Source of the DNA: Artemia franciscana
Taxonomy: Eukaryota > Arthropoda > Branchiopoda > Anostraca > Artemiidae
Assembly (NCBI RefSeq): GCF_032884065.1
Contig: NC_088863.1
Coordinates: 63,573,604-63,637,603, forward strand
Length of the DNA stretch: 64,000 bases
Reading direction: 5' to 3'
The notes beneath the pieces are model-generated. The model saw only the letters and a program-made list of their open reading frames with translations, had not been told where the DNA came from and searched no databases. This document shows, one piece after another, positions 1 through 64,000 of the stretch. The position numbers and the translations under genes were made by a program. Each line of letters starts with the position of its first letter. The stretch's first letter is position 1.

Positions 1-462
1 ATTACTTCAGAATTTCTAATCTTTTCAATACCAACCAGTCACAAAATATAGTTATGTTTTTGTATAGTGGGTTGCATATATTTGTCCACAAAATCGTCTA
101 AACTGCTATACATACAGCTGAGGATTTTTATACTTATTTTGATACGTGCCATCCAATCAAATTTTACAGGACAACTCTCTTACCTAATGCTAAGTCTGAG
201 TCAAATTTCACGTTTTAATTTTTGTGCTCAACAGGCATTGCGAGACTTGAAACCTTGAATATCTGAAAAATTTCACGATTAAAAAAAAAAATAAAATAAA
301 AAAAAATAAAATAATATAAGAAACTTATCACAGCTTGAAACCCTGAGAAATTAAATCACGAATCTATACCTATCAGATACCAAAATATCAAACACATAGT
401 TATTTGTTTTTAAGGAGTATTTCGAGTCATATACTTAGTTAGAAGCACATCTACATGCATCT
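1..462. other. No gene seen; AT-rich flank
   Basis: AT-rich sequence with homopolymer A runs near 280-310. The only open frame (67-258) is short, low in complexity and has no recognisable domain. I see nothing further to annotate. Confidence 0.6.
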
Positions 463-953
463 TTATTAGAGTTCATACTTTTCTGACAATTTTAGTCTTT
501 ATTCGAATATTTTAGGATGACTAGAAGAGGAAATACTAACGAAGAGCTCTAAACTGAGAGGACTCTAGACTGACTAGGCTAGCCATTATAAACGTCCAAC
601 GAAATATTGAGATAGACATCGACCATGTAATAGATAAATATGGCGGGAGTGGAAATACAAAAAATAGACTTTTTCTTATAAAATTCTGAATACTGTAAGT
701 TAATTGAAATATATTGAACTTTTAATAGTGGTAAGATACGCTACGTTGTTATGAAGTAAAATTTTGATTACTAAATTTTTGAGATTTCATGAAAGTTGGC
801 ACTGTTTATTAAAACACTATTTTTAAAAAGAAAAAGTAATTAGCTAAATGCTTTATTGCCTATACTTAAAACACTCGTTTTAAATGTCTTTTATGCATTT
901 CTATATCTTCGTTCTGTTTTTATTGTTACATTCCTCAAATAGAAAGTATTTAA
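463..953. repeat. Three-copy repeat R, copy 1
   Basis: This stretch recurs almost unchanged at 16254-16728 and 23328-23818. All three copies are interrupted at the same base by a small Helitron, so the Helitron was present before the locus was duplicated. The left junctions differ. Here R follows unrelated sequence; in the other two copies it abuts a truncated Helitron Rep frame. No coding capacity is seen. Confidence 0.8.
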
Positions 954-1528
954 TCTATCTATATATAAAAAAATAAGTTGTCTGTGTGTGTCGTCTGTCG
1001 GGTGACGTCATGTTTGTGTGTTGACTGACGTCATGTTTGTCGACTGACGAAATTACAGACCGGGACATCGGGATGCAAATGACGACCGGGACATAGGGAA
1101 TATAAATGACGACCGGGACACTCAAAGAGAAAGCGACCGGGACACGAGGAATGTTCGATTAGCAATCACCATCAACAAAGCTCAAGGGCAATCATTAGAA
1201 TAATGAGGTATAGATCTGAATACAGATTATTTTTCCCATAGACAATTATATGTTTCATGTTCAAGAGTCGGTAAACCTGACAATCTATTTATATACACAG
1301 GCAATGGGACAGCCAAGAATGTTGTATATTTGCAAGTTTTACGTAGTTAAAAATATATGTATATATATATCTATATTCACAGGTGGGACACAGGGACACA
1401 ACTACAATGGCGCGTAACTAATATGGCGCGTAACAACTTACGCGCGCGGGGGATTGGGGGGGGGGTTTGGCGAAGCGCCCCCACCAACTAGGTGTTGGGG
1501 TGGCGCGAAGCGCCACCCCAACAGCTAG
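954..1528 (+). mobile_element. Non-autonomous Helitron, 575 bp
   Basis: The element begins TC and ends CTAG, lies between a host A (953) and T (1529), and has a 13-bp-arm GC-rich hairpin (1494-1522) six bases before the end. These are the canonical Helitron termini and A|T target. Joining the flanks gives a continuous AT-rich sequence. Inside are two TGACGTCA palindromes (1003-1010, 1026-1033), a few GACCGGGACA minisatellite units and a remnant of the helicase C-terminus. It has no complete gene and would need enzymes from an autonomous relative. Confidence 0.85.
1152..1349 (+). pseudogene. Helitron helicase C-terminal fragment
   Basis: The translation contains the helicase motif V-like TINKAQGQS and, after in-frame disruption, a motif VI-like CSRVGKPDNLF ending in a stop near 1350. 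This is the last part of the PIF1-like helicase domain of Helitron Rep-Hel proteins. The same fragment recurs in most of the small Helitrons here (near 6060-6240, 6480-6640, 7925-7985, 20850-21040, 24015-24160). It therefore belongs to the conserved 3' portion of the family and is not an independent gene. Confidence 0.8.
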
Positions 1529-1771
1529 TGTTTAATATTTCTTTTACAAATATACAAGTTGCATCCTCATCCTCATTTCCTACTCTTCACTACAATCATA
1601 GTTACTAAACGAGCATACAATGTTAGGCGACATGCTAAATGGTTTGACCTATACAAATTGTCACAAAGAGTTCATGATCCCAAAAAATGGTTCATGACCA
1701 ATTCTATTTTTGACAATAAAAAGATTAACTCACTCGCTATAGCGGCCAGAAGTGCAAAGGCAAAAAATTAA
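1529..1771 (+). pseudogene. Unidentified exon-like open frame
   Basis: An open frame of about 70 codons runs from TTG at 1559 to TAA at 1771 and is rich in basic residues (for example NVRRHAKWFDLYKL). A plausible acceptor (pyrimidine-rich tract then ACAAG) precedes it at about 1558. A second copy starts at 24291 but has lost two bases early in the frame and diverges after about 24474, so that copy cannot encode the same protein. I do not recognise the product. It could be a terminal exon of a gene lying upstream of the window or part of an old repeat. Confidence 0.3.
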
Positions 1772-3526
1772 GCAGAAAATATTAAATATCATATTTCTTT
1801 TATGGTGAACAGCTTTTTATTTATTTTGTATGGCGGGGTAACTTTTATAACTTACTATTTTTTTTATCAATATTTTTATACCATTTTAATTTCGACATAT
1901 TTGTTAGAACTTTAACCCTCACCAGATTTTAGATTATCGAAGCAATCTATTATGCCCCCCTTCCCAAAGAAAATCCTGGATCTGGCCCTATGCCCACCAT
2001 TAATCTCTGAACAAATTATAAAGGAGCAGTATGTGGCTGAAATGGTAATGCCAAAGATTATGCTCTATATGATCACCATACGACCGAAAGGGTTAGGCCT
2101 AATTTTTTTTTAAGAAATGTCTTTTCTTTATTAACTTCTGATGGACAAGACGAAACTTGATTGGCTCATTGGATTGATAATCAGAAGTTCTAGTTTTCTT
2201 TTTAAGATTCAGAGTGATCGGAGGGTAGATATCTCCCTCCCCCACACCGCGTGTTTTTCCGAAATGCATCTGATAAAACTTTTGAGATGGCCGTTTGTTG
2301 TCGTAGAAACTTTAAAATAGGCTCATTTGCTTGGAAATTGAAAGGGCTAGTGCCCTTTTTGTTAGTTAAAAGTAATTGAAGGGCAACGAGTCCTTTCACG
2401 CTCATCAATTTCTATAATACATCTAAACAAAATTTTGAGAGACCCATATTTTTCAGCGTATTTGAAAAGTCTAGAAACTATGTCTTTGACAACCCCTATA
2501 CCTTCTCAAGACCAGAACATAAATTAAACTTTACCAAAAAAAAATGGCCGTGGATCGCAATCTCAAGTACATTCCTTTTCCAAACATATCCAGTCAAAAT
2601 TTTTCAACGGTCATTTTGTTCTGCATAGTAGACGGTCCAGCAACTATGTATTTAGGAATATTAAGCATGTTAACCCCACAATTATGCAATTGCCCCATTT
2701 TTCATTAAAACTAATTGTTCATCCAAAATAAATAAAAAGGCATTGTGTTCATAGTAGCCAATAACACACGTCAGCATTATACCGAGAACAAGTGGAGGTA
2801 TTAACTTGAAACTTTTGGGGATACTACTATTACTACTTCTGCTCTTACAATTTAAACAGATAAAAAGAAGGAAAATTTATCCAGGTTTGTAAAGAGCATA
2901 GATAGAATCTTTGGGGAATGAAATGAAGTTTTATTTTTAAAGTCAACTCCAGAAGCTATAAAATAATATTATAAAACACTGTTTGTATAGGATTAAAAGA
3001 TGTTGGAGAAGTTCCTCCAGCATACAAACAGCAACTCATAATATGGATTCTTCTAGAGAAAACTGGAAGTATATACAGTATTATTTTTTCTATGATAAAG
3101 ATTATGTCAATAAAAAACAAACAGAAATTAACTTTAAAAACTTATTCGATAAATAATTCCTAAATACATAGTTGCTCCCACAAATCAGTCACTATAAATA
3201 AATAAATGAAACTCAAAACGAATACAAGTTACAATAAATAGCCAAGTCAAACTCAAAATAAGCAAAAATTAACATGTGTAGGGCTGATAATACCCATGCC
3301 TTAACAAGACTGAGCACAATTTGTACTTTACTGGAAAAAAAAGGTGGATTGTCAGTTTAATTCACATATACTGACATTTATTTCTTAAAGTTTTGATAAT
3401 TTTGTCACTGCCAGTTGATTAAAGAAAACATGAGTGGCAGAAGGATAAACAAATGCCATAGGATTGGTGATGAGGTGTTTTCTATTTACTGCAAAATGTG
3501 CAGGAAAAACCAGGACTATCAGCTCC
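1772..3526. other. Gene-poor stretch with two repeat fragments
   Basis: It contains a segment (1983-2125) that recurs at 26001-26138, and a diverged copy (about 2335-2515) of the intron-3 hairpin family, recognisable by its match to the segment at 36920-37090. The rest is AT-rich. I searched the minus strand for the missing C-terminal part of CSE1L and saw no convincing exon. Confidence 0.55.
1983..2125. repeat. Dispersed repeat shared with 26001-26138
   Basis: About 140 bases, beginning GGCCCTATGCCCA and ending in an A/T homopolymer run, match 26001-26138 with few changes. It has no coding potential. The copy at 26001 continues into weakly related units. Confidence 0.75.
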
Positions 3527-5566
3527 CTACATAGCACTATGTAGTTCCCGTAAAAGTGCCGACACTTGGAATACATATGGAACGAAATCTTGAACATCTT
3601 GCGTAAGAACCTCTTGAAATACAGGAAAAAGGAGATCTTCAAAAGCATCAACCGCAGCAGGAGTCACTTTGCAGACAATGCTTATAGCCACACTCAGAGA
3701 TTCAAATATATAATGATTGTAAACAGGTTTGCTTGGACTTTTCACCGCCAGTTTCAACCTCTCAATCAGTTGAGTCACAACTGGTGTTAAATACGGAACA
3801 GCTTGTTCGCGGAGCGCCAGGAGACTTTTACTCAGGGTACGCACAAGATGATCATTTTCTCCCGACCCATGTAATGAGAAGGCAAGCAGAAGATTGCTTA
3901 AAAGAGACTCTGCAAAAGGTGAAAGCTCCTCCTTTTGGATTACTGGTTTCTTCGCATCTGCTGTTTCCATGCTCAGTATTTTATCCAGAGCAATGGCTGC
4001 ATAAGAGTGGATAACTTGACTAGAAGCAGTTAAAAGGTTGATGAGACAGGGGATGGAGGCCAAAAGCTCCCCATGGCCTAGTTGGCTTCTAAAAGTCATC
4101 ACATATTTGATAGCATCTGCTTTAAGAACGGGAAGTTCATTCACATTTGTGCTTATCAAATCAGGGACTATGTTTTGATGAAAGAAATCTGATAAGTTGA
4201 CCAAGGGGTTTGTCTGAGTCGTACCGTATTTCTGCGTAGCCCTCTTCGATGCCAATGCAATGACCAAGTAGATGGCAGCATCTTTGTTTCGCCAGTTCTT
4301 TGCAGGGTCCGCAGCATAGCTTGCTAGCATGGTCTGTATGTAAGTTCCAAAAACCTGTGTCATTTTGGTTTCAAAGAACTTGGACAGGGCCCTGACTAAA
4401 TCGCAGGCAGCTCGCCTTCTCGTATCCACATCGCTACCTTCAACATCCCGCCTAATATATTCTTCTGGATTATCCTCAAACAATTCTTCATCGGTTAGCC
4501 TAAACTCCATATTTGGTAAAATTGCACACTTGCATATACCATCAAGGACATCTGGCGCTTCAAATAAACTTCTATTTGAGTCTTTACTGGCGACACAGGA
4601 TAGAAAATTGATAGCATTGCTAATTAACAGGTCAAATTTTAGAGCTTTCCCTGTCGTAGTTAAGAGATTCCAAACAGATGTAACAAATTCGTCCAAATAT
4701 GGCTGAAGATCGTCATTGTATTTTGAAGCAAACATTTGGGCTATTGAGCAAATGACAGTCTTCATTTCTTCCAAAATTCCTGGTTCTTCCTCATTATCAG
4801 TATTAAGCAGAGGAACATCCTCTGCAAGAAGTTGCAATAACGCCGCCATCCATCTTTCCATATTGTCTTCAAAATATTCAGGAACATCTTGGAAAGTCAA
4901 CGCTTCAAAAATTTCACAGAACAGCTTCAGGGATCCAAAAATAACTTTCAATGCTTCTTTGTTATCTCTGTGTACAACTGTCAAGTCTTTAGTTGCAAAA
5001 AAAAGTTCTGTAAAGGGATGAGCAAAATTGGCCATCACATATCTGATTTCCATCCAAAGCTTGTGTGATCGATTTTCAAATCGATAGCGGGCAAATAAAG
5101 TGTTGGCAGTTTGCAGAACACCGTTAATTATGTTAAAATCACCTGTTGCAAACTTGTCAGTCATGTCCTTGATCAAAGTAGGCCATTTCTCAGGAAAATC
5201 AGATTTGCCTATTTCAGCAATGGCGTCGGAGAGTTGTCGTTGAATCTTTTTTGGTGACTTGAGCATAAGATCCACTATCAGCTCTTTGATTTTCCCTCTC
5301 ATCTCCTCATGTATATTATTTCCTCTTCCTTCTTCAGTAGCCCAATTCCTTTTGATAAAGTTTTTGAAAGTGATTGCTCCAGTTGTCCTAATTGTAATAT
5401 CAAGGTTGGAACTTGAAACTAATGTCAGGAGTATCAGTGAATAATTTTTTCCCTTTTCAATGGATGCTATACATCTTTCAGCTTGTTTTCTATTAGCAGG
5501 ATCTGGTGATAGCGTTTGCAAGAGATACTCAGCAAGTGCAGTCACACTCCCTTGATTGATGTCCAT
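3527..5566 (-). CDS. CSE1L: Exportin-2 (CSE1L/CAS), N-terminal two-thirds
   Basis: CSE1L recycles importin-alpha from the nucleus to the cytoplasm with RanGTP. The 679-codon frame matches the family from its first residues. The importin-beta N-terminal region is near residues 25-100 (TFKNFIKRNW at 66-75). The Cse1 HEAT-repeat core includes FQDVPEYFEDNME at 225-237, NMEFR at 352-356 and DTRRRAACDLVR at 381-392, and the start of the C-terminal CAS domain follows. ATG directly follows a possible acceptor (CACTTAAG), suggesting a 5' UTR intron. Homology ends at the frame's last residues (about position 675), whereas the family is about 970 residues long. The only nearby GT (within CATAGTGC) is a weak donor. 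The rest is either beyond a long intron outside the window or lost. No intron interrupts 2,040 nt and no frame damage is seen, so the gene looks functional up to this break. Confidence 0.88.
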   Translation of the reverse strand: MDINQGSVTALAEYLLQTLSPDPANRKQAERCIASIEKGKNYSLILLTLVSSSNLDITIRTTGAITFKNFIKRNWATEEGRGNNIHEEMRGKIKELIVDLMLKSPKKIQRQLSDAIAEIGKSDFPEKWPTLIKDMTDKFATGDFNIINGVLQTANTLFARYRFENRSHKLWMEIRYVMANFAHPFTELFFATKDLTVVHRDNKEALKVIFGSLKLFCEIFEALTFQDVPEYFEDNMERWMAALLQLLAEDVPLLNTDNEEEPGILEEMKTVICSIAQMFASKYNDDLQPYLDEFVTSVWNLLTTTGKALKFDLLISNAINFLSCVASKDSNRSLFEAPDVLDGICKCAILPNMEFRLTDEELFEDNPEEYIRRDVEGSDVDTRRRAACDLVRALSKFFETKMTQVFGTYIQTMLASYAADPAKNWRNKDAAIYLVIALASKRATQKYGTTQTNPLVNLSDFFHQNIVPDLISTNVNELPVLKADAIKYVMTFRSQLGHGELLASIPCLINLLTASSQVIHSYAAIALDKILSMETADAKKPVIQKEELSPFAESLLSNLLLAFSLHGSGENDHLVRTLSKSLLALREQAVPYLTPVVTQLIERLKLAVKSPSKPVYNHYIFESLSVAISIVCKVTPAAVDAFEDLLFPVFQEVLTQDVQDFVPYVFQVSALLRELHSAM

Positions 5567-5986
5567 CTTAAGTGCAAATGAATTTGAGATTCCGAAATTT
5601 TTGAATATTACCGTAAGTCAGCTTTCTAACAATGCTTTCTACTAAGCTTCAAACTTTTTGTTTTCTTTTTTTGAGGTTTTTGAATTGTTGTAATCCCTTG
5701 TCAAAATATATGCAAATATTTTTGCAATTACCAGTTTTTTGCTCTTTAAGCTATTAATGTAAGCTTTTCTAGTTGAAAATCTTCAATTTTTCTACAGAAG
5801 TACGACAAATGTCATGACATCATTGTAATTTTTAAGATATGACGTAATATGCAAAAACCAAAATTAAGGCTCTTAACAAATTTTATCAAACTTCTGACCC
5901 ATCTGCATCATTTTTGAGACCAGATTATACCAGAATACCAATTTTCCCGAAAAAACATGGATCCGTTTTATATATAAAATCCATAT
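5567..5986. other. CSE1L upstream flank
   Basis: AT-rich, pyrimidine-rich on the minus strand just before the CSE1L ATG, consistent with the 3' end of a 5' UTR intron. No TATA-type promoter can be assigned with confidence. A Helitron remnant starts at 5987. Confidence 0.45.
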
Positions 5987-6365
5987 TAGTTACGCGACAT
6001 TGTAGTTGTGTCCCTGTGTCCCACCTGTGAATATAGATATATATATATATATATGTTTGGCGAATATACAACATTCTTCCCTGTCCCAGTGTCTGTGCAT
6101 ATAAATAGATTGTCAGGTTTATCGACTCTTGAACATGCAACGTATAATTGTCCATGGGAAAAACAATCCGTATTCAGATCTATACAGCATTTTTCTCATG
6201 ATTGACCTTGAGCTTTGTTGATAGTGATTAATAATCGAATATTCCCTGTGTCCCCGTCGTCATTTCTGTCCCGGTCTGTAATTTCTCTTTGAGTGTCCCG
6301 GTCGGCATTTATATTCCCTGTGTCCCGGTGTCACGCTCGTCATTTATATGTACATATATATACAA
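5987..6365 (-). mobile_element. Truncated Helitron 3' portion
   Basis: Read on the minus strand it holds a few GACCGGGACA minisatellite units (about 6240-6350). A helicase C-terminal remnant (about 6060-6240) follows, then the conserved 3' segment with ACAACTACAATG. It stops before the GC-rich terminal hairpin, so the 3' end has been lost. It lies directly upstream of CSE1L. Confidence 0.7.
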
Positions 6366-6649
6366 CACCTAGTTGGTGGGGGGCTTCGCGCCCCCCCCCC
6401 AAGCCCCCCCGCGCGCGTAAGTCGTTACGCGCCATTGTAGTTGTGTCCCTGTGTCCCACCTGTGAATAGAGATGGATATAAATATATGTTTTTAACTACG
6501 TAAAACATGCGAATATACAACATTCTTCGCTGTCCCATTGTCTGTGCATGTAAATAGATTGTCAGGTTTACTGACTCTTGAACATGCAACATACAATTGT
6601 CCATGGGAAAAACAATCCGTATTCAGATCTATACCTCGTTATTCTAATG

Positions 6650-7050
6650 ATGTGTCCCTGTATCCCGGTCGTCATTTATATTCCCTGTGTCCCGGTCGTC
6701 ATTTGTGTCCCGGTGTCCCAGTTTGTAATTTCTCTTTGAGTGTCCCGGTCGTCATTTATATTCCCTGTGTCCCGGTCGTCATTTGTATCCCGGTGACCCG
6801 GTCTGTAATTTCTATTCGAACAATCCCTGTGTCCCGGTTGTCATTTATATATCTCGCCTGTGCCCCCGGCGTCCCCGTTGTAGTTGTGTCCCTGTGTCCT
6901 GGTCGTCATTTATATTCGCTGTGTCCCGGTCGTGATTTGTGTCCGGGTGTCCCAGTCTGTAATTTCTCTTTGAGGTTCCCGGTCGTCACTTATATTCCCT
7001 CTGTCTCGGTCGTCATTTGTGTCCCGGTCTGTAATTTCTCTTTGAGTGTT
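6650..7050 (-). repeat. GACCGGGACA minisatellite array
   Basis: Degenerate units of the form GACCGGGACA-CAGGGAATATAAAT-GAC are repeated more than ten times, with unit lengths of roughly 17-35 bases. Shorter arrays of the same unit sit at the equivalent place in nearly every Helitron here (about 1065-1145, 6240-6350, 16811-16910, 19780-19810, 20700-20840, 23925-24015). The array therefore belongs to the element and has expanded here. Unit length is irregular and there are no unique spacers, so it is not CRISPR-like. Confidence 0.85.
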
Positions 7051-7231
7051 TTTTCTTTTTAGTTTTTTACCTTTTTCTTTTTTCAGTTTTCTTTTTCTTC
7101 TTTATTTTTCAGCGTCACTATGAAGTACATATCGACGAACCTTTGTTTTTTTAACTTAAATCTGGTAGGCATTGATGACCTTATCCAAGTCAAAATCCCA
7201 AACCCAATCATCATCGCTATCATTTTCAGTT

Positions 7232-7564
7232 TTGACTCTCGCTGTCCAGGTGGATTTTCATCTAACTGCGCGGTTTTGCGTTCTTTAGCCCAAGCCTGTT
7301 TTCTTGCTGTTCTTGTGATTCCCCGGCACGTTTTCTTTTCTTACTTTCTCTATCAGCTGCAAGCCTGTTTTCTTACTGTTCTTGTGATTCCTCGGAACGC
7401 TTTCTTTTCTTACTTTCTCTATCAGCTGCAAGCCTGTTTTCTTGCTGTTCTTGTGATTCCTCGGAACGCTTTCTTTTCTTACTTTCTCTATCAGCAGCAA
7501 GTTTTTTGGCATAAACTCCTCGAGCAGCTTCCTCGGCTGTTGCCATTGTAGGTTCTTCAGTCAT
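7232..7564 (-). pseudogene. Helitron N-terminal basic-repeat frame (remnant)
   Basis: The frame begins MTEEPTMATAEEAARG and runs into three 23-residue units of the type LAADRESKKRKRSEE-SQEQQ, then breaks. It matches the beginning of the Rep-helicase frame at 14326 (MTDELTMAKADEDAQ). The units are strongly charged and probably helical, with clustered K/R resembling nuclear-localisation signals. That function is inference. No Rep domain follows, so nothing enzymatic is encoded. Confidence 0.7.
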
Positions 7565-7612
7565 TTTACAATTAAACATTTTTCCGTGAACAAATGTCTT
7601 AAATACCGTTAA

Positions 7613-7684
7613 TGACGTCACCGTCATAGCAAAAATGACGACAACTAACTTCATGACGTCAGTCGACACAGAAACATGACGTCA
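7613..7684 (-). promoter_or_regulatory. Three TGACGTCA palindromes at Helitron 5' end
   Basis: Exact TGACGTCA copies at 7613-7620, 7654-7661 and 7677-7684 lie between the Helitron 5' end and its first ATG. The octamer is the classic CRE/ATF-CREB binding palindrome. Spacing is nearly the same in the Helitron copies at 14195-14266 and 21271-21342. A promoter role is inferred from position and conservation only. Confidence 0.5.
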
Positions 7685-7750
7685 CCTGACAGACAGACAC
7701 ACAGACAGACAACTTATTTTTATATATATAGATATATATATATATATATA

Positions 7751-8090
7751 CTAGCTGTTGGGGTGGCGCTTCGCGCCACTCCAACACCTAGTTGGTGGGG
7801 CGCTTCACGCCCCCCCAAGCCCCCCCGCGCGCGTAAGTCGTTACGCGCCATATTAGTTACGCGCCATTGTAGTTGTGTCCCTGTGTCCCACCTGTGAATA
7901 TAGATAGATTTATATATGTGTTTCAAACTACGTAAAAATTGCGAGTATACAACATTCTTGACTTTCCCATTGTCTGTGCATATACAAAGCCGTATGTACT
8001 AATAATGACGTCATATGCAAACGCTCTTTTCACAAACAAACAAACATGCATACCCACTACTCGTTTTTATATAGATAGATAGATAGATAG
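7751..8090 (-). mobile_element. Chimeric small Helitron
   Basis: The minus-strand 5' end (about 8090, TCTATCTATC then TATAAAAACGAGTAGTGGG) is unlike the other Helitron 5' ends here. It lacks ATAAGTTGTCTG. After about 100 bases it joins the common family's helicase C-terminal remnant (about 7985-7925) and the common 3' end with terminal hairpin and CTAG at 7754-7751. It appears to combine the 5' end of one Helitron family with the 3' end of another. Confidence 0.6.
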
Positions 8091-8109
8091 ATACAATACA
8101 AATTAACTG

Positions 8110-10013
8110 CGTAAAACTTGCGAATATACAACATTCTTCGCTGTCCAATTGTCGCTGCATATAAATAGATTGTCAGGTTTACCGACCCTCGAACATGCAA
8201 CGTACAATTGTCCATGGGAAAAACAATCAGTATTAAGATCTATACCACATTTTTCTAATGATTGACCTTGAGCTTTGGAATTGCAATCTTTTAAATTGAA
8301 AAGGCAGATCCGTTGGAATCATGGGAATGCGAGGAATAAGAACAAGAACAGCCTCACCCTCAAAAGGCCCTGTCAAGATTGTAGCCTCTATTAGGTTTTC
8401 CATTTTTTTTTTACGGCAAGTCGCGTGCCATTGCAAAGCTTTGGTGGGTTGATATTTCTTAAAAGTATTATTGGTACGCCTATTTTTAGTTGTAGCACGT
8501 GTGGTGGAAACCCTGAAAGATCTATGGACTTTAAAAATTCAGATGGATAATTACCCGCTTCATTTGGTTCAAAAACTGTGTCGACTGACTTGTAAAGGAC
8601 TGCCTGGTCTCGAATCTTGGTCAAAACAATATTGTTGATTTCGTGGACGTCTATATTTTTGGGTGCGAGAATCGCTCTTTCACTTAGCCATTTATTATTT
8701 TTATAATTTTTTAGAATATTCGGAAATACTTTTTCAATCAATTCATTTTTGGACGTCACTAAATTACAGAAATCAGCAGGTAGTTGTATACGTCCTGAAA
8801 TTGAGTCTACTGGGAGCTTTCCGTTTCCAATTGCCAGCAATTGATCTGAAAATGTTTGACCAGAGTCATCGTTTTGCAATCGGACACGCATATTTGTAGT
8901 CAATTTTAATATTTTTACGTGTGCCCATAAATTAGAATTTTTCAGGCAAGCATTCATTTCGTCTGCAGGAGTTGATCTAGGTATTATAGGTAATGTTTGC
9001 CAGAAATCTCCCGCAAGCAATATTAATGTGCTGCCAAAGGGTTTCGACTTCCCTCTCAAATCTTTCAAGCATTGATCCAGAGCCTCGAGCGATTTTTTTT
9101 GTGCCATTGTGCACTCATCCCAAAAAATAAGTTTGCATTGCTGCAATACTTTACCCATTCCAGATGATTTGGAAATATTGCACGTGGGAGTTTCTGTAGA
9201 ATGCAAATTCAGAGGCAATTTCAAAGCGGAATGAGCAGTTCTTCCACCAGGCAGCAATGTTGCGGCTATTCCGGACGACGCAATTGCCAACGCTATATCA
9301 TTTTTTGATCGAACTGATGCCAGAATCAATTTTATCACAAACGTTTTACCAGTACCTCCTGGCGCATCCAAAAAGAAAATTTCTCCAACGTTGTTATCGA
9401 CACAATGCATTATCGTATCATAAATGTCTTTTTGTTCCGACGTTAACTTGGAAATGTTATTTTGTACATACGACAACAGATCACTCGTACTGTAACTTTG
9501 TTCACGATCCAATTCTACACATGTCGAAACAGCAGCGATACGGTTAGGTGAAGGCATTCCCAAATCCTGAAGAGGCTTGTTTGCCATACGTACGCACAAA
9601 TCTTCTATAATAACTAAAGTGTAGTTATAAATTTCTGATGTAAAATCAAAAGTCATATCTGACGTCTCTAACTGTTTTCGATGGAGTATATCTTCGGACA
9701 TTTTTGACTTATATTTTTCCCATAACTCTGTAGGAGCTGATGTAGAGCAAGTTGTTAAAATGATGCCAAACAATGAACGAATTTGACTTGGGGTTGACGT
9801 TTCGCACGTGTCATTGATGCAGTTGTCCCAGTGTTGGTCATTCTCCAATAAATTCAGAGCTTGGCATGCACTACGGTAAGTGTCATGTATAGTACCGTTT
9901 ACAGTTCTGAAATACTCAAAGGATGTCGGACCGGGTACATTCACCAAAAGCAGGCGTAGAAAGAAGCATTCATGTTGATTGGGGTGAACGGTGTAGAGTC
10001 TTCCTATCGTGGT
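8110..10013 (-). pseudogene. Helitron PIF1-like helicase, inverted partial copy
   Basis: The 518-codon frame at 9947-8391 is the longest intact helicase frame in the window. It carries Walker A GGTGKT at residues 197-202 and the Walker B-type WDECTM with acidic D277-E278. It also has the GDFWQTLPI motif and a C-terminal segment reaching GTRLAVKK. A frameshift at a homopolymer near 8400 moves the rest to another frame (8436-8233). There a small deletion removes the segment before KAQGQS, and the final motif VI region runs to about 8110. Helicases of this class unwind DNA during rolling-circle transposition. The Rep half is absent. The copy ends abruptly at 10013, facing the plus-strand element. 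Confidence 0.85.
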
Positions 10014-10015
10014 AT

Positions 10016-12532
10016 CTCTAGTCAGAAAAGAAAGCGTGCCGAGGAATCAAAAGAACAGCAAGGAAACAGGCTTGAGGCTGATAGAGAAAGAAAAAACAGA
10101 AAGCGTGCCGAGGAATCAAAAGAACAGCAAGGAAACAGGCTTGAGGCTGATAGAGAAAGAAAGAACAGAAAGCGTGCCGAGGAACTACCAGAGCAACGCG
10201 AAAGCAGACTTGCTGCTAAAAGAGAAAGTGAAAAAAGAAGGCGTGCCGAGGAATCACAAGAACAGCAAGAAATCAGGCTTGCTGCTGATAGAGAAAGTAA
10301 GAAAAGAAAGCGTGCCGAGGAATCACAAGAACAGCAAGAAATCAGGCTTGCTGCTGATAGAGAAAGTAAGAAAAGAAAGCGTGCCGAGGAATCAGAGCAA
10401 CCTGAAAGTTATCGCCTGACATTCAGGTACAGCCCAGTCGATGATTATAGCTTGAGTAGATGTGTTCAAATCGGGACAATGTCTAAAATTTGTCCCTATT
10501 GCAAGGCCTTGAAATTCAATGGTGAAACAATGGGAATGTGTTGCGCCTCAGGAAAAGTTAAACTTCCTCTATTGGCTGCACCACCAGAGCCATTGAAGAC
10601 TTTCCTTACTGGAACTACGTCAGAATCTGAGCGTTTTTTGTCAAAAATCAGAAAATACAACTCATATTTCCAAATGACGTCGTTTGGAGCCCGAATCGAA
10701 AATCCAGATCAGTTTATGTCTACTTTCAAAGTAAAAGGGCAAATTTATCATAGAGCAGGGTCCCTTCTACCATTCTCAGGCGAGAAACATAAACTTTTAC
10801 AATTGTACTTCATCAGTGATAGAAATTCTGAATTGAATGCACGTTGCGAAATTTCTCCCAAGGTTGAACGGACAATCGTTTCCCAATTGCAACATCTTTT
10901 CCATGAAAATAATAATTTAGTGCGTCTGTTCAAAACAGCCATCGATTTGATGCCAACTGATGCGCATAAAATTGTTATTTCCGCTGACAAAACGCCTCCT
11001 GGCCAACATGTGCGTAGATACAATGCTCCAACTATCGACGACGTGGCAATCGTTATGGTCGGTGATCAGTTTTTACCTCGAGATATTATTCTTCATAAGC
11101 GAAACGCTCAGTTGTTAAGAATTGCTGAAACTCATCGATGCTATGATGCCTTACAATATCCTATCATTTTTTGGGATGCAGCCGACGGCTATCACTTTAA
11201 TCTTAAATTGATGAATCCAGCCACTAACAAAGAAATGAATAAGAAATGCAGTGCAATGCATTATTATTCCAATAGACTAATGATTCGGCAGGATGAAGAA
11301 AATTATATTTTAAAATGCCGTGAATTGTTTCACCAATTTGTCGTTGATATGTATGCTAAAATTGAATCAGAACGTTTGCTATATATCCGCCTGAATCAGA
11401 CCAAGCTCCGCTCTGAACAATACATTCATTTGCGAGATGCAGTTATAAATGACGGTAATACCACAAACGTTGGAAGATTAACAATTTCACCTTCGTCATA
11501 TGCTGGCAGTCCCCGTCATATGCATGAATATGCTCAAGACGTTATTGCGTATGTTCGTCTCTATGGTCGTCCAGATTTATTTATTACATTTACATGTAAT
11601 CAATCTTGGGACGAGATACTGCAGCTTTTACTTCAAGGCCAATCGGCGGTTCATAGGCATGACATTACGGCCCGTGTCTTCCGGCAAAAGTTGAAATCAC
11701 TGATAAACTACATAGTAAAACTTGAAGTGTTCGGGTCAGTGCGATGCTGGATGTACTCAGTGGAATGGCAAAAACGAGGTTTGCCACACGCACATATACT
11801 AATCTGGCTACATAAGAAAATACTTCGAACGAAATTGATGATGTGATTTCCGCTGAAATACCTGATAAAAATGTCGATAAGGGGTTACATGATATTATTG
11901 TAAAAAATATGATACATGGACATTGCGGTGCACTGAACGAAAATTCACCATGCATGGCCAAAGGAAGGTGCACAAAGCAATATCCTCGACTTTTAGTATC
12001 AAAGACAATTACTGGCAATGATGGTTACCCACAATATAGAAGAAGATCTACTGAAGATGGCGGTAAAACAGCAATAATAAAAAAGCGTAACGGTACCACC
12101 ATCGAAGTAGATAACCAGTGGGTTGTTCCATATTCCCCATTATTATCAAAAACATTTAATGCACACATAAACGTTGAATGCTGTAACTCCGTAAAGGCAA
12201 TCAAATACATATGTAAATACGTCAACAAAGGCAGTGACATGGCAGTTTTTGGCTTGCAGCCCGAAATCAAAGATTTCGACGAAATCGTACAATATCAGGC
12301 TGGAAGATACATAAGCAGTAATGAAACTGTTTGGCGAATTATTTCATTTCCGATACATGAACGTAGTCCAGCTGTTGTTCACTTAGCGGTACGTTTACAG
12401 AATGGTCAACGTGTTTATTTCTTGGAAACCAACGTGCAACAAAGAGCCCTGAATCCACCGGATACAACATTAACAGCTTTTTTTTCGCTTTGCAAAAATG
12501 ATTCTTTTGCAAAAAAAACTGCTGTATACTGA
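10016..12532 (+). pseudogene. Helitron Rep (HUH endonuclease) region, copy 1
   Basis: The frame starts inside the N-terminal basic repeats (about six 23-residue units, 10016-10400), having lost its natural start at the inverted junction. It then has a Cys-rich CPYCKA segment and Rep motifs: FTCNQSWDEI near 11595, the HUH motif in GLPHAHILIW near 11780-11810 and, in the next frame, KYICKYVNKG near 12205-12235 with the catalytic tyrosines. A one-base frameshift near 11820 splits it into 9972-11846 and 11843-12532. The first 44 bases of that open frame belong to the inverted copy, so the frame is accidentally chimeric. In the family, Rep nicks and joins DNA ends. This copy cannot make a continuous protein. 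Confidence 0.88.
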
Positions 12533-14156
12533 AGTGCCTTCGTATTACACGTGGAATACTACAAATAAAGTATTTGAACGTCGAAAACAGAATAAGTCAG
12601 TCGACGGCCAACCTACCATCTTCAAAGATACCACGATAGGAAGACTCTACACCGTTCACTCCAATCAACATGAATGCTTCTTTCTGCACCTGCTTTTGGT
12701 GAATGTACCCGGTCCGACATCCTTTGAGTATTTGAGAACTGTAAACGGTATTATACATGACACTTACCGTAGTGCATGCCAAGCTCTGAATTTATTGGAG
12801 AATGACCAACACTGGAATAACTGCATCAATGACGCGTGCGAAACGTCAACCCCAAGTCAAATTCGTGCATTGTTTGGCATCATTTTAACAACTTGCTCTC
12901 CATCAGCTCCTACAGAGTTATGGGAAAAATATAAGTCAAAAATGTCCGAAGATATACTCCATCGAAAACAGTTAGAGACGTCAGATATGACTTTTGATTT
13001 TACAGCAGAAATTTATAACTACACTTTAGTTATTATAGAAGATTTGTGCGTACGTATGGCAAAAAACCTCTTCAGGATTTGGGAATGCCTTCACCTAACC
13101 GTATCGCAGCTGTTTCGACATGTGTAGAATTGGATCGTGAACAAAGTTACAGTACGAGTGATCTATTGTCGTATGTACAAAATAACATTTCCAATTTAAC
13201 GTCGGAACAAAAAGAAATTTATGATACGATAATGCATTGTGTCGATAACAACGTTGGAGAAATTTTCTTTTTGGATGTGCCAGGAGGTACTGGTAAAACG
13301 TTTGTGATAAAACTGATTCTGGCATCAATTCGATCAAAAAATGATATAGCGTTGGCAATTGCGTCGTCCGGAATAGCTGCAACATTGCTGCCTGGTGGAA
13401 GAACTGCTCATTCCGCTTTGAAATTGCCTCTGAATTTGCATTCTACAGAAACTCCCACGTGCAATATTTCCAAATCATCTGGGATGGGTAAAGTATTGCA
13501 GCAATGCAAACTTATTATTTGGGATGAGTGCACAATGGCACACAAAAAATCGCTCGAGGCTCTGGATCAATGCTTGAAAGATTTGAGAGGCAAGTCGAAA
13601 CCCTTTGGCAGCACATTAATATTGTTTGCGGGAGATTTCAGGCAAACCTAGATCAACTCCTGCAGACGAAATGAATGCTTGCCTGAAAAATTCTAATTTA
13701 TGGGCACACGTAAAAATATTAAAATTAACTACAAATATGCGTGTCCGATTGCAAAACGATGACTCTGGTCAAACATTTTCAGATAAATTGCTGGCAATTG
13801 GAAACGGAAAGCTCCCAGTAGACTCAATTTCAGGACGTATACAACTACCTGCTGATTTTTGTAATTTAGTGACGTCCAAAAATGAATTGATTGAAAAAGT
13901 ATTTCCGGATATTCTAAAAAATTGTCAAAATAATAAATGGCTAAGTGAAAGAGGGATTCTCGCACCCAAAAATATAGACGTCCACGAAATCAACAATATT
14001 GTTTTGACCAAGATTCGAGACCAGGCAGTCCTTTACAAGTCAGTCGACACAGTTTTGGAACCAAATGAAGCGGTTAATTATCCATCTGAATTTTTAAATT
14101 CCATAGATCTTTCAGGGTTTCCACCACACGTGCTACAACTAAAAATAGTCTATTAA
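12498..14156 (+). pseudogene. Helitron helicase region, copy 1
   Basis: It continues the Rep copy in three frames: 12498-13127, 13046-13651 and 13626-14156. Lesions are a shift in the poly-A run near 12515, another in the A-run near 13060 (RMAKKPLQ), and a small deletion at GDFRQT that loses the following LPII. Walker A GGTGKT (near 13285) and WDECTM (near 13520) remain. The frame ends at LKIVY, where a second Helitron 5' end begins, so the last helicase motifs are missing. Every one of these lesions is shared with 17606-19264. Confidence 0.87.
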
Positions 14157-14325
14157 ATATAATATAAAAATAAGTTGTCTGTCTGTGGATCAGGTGACGT
14201 CATGTTTCTGTGTCGACTGACGTCATGAAGTTAGTTGTCGTCATTTTTGCTATGACGGTGACGTCATTAAAGATATTTCAGGACATATATGTTCACGTAG
14301 AAATCTATTAATGTTAGAGTTTACA
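14157..14325 (+). mobile_element. Helitron 5' end, copy 2
   Basis: AT-rich start then ATAAGTTGTCTGTCTGTGG, the conserved 5' terminal segment of this Helitron family, leading to the first ATG at 14326. The first bases (TATTAAATATAATA) form the empty site that is filled by a Helitron in the paralogous block at 19265. Confidence 0.75.
14195..14266 (+). promoter_or_regulatory. Three TGACGTCA palindromes upstream of Helitron ORF
   Basis: Exact copies lie at 14195-14202, 14218-14225 and 14259-14266, within 135 bases of the Rep frame's first ATG. The set repeats at about 21271-21342 and, on the other strand, at 7613-7684. They match the CREB/ATF site. Use as a promoter element is inference. Confidence 0.5.
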
Positions 14326-16253
14326 ATGACTGATGAACTTACAATGGCAAAAGCCGATGAAGATGCTCAAAGAGTCTATGCCAAAAAACTTGCTGCTGAT
14401 AGAGAAAGTCAGAAAAGAAAGCGTGCCGAGGAACTACCAGAGCCACATGAAACCAGACTTGCTGCTTAAAGAGAAAGTGAAAAAAGAAGGCATGCCGAGG
14501 AACTACCAGAGCAACATGAAACCAGACTTGCTGCTAAAAGAGAAAGTGAAAAAAGAAGGCGTGCCGAGGGATCACAAGAACAGCAAGAAATCAGGCTTGC
14601 TGCTGATAGAGAAAGTAAGAAAAGAAAGCGTGCCGAGGAATAAGAGCAACCTGAAAGTTATCGCCAGGCATTCAGGTACAGCCCAGTCGATGATTATAGC
14701 TTGAGTAGATGTGTTCAAATCGGGACTATGTCTAAAATTTGTCCCTATTGCAAGGCCTTGAAATTCAATGGTGAAACAATGGGAATGTGTTGCGCCTCAG
14801 GAAAAGTTAAACTTCCTCTATTGGCTGCACCACCAGAGCCATTGAAGACTTTCCTTACTGGAACTAGGTCAGAATCTAAGCGTTTTTTGTCACAAATCAG
14901 AAAATATAACTCATGTTTCCAAATGACGTCGTTTGGAGCCCAAATCGAAAATCCAGATAAATTTATGTCTACTTTCAAAGTAAAAGGGCAAATTTATCAT
15001 AGAGCAGGGTCCCTTCTACCATTCTCAGGCGAGAATAATAAATTTTTACAATTGTACTTCATCAGTGATAAAAATTCTGAATTGAATGCATGTTGCGAAA
15101 TTTCTCCCAACGTTGAAAGGACAATCGTTTCCCAATTGCAACATCTTTTCCACGAAAATAATAGTTTAGTGCGTCTGTTCAAAACAGCCATCGATTTGAT
15201 GCCTACCGATACGCATAAAATTGTTATTTCCGCTGACAAAACGCCTCCTGGCCAACATGTGCGTAGATACAATGCTCCAACTATCGACGAAGTGGCAATT
15301 GTTATGGTCGGTGATCAGTTTTTACCTCGAGATATTATTCTTCATAAGCGAAAGGCTCAGTTGTTAAGAATTGCTGAAACTCATCGATGCTACGATGCCC
15401 TACAATATCCTATCATTTTTTGGGATGGAGCCGACGGCTATCACGTCAATATTAAATTGATGAATCCAGCCACTAACAAAGAAATGAATAAGAAATGCAG
15501 TGCAATGCATTATTATTCCTATAGACTAATGATTCGGCAGGATGAAGAAAATTATATTTTAAAATGCCGTCAATTGTTTCACCAATTCGTCGTTGATGTG
15601 TATGCTAAAATTGAATCAGAACGTTTGCTATATATCCGCCTGAATCAGACCAAGCTCCGCTCTGAACAGTACTTTCATTTGCCAGATGCAGTTATAAATG
15701 ACGGTAATACCACAAACGTTGGAAGATTAACAATTTTACCTTCGTCATATGCTGGCATTCCCCGTCATATGCATGAATATGCTCAAGACGTTATTGCGTA
15801 TGTTCGTCTCTATGGTCGTCCAGATTTATTTATTACATTTACATGTAATCAATCTTGGGACGAGATACTGCAGCTTTTACTTCAAGGACAATCGGTGGTT
15901 CATAGACATGACATTACGGCCTGTGTCTTCCGGCAAAAGTTGAAATCACTGATAAACTACATAGTAAATTTTGAAGTGTTTGGGTCAGTGCGATGCTGGA
16001 TGTACTCAGTGGATTGGCAAAAACGAGGTTTGCCACACACACATATACTAATCTGGCTACATAAAAAAATTACTTCGAACGAAATTGATGATGTGATTTC
16101 CGCTGAAATACCTGATGAAAATGTCGATAAGGGGGTTACATGATATTATTGTAAAAAATTTGATACATGGACCTTGCGGTGCACTGAACGAAAATTCACC
16201 ATGCATGGCCAAAGGAAGGTGCACAAAGCAATATCATCGACTTTTAGTATTTT
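14326..16253 (+). pseudogene. Helitron Rep region, copy 2 (truncated)
   Basis: It begins MTDELTMAKADEDAQ and reads through four basic 23-residue units, with in-frame stops after LAA (near 14467) and after RAEE (near 14641). A long frame (14701-16143) carries the CPYCKA segment, FTCNQSWDEI and the HUH site. The HUH site reads GLPHTHILIW here, with T in place of the hydrophobic A of copy 1. An extra G near 16133 shifts the frame. At 16253 the Helitron sequence stops and repeat R begins, so the rest of Rep and all of the helicase are absent. The same truncation occurs in copy 3 (21401-23327). Confidence 0.87.
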
Positions 16254-16728
16254 TTATTAGAGTTCATACTTTTCTGACAATTTTAGTCTTTATTCGAATA
16301 TTTTAGGATTACCAGAAAAGGAAATACTAACGAAGAGCTCTAAACTGACGGGGCTAGCCATTATATACGTCCAACGAAATATTGAGATAGACATCGACCA
16401 TGTAATAGATAAATATGGCGGGAGTGGAAATACAAAAAATAGACTTTTTCTTATAAAATTCTGAATACTGTAAGTTAATTGAAATATATTGAACTTTTAA
16501 TAGTGGTAAGATACGCTACGTTGTTATGAAATAAAATTTTGATTACTAAATTTTTGAGATTTCATGAAAGTTGGCACTGTTTATTAAAACACTATTTTTA
16601 AAAAGAAAAAGTAATTAGCTAAATGCTTTATTGCCTATACTTAAAACACTCGTTTTAAATGTCTTTTATGCATTTCTATATCTTCGTTCTGTTTTTATTG
16701 TTACATTCCTAAAATAACAAGTATTTAA
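16254..16728. repeat. Three-copy repeat R, copy 2
   Basis: Matches 463-953 and 23328-23818 closely; one short deletion near 16345 removes GAGAGGACTC-type sequence present in the other copies. It is followed at 16729 by the TC of the same small Helitron insertion. Confidence 0.8.
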
Positions 16729-16918
16729 TCTATGTATATATATAAAAAAAAGTTGTCTGTGTGTGTGTGGGCCTGTCGGGTGACGTCATGTTTGTCGACT
16801 GACGAAATTACAGACCGGGACATCGGGACGCAAATGACGACCGGGACATAGGGAATATAAATGACGACCGGGACACTCAAAGAGAAAGCGACCGGGACAC
16901 AAGGAATGTTCGATTAGA
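16729..16918 (+). mobile_element. Small Helitron interrupted by assembly gap
   Basis: Starts TC after GTATTTAA, as at 954 and 23819, and carries a TGACGTCA palindrome and minisatellite units. The sequence then runs into the N gap, so its 3' end is unknown. Confidence 0.75.
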
Positions 16919-17018
16919 NNNNNNNNNNNNNNNNNNNNNNNNNNNNNNNNNNNNNNNNNNNNNNNNNNNNNNNNNNNNNNNNNNNNNNNNNNNNNNNNNN
17001 NNNNNNNNNNNNNNNNNN
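16919..17018. other. Assembly gap (100 N)
   Basis: Exactly 100 N, the usual placeholder for a gap of unknown size. It falls exactly between two near-identical blocks, where assembly is least reliable. Confidence 0.98.
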
Positions 17019-17640
17019 GATACATGGACATTGCGGTGCACTGAACGAAAATTCACCATGCATGGCCAAAGGAAGGTGCACAAAGCAATATCCTCGACTT
17101 TTAGTATCAAAGACAATTACTGGCAATGATGGTTACCCACAATATAGAAGAAGATCTACTGAAGATGGCGGTAAAACAGCAATAATAAAAAAGCGTAACT
17201 GTACCACCATCGAAGTAGATAACCAGTGGGTTGTTCCATATTCCCCATTATTATCAAAAACATTTAATGCACACATAAACGTTGAATGCTGTAACTCCGT
17301 AAAGGCAATCAAATACATATGTAAATACGTCAACAAAGGCAGTGACATGGCAGTTTTTGGCTTGCAGCCCGAAATCAAAGATTTCGACGAAATCGTACAA
17401 TATCAGGTTGGAAGATACATAAGCAGTAATGAAACTGTTTGGCGAATTATTTCATTTCCGATACATGAACGTAGTCCAGCTGTTGTTCACTTAGCGGTAC
17501 ATTTACAGAATGGTCAACGTGTTTATTTCTTGGAAACCAACGTGCAACAAAGAGCCCTGAATCCACCGGATACAACATTAACAGCTTTTTTTTCGCTTTG
17601 CAAAAATGATTCTTTTGCAAAAAAAACTGCTGTATACTGA
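17019..17640 (+). pseudogene. Helitron Rep C-terminal part, block B
   Basis: It corresponds base for base to 11911-12532 at a constant offset of 5,108, with only a few substitutions. It includes KYICKYVNKG. The N-terminal part is lost in or beyond the N gap. Confidence 0.87.
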
Positions 17641-19264
17641 AGTGCCTTCGTATTACACGTGGAATACTACAAATAAAGTATTTGAACGTCGAAAACAGAA
17701 TAAGTCAGTCGACGGCCAACCTACCATCTTCAAAGATACCACGATAGGAAGACTCTACACCGTTCACTCCAATCAACATGAATGCTTCTTTCTACGCCTG
17801 CTTTTGGTGAATGTACCCGGTCCGACATCCTTTGAGTATTTGAGAACTGTAAACGGTATTATACATGACACTTACCGTAGTGCATGCCAAGCTCTGAATT
17901 TATTGGAGAATGACCAACACTGGAATAACTGCATCATTGACGCGTGCGAAACGTCAACCCCAAGTCAAATTCGTGCATTGTTTGGCATCATTTTAACAAC
18001 TTGCTCTCCATCAGCTCCTACAGAGTTATGGGAAAAATATAAGTAAAAAATGTCCGAAGATATACTCCATCGAAAACAGTTAGAGACGTCAGATATGACT
18101 TTTGATTTTACAGCAGAAATTTATAACTACACTTTAGTTATTATAGAAGATTTGTGCGTACGTATGGCAAAAAACCTCTTCAGGATTTGGGAATGCCTTC
18201 ACCTAACCGTATCGCAGCTGTTTCGACATGTGTAGAATTGGATCGTGAACAAAGTTACAGTACGAGTGATCTATTGTCGTATGTACAAAATAACATTTCC
18301 AAGTTAACGTCGGAACAAAAAGACATTTATGATACGATAATGCATTGTGTCGATAACAACGTTGGAGAAATTTTCTTTTGGGATGTGCCAGGAGGTACTG
18401 GTAAAACGTTTGTGATAAAATTGATTCTGGCATCAATTCGATCAAAAAATGATATAGCGTTGGCAATTGCGTCGTCCGGAATAGCTGCAACATTGCTGCC
18501 TGGTGGAAGAACTGTTCATTCCGCTTTGAAAATGCCTCTGAATTTGCATTCTACAGAAACTCCCACGTGCAATATTTCCAAATCATCTGGGATGGGTAAA
18601 GTATTGCAGCAATGCAAACTTATTATTTGGGATGAGTGCACAATGGCACACAAAAAATCGCTCGAGGCTCTGGATCAATGCTTGAAAGATTTGAGAGGCA
18701 AGTCGAAACCCTTTGGCAGCACATTAATATTGTTTGCGGGAGATTTCAGGCAAACCTAGATCAACTCCTGCAGACGAAATGAATGCTTGCCTGAAAAATT
18801 CTAATTTATGGGCACACGTAAAAATATTAAAATTAACTACAAATATGCGTGTCCGATTGCAAAACGATGACTCTGGTCAAACATTTTCAGATAAATTGCT
18901 GGCAATTGGAAACGGAAAGCTCCCAGTAGACTCAATTTCAGGACGTATACAACTACCTGCTGATTTTTGTAATTTAGTGACGTCCAAAAATGAATTGATT
19001 GAAAAAGTATTTCCGGATATTCTAAAAAATTGTCAAAATAATAAATGGCTAAGTGAAAGAGGGATTCTCGCACCCAAAAATATAGACGTCCACGAAATCA
19101 ACAATATTGTTTTGACCAAGATTCGAGACCAGGCAGTCCTTTACAAGTCAGTCGACACAGTTTTGGAACCAAATGAAGCGGTTAATTATCCATCTGAATT
19201 TTTAAATTTCATAGATCTTTCAGGGTTACCACCACACGTGCTACAACTAAAAATAGTCTATTAA
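17606..19264 (+). pseudogene. Helitron helicase region, block B
   Basis: It is colinear with 12498-14156 (offset 5,108) and carries all the same frameshifts and the same small deletion after GDFRQT, plus one private stop (YK* at 18046). Walker A and WDECTM are preserved. Shared lesions mean the element was already dead before the block was copied. It ends at LKIVY, immediately before the Helitron at 19266. Confidence 0.87.
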
Positions 19265-19369
19265 ATCTATATATATATATAAATAAGTTGTCTGTCTGTG
19301 GATGTGTGGATGGGTCAGGTGACGTCACCTGAAAAAACTGGATCAGGTGACGTCAAAACTGAAAAAACT

Positions 19370-20690
19370 AAAAAAAAGGCAAAAACTACAAAAAAAACTA
19401 AAAACTAATAAAAAAAATAAAAAAGCTAAAAAACTAAAAAAACTATAAAGGTAAAAACCAATAAAAAACTAAAAAAAAAACTGAAAAAACTAAAAAAAAG
19501 GCAAAAACTACAAAAAAAAACTAAAAACTAATAACAAAAGTAAAAAAGCTAAAAAACTAAAAAAACTAAAAAAACTAAAAAAAGGTAAAAAACTAAAAAA
19601 AATAAAAAATAAAAAAAAAATAAAAAAAAGGAAAAAACTGAAAAATAAGCTAAAATAAAGGTAAAAACCAATAAAAAACTAAAAGAAAAAAAGGAAAAAA
19701 CTAATAAATGACGACACTCAAAGAGAAAGCGACCAGGACAAAAGGAATGTTCGATTAGCAATCAACAAAGCACCGGGACACAGGGAGTATAAATGACGAC
19801 CAGGACATAAGTAAAAAAAAAAACTATCTATATATATATAAATAAGTTGTCAAACTAAAAAAAGGCAAAAACTACAAAAAAAACTAAAAACTAATAAAAA
19901 AGCTAAAAAACTAAAAAAACTAAAAAAAAGGCAAAAACTACAAAAAAAACTAAAAACTAATAAAAAAATAAAAAAGCTAAAAAACTAAAAAAACTAAAAA
20001 AACTAAAAAAAGGTAAAAAACTAAAAAAACTAAAAACTAAAAAAAACTAAAAAAAAGGAAAAAACTGAAAAATAAGCTAAAATAAAGGTAAAAACCAATA
20101 AAAAACTAAAAAAAACTGAAAAAACTAAAAAAAGGCAAAAACTACAAAAAAACTAAAAACTAATAAAAAAAGTAAAAAGCTAAAAAACTAAAAAAACTAA
20201 AAAAACTAAAAAAACTAAAAAAAGGTAAAAAACTAAAAAAAATAAAAAATAAAAAAAAACTAAAAAAAAGGAAAAAACTGAAAAATAAGCTAACATAAAG
20301 GTAAAAACCAATAAAAACTAAAAAGAAAAAAAGGAAAAAACTAAAAAAAATTTTCATCTAAAAAACTAAAAAAAAACTAAAAAAGGTAAAAACTAAAAGA
20401 ACTAAAAAAGAAAAAAATAAATGACGACACTCAAAGAGAAAGCGACCAGGACAAAAGGAATGTTCGATTAGCAATCAACAAAGCACCGGGACATAGGGAG
20501 TATAAATGACGACCAGGACATAAGTAAAAAAAAAATTAACAAAACTAAAAAGAAGGTAAAAACTACAAAAAAACTAAAAAGAAAAAAAAACTAAAAACTA
20601 ATAAAAAAACTAAAAAATCTAAAAATCTAAATAAACTAAAAAAGAAAAAAAAAGGAAAAAAATAAAGGAGAAAAACAAAACTAAAAAACG
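19370..20690 (+). repeat. A-rich CTAAAAAA tracts within Helitron
   Basis: Three tracts (about 19370-19700, 19850-20420 and 20530-20690) consist of irregular units such as AAAAACTAAAAA and AAAGGCAAAAACTAC. They are separated by near-identical patches containing GACGACACTCAAAGAGAAAG (19705-19810 and about 20420-20525). The patches show that a block of about 700 bp was duplicated inside the element. The antisense frames rich in F are artefacts of composition. Confidence 0.8.
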
Positions 20691-21186
20691 AATGTATATA
20701 CAGACCGGTACACCGGGATACAAATGACGACCGGGACACAGGGAATATAAATGACGACCGGGACACAGGGACACAACTACAACGGGGACACCGGAGGAAA
20801 CAGGGGGATGTAAATGACGACCGGGACACCGGGACAGGGAATGGTCGATTAGCAATCACCATCAACAAAGCTCAAGGGCAATCATTAGAATCATGAGGTA
20901 TAGATCTGAATACAGATTGTTTTCCCATGGACCATTATATGTTGCATGTTCAAGAGTCGGTAAACCTGACAATCTATTTATATGCAAAGACAATGGGACA
21001 GCAAAGAATGTTGTATATTCGCAAGTTTTACGTAGTTAAAACCATATATATATATATATATCTATCTATATTCACAGGTGGGACATAGGGACACAACTAC
21101 AATGGCGCGTAACTATTATGGCGCGTAACGACTTACGCGCGCGGGGGGGCTCGGGGGGTGGCGCGAAGCGCCCCCACCAACTAGGT

Positions 21187-21221
21187 GTTGGGGTGGCGCG
21201 AAGCGCCACCCCAACAGCTAG
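21187..21221 (+). other. Helitron 3' terminal hairpin and CTAG end
   Basis: Arms GTTGGGGTGGCGC and GCGCCACCCCAAC pair perfectly around a three-base GAA loop, followed by AGCTAG and host T. In Helitrons this hairpin is the transposition terminator. The same structure lies at 1494-1528 and, on the minus strand, at 7751-7786. Confidence 0.85.
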
Positions 21222-21400
21222 TATAATATAAAAATATATATAAAAATAAGTTGTCTGTCTGTGGATCAGGTGACGTCATGTTTCTGTGTCGACTGACGTC
21301 ATGAAGTTAGTTGTCGTCATTTTTGCTATGACGGTGACGTCATTAAAGATATTTCAGACATATATGTTCACGTAGAAATCTATTAATGTTTAAGTTTACA

Positions 21401-23327
21401 ATGACTGATGAACTTACAATGGCAAAAGCCGATGAAGATGCTCAAAGAGTCTATGCCAAAAAACTTGCTGCTGATAGAGAAAGTCAGAAAAGAAAGCGTG
21501 CCGAGGAACTACCAGAGCCACATGAAACCAGACTTGCTGCTTAAAGAGAAAGTGAAAAAAGAAGGCATGCCGAGGAACTACCAGAGCAACATGAAACCAG
21601 ACTTGCTGCTAAAAGAGAAAGTGAAAAAAGAAGGCGTGCCGAGGGATCACAAGAACAGCAAGAAATCAGGCTTGCTGCTGATAGAGAAAGTAAGAAAAGA
21701 AAGCGTGCCGAGGAATAAGAGCAACCTGAAAGTTATCGCCAGGCATTCAGGTACAGCCCAGTCGATGATTATAGCTTGAGTAGATGTGTTCAAATCGGGA
21801 CTATGTCTAAAATTTGTCCCTATTGCAAGGCCTTGAAATTCAATGGTGAAACAATGGGAATGTGTTGCGCCTCAGGAAAAGTTAAACTTCCTCTATTGGC
21901 TGCACCACCAGAGCCATTGAAGACTTTCCTTACTGGAACTAGGTCAGAATCTAAGCGTTTTTTGTCACAAATCAGAAAATATAACTCATGTTTCCAAATG
22001 ACGTCGTTTGGAGCCCAAATCGAAAATCCAGATAAATTTATGTCTACTTTCAAAGTAAAAGGGCAAATTTATCATAGAGCAGGGTCCCTTCTACCATTCT
22101 CAGGCGAGAATAATAAATTTTTACAATTGTACTTCATCAGTGATAAAAATTCTGAATTGAATGCATGTTGCGAAATTTCTCCCAACGTTGAAAGGACAAT
22201 CGTTTCCCAATTGCAATATCTTTTCCACGAAAATAATAATTTAGTGCGTCTGTTCAAAACAGCCATTGATTTGATGCCTACCGATACGCATAAAATTGTT
22301 ATTTCCGCTGACAAAACGCCTCCTGGCCAACATGTGCGTAGATACAATGCTCCAACTATCGACGAAGTGGCAATTGTTATGGTCGGTGATCAGTTTTTAC
22401 CTCGAGATATTATTCTTCATAAGCGAAAGGCTCAGTTGTTAAGAATTGCTGAAACTCATCGATGCTACGATGCCCTACAATATCCTATCATTTTTTGGGA
22501 TGGAGCCGACGGCTATCACGTCAATATTAAATTGATGAATCCAGCCACTAACAAAGAAATGAATAAGAAATGCAGTGCAATGCATTATTATTCCTATAGA
22601 CTAATGATTCGGCAGGATGAAGAAAATTATATTTTAAAATGCCGTCAATTGTTTCACCAATTCTTCGTTGATATGTATGCTAAAATTGAATCAGAACGTT
22701 TGCTATATATCCGCCTGAATCAGACCAAGCTCCGCTCTGAACAATACATTCATTTGCGAGATGCAGTTATAAATGACGGTAATACCACAAACGTTGGAAG
22801 ATTAACAATTTTACCTTCGTCATATGCTGGCATTCCCCGTCATATGCATGAATATGCTCAAGACGTTATTGCGTATGTTCGTCTCTATGGTCGTCCAGAT
22901 TTATTTATTACATTTACATGTAATCAATCTTGGGACGAGATACTGCAGCTTTTACTTCAAGGACAATCGGTGGTTCATAGACATGACATTACGGCCCGTG
23001 TCTTCCGGCAAAAGTTGAAATCACTGATAAACTACATAGTAAATTTTGAAGTGTTTGGGTCAGTGCGATGCTGGATGTACTCAGTGGAATGGCAAAAACG
23101 AGGTTTGTCACACACACATATACTAATCTGGCTACATAAAAAAATTACTTCGAACGAAATTGATGATGTGATTTCCGCTGAAATACCTGATGAAAATGTC
23201 GATAAGGGGTTACATGATATTATTGTAAAAAATATGATACATGGACCTTGCGGTGCACTGAACGAAAATTCACCATGCATGGCCAAAGGAAGGTGCACAA
23301 AGCAATATCATCGACTTTTAGTATTTT
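21401..23327 (+). pseudogene. Helitron Rep region, copy 3 (truncated)
   Basis: It is colinear with copy 2 at an offset of 7,074-7,076 and shares its two N-terminal stops and its truncation at repeat R. The main frame is 21776-23380 (534 codons), longer than in copy 2 because the extra G is absent. Its last residues are translated repeat R. The HUH site reads GLSHTHILIW, so both the P and the A of copy 1 are changed. Three TGACGTCA sites lie upstream (about 21271-21342). Confidence 0.87.
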
Positions 23328-23818
23328 TTATTAGAGTTCATACTTTTCTGACAATTTTAGTCTTTATTCGAATATTTTAGGATTACCAGAAGAGGAAATA
23401 CTAACGAAGAGCTCTAAACTGAGAGGACTCTAGACTGACTGGGCTAGCCATTATATACGTCCAACGAAATATTGAGATAGACATCGACCATGTAATAGAT
23501 AAATATGGCGGGAGTGGAAATACAAAAAATAGACTTTTTCTTATAAAATTCTGAATACTGTAAGTTAATTGAAATATATTGAACTTTTAATAGTGGTAAG
23601 ATACGCTACGTTGTTATGAAGTAAAATTTTGATTACTAAATTTTTGAGATTTCATGAAAGTTGGCACTGTTTATTAAAACACTATTTTTAAAAAGAAAAA
23701 GTAATTAGCTAAATGCTTTATTGCCTATACTTAAAACACTCGTTTTAAATGTCTTTTATGCATTTCTATATCTTCGTTCTGTTTTTATTGTTACATTCCT
23801 AAAATAGCAAGTATTTAA
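23328..23818. repeat. Three-copy repeat R, copy 3
   Basis: Near-identical to 463-953, including the region missing from copy 2. It is followed by the same small Helitron. Confidence 0.8.
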
Positions 23819-24290
23819 TCTATGTATATATATAAAAAAAAGTTGTCTGTGTGTGTGTGGGCCTGTCGGGTGACGTCATGTTTGTGTGTTGACTGACGTC
23901 ATGTTTGTCGACTGACGAAATTACAGACCGGGACATCGGGACGCAAATGACGACCGGGACATAGGGAATATAAATGACGACCGGGACACTCAAAGAGAAA
24001 GCGACCGGGACACAAGGATATAGATCTGAATACAGATTATTTTTCCCATAGACAATTATATGTTTCATGTTCAAGAGTCGGTAAACCTGACAATCTGTTT
24101 ATATACACAGGCAATGGGACAGCCAAGAATGTTGTATATTCGCAAGTTTTACGTAGTTAAAAGTATATGTATATATATATCTATATTCACAGGTGGGACA
24201 CAGGGACACAACTACAATGGCGCGTAACTAATATGGCGCGTAACGACTTACGCGCGCGGGGGGGCTTGGGGGGAGCGCCCCAACAGCTAG
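23819..24290 (+). mobile_element. Small Helitron, 472 bp
   Basis: TC at 23819 and CTAG at 24287-24290, inserted between the same A and T as the 954-1528 element. Compared with that element it lacks part of the helicase remnant (near 24015) and most of the 3' hairpin (near 24270). Loss of the hairpin after insertion implies the copy is fixed in place. Confidence 0.83.
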
Positions 24291-24474
24291 TGTTTAATAT
24301 TTCTTTTACAAATATACAAGTTGCGTCCTCATCCTCATTTCCACTCTTCACTACAATCATAGTTACTAAACGAGCATACAATGTTAGGCGACATGCTAAA
24401 TGGTTTGACCTATACAAATTGTCACAAAGAGTTCATGATCCCAAAAAATGGTTCATGACCAATTCTATTTTCAA
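24291..24474 (+). pseudogene. Second copy of unidentified exon-like frame
   Basis: Matches 1529-1710 closely but lacks TA in the TTCCTACTCTTC segment, shifting the frame. The match ends near 24474, where sequence unrelated to the first copy begins with a short hairpin (GAGGCAC/GTGCCTC). Confidence 0.5.
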
Positions 24475-25700
24475 GGAGGCACACTCGTGCCTCTATAAAG
24501 AGGCGAACCACGACAATGTTAAGCGATCTTCGGTTCCAGTGGTTGCAGAGGGATGGGGAGGGATGCATTTCGTAGCCCGAGCTCCAACTAAGAAACCTGC
24601 CAAATTTCATCCCCCTCCGACTTTTCCTTCATGGGGAAAATCTGGCCGAAAGTTTCGACCCACCAACCCTAGCCCCCCTTTAACGTTGTCCGATCGGGCT
24701 GAAATTCACAAGTTAACGTCCCCTAGGGCACAGGAGCTTATCCACGAGATTTCAGCTCGATCCGATAACTCCTTCCCTGTTTTCCAGAAACCACGCATAG
24801 CCACTTAATTTTCATGTTCTTTTTTTTCTGCCACACCTACAGGTCACAGCCGACATCGGATCTGGGTGTACGAAGACTCATTCGATGCGAAATTCTCCGA
24901 GTAAGTTTCCTTGAAAGTTTCGTAGGAAAATCATAACCCCCCGAAAGTTTCGACCCCCAACCCCACCCCCCCCCCCTTTAACGTTGTCCGATCGGGCTGA
25001 AATTCACAAGTTAAGGTCCCCTACGACCCAGGAGCTTAACCACGAAATTTCAGCTCGATCCGATAACTCCTTCCCTGTTTTCCAGAAACCACGCATTAGC
25101 TACTTAATTAACCCATTTCTCCATAAGAGCCCATTTTAATTTGAAATTTTTAAAAGATATTTAAAAGTTATATTTACACACATGCAGGTGGTTAGGTCAG
25201 TCGGTAGAGCGTGGGACTTTTAATCCTCGGGTCAATGGTTCAAGTCCCTTATCGGGCGTTTTTTTTTTCACAAAATATGAAAATAACTTCGTTTTCTTAA
25301 AGAGTTAAAGAGGCTGCGTCCCAAAGTCGAACCTGAAAACGTACAGGAATGTACGAAGGGTGTACGAAGACTCATTCGACGCGGAATTCTCCGAGTAATT
25401 TTCCTGGAAAGTTTCTTTGGGAAATCTTAACCCCCCGATTTTCTAGCTTAGAAAAACCCATTTCCCCATAAGAGCCCATGTTAATTTTTGAAATTCTTAA
25501 AAGTTACGAATATCAACATTCAAGTACATCAAAATAATCAGCTCGGCACGGCGAGAATGACTGCAAGCATCATAAAAATCCAGCTCCATTCCAGAATTGT
25601 AGAAAAACGTACAGAAACAATATGAAAAAAACTTCGTTTTCTTAAAGAGTTAAAGAGGCTGCGTCCCAAAGTCGAACCTTAAAACGTACAGGAATTAGGA
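24475..25700. repeat. Composite repeat with internal duplications
   Basis: It starts with a GAGGCAC-ACTC-GTGCCTC hairpin. A segment containing ACGTTGTCCGATCGGGCTGA is present at 24640-24805 and again at about 24935-25105. Another (AGGCTGCGTCCCAAAGTCGA) is at about 25310-25350 and 25655-25695. No coding frame looks real; the open frame running through 24167-24808 is a read-through of repeats. Confidence 0.65.
25183..25258 (+). tRNA. tRNA-Lys(TTT)-like pseudogene
   Basis: It has an A-box-like GTCAGTCGGTAGAGC, an anticodon arm with loop CTTTTAA (anticodon TTT, Lys) and a B-box GGTTCAAGTCC. The 3' acceptor strand reads ATCGGGCG and a T run follows as a Pol III terminator. The 5' acceptor strand (GCAGGTG) does not pair with the 3' strand and the T stem has a mismatch. 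I judge it a tRNA pseudogene or SINE head, not a working tRNA. Confidence 0.6.
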
Positions 25701-25706
25701 GAGGCA

Positions 25707-26000
25707 GTTGGGGGGCTGCTGCCCCCCAAACCCTCCGCTTTTAAAGACTCTTTTGTACAGGTTTTTTGTTGTGGGAGGCTGCCGCCCCCCTAAACCCCCA
25801 CTCTTGGCTTCGGAAAGGCCCTCTTTTAATTAAAAAAAAATTGAAATGAATGAATAATGGAATAACTTCGAAAAATGTTAAACACAAGAGGACAGGAGAA
25901 CCATTGCGCCGAAACTAGTAATTAGTAACAATGAAGTCCCCCCCCCACAACAAAAAACCTGTACAAAAGAGTCTTTAAAAGCGGGGGGTTTGGGGGGCGG
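25707..26000. repeat. Inverted repeat with about 60-nt arms
   Basis: The segment 25707-25777 (containing CTTTTAAAGACTCTTTTGTA and GTTTTTTGTTGTGGG) reappears in reverse complement at about 25933-26000, with only a few mismatches. The spacer is about 155 bases. The outer parts are G/C homopolymers. It could be a foldback element or the remains of two copies of one repeat in opposite orientation. Confidence 0.7.
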
Positions 26001-26400
26001 CCCTATGCCCAGCATTAATCTCTGAACAAATTATAAAGGAGCAGTATGTGGCTGAAATGGTAATGCCAAAGATTATGCTCTATATGAGCACCATACGACC
26101 GAAAGGGTTAGGCCTAATTTTTTTTTTAAAGAAATGTCCATAGTATTATGCTTAATATAAGCAGTACATGGTTGAAATGGCAAGGTTCAACATTACGCTC
26201 AATATGATTCCTATACGACTGAAAGGGTTAGACCCACTGGATATTAGTAAGAACTATCCTTAGCATTGTGCTTAATATAAGCATAATATAGGAGAAAGGG
26301 CTATGCCTGGCATATTACTTAATATGAGCACTAATCAGTATGAATTAGCAGCAAATTGCTGAGAGAAGAATGCCTATCACTAGGCCTTCTATGAGCACTA
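26001..26400. repeat. Degenerate tandem units shared with 1983-2125
   Basis: The first 138 bases match 1983-2125. Two or three weaker units follow, recognisable by recurring GCTTAATATAAGCA and ACGAC(C/T)GAAAGGGTTAG, spaced about 110-125 bases. Confidence 0.6.
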
Positions 26401-27824
26401 CATTAATATTATAGCTGGAAAAAATTTATTAGACCTAGAGGTGGTTAGAAGAAATCTAAAAAGACAAAATTCAATACCAAAGAATTTATTCTTAAAAAAG
26501 GATAATTCTTTTTCTGAGCAGACCTGTGGCATATGAACAGTTCAGGGAACGGGATCACATATATAAAGGTATATTCAGAGAGCGTTATTATACCCTAACT
26601 CAATTAAATTGACAAATATATTATATGATATTTGAATTTACTTGTTATAACCTGTTTGAACTATTTAGAAATATAAATATCAATTTAAATAAAAATTTGG
26701 ATAATATGAATAAAAATTCAAATAAAGTAAAACTTGTATAATATTATGCACACTCACAAAGCTGGGTCAAAGCCGAGAATGCCCATTACCTCTTTAACCT
26801 TGAATAACAAGTTCTTCTTCCACTAAACTTCATTCAATCAAGAAAGTCCAGAATAACATTTCATACTTGTCTTAATTAAAATTACCATAATGGCCCTAAT
26901 AATCGTATTTAATTAAGATATAACAATTACAATTATAGAATTACACAATAATTATAAAAAAATTATAACTGCAAGTGAATCTTGGACTCCTTGATAAAAT
27001 GGAAATTCAGTGAACTAACTGAAACAAAAAAAGGTCTATTTTTACTTGAATCTTCTTTAAAAAAAACACATTTCTAGATGATTTAACTAATATAATAATT
27101 ATTGCTTTGTGTTTTAAATGTCGATTCTTTTAAAGCTGAATATGAAGCCCAAAGTTTTGACTCAAATTCGTCTATTTAAGCAAAAAAACAACATTAAATC
27201 CAGACGTCCGAATAGAAAAAAAAATTTATAAGAGCCATTAACTACTCGTTAACAATACCATTGTGATAATTAAAAGGACAAATTTGCCATTTTGGCCAAA
27301 AATGACTTATGTATCTATCGTGGCTAAACTCAGCACGATGAATCGAAAGATGCAGTCAGAATCTTCCCGCCTCGAACCGTTACGAAAATAGAAATATACA
27401 ATGACAAGGCGCATGTCTCTTTTTTATAAGGTCTTGTTCAATTCAGAATGACAGAAGGGGATTATTTAACAGAGTTATAGCATATGGACCAGACAATTGT
27501 CTCCTTTTTGGTCAAGGGAGAAGAAGAAATACGCCATAAAATGAAATAATTTTGAATTCACTCGGAATGCTTGAATTTAATTTATATTACTGAAAAGAGC
27601 ATACAAAATTGGTTCAGAATATATTTTCTTTATCTCCATTAGTCTTATCCTTCAGGGCGAACCAAGCCAATAAAGTTTTTTTCTCATTTTTGGCTCTCCT
27701 GAAAAAGTTACTAAAATGGCGTATGCCACCCTTGTAATTATTACAGCCGAATATACAACTATACATAGATGAACGATGCAAAAAGTACGGAGGAAACAAT
27801 ATGTGAGGTAAAAGAAGAAACGAG
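26401..27824. other. SPRTN 3' flank; no other gene seen
   Basis: AT-rich sequence downstream of the SPRTN stop codon. The 3' UTR must lie here, but I could not choose a polyadenylation site with confidence. Confidence 0.45.
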
Positions 27825-28993
27825 TCATGTAACACAACTATTTAAGTGAGTATTCATATCAAGTGCAAGTACCTGTTCACCACAAACAGGACAGGGATAA
27901 AACGTTTCATTTTCATCTGATACCACTACCACATCCCATAATTCTTCAGTATCATCCGCAAAATCCCCCATAATTTCATTTTCATCTTTTTCATCATTTT
28001 TAATACATAAATCTAAATGAGCATTAATCACATTTTCTAAGATTGACTGGTTACACACTGGGCATGAAACTTTACTTTCATAGATGGCAGTGTCCGTTTG
28101 AATTGATATTAGTTTTCTTAATCCTGTAACCTCACTTTCATCATCACTTTCAGAATCAAGGATATACATTTTAGTCTTTCTCTTTATTTCACTGTCTCCT
28201 CCTTGTTTCCTATTATTAAATTTCACAAGGTTCCCATTCTCATTATTAACTTCCATCTTGTTGTTGTTCTCGATGCTAATCTCCATATCTAAAAAACTAC
28301 TCTTTCTTTTGAAGTCCGTTACCTTTGTTACTACATCTCGTTTAGAATTATCCAAACTAGAGTTTTTCTTAATACTCTCCTCTTGCTTATTCTTTTCAAG
28401 TTTTTTAGGATATTTACTCACGTCTTTTGTTTCTGAGTCATCCCTGTTTTCAAGACTTCCCCAATCTGTATCACTACTCTTTCTTTTAATCACGTCTCCC
28501 CTCGTATCTATTTTCAGATTCTTCAATCCAGGAGTCGGTTTATTAGTTTTTTCTGGTTTATACTCTCTCCATTTTTGAGTATCTCCATCAGTCTCTATCC
28601 TTTCATGGATACAATTTTTTTTTGCATGCTCTTTTGGATCGGAATTGCCGATCTTCGTCTCATTTCCACTCTTCTTATATCCTTCATCCCGTTTATGACA
28701 ACCTGCCCTAGAAGTACTGCTCAACTCTGTTAAAAGCCTAGATACTCCTGTGTGAGTGCCACCTAACAGATGACCTTGGCTGTTGGGTGATTTCTTCTGA
28801 TTGGCATTCATTTTCATTTTGGCACTACCTCCTGCTTCTGCATTATTAGAATTATCAGCTTTCTTTTGATGACTTGATGGACTGCAGTTAGGAGAGGAGG
28901 CTGATTTTCTACCATTTAGATTTTTACTAGTATCTTTCTTGTTGGGAGAAAAGAACTTTCGAATATCGATAGTTGTCTTTGTTTTTCGAGAGC
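27825..28993 (-). CDS. SPRTN: SPRTN exon 5 (C-terminus, two UBZ4 fingers)
   Basis: Acceptor TATTTCAG precedes 28993, and phase matches exon 4. It encodes residues 212-600 and the TGA stop. Near its start TIDIRKFF (219-226) fits the PCNA-interacting pattern QxxIxxFF except for T at the Q position. A long, charged, low-complexity linker follows. Two C-x2-C-x11-H-x3-C fingers end the protein (C522, C525, H537, C541 and C579, C582, H594, C598). In SPRTN such UBZ4 fingers bind ubiquitin at damaged replication forks. Human SPRTN has one and is 489 residues long. I could not find a convincing p97-binding SHP box. Confidence 0.9.
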
Positions 28994-31253
28994 CTGAAAT
29001 AGGAACACACAAAATCAATAAGCAAAAAAAATATGATTATAATTAAACAGTTTTTAATTTTCGATTTCTAAGTCCTGTAAGGGTGTATCCAGGATTTTAA
29101 CGTATGTGTGTGGGGAGGGGGAGGGGAGACAAAACTTTAAAAAAAGCATCAGAAATTTGTTTATATGCACTTTTTTTACGTTTTTACTAGTCGGACAAAA
29201 TTATTTCGAAATATTGGTCATGCCTGAATCAGCTAGTAAGGGCAAATTTTTCTCATTAATCAGTTTTTATTTGTTTTTTTTATTAGTTGTTTTTTTTTTG
29301 TTTTTTGACTACTATGGCCCGTGGTTCTTTCGTTACTAGGTTCCAGCTACCGTTGCAACTATCATGCATCATTTTTGTCAAAAGATCCATGTGTTTTGGC
29401 ATCTTATATATGAAGATACTTAAACAGCTCTCTATGTTGTTCCAGTTCCCTGCTATTGATGCAAAAAAAAAATAATAATAAAAAAGCGGAAGAAAAAAGG
29501 CATTAGTCTATCAATGATAAGAGGTGACTTTCCTTGGCTGTTAGTTTCCTGTATAGGATTTTCGACAATGGTGATCCCAAAAAGTGTAGTTTTCACTTAA
29601 ATCTCACGCCATCTCTAAGGAGTTTCCAGACTTTTTTTAAGATTCATTAATTTTTTTAGACAGCAATTTACTATTAGAATTAATCAAAATAATGTTAGCC
29701 ATTCATGAACCAGTAATAAATAACAATTTTTTCAACAAGTCATTTTTTAAAGCGTTTTTCAATTCTCAGTCATTATGGGCTTTACTTCGTTCTTTACTAA
29801 GATGCAGCTATCGCTATTGCTGACCATAATGATACCAGAAGCTTTTTTGGATTTGTAAGGAAAATAAGTCCTGGGCCCTAAAAAGTTACTGATTTCCAAG
29901 TAGCTTATAGCTCATACACAAATTTCATCTCAGATAAAAAGCTTAGTAAAGTTTTCATTGTGAGCCTCCCCTTCTAAGTCTAGGCAGTTATCACCCCAAA
30001 TCAGATTTTAGGTATTTGGTAGTTAGGTAGATGCTTTCAGTTTTTCTTTTTTCCTTCTTTTCTGTTTTACTTCCTTCTTTTTGTGTATGCGGGTTTGATA
30101 AAAAAAAATCTTGGTTTCGTAATGCCGCGAGGTTTTAAACCTGACGCTATACTAGGCACTACATTGCAAAAAGTCAACTGAGGCTAACATATCTCCTCCT
30201 AGACCCTATTCTTTTTAGAGCTTCAATCCCTTCAATAAAAAAAAAAGAAAAAAAAATGGAAACGGTCGAATTCAAACCTAACACAGTTGACAACTTTGCA
30301 AAATCTAAAAATAATTGAAAATCTACTGCACGAGATAACGAACCAAAAGGCAATGAATAATAAGCAATAGTGAATAAAAAAGAAAATAAGGATTGAAGAA
30401 TCATAGAAGTTGGCAGAGAAGATTAAAGAAAGATGTTAGACTATAGTCATCTCATGCTACACCCAAAATAGGCACCCCCTCTAGGAAGTTTACCTCCTGG
30501 TAAACTTCCCATATAGGTGCATATCGCTGGTACACACCATATTTTTTTTAATACTGACCCCTTCCCAGCCCATTGCCCCACTTTAATTTTGAACAGCCAA
30601 AAAGCGTGATTTTGGGGAGCCTATCATTCTTCATCCATACAACCGTTCTAGCCGAGTGGATTGGCGCACTGGGTTTAGGATCCTTTGTCCGAGAAGGTGG
30701 GGGTTCGAATTCTAGTGTACCCAATTACTTGGTTTTGGACGAGGGTCAATGGCGTGACTCAGTAAGCTCAGCTAGAGTGGACCCAACTCTAAATGGGTAC
30801 CTGGAGGAATCTGGGGTAGTAAAAGAAGCTGAGTATGCAAAAGCACTGGATGGCCGCCTCCCCCCATTTTCCTTCCTGGCTGAAGGGTCTTGAGACCAAG
30901 ATCAGCACCGCCGGTTCAGACCTTAAGGGTCTATGCCGAATCCTTTGCCTTTTTACTTATACATCCATGCAACAACAATACCTGACTTTCTTATTGTTTC
31001 TTTAATTATAGGCTTTTATAATGGGATCACCCAAATTTCTCATACAGCTCACTGTTTGATATAAGGTTGTTCAAACAAGCCCTATTAGCATCTCTAATTA
31101 ATTACTCTAAAAAAATCCTAATCTAATAGGGAATACCAGCAAGTTTATTAACAAGTCACTACCTGGCTGATCCCACTAAATATTTTTATTAATTAAAATT
31201 ATTTATCACTTTAATAACTTATAATTTTATAAGTTTATTCATCAATTAGTAAG
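28994..31253 (-). other. SPRTN intron 4
   Basis: 2,260 bases with GT donor and AG acceptor. It contains a tRNA-derived SINE (30641-30958); elsewhere low-complexity T-rich sequence, with a weak similarity between 29300-29400 and 29770-29850. No coding exon is seen. Confidence 0.7.
30641..30958 (+). mobile_element. tRNA-derived SINE
   Basis: The head has an A box (TAGCCGAGTGG, near 30649) and a B box (GGTTCGAATTC, near 30702), with spacing and variable arm typical of a Leu/Ser-type tRNA. A conserved-looking body (ACCCAACTCTAAATGGGTAC, near 30781) follows, then a 3' tail CTTTGCCTTTTTA. The tRNA part is followed by non-tRNA body, which identifies a SINE. The 106-codon open frame across it is incidental. 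Confidence 0.75.
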
Positions 31254-31512
31254 ATTACTTACTAGTCTTACTGCGGATTTCGTTTTTGTTCTTCTTGCTT
31301 TTCTCTCCGTATCCTTCAGGCTCTTTCACCTTTATAAATACCCCTGAGCAATTTGTTTTATGCTGTTCCCACCAGATGTCATTTGGCCCAGGAGCTCGGT
31401 TCATGGATCGTTTCACAAAACCATAAAATGGTGGACGTTTAGTACAGGTTCCGGTGCAACGCCACCAATGTTGCTTATAGAGATTCACCTCTGCATGAAA
31501 GCTGTGAAAAAT
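31254..31512 (-). CDS. SPRTN: SPRTN exon 4 (zinc-binding sub-domain)
   Basis: Acceptor TTTCTCAG precedes 31512 and donor GTAAGT follows 31254; an alternative GTAAGA donor nine bases earlier would keep the frame. It encodes residues 126-211 plus one base. It carries WWRC (C144), C148, H176 and C180, a C-x3-C...H-x3-C zinc site, and the conserved RPPFYGFVKRSMNR and FIKVKEP segments. In human SPRTN this sub-domain follows the protease core and contacts single-stranded DNA. Confidence 0.92.
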
Positions 31513-34070
31513 CTGAGAAAGAAATAGAAATTAATCGATATCGAAAAGTCAATACGGCAAGTTTGGTGCTGAAAATCTCTGTTTTACAAAGGACACAAAC
31601 GAAAGAGTACTCCCACCCTAATTATAACTATTGAAAAATATCAAATACATGTATTCATTCGCTTCAAATGCTTCAGCAAACACAGTCAACACTGTTACTC
31701 AACGAGCATCTTTGTTCGCACGTTTTGTTGGAGCGCAGATGGGGAATTCTCCACCAGAGGATACAAGGTTGGCAGAAAACTTTGATGAGTCTTAGAATCA
31801 GTAGAAACATCGTATCTTTGGGAAGTTAAACATTTGTGCAGATTACAATTCATTTCATTTGTTGTTTTTTTTTCAAGTGAAATTTTGAACATATACCTAA
31901 TTGATTATAAGGATTGAAAAAACTATAAGCAACGACCCATGCATCTAGATGCTGAATAGAATGCATGAATTAATCCGCTTGAAAGGCTTAAGTAAAGGCA
32001 ATTAACATTTTTGGGAAGCACAGAGCCTGAAGATTATATCTAAGGGAAGCAGGGGTTAGCTGATAATTTATATTTTTCCTAAAGAGGGGAGCAAGGCTTC
32101 AAACCAATCTTTGGAAGAGGAAAATTTTCTTTACCACATCTCAGTAATTTATTTATACATTTACATTTCTTACATTTCGTATACTTACGCTTATTCTTCA
32201 GCCATCAGTGGATGGACACGTGCAGTTACACGAAAATTTGAATTATGGGAATTTGAATTAATTAAACGACTACTCGCTTCAATTAATATTTCTGGCATTA
32301 GCTTAACCCCTTATTCACAAAGTGTCTCCATCATTCTTAGAGGTGTACAGTTGTAACACAGCCGATGAACATACTAGAATCCATTGAATTGGAGTTGGTA
32401 TTCCATAGGAGTTGAAAGAAGCTTAAGTTAAAAAGTACTTGAAAGACCATGCCTTCAATAGAGTTATTGATTAGGAAATTCAGTTCAAATCCCAATAGCA
32501 AAATAATTGAAAGATAGAATTAATAATAATTCAGTATTTGATAATAAAATATAATTAATTATTGATTAATAAATAATTAAATTGATAAAATTATTAATAA
32601 ATTTTATGATTAAATAAACTAAATTAATAGATTAACTGATTAAGAATAAAGCATCAATAAACTAATTGAATTAATTAAATAAATAAGATATAAATTATGT
32701 AGAACAAATACAGATACAAGGAAATATTTTATACCAGCATTACGCCAAGCAACTATGAAACATAATCCCCCTCCACAGCCCTGTCTGAACTGATTCAGTG
32801 GCTAGTCTTAATTGGCTATTTATGAATTGTTGAGCATAGTGTGAATAACGTTGGCTTGGCGTCTTCGAATTATAACATACATAACTTAGTTAGGCGAATC
32901 ACAATTTTTGCATAAGCTTGCTGAAATATAGAATCTATCTAAGGTATAAAATGGCACTTATCTTGCATTCTTAAACCCCTTTAAATGGTTCCTGGGAGGG
33001 TGTAAAGAGGGAAGCCGTGAATAAATTAGGTTGGAGGAGGAGCGTGCGTAGCTGTGTTGGCCTCAAGCGTTTTGGTGCTGCAGTGAGTTATTAGTAGTAG
33101 TAGTAGTAAATCAAGGGTTAGTTTTATAAAATCTTTAATTTTATATATGAAAGAATCAGACTCGTACTTCAAAACTAATGAACAGGATAGCCTGTTAATA
33201 TCAAAGTGCTAAGCTGCTTGTAGACGACACGTTAGAAAAGCTCCTTGTCTGCCCTCCCTCCTCCATTTGAAAACTTCTGCACAGGTTGCCTTTCATGTAA
33301 TTCCAATTCCTCTTTTAATATTTTTGTATAAGCCTCGTTGATTTATGTTACTCACGTAATAATGCAAGATAATAAAGCATGAAGCCTCGTTCAGAAAACG
33401 AATGGGTTTCTGGGTATACCACTTGTTGATCTTGTATAAATTTATATTTCTTCCCAGCGCATGTTAACTTTTTATCAGCTCTATAGTCATCTGCCTAAAC
33501 TCCTTAGTATTTTGCCATTTTTTACATCCAAATAAACTAACTATCATCTTCGTAACATAAATCATTTTATGTTTATTTTATTTTCAGTTTCCTTTTAACC
33601 CATCTCTTAGGTCAGTTTTCAATTCTGTAAAAGCCAGTCATATAAATGGGATATAATCAGTTCAAAAGTTGCACTTGTTTGGTCTCTTTAAAAAATCACA
33701 AAAAAAAGGATTTGTTCTATTTTTTTATTTTTCCAGATTGACTGGACCGTTTAGTTATTGCATTTTATGTCATAGCTCTTTTTCCTCTCTATTTCTCTGA
33801 GATACTGTTCAAATGACACGGATGTTTCCACCTCCTTTACATACCATTGAGGCTTAACGGGGTTAAATCTAAAGAAAAATTAAGCGTTACTTTTTTCTAA
33901 GAACTGTTTGAACTGTTCAGGTGCCAATCTGACAGGTCCATTCTTTAAAATCTGTCAAAGCAGCTGCTTGACTTTTGTTTATATACAATCATAAGGTTGT
34001 TGTTTAAAATATAAAAAGAATATCACTATGGACAATCTTTTTTTCATTTTGATTGCTGTTTGTTTCAAAA
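31513..34070 (-). other. SPRTN intron 3, proximal part
   Basis: Non-coding, AT-rich, including a TAAT-rich stretch (about 32510-32700). The only identifiable item is a LINE 3' end at 32988-33110. Intron 3 as a whole is 31513-53209 (21,697 bases). Confidence 0.65.
32988..33110 (+). mobile_element. 3' end of an RTE-like LINE
   Basis: About 120 bases match the terminal coding segment of the LINE at 52750-52880 (GGAGGAGCGTGCGTAGCTGT then GGCCTCAAGCG) and end in a TAG/GTA trinucleotide tail. A severely 5'-truncated insertion is the usual outcome of LINE target-primed reverse transcription. Confidence 0.75.
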
Positions 34071-35565
34071 CAGTTCGTGGTAACTAACTAAGGAGTGAGG
34101 AGTGACCTGGCTCAATAGTAACCAAAACTCTAAAAAACAGAATTTTGATACCAATAGCTACATCAAAAGAATCGCTTTTAATGTTGATTTTAAATATATA
34201 AGTTTCATCAAGTTCAGTATTACCCATCAAAAGTTACGAGCCTGAGAAAATTTGCCTTCTTTTAAAAAATAGGAAGAAACACCCCCTAAAAGTCATAGAA
34301 TCTTAACGGAAATCACACCATCAGATTCAGCGTATCAGAGAACCCTACAGTAGAAGTTTCAAGCTCCTATCTACAAAAACGGGGATTTTGCATTTTTTGC
34401 CACAAGACAGATCACAGATGCGTGTTTATTTGTTTGTGTGTTTTTGTTTTGTTTTTTCCCCAGGGGTGATCGTATCGACCCAGTAGTCCTAGAATGTTGC
34501 GAGAGGGCTCATTCTAACGGAAATAAAAAGTTCTAGTGCCCTTTTTAAGTGACCAAAAAAAATTGAAGGGGACCTAGGCCATCTCCAACGCTAATTATTT
34601 TCCAAAAGTCACTGGATCACGGGGATTTTTGGTTGGGAAGTAGGGGTTGAGAAGAGAGGGATATGCTGGGGAAACTTTCCATGAAGGGATTTGTCAGGTG
34701 GGAAGAAAATTTTCATATAGGGAGCGTAGGATTTTCTAGCATTATTAAAAAAAAACAATGAAAAAATAAATATGAAAAAGCTTTTTCAACTGAAAGAAAG
34801 GAGCAGCATTAAAACTTAAAACGAACAGAAATTATTACGCATATGATGGGTTCACATCCTCCAAATACCTCGATCTTTACGCTAAAGTATTTTTAGTAAT
34901 TTCAACTATTTATTCTACGGCCTTTGTGATTCAGGGGTCATTCTTAAGGAATTGGGACAAAATTTAAGCTTTAGTGTAAAGAGCAAGGTACTGACGAGGG
35001 GATGAACCCCCTCATATACTTAATAAAAACATTCAAATACAGAAGTCCGTTACGTAAGCTGATTCGTAAGTTACGTATATCTCTTACTAATAAAAATGTT
35101 CGTAGAAAATTAAAAGTTCTAGTTGCCTTTTCAAGTAACCAAAAAATTGGAAGGCAACTAGGCCTCCTCCCCCACATCTTTTTTTCTCAAAATCATTCGA
35201 TCAAAACTATGAGAAAGCCATTTAGCCTACAAAATAAATATGCAAATTTTGTTTTAATTATTGATCTGCGGAGAGCCAAAATCAAAAATGCATTAATTCA
35301 CGAACGTTCGGAAATTAAACAAAAAAGAGTTTTTTTTTTATCTGAAAGTAAGGAGCGACATTAAAACTTAAAATGAAAAGAAATTGCTTCGTATATGAAA
35401 GGGGTTGCTCCCTCGTCAACGCCCCGCTCTTTACGGTAAAGTTTTTAACTGTTTTAAAGAGTAGTGTTGAGAGAAACAGTCAATCTTTAGCGTAAAGAGC
35501 GGGGCATTGAGGAGGGAGCAACCCCTTTCATATACGAAGTAATTTCTGTTCGTTTTAAGTTTTAA
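34071..35565 (+). repeat. Hairpin repeat family, copy A
   Basis: Starts CAGTTCGTGG, as in copies B and C, but the small 5' palindrome is decayed. It contains the family's two hairpin modules; the second spans about 35330-35562. More diverged than B and C, so older. The open frames within it are not conserved between copies. Confidence 0.8.
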
Positions 35566-36464
35566 TTATGAACAGAGTCAAAGTACAGATTAGGGTTTTT
35601 GCACAGGGTAGAAACACCAAATAATACTGAAGGAAGCAAAGGAAAAGGAACGGAGGCTAATCTGTCACCAATAATGAGTTAGACAGTACCCACGTATCCG
35701 AAGTCAATGGGAGGTCAAATTTTCAGTGTATTATGTTAAGGCTTCCAGGAAATGCTCAGAGGGATATTGGACCAAATCTAAAAACACTATGTATATCCAT
35801 ATTTTAAAAAGAGCGTATCAGCAATGACTCAGGAACGCTAAAGGTATTATAAGTTGAGACTTTCGAAGAAAGTTGAAGGGCATTCTCGGACTAAATCCAA
35901 AGATACAATGTACATCAAAGTAGTTAAAAGAGCATATCTAAATCCCTGGAACGATTGAAACTTTCAGACAATCACTAAGATATGCTGAACTAATTCAAGA
36001 CATTCAAAACGAAGTATTTACAATATCTCAGAACAAAGAGTACAAAGCTAAAATTTTTAAATAATTGTGAAGGCGAAGTTAAAAAAAATCAAAAGACACT
36101 AAATCCAATTATCAAGTAAAACAAAATAATTAATTAAAAATTACAGGGAACAGAAATTATCAAAAACATGAATAGCGTTGCCATTCTACCCCTAAGCCTT
36201 TCAAAAGTTATTGCGCCTTTTTCATTTTACTGACAAACAAATACATTTTAATAATTTTTTTTTCGCATTTAAAACACAAAAATCAAAAATCCAATATAAA
36301 CGTTGAGCTTCAGAGGTTTCCAGGAATTTAAATCATTATACATTAAATACTCAGTCTATTCACTCATCACCTCTATTCTTTCTAGTCATCTTACCAAATC
36401 ATATTTTTTTATTATTTAATTTTTATTTCTTTTCTTACTGTTTTATTTTATTTTATAGCGTTTC
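35566..36464. other. Unassigned intronic sequence
   Basis: AT-rich sequence between two hairpin repeats. I see no gene or recognisable element. Confidence 0.5.
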
Positions 36465-38170
36465 AAACAGTTCGTGGTAACGAACTGCAGTAAGGAGCGA
36501 CCCGGCTCAATAGTAACCAAAACTCTAAAAAATGGAATTTTGACACCAATAGCTACATCAAAAGAATCGCATTTTAATGCTGGTTTTAAATATATAAGTT
36601 TCATCAAGTTTAGTCTTACCCATCAAAAGTTACGAGCCTGAGAAAATTTGCGTTATTTTAGAAAATAGGGGGAAACGCCCCCTAAAAGTCATAGAATCTT
36701 AACGAAAATCGCACCATCAGATTCAGCGTATCAGAGAACCCTACTGTAGAAGTTTCGAGCTCCTATCTACAAAAATGTGGAATTTTGCATTTTTTGCCAG
36801 AAGGCAGATCACGGATGCGTGTTTATTTGTTTTTTTGTTTTTTTTTTTTTTCCCAGGGGTGATCGTATCGACCCAGTTGTCCTAGAATGCTGCAAGAGGG
36901 CTCATTCTAACGGAAATGAAAAGTTCTAGTGCCCTTTTTAAGTGACCAAAAAAATTGGAGGGCACCTAGGCCCCCTCCCACGCTAATTATTTTCCCAAAG
37001 TCAACGGATCAAAATTCTGAGATAGCCATTTTATTCAGCGTAGTCAAAAAACCTTATAACTATGTCTTTGGGGACGACTTACTCCCCCACAGTCCCCGTG
37101 GGAGGGGCAACAAGTTACAAACTTTGACCTGTGCTTATATATAGTAATGGTTATTGGGAAGTATACAGGCGTTTTCAGGATGATTTTTTTAGTTTGGGGG
37201 AGGGGTTGAGAAGAGGGGGATATGCTGGGGGAACTTTCCTTCGAGAATTTGTAATGGGAGAAGAAAATTTCCATGAAGGGAGAGCAGGATTTACTAGCAT
37301 TATTTAAAAAAAAAACAATTAAAAAATAAAAGTGAAAAAGTTTTTTCAGCTGGAACTAAGGAACAGCAATAAAACTTAAAACAAACAGAAATTATTACCC
37401 ATATGAGGGGCTCACCTCCTTCTAATACCTCGCTCTTTACGCTAAAGTATTTTCGGTAATTTCAACTACTTATTCTACGGCTTTTGTGATTCAGGGGGTC
37501 ATTCTTAATGAATTGGGATAAAATTTAAGCTTTAGTGTAAAGAGCGAGGTACTGATGATGGGGCGAGTCCCCTCATATATGTAATAAAAACATGAGAATA
37601 CAAAAGTTCTTTATGTAAGCTAATTTATAAGTTACGTAAATCTTTTACCAATAAAAAGATTCGTAAAAAATTAAAAGTTCTAGTTGCCTTTATAATTAAC
37701 CAAAAAATCGGGGGGCAACTAGGCTTCGTCCCCCGCTCTTTTTTTCTCAAAATCATTCGATCAAAGTTATGAGAAAGCCATTGAGCCAAAAAAAAAAAAA
37801 AATATGCAAATTCCGTTTTGATTATTCCTCTGCGGAGAGCCAAAATCAAAACATGCATTGATTCAAAAACGTTCAGAAATTAAATAAAAAAAAACAAGTT
37901 TTTTCAACTGAAAGTAAGGAGTGACATCAAAACTTAAAACGCATAGAAATTACTTCGTATATGAAAGAGGCTGCTTCCTCATCAACGCCCCGCTCTTTAC
38001 GCTAAAGTTTTTTACTGTTTTAGAAAGAAGAATTGAGAGAAAGAGTCAAACTTTAGCGTAAAGAGCGGGGCGTTGATGAGGAAGCAGCCTCTTTCATATA
38101 CGAAGTAATTTCTGTGCGTTTTAAGTTTTGATGTCACTCCTTACTTTCAGTTGAAAAAACTTGTTTTTTT
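36465..38170 (+). repeat. Hairpin repeat family, copy B
   Basis: Begins with a 7-bp palindrome CAGTTCG-TGGTAA-CGAACTG (36468-36487). A unique-looking body follows, then a first diverged hairpin module (about 37400-37580, arms sharing CGCTCTTTACGCTAAAG and its complement), then the terminal long hairpin (37889-38169). It is nearly identical to copy C, which lacks about 70 bases near its 5' end. No transposase frame is seen, so it is probably non-autonomous. The family is not one I can name. Confidence 0.85.
37889..38169. repeat. Long near-perfect hairpin, copy B
   Basis: Arms of about 122 bases (37889-38010 and 38048-38169) are reverse complements with very few mismatches, around a 37-base spacer. 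If transcribed it would fold into long double-stranded RNA. Confidence 0.9.
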
Positions 38171-38312
38171 TAATTTAATTATTATAATAAACTGTTCAAA
38201 AACTAATCTATAATATGAAATACAGTTTTGATTGGTCCATTGAACGAGTAAGACCTCTATGTGCTCCGTGCCGAAATATAGTTTATTTCAGTGGAAAGAA
38301 TTAGTTTTCAAA

Positions 38313-39960
38313 CAGTTCGTGGTAATGAACTGTAGTAAGGAGCGACCCGGCTCAATAGTAACCAAAACTCTAAAAAATGGATAAGTTTCATCAAGTTTAG
38401 TCTTACCCATCAAAAGTTACGAGCCTGAGAAAATTTGCGTTATTTTAGAAAATAGGGGGAAACGCCCCCTAAAAGTCATAGAATCTTAACGAAAATCACA
38501 CCATCAGATTCAGCGTATCAGAGAACCCTACTGTAGAAGTTTCGAGCTCCTATCTACAAAAATGTGGAATTTTGCATTTTTTTGCCAGAAGGCAGATCAC
38601 GGATGCGTGTTTATTTGTTTTTTTGTTTTTTGTGTTTTTTTTTCCCCAGGGGTGATCGTATCGACCAAGTTGTCCTAGAATGTTGCAAGAGGGCTCATTA
38701 TAGCGGAAATGAAAAGTTCTAGTGCCCTTTTTAAGTGACCAAAAAAATTGGAGGGCACCTAGGCCCCCTCCCACGCTAATTATTTTCCCAAAGTCAACGG
38801 ATCAAAATTCTGAGATAGCCATTTTATTCAGCGTAGTCGAAAAACCTTATAACTATGTCTTTGGGGACGACTTACTCCCCCACAGTCCCCGTGGGAGGGG
38901 CAACAAGTTACAAACTTTGACCTGTGCTTACATACAGTAATGGTTATTGGGAAGTATACAGGCGTTTTCAGGAGGATTTTTTTGGTTTGGGGGAGGGGTT
39001 GAGAAGAGGGGGATATGCTGGGGGAACTTTCCTTCGAGAATTTGTAATGGGAGAAAAAAATTTCCATGAAGGGAGAGCAGGATTTACTAGCATTATTTAA
39101 AAAAAAACAATTAAAAAATAAAAGTGAAAAAGCTTTTTCAGCTGGAAGTAAGGAACAGCAATAAAACTTAAAACAAACAGAAATTATTACCCATATGAGG
39201 GGCTCACCTCCTTCTAATACCTCGCTCTTTACGCTAAAGTATTTTCGGTAATTTCAACTACTTATTCTACGGCTTTTGTGATTCAGGGGGTCATTCTTAA
39301 TGAATTGGGATAAAATTTAAGCTTTAGTGTAAAGAGCGAGGTACTGACGATTGGGCGAATCCCCTCATATATGTAATAAAAACATGAGAATACAAAAGTT
39401 CTTTACGTAAGCTAATTTATAAGTTACGTAAATCTTTTACCAATAAAAAGATTCGTAAAAAATTAAAAGTTCTAGTTGCCTTTTTAATTAACCAAAAAAT
39501 CGGGGGGCAACTAGGCTTCGTCCCCGCTCTTTTTTTTCTCAAAATCATTCGATCAAAATTATGAGAAAGCCATTGAGCCAAAAAAAAAAAAAATATGCAA
39601 ATTTCGTTTTGATTATTCTTCTGCGGAGAGCCAAAATCAAAACATGCATTGATTCAAAAACGTTCAGAAATTAAATAATAAAAACAAGTTTTTTCAACTG
39701 AAAGTAAGGAGTGACATCAAAACTTAAAACGCACAGAAATTACTTCGTATATGAAAGAGGCTGCTTCCTCATCAACGCCCCGCTCTTTACGCTAAAGTTT
39801 TTTACTGTTTTAGAAAGAAGAATTGAGAGAAAGAGTCAAACTTTAGCGTAAAGAGCGGGGCGTTGATGAGGAAGCAGCCTCTTTCATATACGAAGTAATT
39901 TCTGTGCGTTTTAAGTTTTGATGTCATTCCTTACTTTCAGTTGAAAAAACTTGTTTTTTT
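38313..39960 (+). repeat. Hairpin repeat family, copy C
   Basis: Same organisation as copy B, including the 5' palindrome (38313-38332, one mismatch) and the terminal hairpin. A deletion of about 70 bases near 38380 distinguishes it. It follows B directly (about 140 bases between), in the same orientation, so B and C may be a tandem duplication. Confidence 0.85.
39681..39957. repeat. Long near-perfect hairpin, copy C
   Basis: Arms of about 120 bases (39681-39800 and 39838-39957) flank a 37-base spacer identical in length to that of copy B. Confidence 0.9.
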
Positions 39961-40081
39961 TATTTAATATTGTAAAGGATTGATTGAAAGTATTCGAATA
40001 CATTTTGAATGTATTGTACGCTGGTAACATCGCGGGTAAACAATCTTTGCAAATTTAGGTGATATTTGGTTATTGTTAGAG

Positions 40082-40600
40082 ATGGTAAGAACAGACAAAA
40101 GGCCCAGTCAAGAAGAGTCACTTGATGATGAGTTTTCTACGTCATTAATATTGAATAAATATGAAGATTTCGAGTCTAGCCGAGAGTTTCGGAGAAATCT
40201 TGTCTGTCGTTAAAGATAATGAAAAAAAAAATTGGACGATATAACAGAGCAGTTTAAGCTGCTTGAGACCTGAATAAAATCGACTGCAAAAACTCTTGCT
40301 TGTAAAGCCTAGGAATTTTCTAGAATGGAACCGAAATACAACGTTATTGTTAATGAGGCAGCTAATGTAACAACCCAGATAAGCGTTATTACTTCGAAAA
40401 TGCAAATCCTCCAAAAGAAAATACTGATTAAAAAAGAAAAAAATAGAATGTTGTGCTGCGAATACAAGATGACGGAGCAAAATATTATTATATGGAATTT
40501 TCCTTGTAGTAATGAAGAGGAGACCAAAGACTCATTTAAATCTATTTATGAACAGGTTCTGGAGATGAATATGGCACCTAATTGTGTTGCGAGAGAAACA
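40082..40600 (+). pseudogene. LINE ORF1 remnant
   Basis: Begins MVRTDKRPSQEESLDDEF and, after a stop and shifts, continues in the frame 40325-40684. That frame has a heptad-like coiled-coil region and NIIIWNFPCSNEEETKDSF, which resembles the start of the RRM-like domain of non-LTR ORF1 proteins. It is cut off by unrelated sequence near 40590. It precedes the LINE ORF2 remnant at 43096 in the same orientation, so I infer one broken element. Confidence 0.55.
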
Positions 40601-42836
40601 CTTTGGTTTTGTCCCGTTTTTTTTTTGTTTTTTTTTCCTATGCCGCCGATCTCGGCTTATTCTTGGAGACTGGTTTGGGTCTAACCTGCGCAGTTTTTAC
40701 GGAAAGTGTGGACCTCAGGCCGGATTGATGACTATGGCATTACATTTTGGGAAGCTCCGCAGAACTCTTGCCTGGGGCCAAAAAGGATGGTTTTTACTAG
40801 TCCACGAGCCAGAGACTATGGTGTGCGAAGTGAAGTGGAGTTATATAGCCTATGTCAGAGAGGAGTATCTGAAGAGGTGCAGCCAAGCTTTCGTTTCATC
40901 AAACCTTGTTTCTGCTTTCGAGTGGAAAGCTCCGTTCTAGTAGGCAAGCAGGCAGGCACCACTTTCAAATTGAAGATGGCCCCACAGCCAATATATCTTC
41001 ATTGAGTGATAAATAGAAAAATTGACAGAAGCAAAAAAGAGGCATTTTCCCACGAGTCCGAAAGTGCTGCCATCCATTGTTTCTATTCATTTCTGTTCGT
41101 GATTTTGGCTGGGTTTATCATTTGTTTTTTCGGACTTGGGACTGAGGTAGAGAAATGCTATCAGATGTACCTCTTAAACTATAAAAGTTCTGCCATTGCT
41201 AAAGAAATTGGAGCTTATCCTTTGCTCCTTTCTAAGTGGTGATGTTAGAAAGTTGGCCTACGGCAGAAGAGCCGGCAGAAGAGAAATAGAATTTTTTCTC
41301 GACGGCAATCAATAGCTCTTGATGAGCTGATCAAACTATATGTCATCCATTTTTTGGTACAAAAATTCCTTCATGAGCTAAACTACCTTGAAAGTTTCAA
41401 GGAGTTGACAACTTCAGTAGTACGGTACATACTGAAACCAAAAATAGGCCGATACCAATTGTGAGACAAGTGGAGGACTTGTATGCAACAGTTGGCTGTA
41501 CCTATTATTTGGTTCCGGTTTATTTGATGGTAAGGCCAATTTGGTTCCAGTGGTAAGATATGCAGGGGACTTGAAAGTAAAAATCGTCTGTTAGGCTACA
41601 ATCATCTTCAGTGAAGAGGGGTTTGTAACTTTTGCTAGTTGCCGTAGCCTACCCATACTCACTGTAACCTAGAATTAAGTGTTTACACAACGGATATTAT
41701 TCCAAGTCTTGATCCGTCACCATGTCTACTGTTGAAAAAGATTAAGTTCAACTGGCTTCAAAGTCAATTTAGTCCCTTCTTTTGGTATTATAGCTCGTGA
41801 TGAGCTGACCAAAGTATATGTCATCCATTTTTTGGTACAAAAATTCCTTCATGAGATATACCAGTTTGAGAATTTCCAGGGGTTGACAACTTCAGTAGTA
41901 AGGTACACACTGAAACCAAAAATAGGCCGATACCAATTGTGAGACATGTAGGGGACATGTAAGGAAAGGTCGGCTGTTAGCTCATAACCATCTTCGACAA
42001 TGGGGGGTTTGCAAATTTTGCTATTTGGTGTACCTATTATTTGTTTCCAGTGTATTTGATGGTAAGACTGAGTTAGTTCCAGTGGTAAGACATGTAGGGG
42101 ACTTGTAAGTAATACTCGTCTGTTAGGCTACAATCATCTTCAGTGAAGAGGGGTTTGTGACTTTCGCTAGTTGGTGTAGCCTACCCATACTCACTGAAAC
42201 CTACAAGTAAGTGTTTATGCAATGGGTAAAAACGATAACGTAAAACAACGAGGCAGTTTTGTAGTAATTAATAGAGTGTCATGTATGGTATTTTTATTCT
42301 GAAAAGTTACGGATAGCTTTATAATATCAACTAGATCATATAAGATACTGTTTCAAGTTTTCGTCCGTCACGATGTCTACGATTGATAAGGATAACGTTC
42401 AACTGGCTGCAAAGTAAATTTAGTCCCTTCTTTCGGTATTATGGATAGCTCATGATGAGTTGATAAAAAAATATGTCATAGTAGATTCTTCATAATTAAT
42501 AGTGTCATTTATGGTATTTTTATCCTGAAAAGTTACAGATAGCTTTATAATACCAACTGGGTTATATAAGATATTGTTCTAAGCTTTCATCCGTCACGAT
42601 TTCTATGATTGAAAAGGATAAAGTTCAACTGGCTGCAAAGTCAATTTAGTCCCTTCTTTCGATATTCTTTTGTTATTGTTGTTTTTTCAAAGCTGAGGAA
42701 TAGCCTTTGATCATGTGATTACTGATTGCGTTCTTCTTTGAACATAACGTTTTAAAAGCTTCGATAGGCTGACAACTTCAGCGTTTAACTGACAGCAAAG
42801 AAACAAAACAAAAGTGTTGCTCTCGCAACACTTTAT
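40591..42836 (+). repeat. Insert within LINE with tandem internal units
   Basis: This segment separates the ORF1 and ORF2 remnants. Its left edge carries GTTGCGAGAGAAACACTT (about 40587). Its right edge carries a 10-bp-arm palindrome AAAGTGTTGC-TCTC-GCAACACTTT (about 42811-42836), so both ends share a GTTGCGAGAG-type sequence. Inside, a unit of about 490 bases (about 41300-41790 and 41790-42220) is repeated, and a third segment (CGTCACGATGTCTAC-type) occurs near 41720, 42365 and 42595. No reliable gene is seen. Confidence 0.5.
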
Positions 42837-45800
42837 TCAGTGAAGCAGGACAAAGGTTGCCGCAATACTTCACGTTGCTCAGGCAGCGTGATTGAAACTT
42901 CAAGAAATTGGTGTGGAAGCTTGGGTGACAAAATGGACTTCGCCTTTATTGTGTTTTAATAGGTATGGCAAAAAATTGCTTTCTCGGTGGATGATTCTAT
43001 TCCTGATTTGGGGGTTTCAAATACAAGTTCATTAAGCAGCTCCATAAACTCTAGAAAAGAAAGAGCACAAAAATTATCGTAGGATAAAGAGGGCCGTGAA
43101 CAACAAGAACTACCAAATAAGGTTAGTTCATTGGAATATGCAAGGATGTGATTGTTTTAAACTTAAAACGTTATTTAGTGTGAGGAAATGGGACTTAGTG
43201 TCTCTTGTTGAAACTCGGAGAGAAGAGCCAGTTTATCCTATGAGATTTATGTCATATAAAGTTTTGAGGAAGAGAAGTAGAAACAGTCGGATTTGTGGTG
43301 AATATCAGAGTATCAATGCTAATAAACTGTGATGTTTCCGACGAATATATCCAGTTGGAATCAAAATAGGAAAATATTGTTTGGATAAAGTATCAGAAAG
43401 AAATAGTTGTTTTCTTTGTTGTCAAGTCTATATTGTCTCCATTAGTCTATATTGCCAAGTATATTGTTTGGATATAGTGTCATTAAGAAATTGTTGTCAA
43501 GTCTATATTCCACCTGAAAATTACGGTTATAGTAGTAGTGACGATGCGTGGCAACTTGCAAGTGGAGAGACATATTATTACAAAAAAGTATTTATTAATC
43601 ATAAATTTGTCTTTTTAGGTGACTTTAATGCCCATATTAGTAATATAATAGAGAAGTATTGTGCTCCATTGCTACCTAAGGATTATCTTCTACCACCTTT
43701 TGGAAGATAGTGAAGTAATTGTAGCATTCTAGAATATGCAACATGTATCATTCGCTGAGGACAATCGGTTGTTAGTAAAACGTAACCTTCGTGAAGAATA
43801 TAAAAAGTTGGAAAATACAAAGAAATTGGAAAAAGAGAAGGAAGGTAATAGAAAAATGGTAAAGGAGTTCATTAGTAAGGATAGGAAATCGATTTGACAG
43901 GGAATTAAATGGGCAATACAACCAAATTAGGAGTTTCGCCCTCCAGCAGCTTCGTGGCCGGAGTATTTAGAAAAGCAGGAGAGTGGGAGCAGTCAGCTAG
44001 AACAATATTCACACCAAATTAGGAATCAAATTTGTTTTCCCTTGCAAGAAATATATTATGACTTGATAGAGCAATGAATCCAAAAGAAGTATGGACTTCA
44101 TTCAAAAAGATGAAAGAGAAATCGGGGCTTGGTCGTGATGGCAGAACAATATCAATGTGGAAAAAGATAAGGGCATATTTGCTTCATATCGTCTCATTAC
44201 TCTTCACAGTTATTTTACAGACAAGGATAAGGCTGCAAAAATGGCCTCTATAGGAATAAGAATAATAAGAAGGTAGAAAAAAGTGGTAATTATAGAGGGA
44301 TCGATCAAGGCGATAGCTTAGTAAAATTGTTTTGTAATGTAGTTGATGGTAGGTTGAAAAGTTGGCTAGGTTGGAAAGAGGTGATTAGTAAGGTTCAAGC
44401 AGGTTTCAGAGTTTTAGTGAATAAATATAGCAAGCAAAGAAATGGTCGTTTGTATGCAGCATTCGTGGAATTGAAAGATGCATTTGATAATGCAGATAGA
44501 GTACTACTTATGGACAGTCTACTGGAGGCACGTCTTCCGATTGTTTTGTAGCTATCTTACTATAGCTTTATAGGGCAACGAAGTTATTGGTTAGTGTTGT
44601 TACGAATTGGTTTTTGGATAGCACAATATAAGACGAGTAAATCAGAGATGTGCTGCATTGTCGAAGTTGTTTACTATTAATATAAATAGTCTAGAAAAAT
44701 TATGGATAAGAAGGGAGCCCCAATTTTGACACTGGATGTATAAATGTTATGCATGCTCCTTTCCGCAGATGATACAGTTTTAATTACAGATTCAGGTAGG
44801 AGGTTACAGAAGTTGTTGAATTTATTACAAGATTTCTTGATAAATAAGAGACTTGAGTAGAATGTAGGTAAAACACTGGTTTTAGCGTTAAGGAAGGGTC
44901 GTCAAATAAGTAAGGAGAATAAGTTCATTTTTGGAGGTAGAGAGCCCGAAGTTAAGGATGAATGGGGAAATTTAGGGGTTACGTTTAAGGATATGGGTAA
45001 ATTATTCAGTAGGCAGATAGGACGTAGTGAGTTAATGGATAGGATGTGCACCAATTTGATTTTAAGGAGTTAGATAATGGATATACGAGATATTAGGATT
45101 TGAAAGAGATTTTTAGGAATAAGATCGGTGATGTATTATGGGTCAGAAGTTTGGAGATCCCAGAAAAGTGATAATTTCGAAAGGATACAACTGGGATATT
45201 ATAATAGATGGCTAGGTGTTAATAGAAATCTGAATACTTTAATAGTTCAAGTAAATCTAGGGATTCTTTCGCTAAGAAGTTGTATGCTGGTGAATACTGT
45301 TAGGTTTTGGGAGCGTATAGTGATGATCCCAATAGTGCAGTTACTTAAATCTGCTTATTCAGAGGCTCTTAGAGATGAGTCTCATGGCCGTACCAGATAA
45401 GGAGGATTTTACAAGATGCCGCAGTGGGAAAACCGTGGAATAATGGATTAGGGATAGATAAAGAAGCTGCAAAAACGATAGGTAATATTTTAGTTAGAGA
45501 TTTGGCAGTATGAAAGAAGCCTTTCCAATTCTCTGGGCCTTTACACGTGGGTGAAGGAGACATGGGGTGAAGTGGTTTTGTTTAAGGCAAATTTAAAAAA
45601 AACGAGGAATTGGAGCATGTACTTCAATTAAGAGGGATTATTTTATCATTTGGGGTATGAAGGAAGTATTTAGAGAGGTGCAGAGGGTAAGATAGATCTT
45701 ACTTTTGCCCGATGAGAGGAAGTATGGATAAGAGTGTGGGTCATGTGATGTATGAGTAAGTAGAATTGAGTGAGTTGAGAGATGAAGTATGCGGAAAGTC

Positions 45801-46062
45801 TGAGTGTGATCAGAGATAGCGGGTGAATTTAATTAAAGATGATTGTTTTGCAAGTATTAAATATTAGGACGATTTCTCAGGTTGGCAATGGAGGACAGAA
45901 GGAGATTTATTTGTAATTTGTGTTTCCCTTTGTTTTGTGATTTGTGTTTCTCTTTGTGCTATTCGATGGTTATGTTATGTTTATGTAATGAAAATTATTC
46001 AAAATTGTTTTGTATTGCCACGGTCATAGGGCTTTTAGTACAATAGAATTTACTTACTTACT
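42837..46062 (+). pseudogene. Non-LTR retrotransposon ORF2 remnant
   Basis: The endonuclease start (IRLVHWNMQGC, near 43120) and its GDFNAHIS motif (near 43620) are followed by reverse transcriptase fragments: FVELKDAFDNADRVLL (near 44465) and SADDTVL (near 44765), where the catalytic YADD has become SADD. A C-terminal region (YYGSEVW, near 45140) follows. Many stops and shifts break it. It ends near 46062 with short TTAC repeats. I assign it to non-LTR retrotransposons but not to a clade. Confidence 0.75.
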
Positions 46063-46524
46063 TATACTTTTAAATAAAATACAAATGACGCAACAGCTTT
46101 TAGAGGATTTCAGGCAGGAGAGGAGGCACTATCCTTACTCTTGTTTTTAGTATTTTCTGTTGGTTTTAAATTTGATCATAATATTCATTTTGATTTCTAC
46201 TCATTTTTGGATTTATTTACTTATCTATATAAGTATTAGCATAATATTTGTAGACACGGGTATATAATGAGTTGAAGGTAGTAGGCTTGAGATCATCTGC
46301 ACATGATTTCGGCTCTTATAGATAGAAGAGCACTGGAAAGTGCATAAAAACACAATTGGTCAAGAATTCCGCAAAGCCTCCATTCAACTGCAGGTCCCAG
46401 GGAGTTCTTGCTATCTAGTTCTAATCAGGCTTAAGCGCTTCGTGTGGACTTGAGAAAATTTGCTGGTTTTTGGGCTCCATTACTTTTCCTGAGGCTATAA
46501 TAATTTCAATCATTTATAGAATAT

Positions 46525-47390
46525 GAAAATTGCAACTAGGAATGTCACAACGTTGAAGAACACCCATTGTATAGACTCTTTCACTGACTAATTTAGACGC
46601 TTTGAGCTGGACTTATCAGGAGCTTTAGAAACTCATTACCCATGGAAGTAAAACGTAAAATTAGGCGATATAGAATTTATTCACTTTGAGCGGAAGGATG
46701 GGGTACACAAACAGGGAGTAGGGCTCATGATCAATATGGAAACGGCTAAGTTTTGTTTAGGTTGGGAAGGTATTAATAATATAATGCTAGTCACTCATTT
46801 AATGACATAAAGTGCAGGGTATTAGTCATAGTAGTACATGCACCTATAGAACCAACTGACGGAGATAGTACTGACTGACTCAGGTGAATTTTATTTACAG
46901 CTGCACGAAGAAATACACAGTGTCCCAGGTAGAAATATGTCATTTTTATCACGAGATTTTGGCACCCAGGTTGGTAGAAATAGGAATAGATGGTACCCTA
47001 GCCAAGGTAAATTTGGAGTAGGAAAAGATAACAATAATGGTTACATACTACAGTATTTTGTAGGTATAAAAATCTTATTATAATCAATACAGTATTGGGT
47101 AATAAAATAGCCCATAATTTAACATAGTATTCACAAGATGATAACACAACTCATCTGATTGATTATGTTATTGTAAATTAAAGACTGACAGGATCAATTC
47201 AATATACTAAGGTTATCCATATGGGAGTGCTGGTCATGAAGTTAAAAGTAAAGATCACCAGCTAGTAGTGTCTAGGGTTGATTTAAAGCTGGTACTTAAG
47301 AAGGATAACTACCATCCGAGGAACTATAACGAAGTTAGGCTCCAGGATCAGAATTTGAAGAAAAAACTTTCCAAAAACAGTTAGATATTA
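46525..47390 (+). pseudogene. RTE-like LINE endonuclease remnant
   Basis: Starts MKIATRNVTTLKN and continues through broken frames with DGVHKQGVGLM, and with GRNRNRWYPSQGKFGVGK (near 46970-47025), typical of RTE-type APE endonucleases. The normally acidic GDFNAQVG motif reads RDFGTQVG here, so the nuclease would be impaired as well as frameshifted. Confidence 0.75.
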
Positions 47391-47399
47391 TACTGAGGA

Positions 47400-48780
47400 G
47401 TTTAAAATTTGACAATTTTGAAGATGAATGGAATAATTTTAGAAAAATAGTTTGTGAAGTTATTGATGGTGTCTTAGGGAAGAAAGCTAGAAACGCAAAA
47501 AGGAATATCAGTGAAAATGGTTTATGTTTGATAGATAGGTGAAAGAGATTGTATAAGAATTATTTGAGTGATTAAGAAAGTAGAGTAACACTAAAATATG
47601 AACTAAGGGCGGGGTGAAGTGGAGATCATGGATAAAACTGCGAAAGATCTAGAAGATGAAAAAACACAGGATCGAAGACAATGTCGATGATCAATGGACT
47701 AATTTTAAAGACATAGTTTGGGAAGTCGCCGATGGTGTCCTGTGGAAGAAAGTTGGAAACGCAGCTAGGAATATCCGTGAAAAAGGTTTATGTTTAATAG
47801 AAAAGAGAATGAACTTGTACAATAATTATTTGAGTGATAGATCATATGAAAGTAAAAGACATGTAAAGAAAGTGGAGTAACACTAAAAAATGAACTAAGG
47901 GTGGTGTGAAGTGGAGGTCATCGATAAAACTGCAGAAGATCTGGAAGATGAAAAAACACAGGATCGAAGACAATGTCGATGATCAATGGACTAATTTTAA
48001 AGACATAGCTTGGGAAGTCGCTGATGGTGTCCTGTGGAAGAAAGTTGGAAACGCAGCTAGGAATATCCGTGAAAAGGGTTTATGTTTAATAGAAAAGAGA
48101 ATGAACTTGTACAATAATTATTTGAGTGATAGATCATATGAAAGTAAAAGACATGTAAAGAAAGTGGAGTAACACTAAAAAATGAACTAAGGGTGGTGTG
48201 AAGTGGAGGTCATGGATAAAACTGCAGAAGATCTGGAAGATGAAAAAACACAGGATCGAAGACAATGTCGATGATCAATGGATTAAATTTAGAAAAATAG
48301 TCTGTGAGGTCACTGATGGTGTCTTAGGGAAGAAAGATAGAAACGCAGCTAGGAATATCAGTGAGAATGCTTTACGTTTAATAGATACTAGAAGAAACTT
48401 CTACAAGAATTACTTGAGTGATAGATCATATGAAAATAAGAGGCATGTTAAGAAAGTGGAAAAAACACTAAATATGAACTAAGGGTGGTTTGAAGTAAGG
48501 TCTGGAAAAAATGCTTAGGATCTGGAAAGTTAAAGATGCATCAAGGAATATCAGGGAAAATGCTTTATGTTGAATAGAGAAGAGAAGATGCTTATACAAC
48601 AATTAATTGAATGATAGACCATACAAAAGTGGCATGTAAAGAATGTGGAGAAAATACTAAATATGAACTAAGGGTGTTGTGGTCATAGATAAAACTGTTG
48701 AAAAGACACTATAAAACACTTTAGTGTTTTAGAGATTAAACACTAAAGTGGAGGTCATGGATAAAACTGCTGAAGATCTG
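47400..48780 (+). repeat. Tandem 292-bp units from LINE linker
   Basis: Three near-identical units start at the KKHRIEDNVDDQW codons at 47656, 47948 and 48240, exactly 292 bases apart. A diverged unit precedes them (47400-47620) and another follows (48530-48700). Each encodes the linker between endonuclease and reverse transcriptase (DGVL-KK, LSDRSYESKRHVKKVE). Since 292 is not a multiple of three, the array cannot be one continuous protein repeat. Confidence 0.9.
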
Positions 48781-48804
48781 GAAGATGAAAGAGCTAAGAG
48801 CTCA

Positions 48805-50668
48805 TATGGCACTTGTGACGAGGCAAGAAGAGCTAAGAGCCAAGAGCTCTTATGGTATGAGCTCTAACAAAATTCTAGGAATCAATGGATTGATTTAAAA
48901 GGAAAATCAGAGGCTTAATGCCTGCCAAAATTTAAAATAAGAGTTCTGAGTCAAGATGTCCTTCTAAGTATCAAAATTCATTAAGATCCGATCACCCACT
49001 CGTATGTTATAAATACCTACTTTTTTCTAATTTTTCTTCTCCCTTTAGCCCCCAGGATGGTCGAATCTGGGAAAACGACTTTATCAAGTCAATTTGTGCA
49101 GCTCCCTGACACGCCTACCAATTTTCATCGTCCTAGCACATCCAGAAGCACCAAAATCACCAAATCACTGAACCCCTCCCCCCCAACTTCCCCAAAGACA
49201 GCAAATCCAGTACGGTTACGTCAACCACGTATCAAGGACATTTGCTTATTCTATCCACCAAGCTTCATCCCGATTCCTCCGCTCCATGTGTTTTCCAAGA
49301 TTCCCCCTTCAACTTCCCCCAATGTCAAAAGATCTGGTCGGGATTTGAAATAAGAACTCTGGGACATGAATTCCTTCTAAATATCAAATTTCATTAAGAT
49401 CCGATCACCTATTCGTAAGATAAAATACCCCAATTTTCACGTTTTCCCAGAATTCCAGTTTCCCCCTCCAACTCCCCCCAATGTCACGGGATCTGGTCGG
49501 AATTTAAAATTAGAGCTTTAAAGAACAAGATCCTACTAAATATCAAATTTCATTAAGACCTGGTCACCCTTTTGTAAGTTACAAATACCTCAATTTTCCA
49601 AATTACCCCCCCCCCCAACTCCACCAAAGAGGGCAGATCTGGCCCGGTTATATCAGTCACGTATCTTAGACAGGTTTTTATTCTTCCCACCCAGTTTCAT
49701 CCTGATCTCTCCGCTTTAAGTATTTTCTAAGCCCCCCCCCCCCCAATGACGCTGGATCCGGTTGAGATTTAAAATAAGAGATCTGAGTTACGAGGTCCTT
49801 CTAAATATGAAGTTTCATGAAGATCCGATCTCTCCTTCGTAAGTTAAAAATACGGCATTTTTTCTAATTTTTCAGAATTAACCCCACCCCACACACACTA
49901 GAGCGGATCCGTTCCAATTACGTAAATAACGTATCTAAGACTTCTGCTCAGTTTCCCCACCAAATTTCATCCCGATCCCTCCAATCTAAGTGTTTTCCAT
50001 GATCTTAGGTTTCCCTACCCCAAACTCCCCCCAATGCCACCAGATCTGGTCGTGATTTAAAATAAGAGCTTTGAGACACAATATCCTTCTAAATATCAAA
50101 TTTCATTGAGATCTGATCACCCGTTCGTAAGTTAAAAATACCTCATTTTTCCTAATTTTTCAGAATTAACCCCCCACCCCCCAACTACCCCAAAGAGAGC
50201 GGATCCGTTCCGGTTATATCAATCATGTATCTAGGACTTGTGTTTATTTTTCCCACCAAGTTTCATCCCGATCCCTCCACTCTAAGTGTTTTCCAAGATT
50301 TTAGGTTTTCCCTCCCAACTCCCCTTCCCCTCCCCCAATGTCACCAGATCCAGTCGGGATTAAAAAAAAAGCTCTGAGACACGAATCCTTCCAAACACCA
50401 AATTTCATTAAGATCAACCGTTCGTAAGTTAAAAATACTTCTATTTTTCTATTTGTTCCGAATTAACGGGCCTCCCACTCCCCCCCCCCCAGATGTGTCA
50501 AATCAGGAAAACGACTATTTATAACTTAATCTGGTCCGGTCCCTGATATGCCTGCCAAATTTCATCGTCCTAGCTTACCTGGAAGTGCCTAAAGTAGCAA
50601 AACCGGGACCGACAGACTGACAGAATTTGCGATTGCTATATGTCACTTGGTTAATACCAAGTGCCATA
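48805..50668. mobile_element. TIR-flanked element of degenerate tandem units
   Basis: Perfect 11-bp terminal inverted repeats, TATGGCACTTG at 48805-48815 and its complement at 50658-50668, enclose 1,864 bases. The insertion splits an AAGATGAAAAAACACAGG sequence of the LINE array, whose two halves lie at 48783-48790 and 50669 onward. Inside, a landmark (GATC[CT]GGTCGGGATTTAAAAT) recurs at about 49335, 49490, 49757, 50043 and 50346. Next to the 3' TIR is the palindrome CACTTGGT-TAAT-ACCAAGTG. No transposase is seen. The short open frame at 49057-49353 is not conserved between units. Confidence 0.75.
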
Positions 50669-51240
50669 AAAACACAGGATCGAAGACAATATCGATGATC
50701 AATGGACTAATTTTAGAAAAATACTATGTGAAGTTGCTGATGGTATCTTAGGGTAGAAAGTTAGACGCGCAGCTAGGGATATCAGTGAAAATGCTTTATG
50801 TTTAACCAAGAGGAGAAGAAGCTTGTATAAGAATTTTTTGAGTGATAGATCATATGAAAATAAAAGGCATGTAAAGAAAGTGGAGTTACTCTAAAATAAG
50901 AACTAAGGGGGGTGTGAAGTGAAGATTATGGATAAATTGCTAAAGATCTAGAAGATGAAAAAACCCAGGATCGAAGATAATGTCGATGATGAATGGACTA
51001 ATTTTCAAAAAATAGTTTTTGAAGCTGCTGATGGTGTCTTAGGGAATAAAGCTAGAAACGCAGCTAGGAATATCAGTGAAAATGCTTTATGTTTAATAGA
51101 GAGGAGAGGAAGCTTGAACCAGAATTATTTGAGTGATAGATCATATGAAAGTATGAGGAATGTAAAAAAAGTGGAGCAAACACTAAAATATGAACTAAGA
51201 GGGGTATGAAGTGAAGGTTAAGGATAAAATTACCTAAAGA
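50669..51240 (+). repeat. Two further 291-bp LINE linker units
   Basis: Units beginning at about 50669 and 50959 continue the array at 47400-48780 after the inserted element. The second has an open frame (50955-51209) but is one frame out with the reverse transcriptase. Confidence 0.85.
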
Positions 51241-51299
51241 TCTGCAAGATGAAAGAAGATAGGATAATAGTGAAATATTGTACTGGCCTGTTAATAAAT

Positions 51300-52880
51300 T
51301 GAGTGCGTATAATCAATATAGACTTATTTCAGTTAAAGACAGGAACCGGGAACAATTAATGATAAGGAAAGAGTTAAACAAAGATGTGTAGAACATTTTG
51401 AGAATACACTAAACCGGGATAGTGTCACAGGAACGATATAGAAAAGAATGAAAGAGTTTGTGAGACTTGCATGCAAAGAAAGATTTATCTTGGGAGGAAA
51501 AATTAGTGACAGTACTAAAAGCATTAAGAAATAATAAGGCTCCAGGTGCTGATAGTGTAGTTCATGAGTTTATCAAATATGGCGGTTATGAGGTTAGAAA
51601 TAAGTTACTGAAGATTATGAATATAATTTATGAAAAAGGGAAAGTACCAAGCAATTTTAGGAAAACTTTAATTAAACACCTTTATAAGAAAGCTGATAAG
51701 AGTGAATGTGCAAATTAAAGAGGCATTAGCTGGGTTTCTATAGGTAGTGGATTATTTAGCATGATGATACATTTTAGATTTAGAGATGAAGTAAACAAAC
51801 TTATAAGAGAAGAACAGTGCGGTTTGAGAAAGGGTAAAGGATTTGTTAACCAAATTTTCTCTCTTACATCAATAATAGAAAAGTGCCTGAGTCAACAAAC
51901 ACCTTCAGTCTTCAGTTTTATAGATTATGAGCAAGCGTTTGATTCAGCTGATAGAAGAGCTTTGATAAAGGCCTTTAAGTTGTGTGGTATATTAAAAAAA
52001 AGCACTAAAGTGATTAGTGCTAGGTACGAGAGTAACATTGCTATGGTTAAGGTAGGAAATGAGGTTAGTGCCTGGTTTCACGATAAACCAAGAGTTAAGC
52101 AGGGATGCTTTGCATCCCCATTCATATGGATTATTTCGATGAACTTTGTCCTAATGAGCACAAGAAAGGCAATGGGAGAACACGGAATCAAACGAGGAAT
52201 TTAAATCTCCTAGACTTAGATTGTGATGATGATTTAAGAATCCTAAATGATAGTGTTGGCATCATGGATGAGCTTTGAGAGGTTTTGCGAGTTCACGGTG
52301 CAAGAATGGGTTGGAAAATTAATGTTAAGAAGAGTAAGTGGTTAAGACTAGGAATAAGTGATTGAGAAGAGCTAATGTTGGGTTATGAGAAGATCAATCA
52401 CGTGGACAACTTCACTCACCTAGGTAGTATTATCAGCAAAAACGGTGGTTGCAGTGAAGAAATTAAAAGTCGATAGTCAAAAAATGTTTAAAAAATAGGA
52501 AGATAAGTCTGCGAAGTAAAATTAGAATATTGGAAGCTACAGTAATGACAGGGGTCAAGTATGATTATGAAGTGTGGGCACGCCAGAATGAGAAAGGTCT
52601 ACAATGAGAGAGGTTCAGATGGTTATGACACGTTCTGCGGATAAAGGACGACAGATTGCCAAAGATTGTTCTCGTCAGCAAATCGATGAAATTCAGGTCG
52701 TCCCCGGGTGGGGTAGGAGGATATCGTAAAGGAAGATTTAAGGGAAATTGGGACTTCCTGGGAGGATGTGCAGAGGAAGAATTTGAATAAATTGGTATGG
52801 AGGAGGAGCGTGCATAACTTTTTTGGCCTCAGGCGGCTTTGTACTTTAGTGAGTTGTTAGTAGTAGCCAGCAGTAGAAGA
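51300..52880 (+). pseudogene. RTE-like LINE reverse transcriptase remnant
   Basis: Carries NNKAPGADSVVHEFIKYGG (near 51525), EEQCGLRKGKGFVNQIF (near 51810), the motif A DYEQAFDSADRRAL (near 51930) and VKQGCFASPF (near 52095). The catalytic motif is altered to DCDDDL (near 52220). The C-terminal segment ends GLRRL near 52835, then TAG repeats. Stops at 51718 and 52204 and several shifts disable it. Confidence 0.85.
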
Positions 52881-53209
52881 GTATAAGTATCTGTTATCTT
52901 TATGTTTGTCATTATTATTTATTTTAATTTTCGTTAGTTTTCGCTTAATTATAAGTTGATTTATTAATTGAGTGCAATTTCTGATCTTTTAAACTTTGAG
53001 TTACGATAGGTCTTTATATATGCCTAACTTATATTTTAATATGGATCTTTATTTTTCTTTGGAAAATTTCTTTTAGGGAAAGTTTGTTTTTTAATTGATT
53101 GCAGTAAATTAAAAAACCCTTTTCTTTTTATATTTTCCTTTTGACTATTTTCAAATTACAACCCCATTTAAAAAGACGAATTGACAACCTCAATAAATGA
53201 TCAAATTAC
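52881..53209 (-). other. SPRTN intron 3, distal end
   Basis: AT-rich intron sequence immediately after exon 3 in transcript order; it begins with the donor GTAATT. Nothing else is seen. Confidence 0.7.
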
Positions 53210-53329
53210 CGTAATTTTGGTTCCTGACAGTGAATTGATCCTATGCATATGCTTCTGGAATTCTGGGCCATGTCCTTCCCTATCTCGATTGTTTTGCGTT
53301 ACAAAAAGGTACGCATGAATCATTTCGTG
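53210..53329 (-). CDS. SPRTN: SPRTN exon 3 (HExxH active site)
   Basis: Acceptor TATTTTCAG precedes 53329 and donor GTAATT follows 53210, giving exactly 40 codons in phase 0 (residues 86-125). The first five residues are HEMIH, the zinc-metalloprotease motif (H86, E87, H90). GHGPEF supplies the third zinc ligand H105, 19 residues after H86, as in human SPRTN. MHRIN and GTKIT follow as in the family. The protein digests proteins covalently trapped on DNA during replication. Confidence 0.95.
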
Positions 53330-54034
53330 CTGAAAATAGATATAAGATGTTACCCACGGACAATCTGATGGATTACAGCTAAAAAATTCTATTGACTCAG
53401 TAAGTTTTCCTTCTTTTTACTGGCTAAGGCTTTACTCAGGATATTTTTCTTACGCAGGCCTATCTGTCTCTCCAGAAATAAGGAATAATATGATTGGCTT
53501 TCAAGTATTCAACAGAGATGCGAACCAAGAAAATCAAAGTACGAAGAATTACACTTCAAGAATGAATAATAGGACATTAATGTTTATTTTTCTCTTTTGT
53601 CCATTTTTGAGAAATTGATATAGAAAATTTGAACTAATTTTATTATAACCTCTGCAAGCAAATTTGGGCCTCCTGAGTAATTAATTAGGGTGGATAATCA
53701 CCACACAAATGTATACAAAAGCCTGTTCCCTTGACATTTCAGCTGAGGACTCCTGAAAAAACTGTGTATGTCCAAAAAAGATGCAGCAGACAATCTATAA
53801 AAAGCATTAAATCCCCTCATCTCTTCAATTAAAAAGCTAGGTTATAAACACAAAAATAGAGATGAAATTTGACATGTCACTTTTGCGCAAAAAATGTAGT
53901 TCTGAGCCTTCACACTAAAAATATCTTCCCAAAACACACTCCAACGTCAGAATGCTTCAAACCCATGTGGTTTTCAGTCTATTACCTTAAGATATAAAAA
54001 CATAATCCAAAAGCTCATTGGGACACCTGAGAAG
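53330..54034 (-). other. SPRTN intron 2, proximal part
   Basis: Non-coding sequence with no recognised element. Intron 2 as a whole is 53330-56613 (3,284 bases). Confidence 0.6.
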
Positions 54035-55765
54035 GTCGGAAGAGCCAAGAGCCAAAAGCTTTTTCCTACTAAGTTTCACTACGATTTCTCCACTCTAAGT
54101 GTTTTCCGAGATTTCCACTTTCCCCTTTCAGCCCCCCCCCCAATATCACCGGATCCGGTCGGGATTTAAAATAAGAGCTCTGAGACACGAGGTCCTTCTA
54201 AATATCAAATTTTATTAAGGTCCAATAACCCATTCGTAAGTTAAGAATACCTCGTTTTTTCTAATTTTTCCGAATTAACCGTCCTTTCACTTCCCCCAGA
54301 TGGTCAAATCGGGGAAGCCAAAACATTTAATTTAATCTGGTCGGGTCCCTGATACGCCAGCGGACTTTCAGCGATCCCCATAATGATCACGTATCTAGTT
54401 TCGGATCTTCTTCATGTAAAAATTGGGGTGGTCCAGAATTCAAACCTGAGACCTGAATCATACCCCTAGAACACAAGTGATACTTAAGAATAACAATCAT
54501 TTATTTGATCGGCAAATAAGATTCTTTTCAACTATCCTGTTACTCCCCCAAAGAGAGCGGATCCGGTCCGGTTATGTCAATAACGTATCAAGGACATGTG
54601 CTTATTCTTTCCACCATGTTTCATCCCGACCTTTATACTCTAAACGTTTTACAAGATTCCCGGTTTCCTTCTACAACCCCCCCCCCCCCTATGTCACCGG
54701 ATCCGGTCGGAATTTAGAATCAGAGCTCTGAGACACAAGATCCTTCTAAATATCAAATTTCGTTAAGACCTAATCACTCGTTCGTAAATTAAAAATACAC
54801 TGTTTGTTCTAATTTTCCCGAATTACCCCCCCCCCCCAAGGGAGCCAATCCAGTCTGGTTATGTCAATCACGTATCTAGGACATGTGCTTATTCTTCCTA
54901 CCAAGTATCATGAAGATTTCTCCGCTCTGAGCGTTTTCCAAGATTTTCAGTTTCCCCCACCAGCTCCCCCCTCCCCAATGTCACCGAGTCCAGACAGGAT
55001 TTAAAATAAGAACTTTGAGACACGGTCCTTCTAAATATTAAATTTCATTAAGATCCAATCCATCGTTCGTAAGTTAAGAATACCTCATTTTTTCTAGTTT
55101 TTCCGAAATACCAAATTAGGTGCCCCCCACCCTCAACTCCCAAAAAGAGCATATCCGGTTTGATTATGTCAATCACGCGTCTAGGACTTATTCTTATTCT
55201 TCCCACATCCTGATCAGTTTCATAATGATCTCTTCACTCTAAGCGTCTCCCAAGATTTCTGCCCCCGTCCCCAAATCCCCCCAATGACACAGGATCCGAT
55301 CGGGATTTAAATAAGAGATTTGAGCTACAAGGTTCTTCTAAATATCAAATTTTATTAAGATCCGATCACTCCTTCGTAAGTTAAAATGCCTTATTTTTTC
55401 TAATTTTTCAAAATTAGCCCCCCTCACTCCCCCAAAGAGAGCGGATCCGTTCTGGTTATGTTAATCACGTATCTAGGACTTGAGCTTATTTTTCCCACCA
55501 ATTTTCATCCCGATCCCTCGGCTCTAAGCGTTTTCCAAGATTTCCTGTTTCCCCCTGCAATGTCACCAAATCCGGTCAAGATTTAAAATAAGAGCTCTGA
55601 GACACCATATCCTTCTAAATATCGAATTTCATTCAGATCCGATTACCGGTTCGTAAGTTAAAAATACCTATTTTTTCTATTTTTTCGAATTAACCACCCC
55701 CCCCCCCAGATGGTAAAATTGGTGAAAAGACTATTTTTAGTTTCATCTGGTCTGTTTACATCTGG
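54035..55765. repeat. Second copy of the tandem-unit element
   Basis: The same degenerate units as in 48805-50668, with landmark GATCCGGTCGG-ATTTA at about 54146, 54702, 54980, 55290 and 55568 (spacing about 280-310 or twice that). The left end begins near GAAGAGCCAAGAGCC. Neither terminal inverted repeat is present, so both ends seem lost. The open frame at 54477-54731 is incidental. Confidence 0.75.
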
Positions 55766-56613
55766 TTTAGTTTCATCTTTGTATGAGTTTTCTTTTACAT
55801 CATTTTTGTGTTCTCATTTTTTTCGGTGTTAACATAATGAAGCGTCAAACAAGTAAGCAAAACTAACGAATTGTACAAAGTTTTTTGCCTATAAAACCAT
55901 TACACTAACAATAAGTAGATTTTCACATCTATCACAACTTCAAAGGAAGCTACCCTTGTAGAAATGTTTGGTAGTGAATGCTTTAAGTTGGTTCTTTTCT
56001 TTCTTTCAATTAATTTTTCGCTAATTTTTCAGCATATATAGAATTTTTTTTTAATTGAAATTCTGATTTTCAGCTGATAATGTTTAAAAATGTATAATTT
56101 GTAATCTTGCTCTTTGGAAACCCAAGAATGATAGTCTTTTTCACTATCCTTGGCACTATGAACGGATGCTGGTGAAACTAGATGCATGCAGAACAAGAGA
56201 AATCTTTTAAAGACTTTAAATCGTAGAGAACACCCAGAAATGTCACAGATATTATCTACACGAGGAAGAAAGGTTAAAGAAGAAGAACGACTAAAATAAA
56301 TAGGTATTCACTTTTTGCAGTACTGGCAAATTATTTTTTTTTTGATGAATAACACAGTCATTTTTTGAATGTAAACATTTAGATGACTTTGGGTTGATTT
56401 ATCTACGCAACCGATTATCGAACTAGGACTACAACTTCACTGCACCAGAAGCAAAACTTATCTCCCATTCCACTCCCTTTGAGCGTCCTGCTCTTTTTAA
56501 CCCCCCTTTTTCAAACTCCCCAGACACTCAAGGCAATTTTTTAATCAATTCAATCCGGTCTAGTGTACAATATGAAAGCTTTATAAAACCCAGACAGCCA
56601 AACTATGACTTAC
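55766..56613 (-). other. SPRTN intron 2, distal part
   Basis: AT-rich, no recognised element. It begins in transcript order with donor GTAAGT just below 56614. Confidence 0.6.
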
Positions 56614-56722
56614 CAAAAGTGTTTCTACTAAATCCTTCCTTGGTCTGAGCTTTAGAAGAGGAACACTGAGACTTATTGAACAATATCCAGCTCTTCTCTC
56701 ATACCTGCACAATCCGGCACAC
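56614..56722 (-). CDS. SPRTN: SPRTN exon 2 (protease core)
   Basis: Acceptor TTACTTTAG precedes 56722 and donor GTAAGT follows 56614. Its first base completes the L codon begun in exon 1. It encodes residues 49-85, including CAGLCRY and PLLKLRPRKDLVETLL, both diagnostic of the SprT domain of SPRTN. At 109 bases it is too short to stand out as an open frame and was found from the conserved peptide. Confidence 0.93.
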
Positions 56723-59700
56723 CTAAAGTAAGATCAAGAAAGTTATGTGGTGGAAGCTGTCAGCTCTAAATTATTCCTAAAGCCACCATAAAGTGAGTTT
56801 CCTGTGAATGATTTCTACGGTTTTTGTTAATTCACTGCTCTTTTTTTGAAACTTAAAGCTGAAATCAGACTCCAAGCACTTTCTTACCTTGTTGGTAATC
56901 TTATTTTCTTTTCTCAGATAAACAGTAATCTACCTGATGAAAAGTATGGACGCTCCGAATCAAAGGTTCCTTCTTTTTCTTGAAAATTTGTTTAATTTTA
57001 TAAACAGTAAACATTTGTACCTGTAAACACATTTCAACTTATTATCCTCAATGATTATGTTTCAAGTTCCTATATCTTCCATAGACAATGCCACAGAACA
57101 TTTGACCCCCAGGCCAAAGCCTGGAATATCTTTTATACTTGACTTTTTATGGTACTATGTTTTATTCTAGATTTGCTTATACTGCAATTAGTTAGAATTT
57201 TCTTTTGTATATGGCGTTAACTTAACCTTACACTCCTTATTTTATTGATATATACTCTTATTACCCTGTACTATTAATAATGTGTTGGCTGCTTCCCCTA
57301 GATGCTAGGTAATCATATAAGAATGTCCCTGCATTTGTGGCATTAATACAGCTATTTTTTCCTTTTTTCAAATTTTCTTTTCGAAAAATCAAAACTCTTT
57401 CACGTAATTTCACATTTTCAGCAATTTATTTTTCTAATATTTACAAACTGTATTCATAAAGCTACTTTCGTGTGCTATATCAGTAAACTGGTAGCTCATC
57501 CTTCCCCTGCCTTTTACATTCTTACCTGTGTAGAATATGGAAGACACCAAACCATCCTTAATACATCAAAATAGACAGTAGGAATAGGTTTTAAGCAAAA
57601 TACTTGTCTTTTATACTAAATATTCTAACAAGAGCATTCACTAGATAAAGAGCAAGCTCTATCGCTCTATCGGAAGCGTGCTTTCTCACCCTCTTCACGC
57701 TATGATCGATATATGGGTCTTTGTCTACTGCAAATGTAATCTTACTTCGCTCGGTCATCACAGGGGCATTTGGCCCTTGCATGTTTCTTATCACAGTTTA
57801 GCTTAGTTTTCTGTGCTAATGATCAGTACATACCATCCATAAAAAAACTTGAAACATGTAAAACCTAATTAGTATGAATATTACTACTTATTGTGCTACC
57901 TTTATGTAAAATTACTAATTCCATTACCCTCCTCCAAGTCATAATCAGAGTTCGAGTTGATCTCCTCCTCCCAACCCTCATAGCTTATTGCCCCAGACCG
58001 TTCTACAGATATTGCATATGCACCATTTTGATAGCCACGTATCAAGTTATACCTTTTGAGTCATATCACTACATAGACGTGGATAAATTTTAATTCCAAA
58101 AGGGGTTTTATTGATAAAAAAAATTTAGGTGGATTGAAAATATTTTTAAAACCAAATCCCTAAAACAAAACAAAACCTAAATCCAACCACCCCCCACCTC
58201 TTTCTTTCCTACAATACATGAAAGCTGTAACTCCCTCTCCCACGCCGCTCCAGAAAAATTATAGAAACAATATTCTGATAAACTGGGTATACATAGTGCC
58301 TTATGATATTTTTCTCCCTCCACCTAATTTCATAGTTCAATACCTTTAGTAAAAGCTTTAATAAAGACTTTACATAGTTAATGCTTTTAGTAAAAGCATT
58401 CGTTAATCACCAATAGAGTCCTTGGGTAGAATACATAAGAAAGCCTTATCAAAAACTTCCTAAAGGGTTAATATTTTTGAATATTAAAGAAAGAAGAGAA
58501 TTGATCCAATTTTTTGAGAAGGGACATTGAGGAGGGACATTTTTTTGAGGAGGGACATTGTGGAGAGATATTTGTTGAGAAAGATCCAACATCTCAATTT
58601 TTGTTGCTATGCAGAGTGCATCCTCTTTAAGACGAAACACTTGCCACTTATTTCATATGAAAGATATTGCAATCATACAAGCACAAAAGACAAAGACAAG
58701 GTAACCCATCTCCTTGATTTGGGTCTAAAAAGCCCAATCTGGAAATTAAGACATGTTGGTCTCATGCATTTGCTTTGGTACTTGTAGCATAATCCCCCTA
58801 CCGCTCAAGTTGTTCATTCATTGATGCATTACAGAATCAGTTTTTTGTTAGTTTCTTTCAGCTTAGCATGAGACAAGACAAAGAGAAGGGACAGAATAGA
58901 TGGAAAATATATAATTTGGGCTATATATTTGCACATTAGAGGGGGGGGATATTGGACAGTAAAGTTAAAAAATACTTCTTACAATATAATATGCAGAATA
59001 ATTGTACCTAACACATAAGGCATGCAAACCCGCTATACTTTAACCCCCCCCCCCCTAACGTGGAAATATATAGCCCGAATTTGTCTCGCAGGTATTAGAT
59101 TTTCAAATACGCTTAGTTATATTTCATTAGGATTGAGCGTCAGAACACATTAGAAGAATATTAGGTGGGGTGTACATCATACAAGTACCTTTTTTAACCC
59201 CAGATTCCGACCTATATACAGTTATTATTTTTAGTATTTTGTCTTTGCACTTTAGTACATCTTATTTCTATGATGTTTAAATGGGATTTGTAAATGAGCA
59301 GCTTTAAATAAAAACTAACTTAAGTCCAGGTTAAATAATTGCTTTTCACACAACGAATTCTTTAATATTTAACCCAACTCATGTAGCAAGTCAAAGAAAA
59401 TGGACAAAAGAAAGATTTATGCTTTTCTAGGCATTATAGCCTCTACTATCAAATAAAGTGGTACAGTTTTCACCTCAAAGTTTAAAATCTTAATTAAAAA
59501 TAATTAACAAAACTTCTTTGAAAATACTTGACTAATGTTTGAGTGCTGACTTTTGACTGAATTTCAGTAAGTCACAAGTTGTCCAAGCTATGGTCATGTT
59601 ATTTTTACTAATGCTGCCTCGAAGCAATTTTGGCTGCAGTCCAAATTGGTAGCCCTTACATTCTAAATAGAATTGCATTGAGCAGGGGTTGTTTACCCCT

Positions 59701-59775
59701 CTCTTATCCTAAAAGTCTTCAACAGACTCCTCCAAAATGAACAACTAAAATAACATATTTTGAAAAATTGCTTAC
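56723..59775 (-). other. SPRTN intron 1
   Basis: 3,053 bases. An open frame at 57591-57794 (minus strand, YIDHSVKRVRKHASDRAIEL) has no family I recognise. C-runs occur near 59044. No element is identified. Confidence 0.55.
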
Positions 59776-59921
59776 AGAGTCATTCTTGAACTCCATTTTA
59801 CTTCCACAGAATGCAATTTATCCCAAAAAAACTGCTTATTGAATTGTGCAAACAGTGCATAGATGTCAGGGTTGGGGTCAATTAGCTCCCAGTCCGAACT
59901 AACCAAACTCATGATTTCCAT
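59776..59921 (-). CDS. SPRTN: SPRTN exon 1 (start codon)
   Basis: The first ATG (59921-59919) directly follows an in-frame TGA, so translation cannot start further upstream in this frame; a second ATG lies three codons later. The exon encodes 48 codons plus two bases, including DWELIDPNPDIYALFAQFN and FFWDKL, matching the family's N-terminus, then VKWSSRMT. Donor GTAAGC follows 59776. The summed exons (146, 109, 120, 259 and 1,169 bases) make 1,803 bases, 600 residues and a stop. Confidence 0.92.
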
Positions 59922-62900
59922 TCAGGATCTGGATTCCTTAAATAGACAATCTTTTTCTGGAAAAAATATATAAACAGAAATATAACAAAATAATTGACAA
60001 TATAAACAACTGTCATTTATTATTACGAATCAATGACTATTGACAGAAAATAGCCATCATAAGCAACAAACTAAATTCGTGATTTTTGTTGCAGGAAAAG
60101 AAATACCCTCAAATTAAAACTAAAATTTACTTTTGAAAAAATGAAAGTAAGAAAGTCCACTTAAAAGTATGTCCTTCTATTCAAAAGTTAATTTCTTAGA
60201 GAGGCCTAAAACTCACCTTTTAAATAGTAACAACAAAAAAATCTCAACTGAAAGTATAGAGTAGCATGAAAACTTAAAAATGCAAAAAAAAAATTATTCT
60301 CTTCAACCCTCAGTGACTCTTTACGCTGAAGTTTGACATGTGCTTTATTAAAAGTGCTTTTGAATGCAACAACTATGCCTAGTGGGTAATTGCATGAATT
60401 TGTTTAAAAATACTATTCAAACTATTTTAATCTAAAAAATAACTTATTGCAGTGGTGGCATATCAATGAGCCCTTTCATTCTTAAGCCTTGTGAAAATTA
60501 CTTTCTATGCTATTCTGATTGGCCTTGTGTTTGGCAATTTGTACTTCAAGTATTTAGAGTAAAAATGTCAAGCCTTAGCAGATGTAATCTTCTTTGCTAC
60601 TTAAGTTGGCCACCACAATTTAATTTTCTTTTTGAACAACCCCGCTTCCAATATTCTAAGACCATTCAAACTTTTAGTAGATAGGTACTTGAATCTCTCC
60701 ACTAGAGTCCTCAGATATGCTAAATTTTAAAGTGTAATTTTAATTAATATTGTTCTCACCTTTGCTTTTTTCCACAATATACAATAGTTTTTTTTTTTCA
60801 AAGGCTCGTCACTTTCGATAGGAAACTTTAAACTTGATGAATTGTACATATTTAGTATAATCATAGGAAGTCAAATCTTCTTAAATGACAAGCCACAGGG
60901 CTTACTAATATCAGCAATAATCCATAAATCAACTTGACTGCTGTTTTTAGTTGAGGAATGTAGGTTCAGTTAGACATGTCCAAGTATATAAAAATTATTT
61001 GGTCTTTTGATCCTTTGCAAGAATTGTCGGTTGAAATATATACCTGGAAATGTAACATTAGGGAAAAAAAAACAAATAAAAAAAATGTTATTTTTTGGGG
61101 GGTCAAAAGCAAATAAAAATTGAAATCGATAACGTTTTATCCTCAAGGATGTTCATCCTTGAATGTAAAAATTCACACAGGTAGACCTACTCAAAAATCA
61201 CAAGTAGATAGTCATATGATTTGAAAAGCAAGAGGTCATCAGTTTTCCAATTTCCATCTGTCCCTCTTTCAGGATGTTTCATTCATCGAAAGTTACTGCT
61301 AGACTCTCGAGTAAAAAAAAAAAAGAGCATTAAATTTTAGGACTAACCTGCAAAAAGTCAACTTCTTAGTGAAATAATGTAGCACACAATGCAAAAATTC
61401 CTGTATTTGACAAAATTATGTATCCTTTAGGCTATTTTTATTTCATTACAGTGAGCCTGGAATATGCAAAATTCTTACTACCTTAAATCTCATCTTCTAT
61501 GAAATTAATACCATATTGGAAAGAAAAAAAATATTTTCCTATTGTTACAGAATTTCATTAAAAAAAAATTATACTACAATTCCTTCTAATTAAAAACAGA
61601 AGTTCCAAATATTATTCCAGTTGGCATATAATATAAGAAATTGTCGTTTCTTTGAAGCAAAAGTAACAAACTTGCCAAAAATTAAATTAAAAAATGGACA
61701 AAATCTGCAAGTAGTATTTCAAGAAGAAGTATCTTTGGAACAAGCATTGAATTTGGTGATGGATGGTATTTATCAGATTTAAAATATTCATTCATAATCT
61801 CAACTCTCTTCTGAGCCACAAAAAAAGCCATGAGTAGGAGTTCCATTGCACTAAGTACAAATTGCTTGAGTAAAAAACACGTTTTCAAAAATATGATTTT
61901 AGTACAATTGTGAAATACAAAAGTCTTCTTCTTTAAAATACCAAAAGAAATACAAAACTATTCCACAAATGTCACAATTTTTTCCAAAACTACCAGGGGG
62001 ACATTCACTCCATATAAATTCTGAAAATCAGTTTTTTAGAGAAAAAAAATCCCCCCCCCCTGTAGATTTTGAAAAAAAAAATGTTTTAAATCTTCCTACA
62101 AAATACATTGTCTTTTTCCATCAGCGATTTTTTATTAACTGGCACCCACGGCAATCAGGAAAAAAGAAATGCAAGCAAACTGTTTTGGTCAACAAAGCTG
62201 AGGACCACTGGATTTGGAATTAACAGGTGCATTTTGTTTACAGGTACATCTTTTTTTGAGAAATTTTATTTTGGGCCATAATCTGTTATTCTTATTCAAT
62301 ATTGTTTTACCTTCAACTTTTTTCTTTTTTTTATGTAAAACTCAACTTCTTTGTAGTAAATTTATTTTGTCCAAAGGAAACAAATGATATTCACAATTTT
62401 AAAATAAATTATAACTGCTATAGTAATTACATCCTAGCCATTCCTCCTCCCTCCCAAATGGGGTCTGAAATGAACATAGCTACTACCTTAATTTGCACTT
62501 TGGAGCAAATTAAAGTTCAATATTGGATCCTTATTGTTCTCAGCGGTTCTAGGCCTTGGCAGGGGGAGCAGCTGCCCTCACAATTTTTCCTAAATCTGAG
62601 ATTAAATTCATTTTACTCATAATTTTACACTTTTATGGTATACCTTGCCCCCCTCTCAATTATGAGGCCTGAAACCACTACTGTCTATTTGGCTTCATTT
62701 TGAAGATTAGTAGCTATACAATAAACAAATTAAAATAGGATATCACCACTTAAGTTCAATGATGTGCTTTTAATTATACATACAGTACACACAGCAATTA
62801 GTCCAAAATCTAGGAATCCAAAGTGTTAAGTTCAAATTATAGGCAACCCTAAGCACAAATTGAAGGTTTAGCATTGCATTTTTTGTTGATTCAGGTTCAA

Positions 62901-62999
62901 ATTGGGTCTGGTATGAGAAATGATGGTAGGTTTTCCTTCATGCTACATTGGTGATGTGGATTCTTGTGACCAAAGGGAGTGGTAACAAATTTTGGAACA
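59922..62999. other. SPRTN upstream region; no gene seen
   Basis: AT-rich. It must hold the 5' UTR and promoter, which I could not locate. A weak remnant of the hairpin family lies at about 60240-60335 (AACTGAAAGTATAGAG and CTCTTTACGCTGAAGTTT). The short open frames (60466-60684, 61969-62223, 62302-62622) show no recognised domain. Confidence 0.5.
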
Positions 63000-63470
63000 C
63001 TAAAGGAGAGAAGCTATCTGTCTACCCACGCATGTATGTGACTGATGGCAAATAGTTTTGATAATCCGTTAAAAAAGACACCATATAGTTTCGATTCACT
63101 AACAGATAGGGTCATGCAGTTACAGACTTCACATACCATATTATTCATATAGATAAGAAACAATGTTGGTCCAATGACAGTTTCCTGAGGAACACCATTG
63201 GGGGCAGTGCACAGTTTTGAATAGGCATACACACTGCCTGTTGTGAAGGGTTGTATCATTTGTGCTCTATCAATCAAACAGTCCATCAGCCAATATACTA
63301 TGGTAACCCTGGATATACTCCTACTGCTATAAATTTGGAGCAAATGCAATTGCGTGGGACCTTATCAAATGCTTTTGCAAGGTTCAAAACAACCAAATCT
63401 ACTGAAAGGGCTTTTTGTGATGATTTGTTATTCCTGAACCTATTTCATAATAACAGTTAATTTGTAGAAC
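63000..63470 (-). pseudogene. LINE reverse transcriptase fragment
   Basis: On the minus strand, VVLNLAKAFDKVPR (near 63400) and, in another frame, GVPQETVIGPTLFLIYMNN (near 63140-63195) match motifs A and B of non-LTR reverse transcriptases. They are similar to the CR1/Jockey-type consensus with LAKAFDKVPH and GVPQGSVLGP. Frameshifts and stops separate them. It is a different LINE from the RTE-like one in intron 3. Confidence 0.8.
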
Positions 63471-64000
63471 CAAATAAAAAAAAGGAAAACAACTGAATAA
63501 AACCTAAACTCAGAGAAAACCTAACTCAAACCCAATTCATGCTTTTTTTATGGTCAAGACTAAAATATGCAATACAACCCTCTGAGCCTCGCAAATAGGG
63601 GAAGGGCAGAGCAGTGTGCTTGGAAACACTTGCCATGAGATAGTTTAGGCTCTGCATTTATTTTTGGGAATTTCATTCTCCAACTCAACTATTTTCTAAG
63701 ATTGCACATGGCCAAAAGCCTCTCAGTTCGAATTTTGAAAAATTCGGTTTTGAAGTCCAGGAAAAAAATGTAATATCACTGAAAATCATGTTCCAATAAT
63801 TGATGCTTTTTTCCAAACAGTCAATCAAAAGCAGAGTAATGCCAAAATTAATAAAATGTTTTACCTAAGTTCAGCAATGTTTTCTGAGCTACATGATAAT
63901 CTAGAATCTACCCTCAATCAATCCATCTAATTCATCTGAAATCACATAGAAAGATTGGTTTTGAAAGTAAAAAATTCAGCAAAACCACTTTGAAAAAGAA
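63471..64000. other. No gene seen
   Basis: AT-rich sequence to the end of the window with no recognisable element or convincing open frame. Confidence 0.5.

Follow-up and report, generated by a model that had tools for sequence, protein, structure and literature searches.

The window (the whole 64,000-nucleotide stretch of Artemia franciscana DNA analyzed here) carries a recent non-autonomous Helitron insertion together with its exact empty site. The event is ordinary in kind and comes with an assembly caveat, since the filled and empty sites lie in two near-identical blocks on either side of a scaffold gap. The element is a young canonical Helitron that would have been moved in trans by a Rep-helicase of its own family. 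Its landing point was probably an A|T within the TA-rich 5' end of an older resident Helitron, and the "empty" block most likely represents the second allele of this locus. The features concerned are as follows.

19266 to 21221, + strand: non-autonomous canonical Helitron, 1,956 bp, TC...CTAG, between A and T in block B
14151 to 14169, + strand: empty target site in block A, with the insertion point between 14157 and 14158
14148 to 14200, + strand: target junction, where helicase sequence broken at about 14150 is joined to the resident Helitron 5' end
9972 to 14150, + strand: older Rep-helicase Helitron in several frames, cut short in its helicase part
21222 to 23324, + strand: resident Helitron (5' end and Rep part), with the element inserted in its 5' end; the block A equivalent is 14151 to 16250
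11911 to 16918, + strand: block A, the tail of the sequence left of the gap
16919 to 17018, no strand: scaffold gap of 100 N, the sole N run in the window
17019 to 24018, + strand: block B, the head of the sequence right of the gap; block A sequence plus the Helitron

Both sites were read directly, and the bounds, TC and CTAG ends, A|T target, and terminal hairpin that the initial annotation had given the Helitron proved exact to the base. The filled site runs TATTAAA | TCTATATATA (from 19266) ... CCCCAACAGCTAG (to 21221) | TATAATATAAAA. The proposed empty site was likewise found in block A, where 14151 to 14169 reads TATTAAATATAATATAAAA without the element. This 19-mer occurs once in the window at up to 2 mismatches (mean expectation from shuffling, 0.01). 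Within the element, we distinguished the following parts.

19266 to 19300, + strand: 5' terminus, starting TCTATATATATATATAAATAAGTTGTCTGT; a very common form in the genome is TCTATATATATAAAAATAAGTTGTCTGT
19355 to 20688, + strand: A-rich minisatellite filler, with periods of ∼9 and others up to 213
20848 to 21039, + strand: helicase C-terminal remnant (end of the coding sequence), a 90% match to the end of the 1,579-codon frame of locus L055 (see below)
21153 to 21184, + strand: upstream imperfect hairpin-like module with its own CTAG end, read by eye
21181 to 21221, + strand: 3' terminal palindrome with a CTAG at each end, a GAA loop, and a single G/G mismatch

The element thus has a 5' TC, a 3' CTRR terminus, an A|T insertion without target-site duplication, and a 3' palindrome, as canonical Helitrons do, and its 5' end beyond the TC is TA rich. 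The terminal hairpin (21140 to 21221) folded as DNA at −35.5 kcal/mol, against −19.1 for shuffled sequences (standard deviation [sd], 2.3; z, −7.0). The upstream module is perhaps an older or spare terminator; no element copies ending at its CTAG were seen among 43 matches, 41 of which run into the second hairpin while 2 are diverged. Examination of frames of at least 150 codons revealed none of transposase length within the element. It must therefore be moved in trans, and its description as non-autonomous was borne out. From knowledge of the family, we infer that the mode of transposition would be rolling-circle copy-and-paste.

The closest parallel in anatomy is Helibat1/Helraiser as described in PMC4778049, with which the element shares the 5' TC, the 3' CTAG, insertion between A and T without duplication, and a 3' hairpin; the likeness extends to a preference for AT-rich targets and a Rep-helicase with a PIF1-like helicase. 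Unlike Helraiser, whose 19-bp palindrome lies 11 nt upstream of the end in that account, the element has a 14-bp inner stem that stops 5 nt short of the terminus, a second CTAG before the stem that can pair with the terminal CTAG, and a body that is mostly A-rich minisatellite. The canonical definition in PMC4067079 likewise places the palindrome ∼11 bp from the 3' end, compared with 5 nt here. Insect Hel1, compared through its general features as described in PMC6544945, is similar in being non-autonomous, with TC and CTRR-type ends, an A|T target, a 3' hairpin, and autonomous partners. Assignment to Helentron/DINE-1 was considered and rejected on two grounds. The TT insertion with boundary T runs given for that group in PMC4067079 contrasts with A|T in 26 of the 31 element rows described below, and a Pfam scan of a single full-length frame, that of L055, returned no endonuclease family at an E value of ≤0.001.

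A search of the 1.27-Gb genome gave at least 132 matches to the element, many of them at 98 to 99% identity (40 scored of 2,275 candidate stretches). The initial annotation had proposed a genome search for further copies with different flanks, and many close copies do lie at other loci. Some copies form a second size class, in which element bases 1300 to 1563 are duplicated in tandem. The termini were compared in 31 element rows drawn from 26 loci out of 28 (all but L011 and L018), taking as the 5' end the last TC within 30 nt before a conserved motif; 4 of the 31 rows couple a second 3' end to a 5' end that was already counted, and L003 and L019 represent one duplicated locus. The base after CTAG was T in all 31 rows. 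TC was preceded by A in 26 rows and by T in 3; the remaining 2 have G at this position and are perfect head-to-tail joins. By eye, copies in non-repetitive flanks (L012, L016, L022, and L025) showed no other ends and no target-site duplications.

These junctions also bear on whether the element in block B is a misassembly, in which a multicopy Helitron was joined in through the TA-rich 5' end common to the element and the resident. The element does have many near-identical copies in the genome and a 5' end similar to that of the resident, and such sites are hard to assemble. However, the element meets its flanks precisely, as A|TC on one side and CTAG|T on the other, at identical target bases, as in other copies, and we regard this explanation as extremely improbable.

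In the 532 bp of non-repetitive sequence at the 3' end, 2 to 6 substitutions separate the window copy from 26 of the 28 other rows (15 and 44 for the remaining two), in agreement with the earlier claim of recent movement. Across all 29 rows (406 pairs), the same 532 bp differ by a median of 0.38% (mean, 1.07%). Because this median is of the order of the difference between blocks A and B, the spread of the family is, as judged from these sequences, recent. In the genome, there are 28,969 exact matches (14,508 + 14,461) to a 28-nt 5' end, of which the window copy carries a variant, and 26,931 (13,362 + 13,569) to an 18-nt 3' end; reversed control patterns of both ends gave 0 occurrences in the genome. 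These counted termini are common to elements of many sizes, beyond the window element.

Autonomous copies were also sought in the window itself and were rejected as candidates, as the Rep/helicase sequence at 9972 to 14156 and in blocks A and B is frame-broken or cut short. In the genome, a 624-aa Rep frame gave 36,249 first-look candidates, of which 71 were scored; apart from the window's own copy, these were 95 to 97% identical. The longest open frame among the scored matches reaches 1,594 codons, and some of the frames contain a stop. Of two matches that were fetched, L055 and L054, the former is a complete element running from AAA|TC (754) to CTAG|T (6491), 5,738 bp in length. Its frame of 1,579 codons, stop to stop, holds no N and contains an HxH motif (QKRGLPHAH), KYICKY, and GGTGKT, with the Pfam domains Helitron_like_N, PIF1, and Pif1 2B. 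The two-tyrosine motif is a feature of Helitron Rep proteins. L055 combines a Rep with a PIF1 helicase and has motif 2 with L, in line with the rule given for the Helitron type in PMC4067079. The L055 and window elements are 91% identical over the 3' 242 bp and 86% identical over the 5' 62 bp, and these similar ends suggest that an L055-like protein may be the element's partner. In L054, the 5' end is fused to the CTAG of a preceding copy and the 1,594-codon frame crosses a 100-N gap, so that its wholeness is uncertain. Eight pattern matches to Rep relatives in viral contigs were obtained, none of which was confirmed.

Given an intact 1,579-codon Rep-helicase frame between similar ends, a recent source for the element is plausible. 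The initial annotation had held that an active source exists or recently existed; an intact source frame is indeed present, and such a source may have been active recently. More broadly, with exact Helitron termini in the tens of thousands and one or more intact Rep-helicase frames between matching ends, this genome may contain a living system in which Helitron movement could be studied.

When the insert is set aside, alignment of blocks A and B shows 15 substitutions over 2,247 bases to the left of the insertion point and 21 over 2,758 bases to its right; 3 of the latter fall within A's final 13 bases, opposite a ∼60-bp deletion in B. With these last 13 bases of A omitted, the divergence is 33 in ∼4,990 (0.66%), within the 1% or less previously judged by eye. 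The ∼60-bp deletion was itself judged by eye against a third copy at ∼1148 to 1222, and the other indels between the blocks are of 1, 1, 16, and 23 bp, apart from one close to the insertion point. There, near its right side, block B has 12 extra bases relative to A. The aligner split this difference into two gaps, one of 13 bp at the junction and one of 1 bp. However, a single mismatch-free 12-bp gap can be placed at any position 4 to 15 bp rightward of the junction, and the difference therefore looks like a separate indel between short direct repeats.

The 12 bp present in B and absent from A are the one observation in favor of a secondary empty site, from which the element would have been lost by deletion or excision. 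Against such a loss, the target is perfectly reconstituted at the junction in A, the 12-bp gap fits between short direct repeats 4 to 15 bp away, and Helitrons make no target duplication that would permit precise deletion (PMC4778049). Thus, we consider it very unlikely that block A ever held the element.

The homology between the blocks begins at 11911 in A and at 17019 in B, the first base past the gap, and on the A side extends to 16905. Of the 13 bases of A that separate this point from the gap, 12 agree with the third copy near 1151. Moreover, among 21 genome matches to the empty-site region, only A and B span the junction of broken helicase and resident 5' end. The other 19 end at query base 100 to 110; of six that were fetched, L033 to L037 continue into normal helicase sequence and L038 is rearranged. 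Homology abutting both edges of the gap and a junction found in A and B alone among these matches fit the overlapping contig ends of two haplotypes. The listed marks of false duplication also include a gap that separates the members of a duplicated pair within one scaffold (PMC9516828), and A and B are such a same-scaffold pair with an assembly gap between them (the heterotype form). We therefore think it probable that blocks A and B are two haplotypes of one locus whose overlapping contig ends were left unmerged. Two contigs of different haplotypes would overlap by ∼5 kb (7 kb with the insert) and would have been joined end to end through the 100-N gap, and the Helitron insertion would then be heterozygous, a segregating polymorphism.

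This reading changes two statements of the initial annotation. The description of A and B as two separated blocks 5 kb apart is probably wrong, as their homology runs from gap edge to gap edge save for the ∼60-bp indel. Of the claim that the element moved after the blocks separated, the recent movement stands; if A and B are allelic, what was taken for separation is instead polymorphism between alleles. More generally, what looks like a paralogous empty site next to a scaffold gap may be the other allele, which alters any inference of age and duplication history.

It is important to note that several observations run against the allelic reading. Of three 100-N gaps examined (the third over 5.4 and 2.5 kb only), just the window's has overlapping ends, and a 5,100-N gap on C19 is without overlap at its edges; unmerged overlaps are thus not universal in this assembly. 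The nested Helitron repeats of the locality are a setting in which real duplication and contig breaks are both common, and the 12-bp difference 4 to 15 bp from the site means that A falls short of a perfect ancestor of B's flank. A and B could instead be a real tandem segmental duplication of at least 5 kb, one copy of which the Helitron entered later, with the gap as an assembly break inside the repeat. Near-identical colinear blocks on one scaffold, the richness of the region in repeats, and the two other 100-N gaps without overlapping ends are consistent with this, as is a second near-identical pair on C11, 185 kb apart (L003 and L019), that could be a real duplication. A tandem duplication with its joint in the gap gives the same overlap, but that joint must fall just inside the gap, whereas alleles need no extra duplication. 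We hold a tandem duplication to be rather unlikely, and the preference for alleles, as the simplest reading, is an argument from simplicity. A candidate unique haplotype marker at 24480 to 25480 was rejected as a dispersed repeat (40 scored of 1,989 candidates).

L003 and L019 (C11:41571490-41576440 and C11:41386254-41390813) are one Helitron locus present twice at 99.5 to 99.7% identity, differing by an internal duplication; the pair is either a retained haplotype or a recent segmental duplication.

Turning to where copies land, all 37 distinct 3' junctions in L001 to L028 read CTAG|T, where identical contexts and flanks of <60 nt had been dropped beforehand and the loci were selected by element similarity. 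Another Helitron 5' end lies within 80 bp downstream at 15 of these 37 junctions, and at least 8 TA repeats follow at 12. Insertion directly before or within the 5' end of another copy is frequent in the family. In the window (L001) and in L005, L010, and L013, a left stub and a right remainder sum, by eye, to a Helitron 5' end; the element thus seems to have entered the first bases of a resident copy at these loci. L008 holds a run of TCTA-like stubs. An unselected stretch, the initial 5.3 Mb of C1, contains 96 exact 3' ends, 8 of which are followed within 100 bp by an exact 5' end on the same strand; when the 3' ends were shifted by up to 5 kb, 500 trials gave 1.27 on average and 5 at most. 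The same 5.3 Mb contains 2 head-to-head pairs of 5' ends no more than 100 bp apart (shifted mean, 0.21; maximum, 3 in 500). With 8 head-to-tail against 2 head-to-head, the same orientation prevails among neighboring ends but is not absolute. Opposite-strand 5' ends just downstream of a 3' end (0 of 96) are uninformative, as this layout is nearly impossible by geometry.

Copies at or just upstream of another's 5' end are also described for FoHeli in Fusarium and for a Metarhizium case (PMC5148889); unlike the FoHelis, which are Helitron2-like in that account, the Artemia elements are canonical, and the frequency of the layout here is 15 of 37 junctions at selected copies and 8 of 96 in the unselected 5.3 Mb. 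A tentative and, in our view, doubtful proposal is that copies are drawn to the TA-rich 5' termini of elements of their own family, usually in matching orientation. Each such insertion would leave a TCTA-like stub of the resident on the upstream side, and successive rounds would build head-to-tail arrays and seed (TCTA)n/(TA)n microsatellites. Rolling-circle products are also able to give arrays (PMC12628747). Helraiser favors AT-rich targets, most strongly on the 3' side (PMC4778049), and an AT-rich target preference may suffice to explain landing in 5' ends.

Perfect CTAG|TCTATATATA head-to-tail joins between Helitrons are present in L008, L017, L021, and L054. Within the window, one further sequence is present in three copies (462 to 1710, 16253 to 16917, and 23327 to 24471), and every copy has a small Helitron 5' end at a shared position (AAGTATTTAA|TCTAT). 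Because this end is at an identical place in all three, the sequence seems to have been duplicated after its small Helitron insertion.

The window also holds, at 3527 to 5566 on the − strand, an uninterrupted, intronless 679-aa frame for Cse1 (the importin-alpha re-exporter), which matches approximately the N-terminal 670 residues of the solved protein (960 residues) and is either a retrocopy or an intron-poor gene. At 34062 to 39975 are two 1.6-kb copies (97% identity) ∼1.79 kb apart and a third, partial copy (85 to 91%), with near-palindromes of 300 bp in the two and 207 bp in the third; these repeats are possibly another mobile element or a satellite. Finally, diverged direct repeats with a spacing of ∼290 bp occupy 47411 to 51265.
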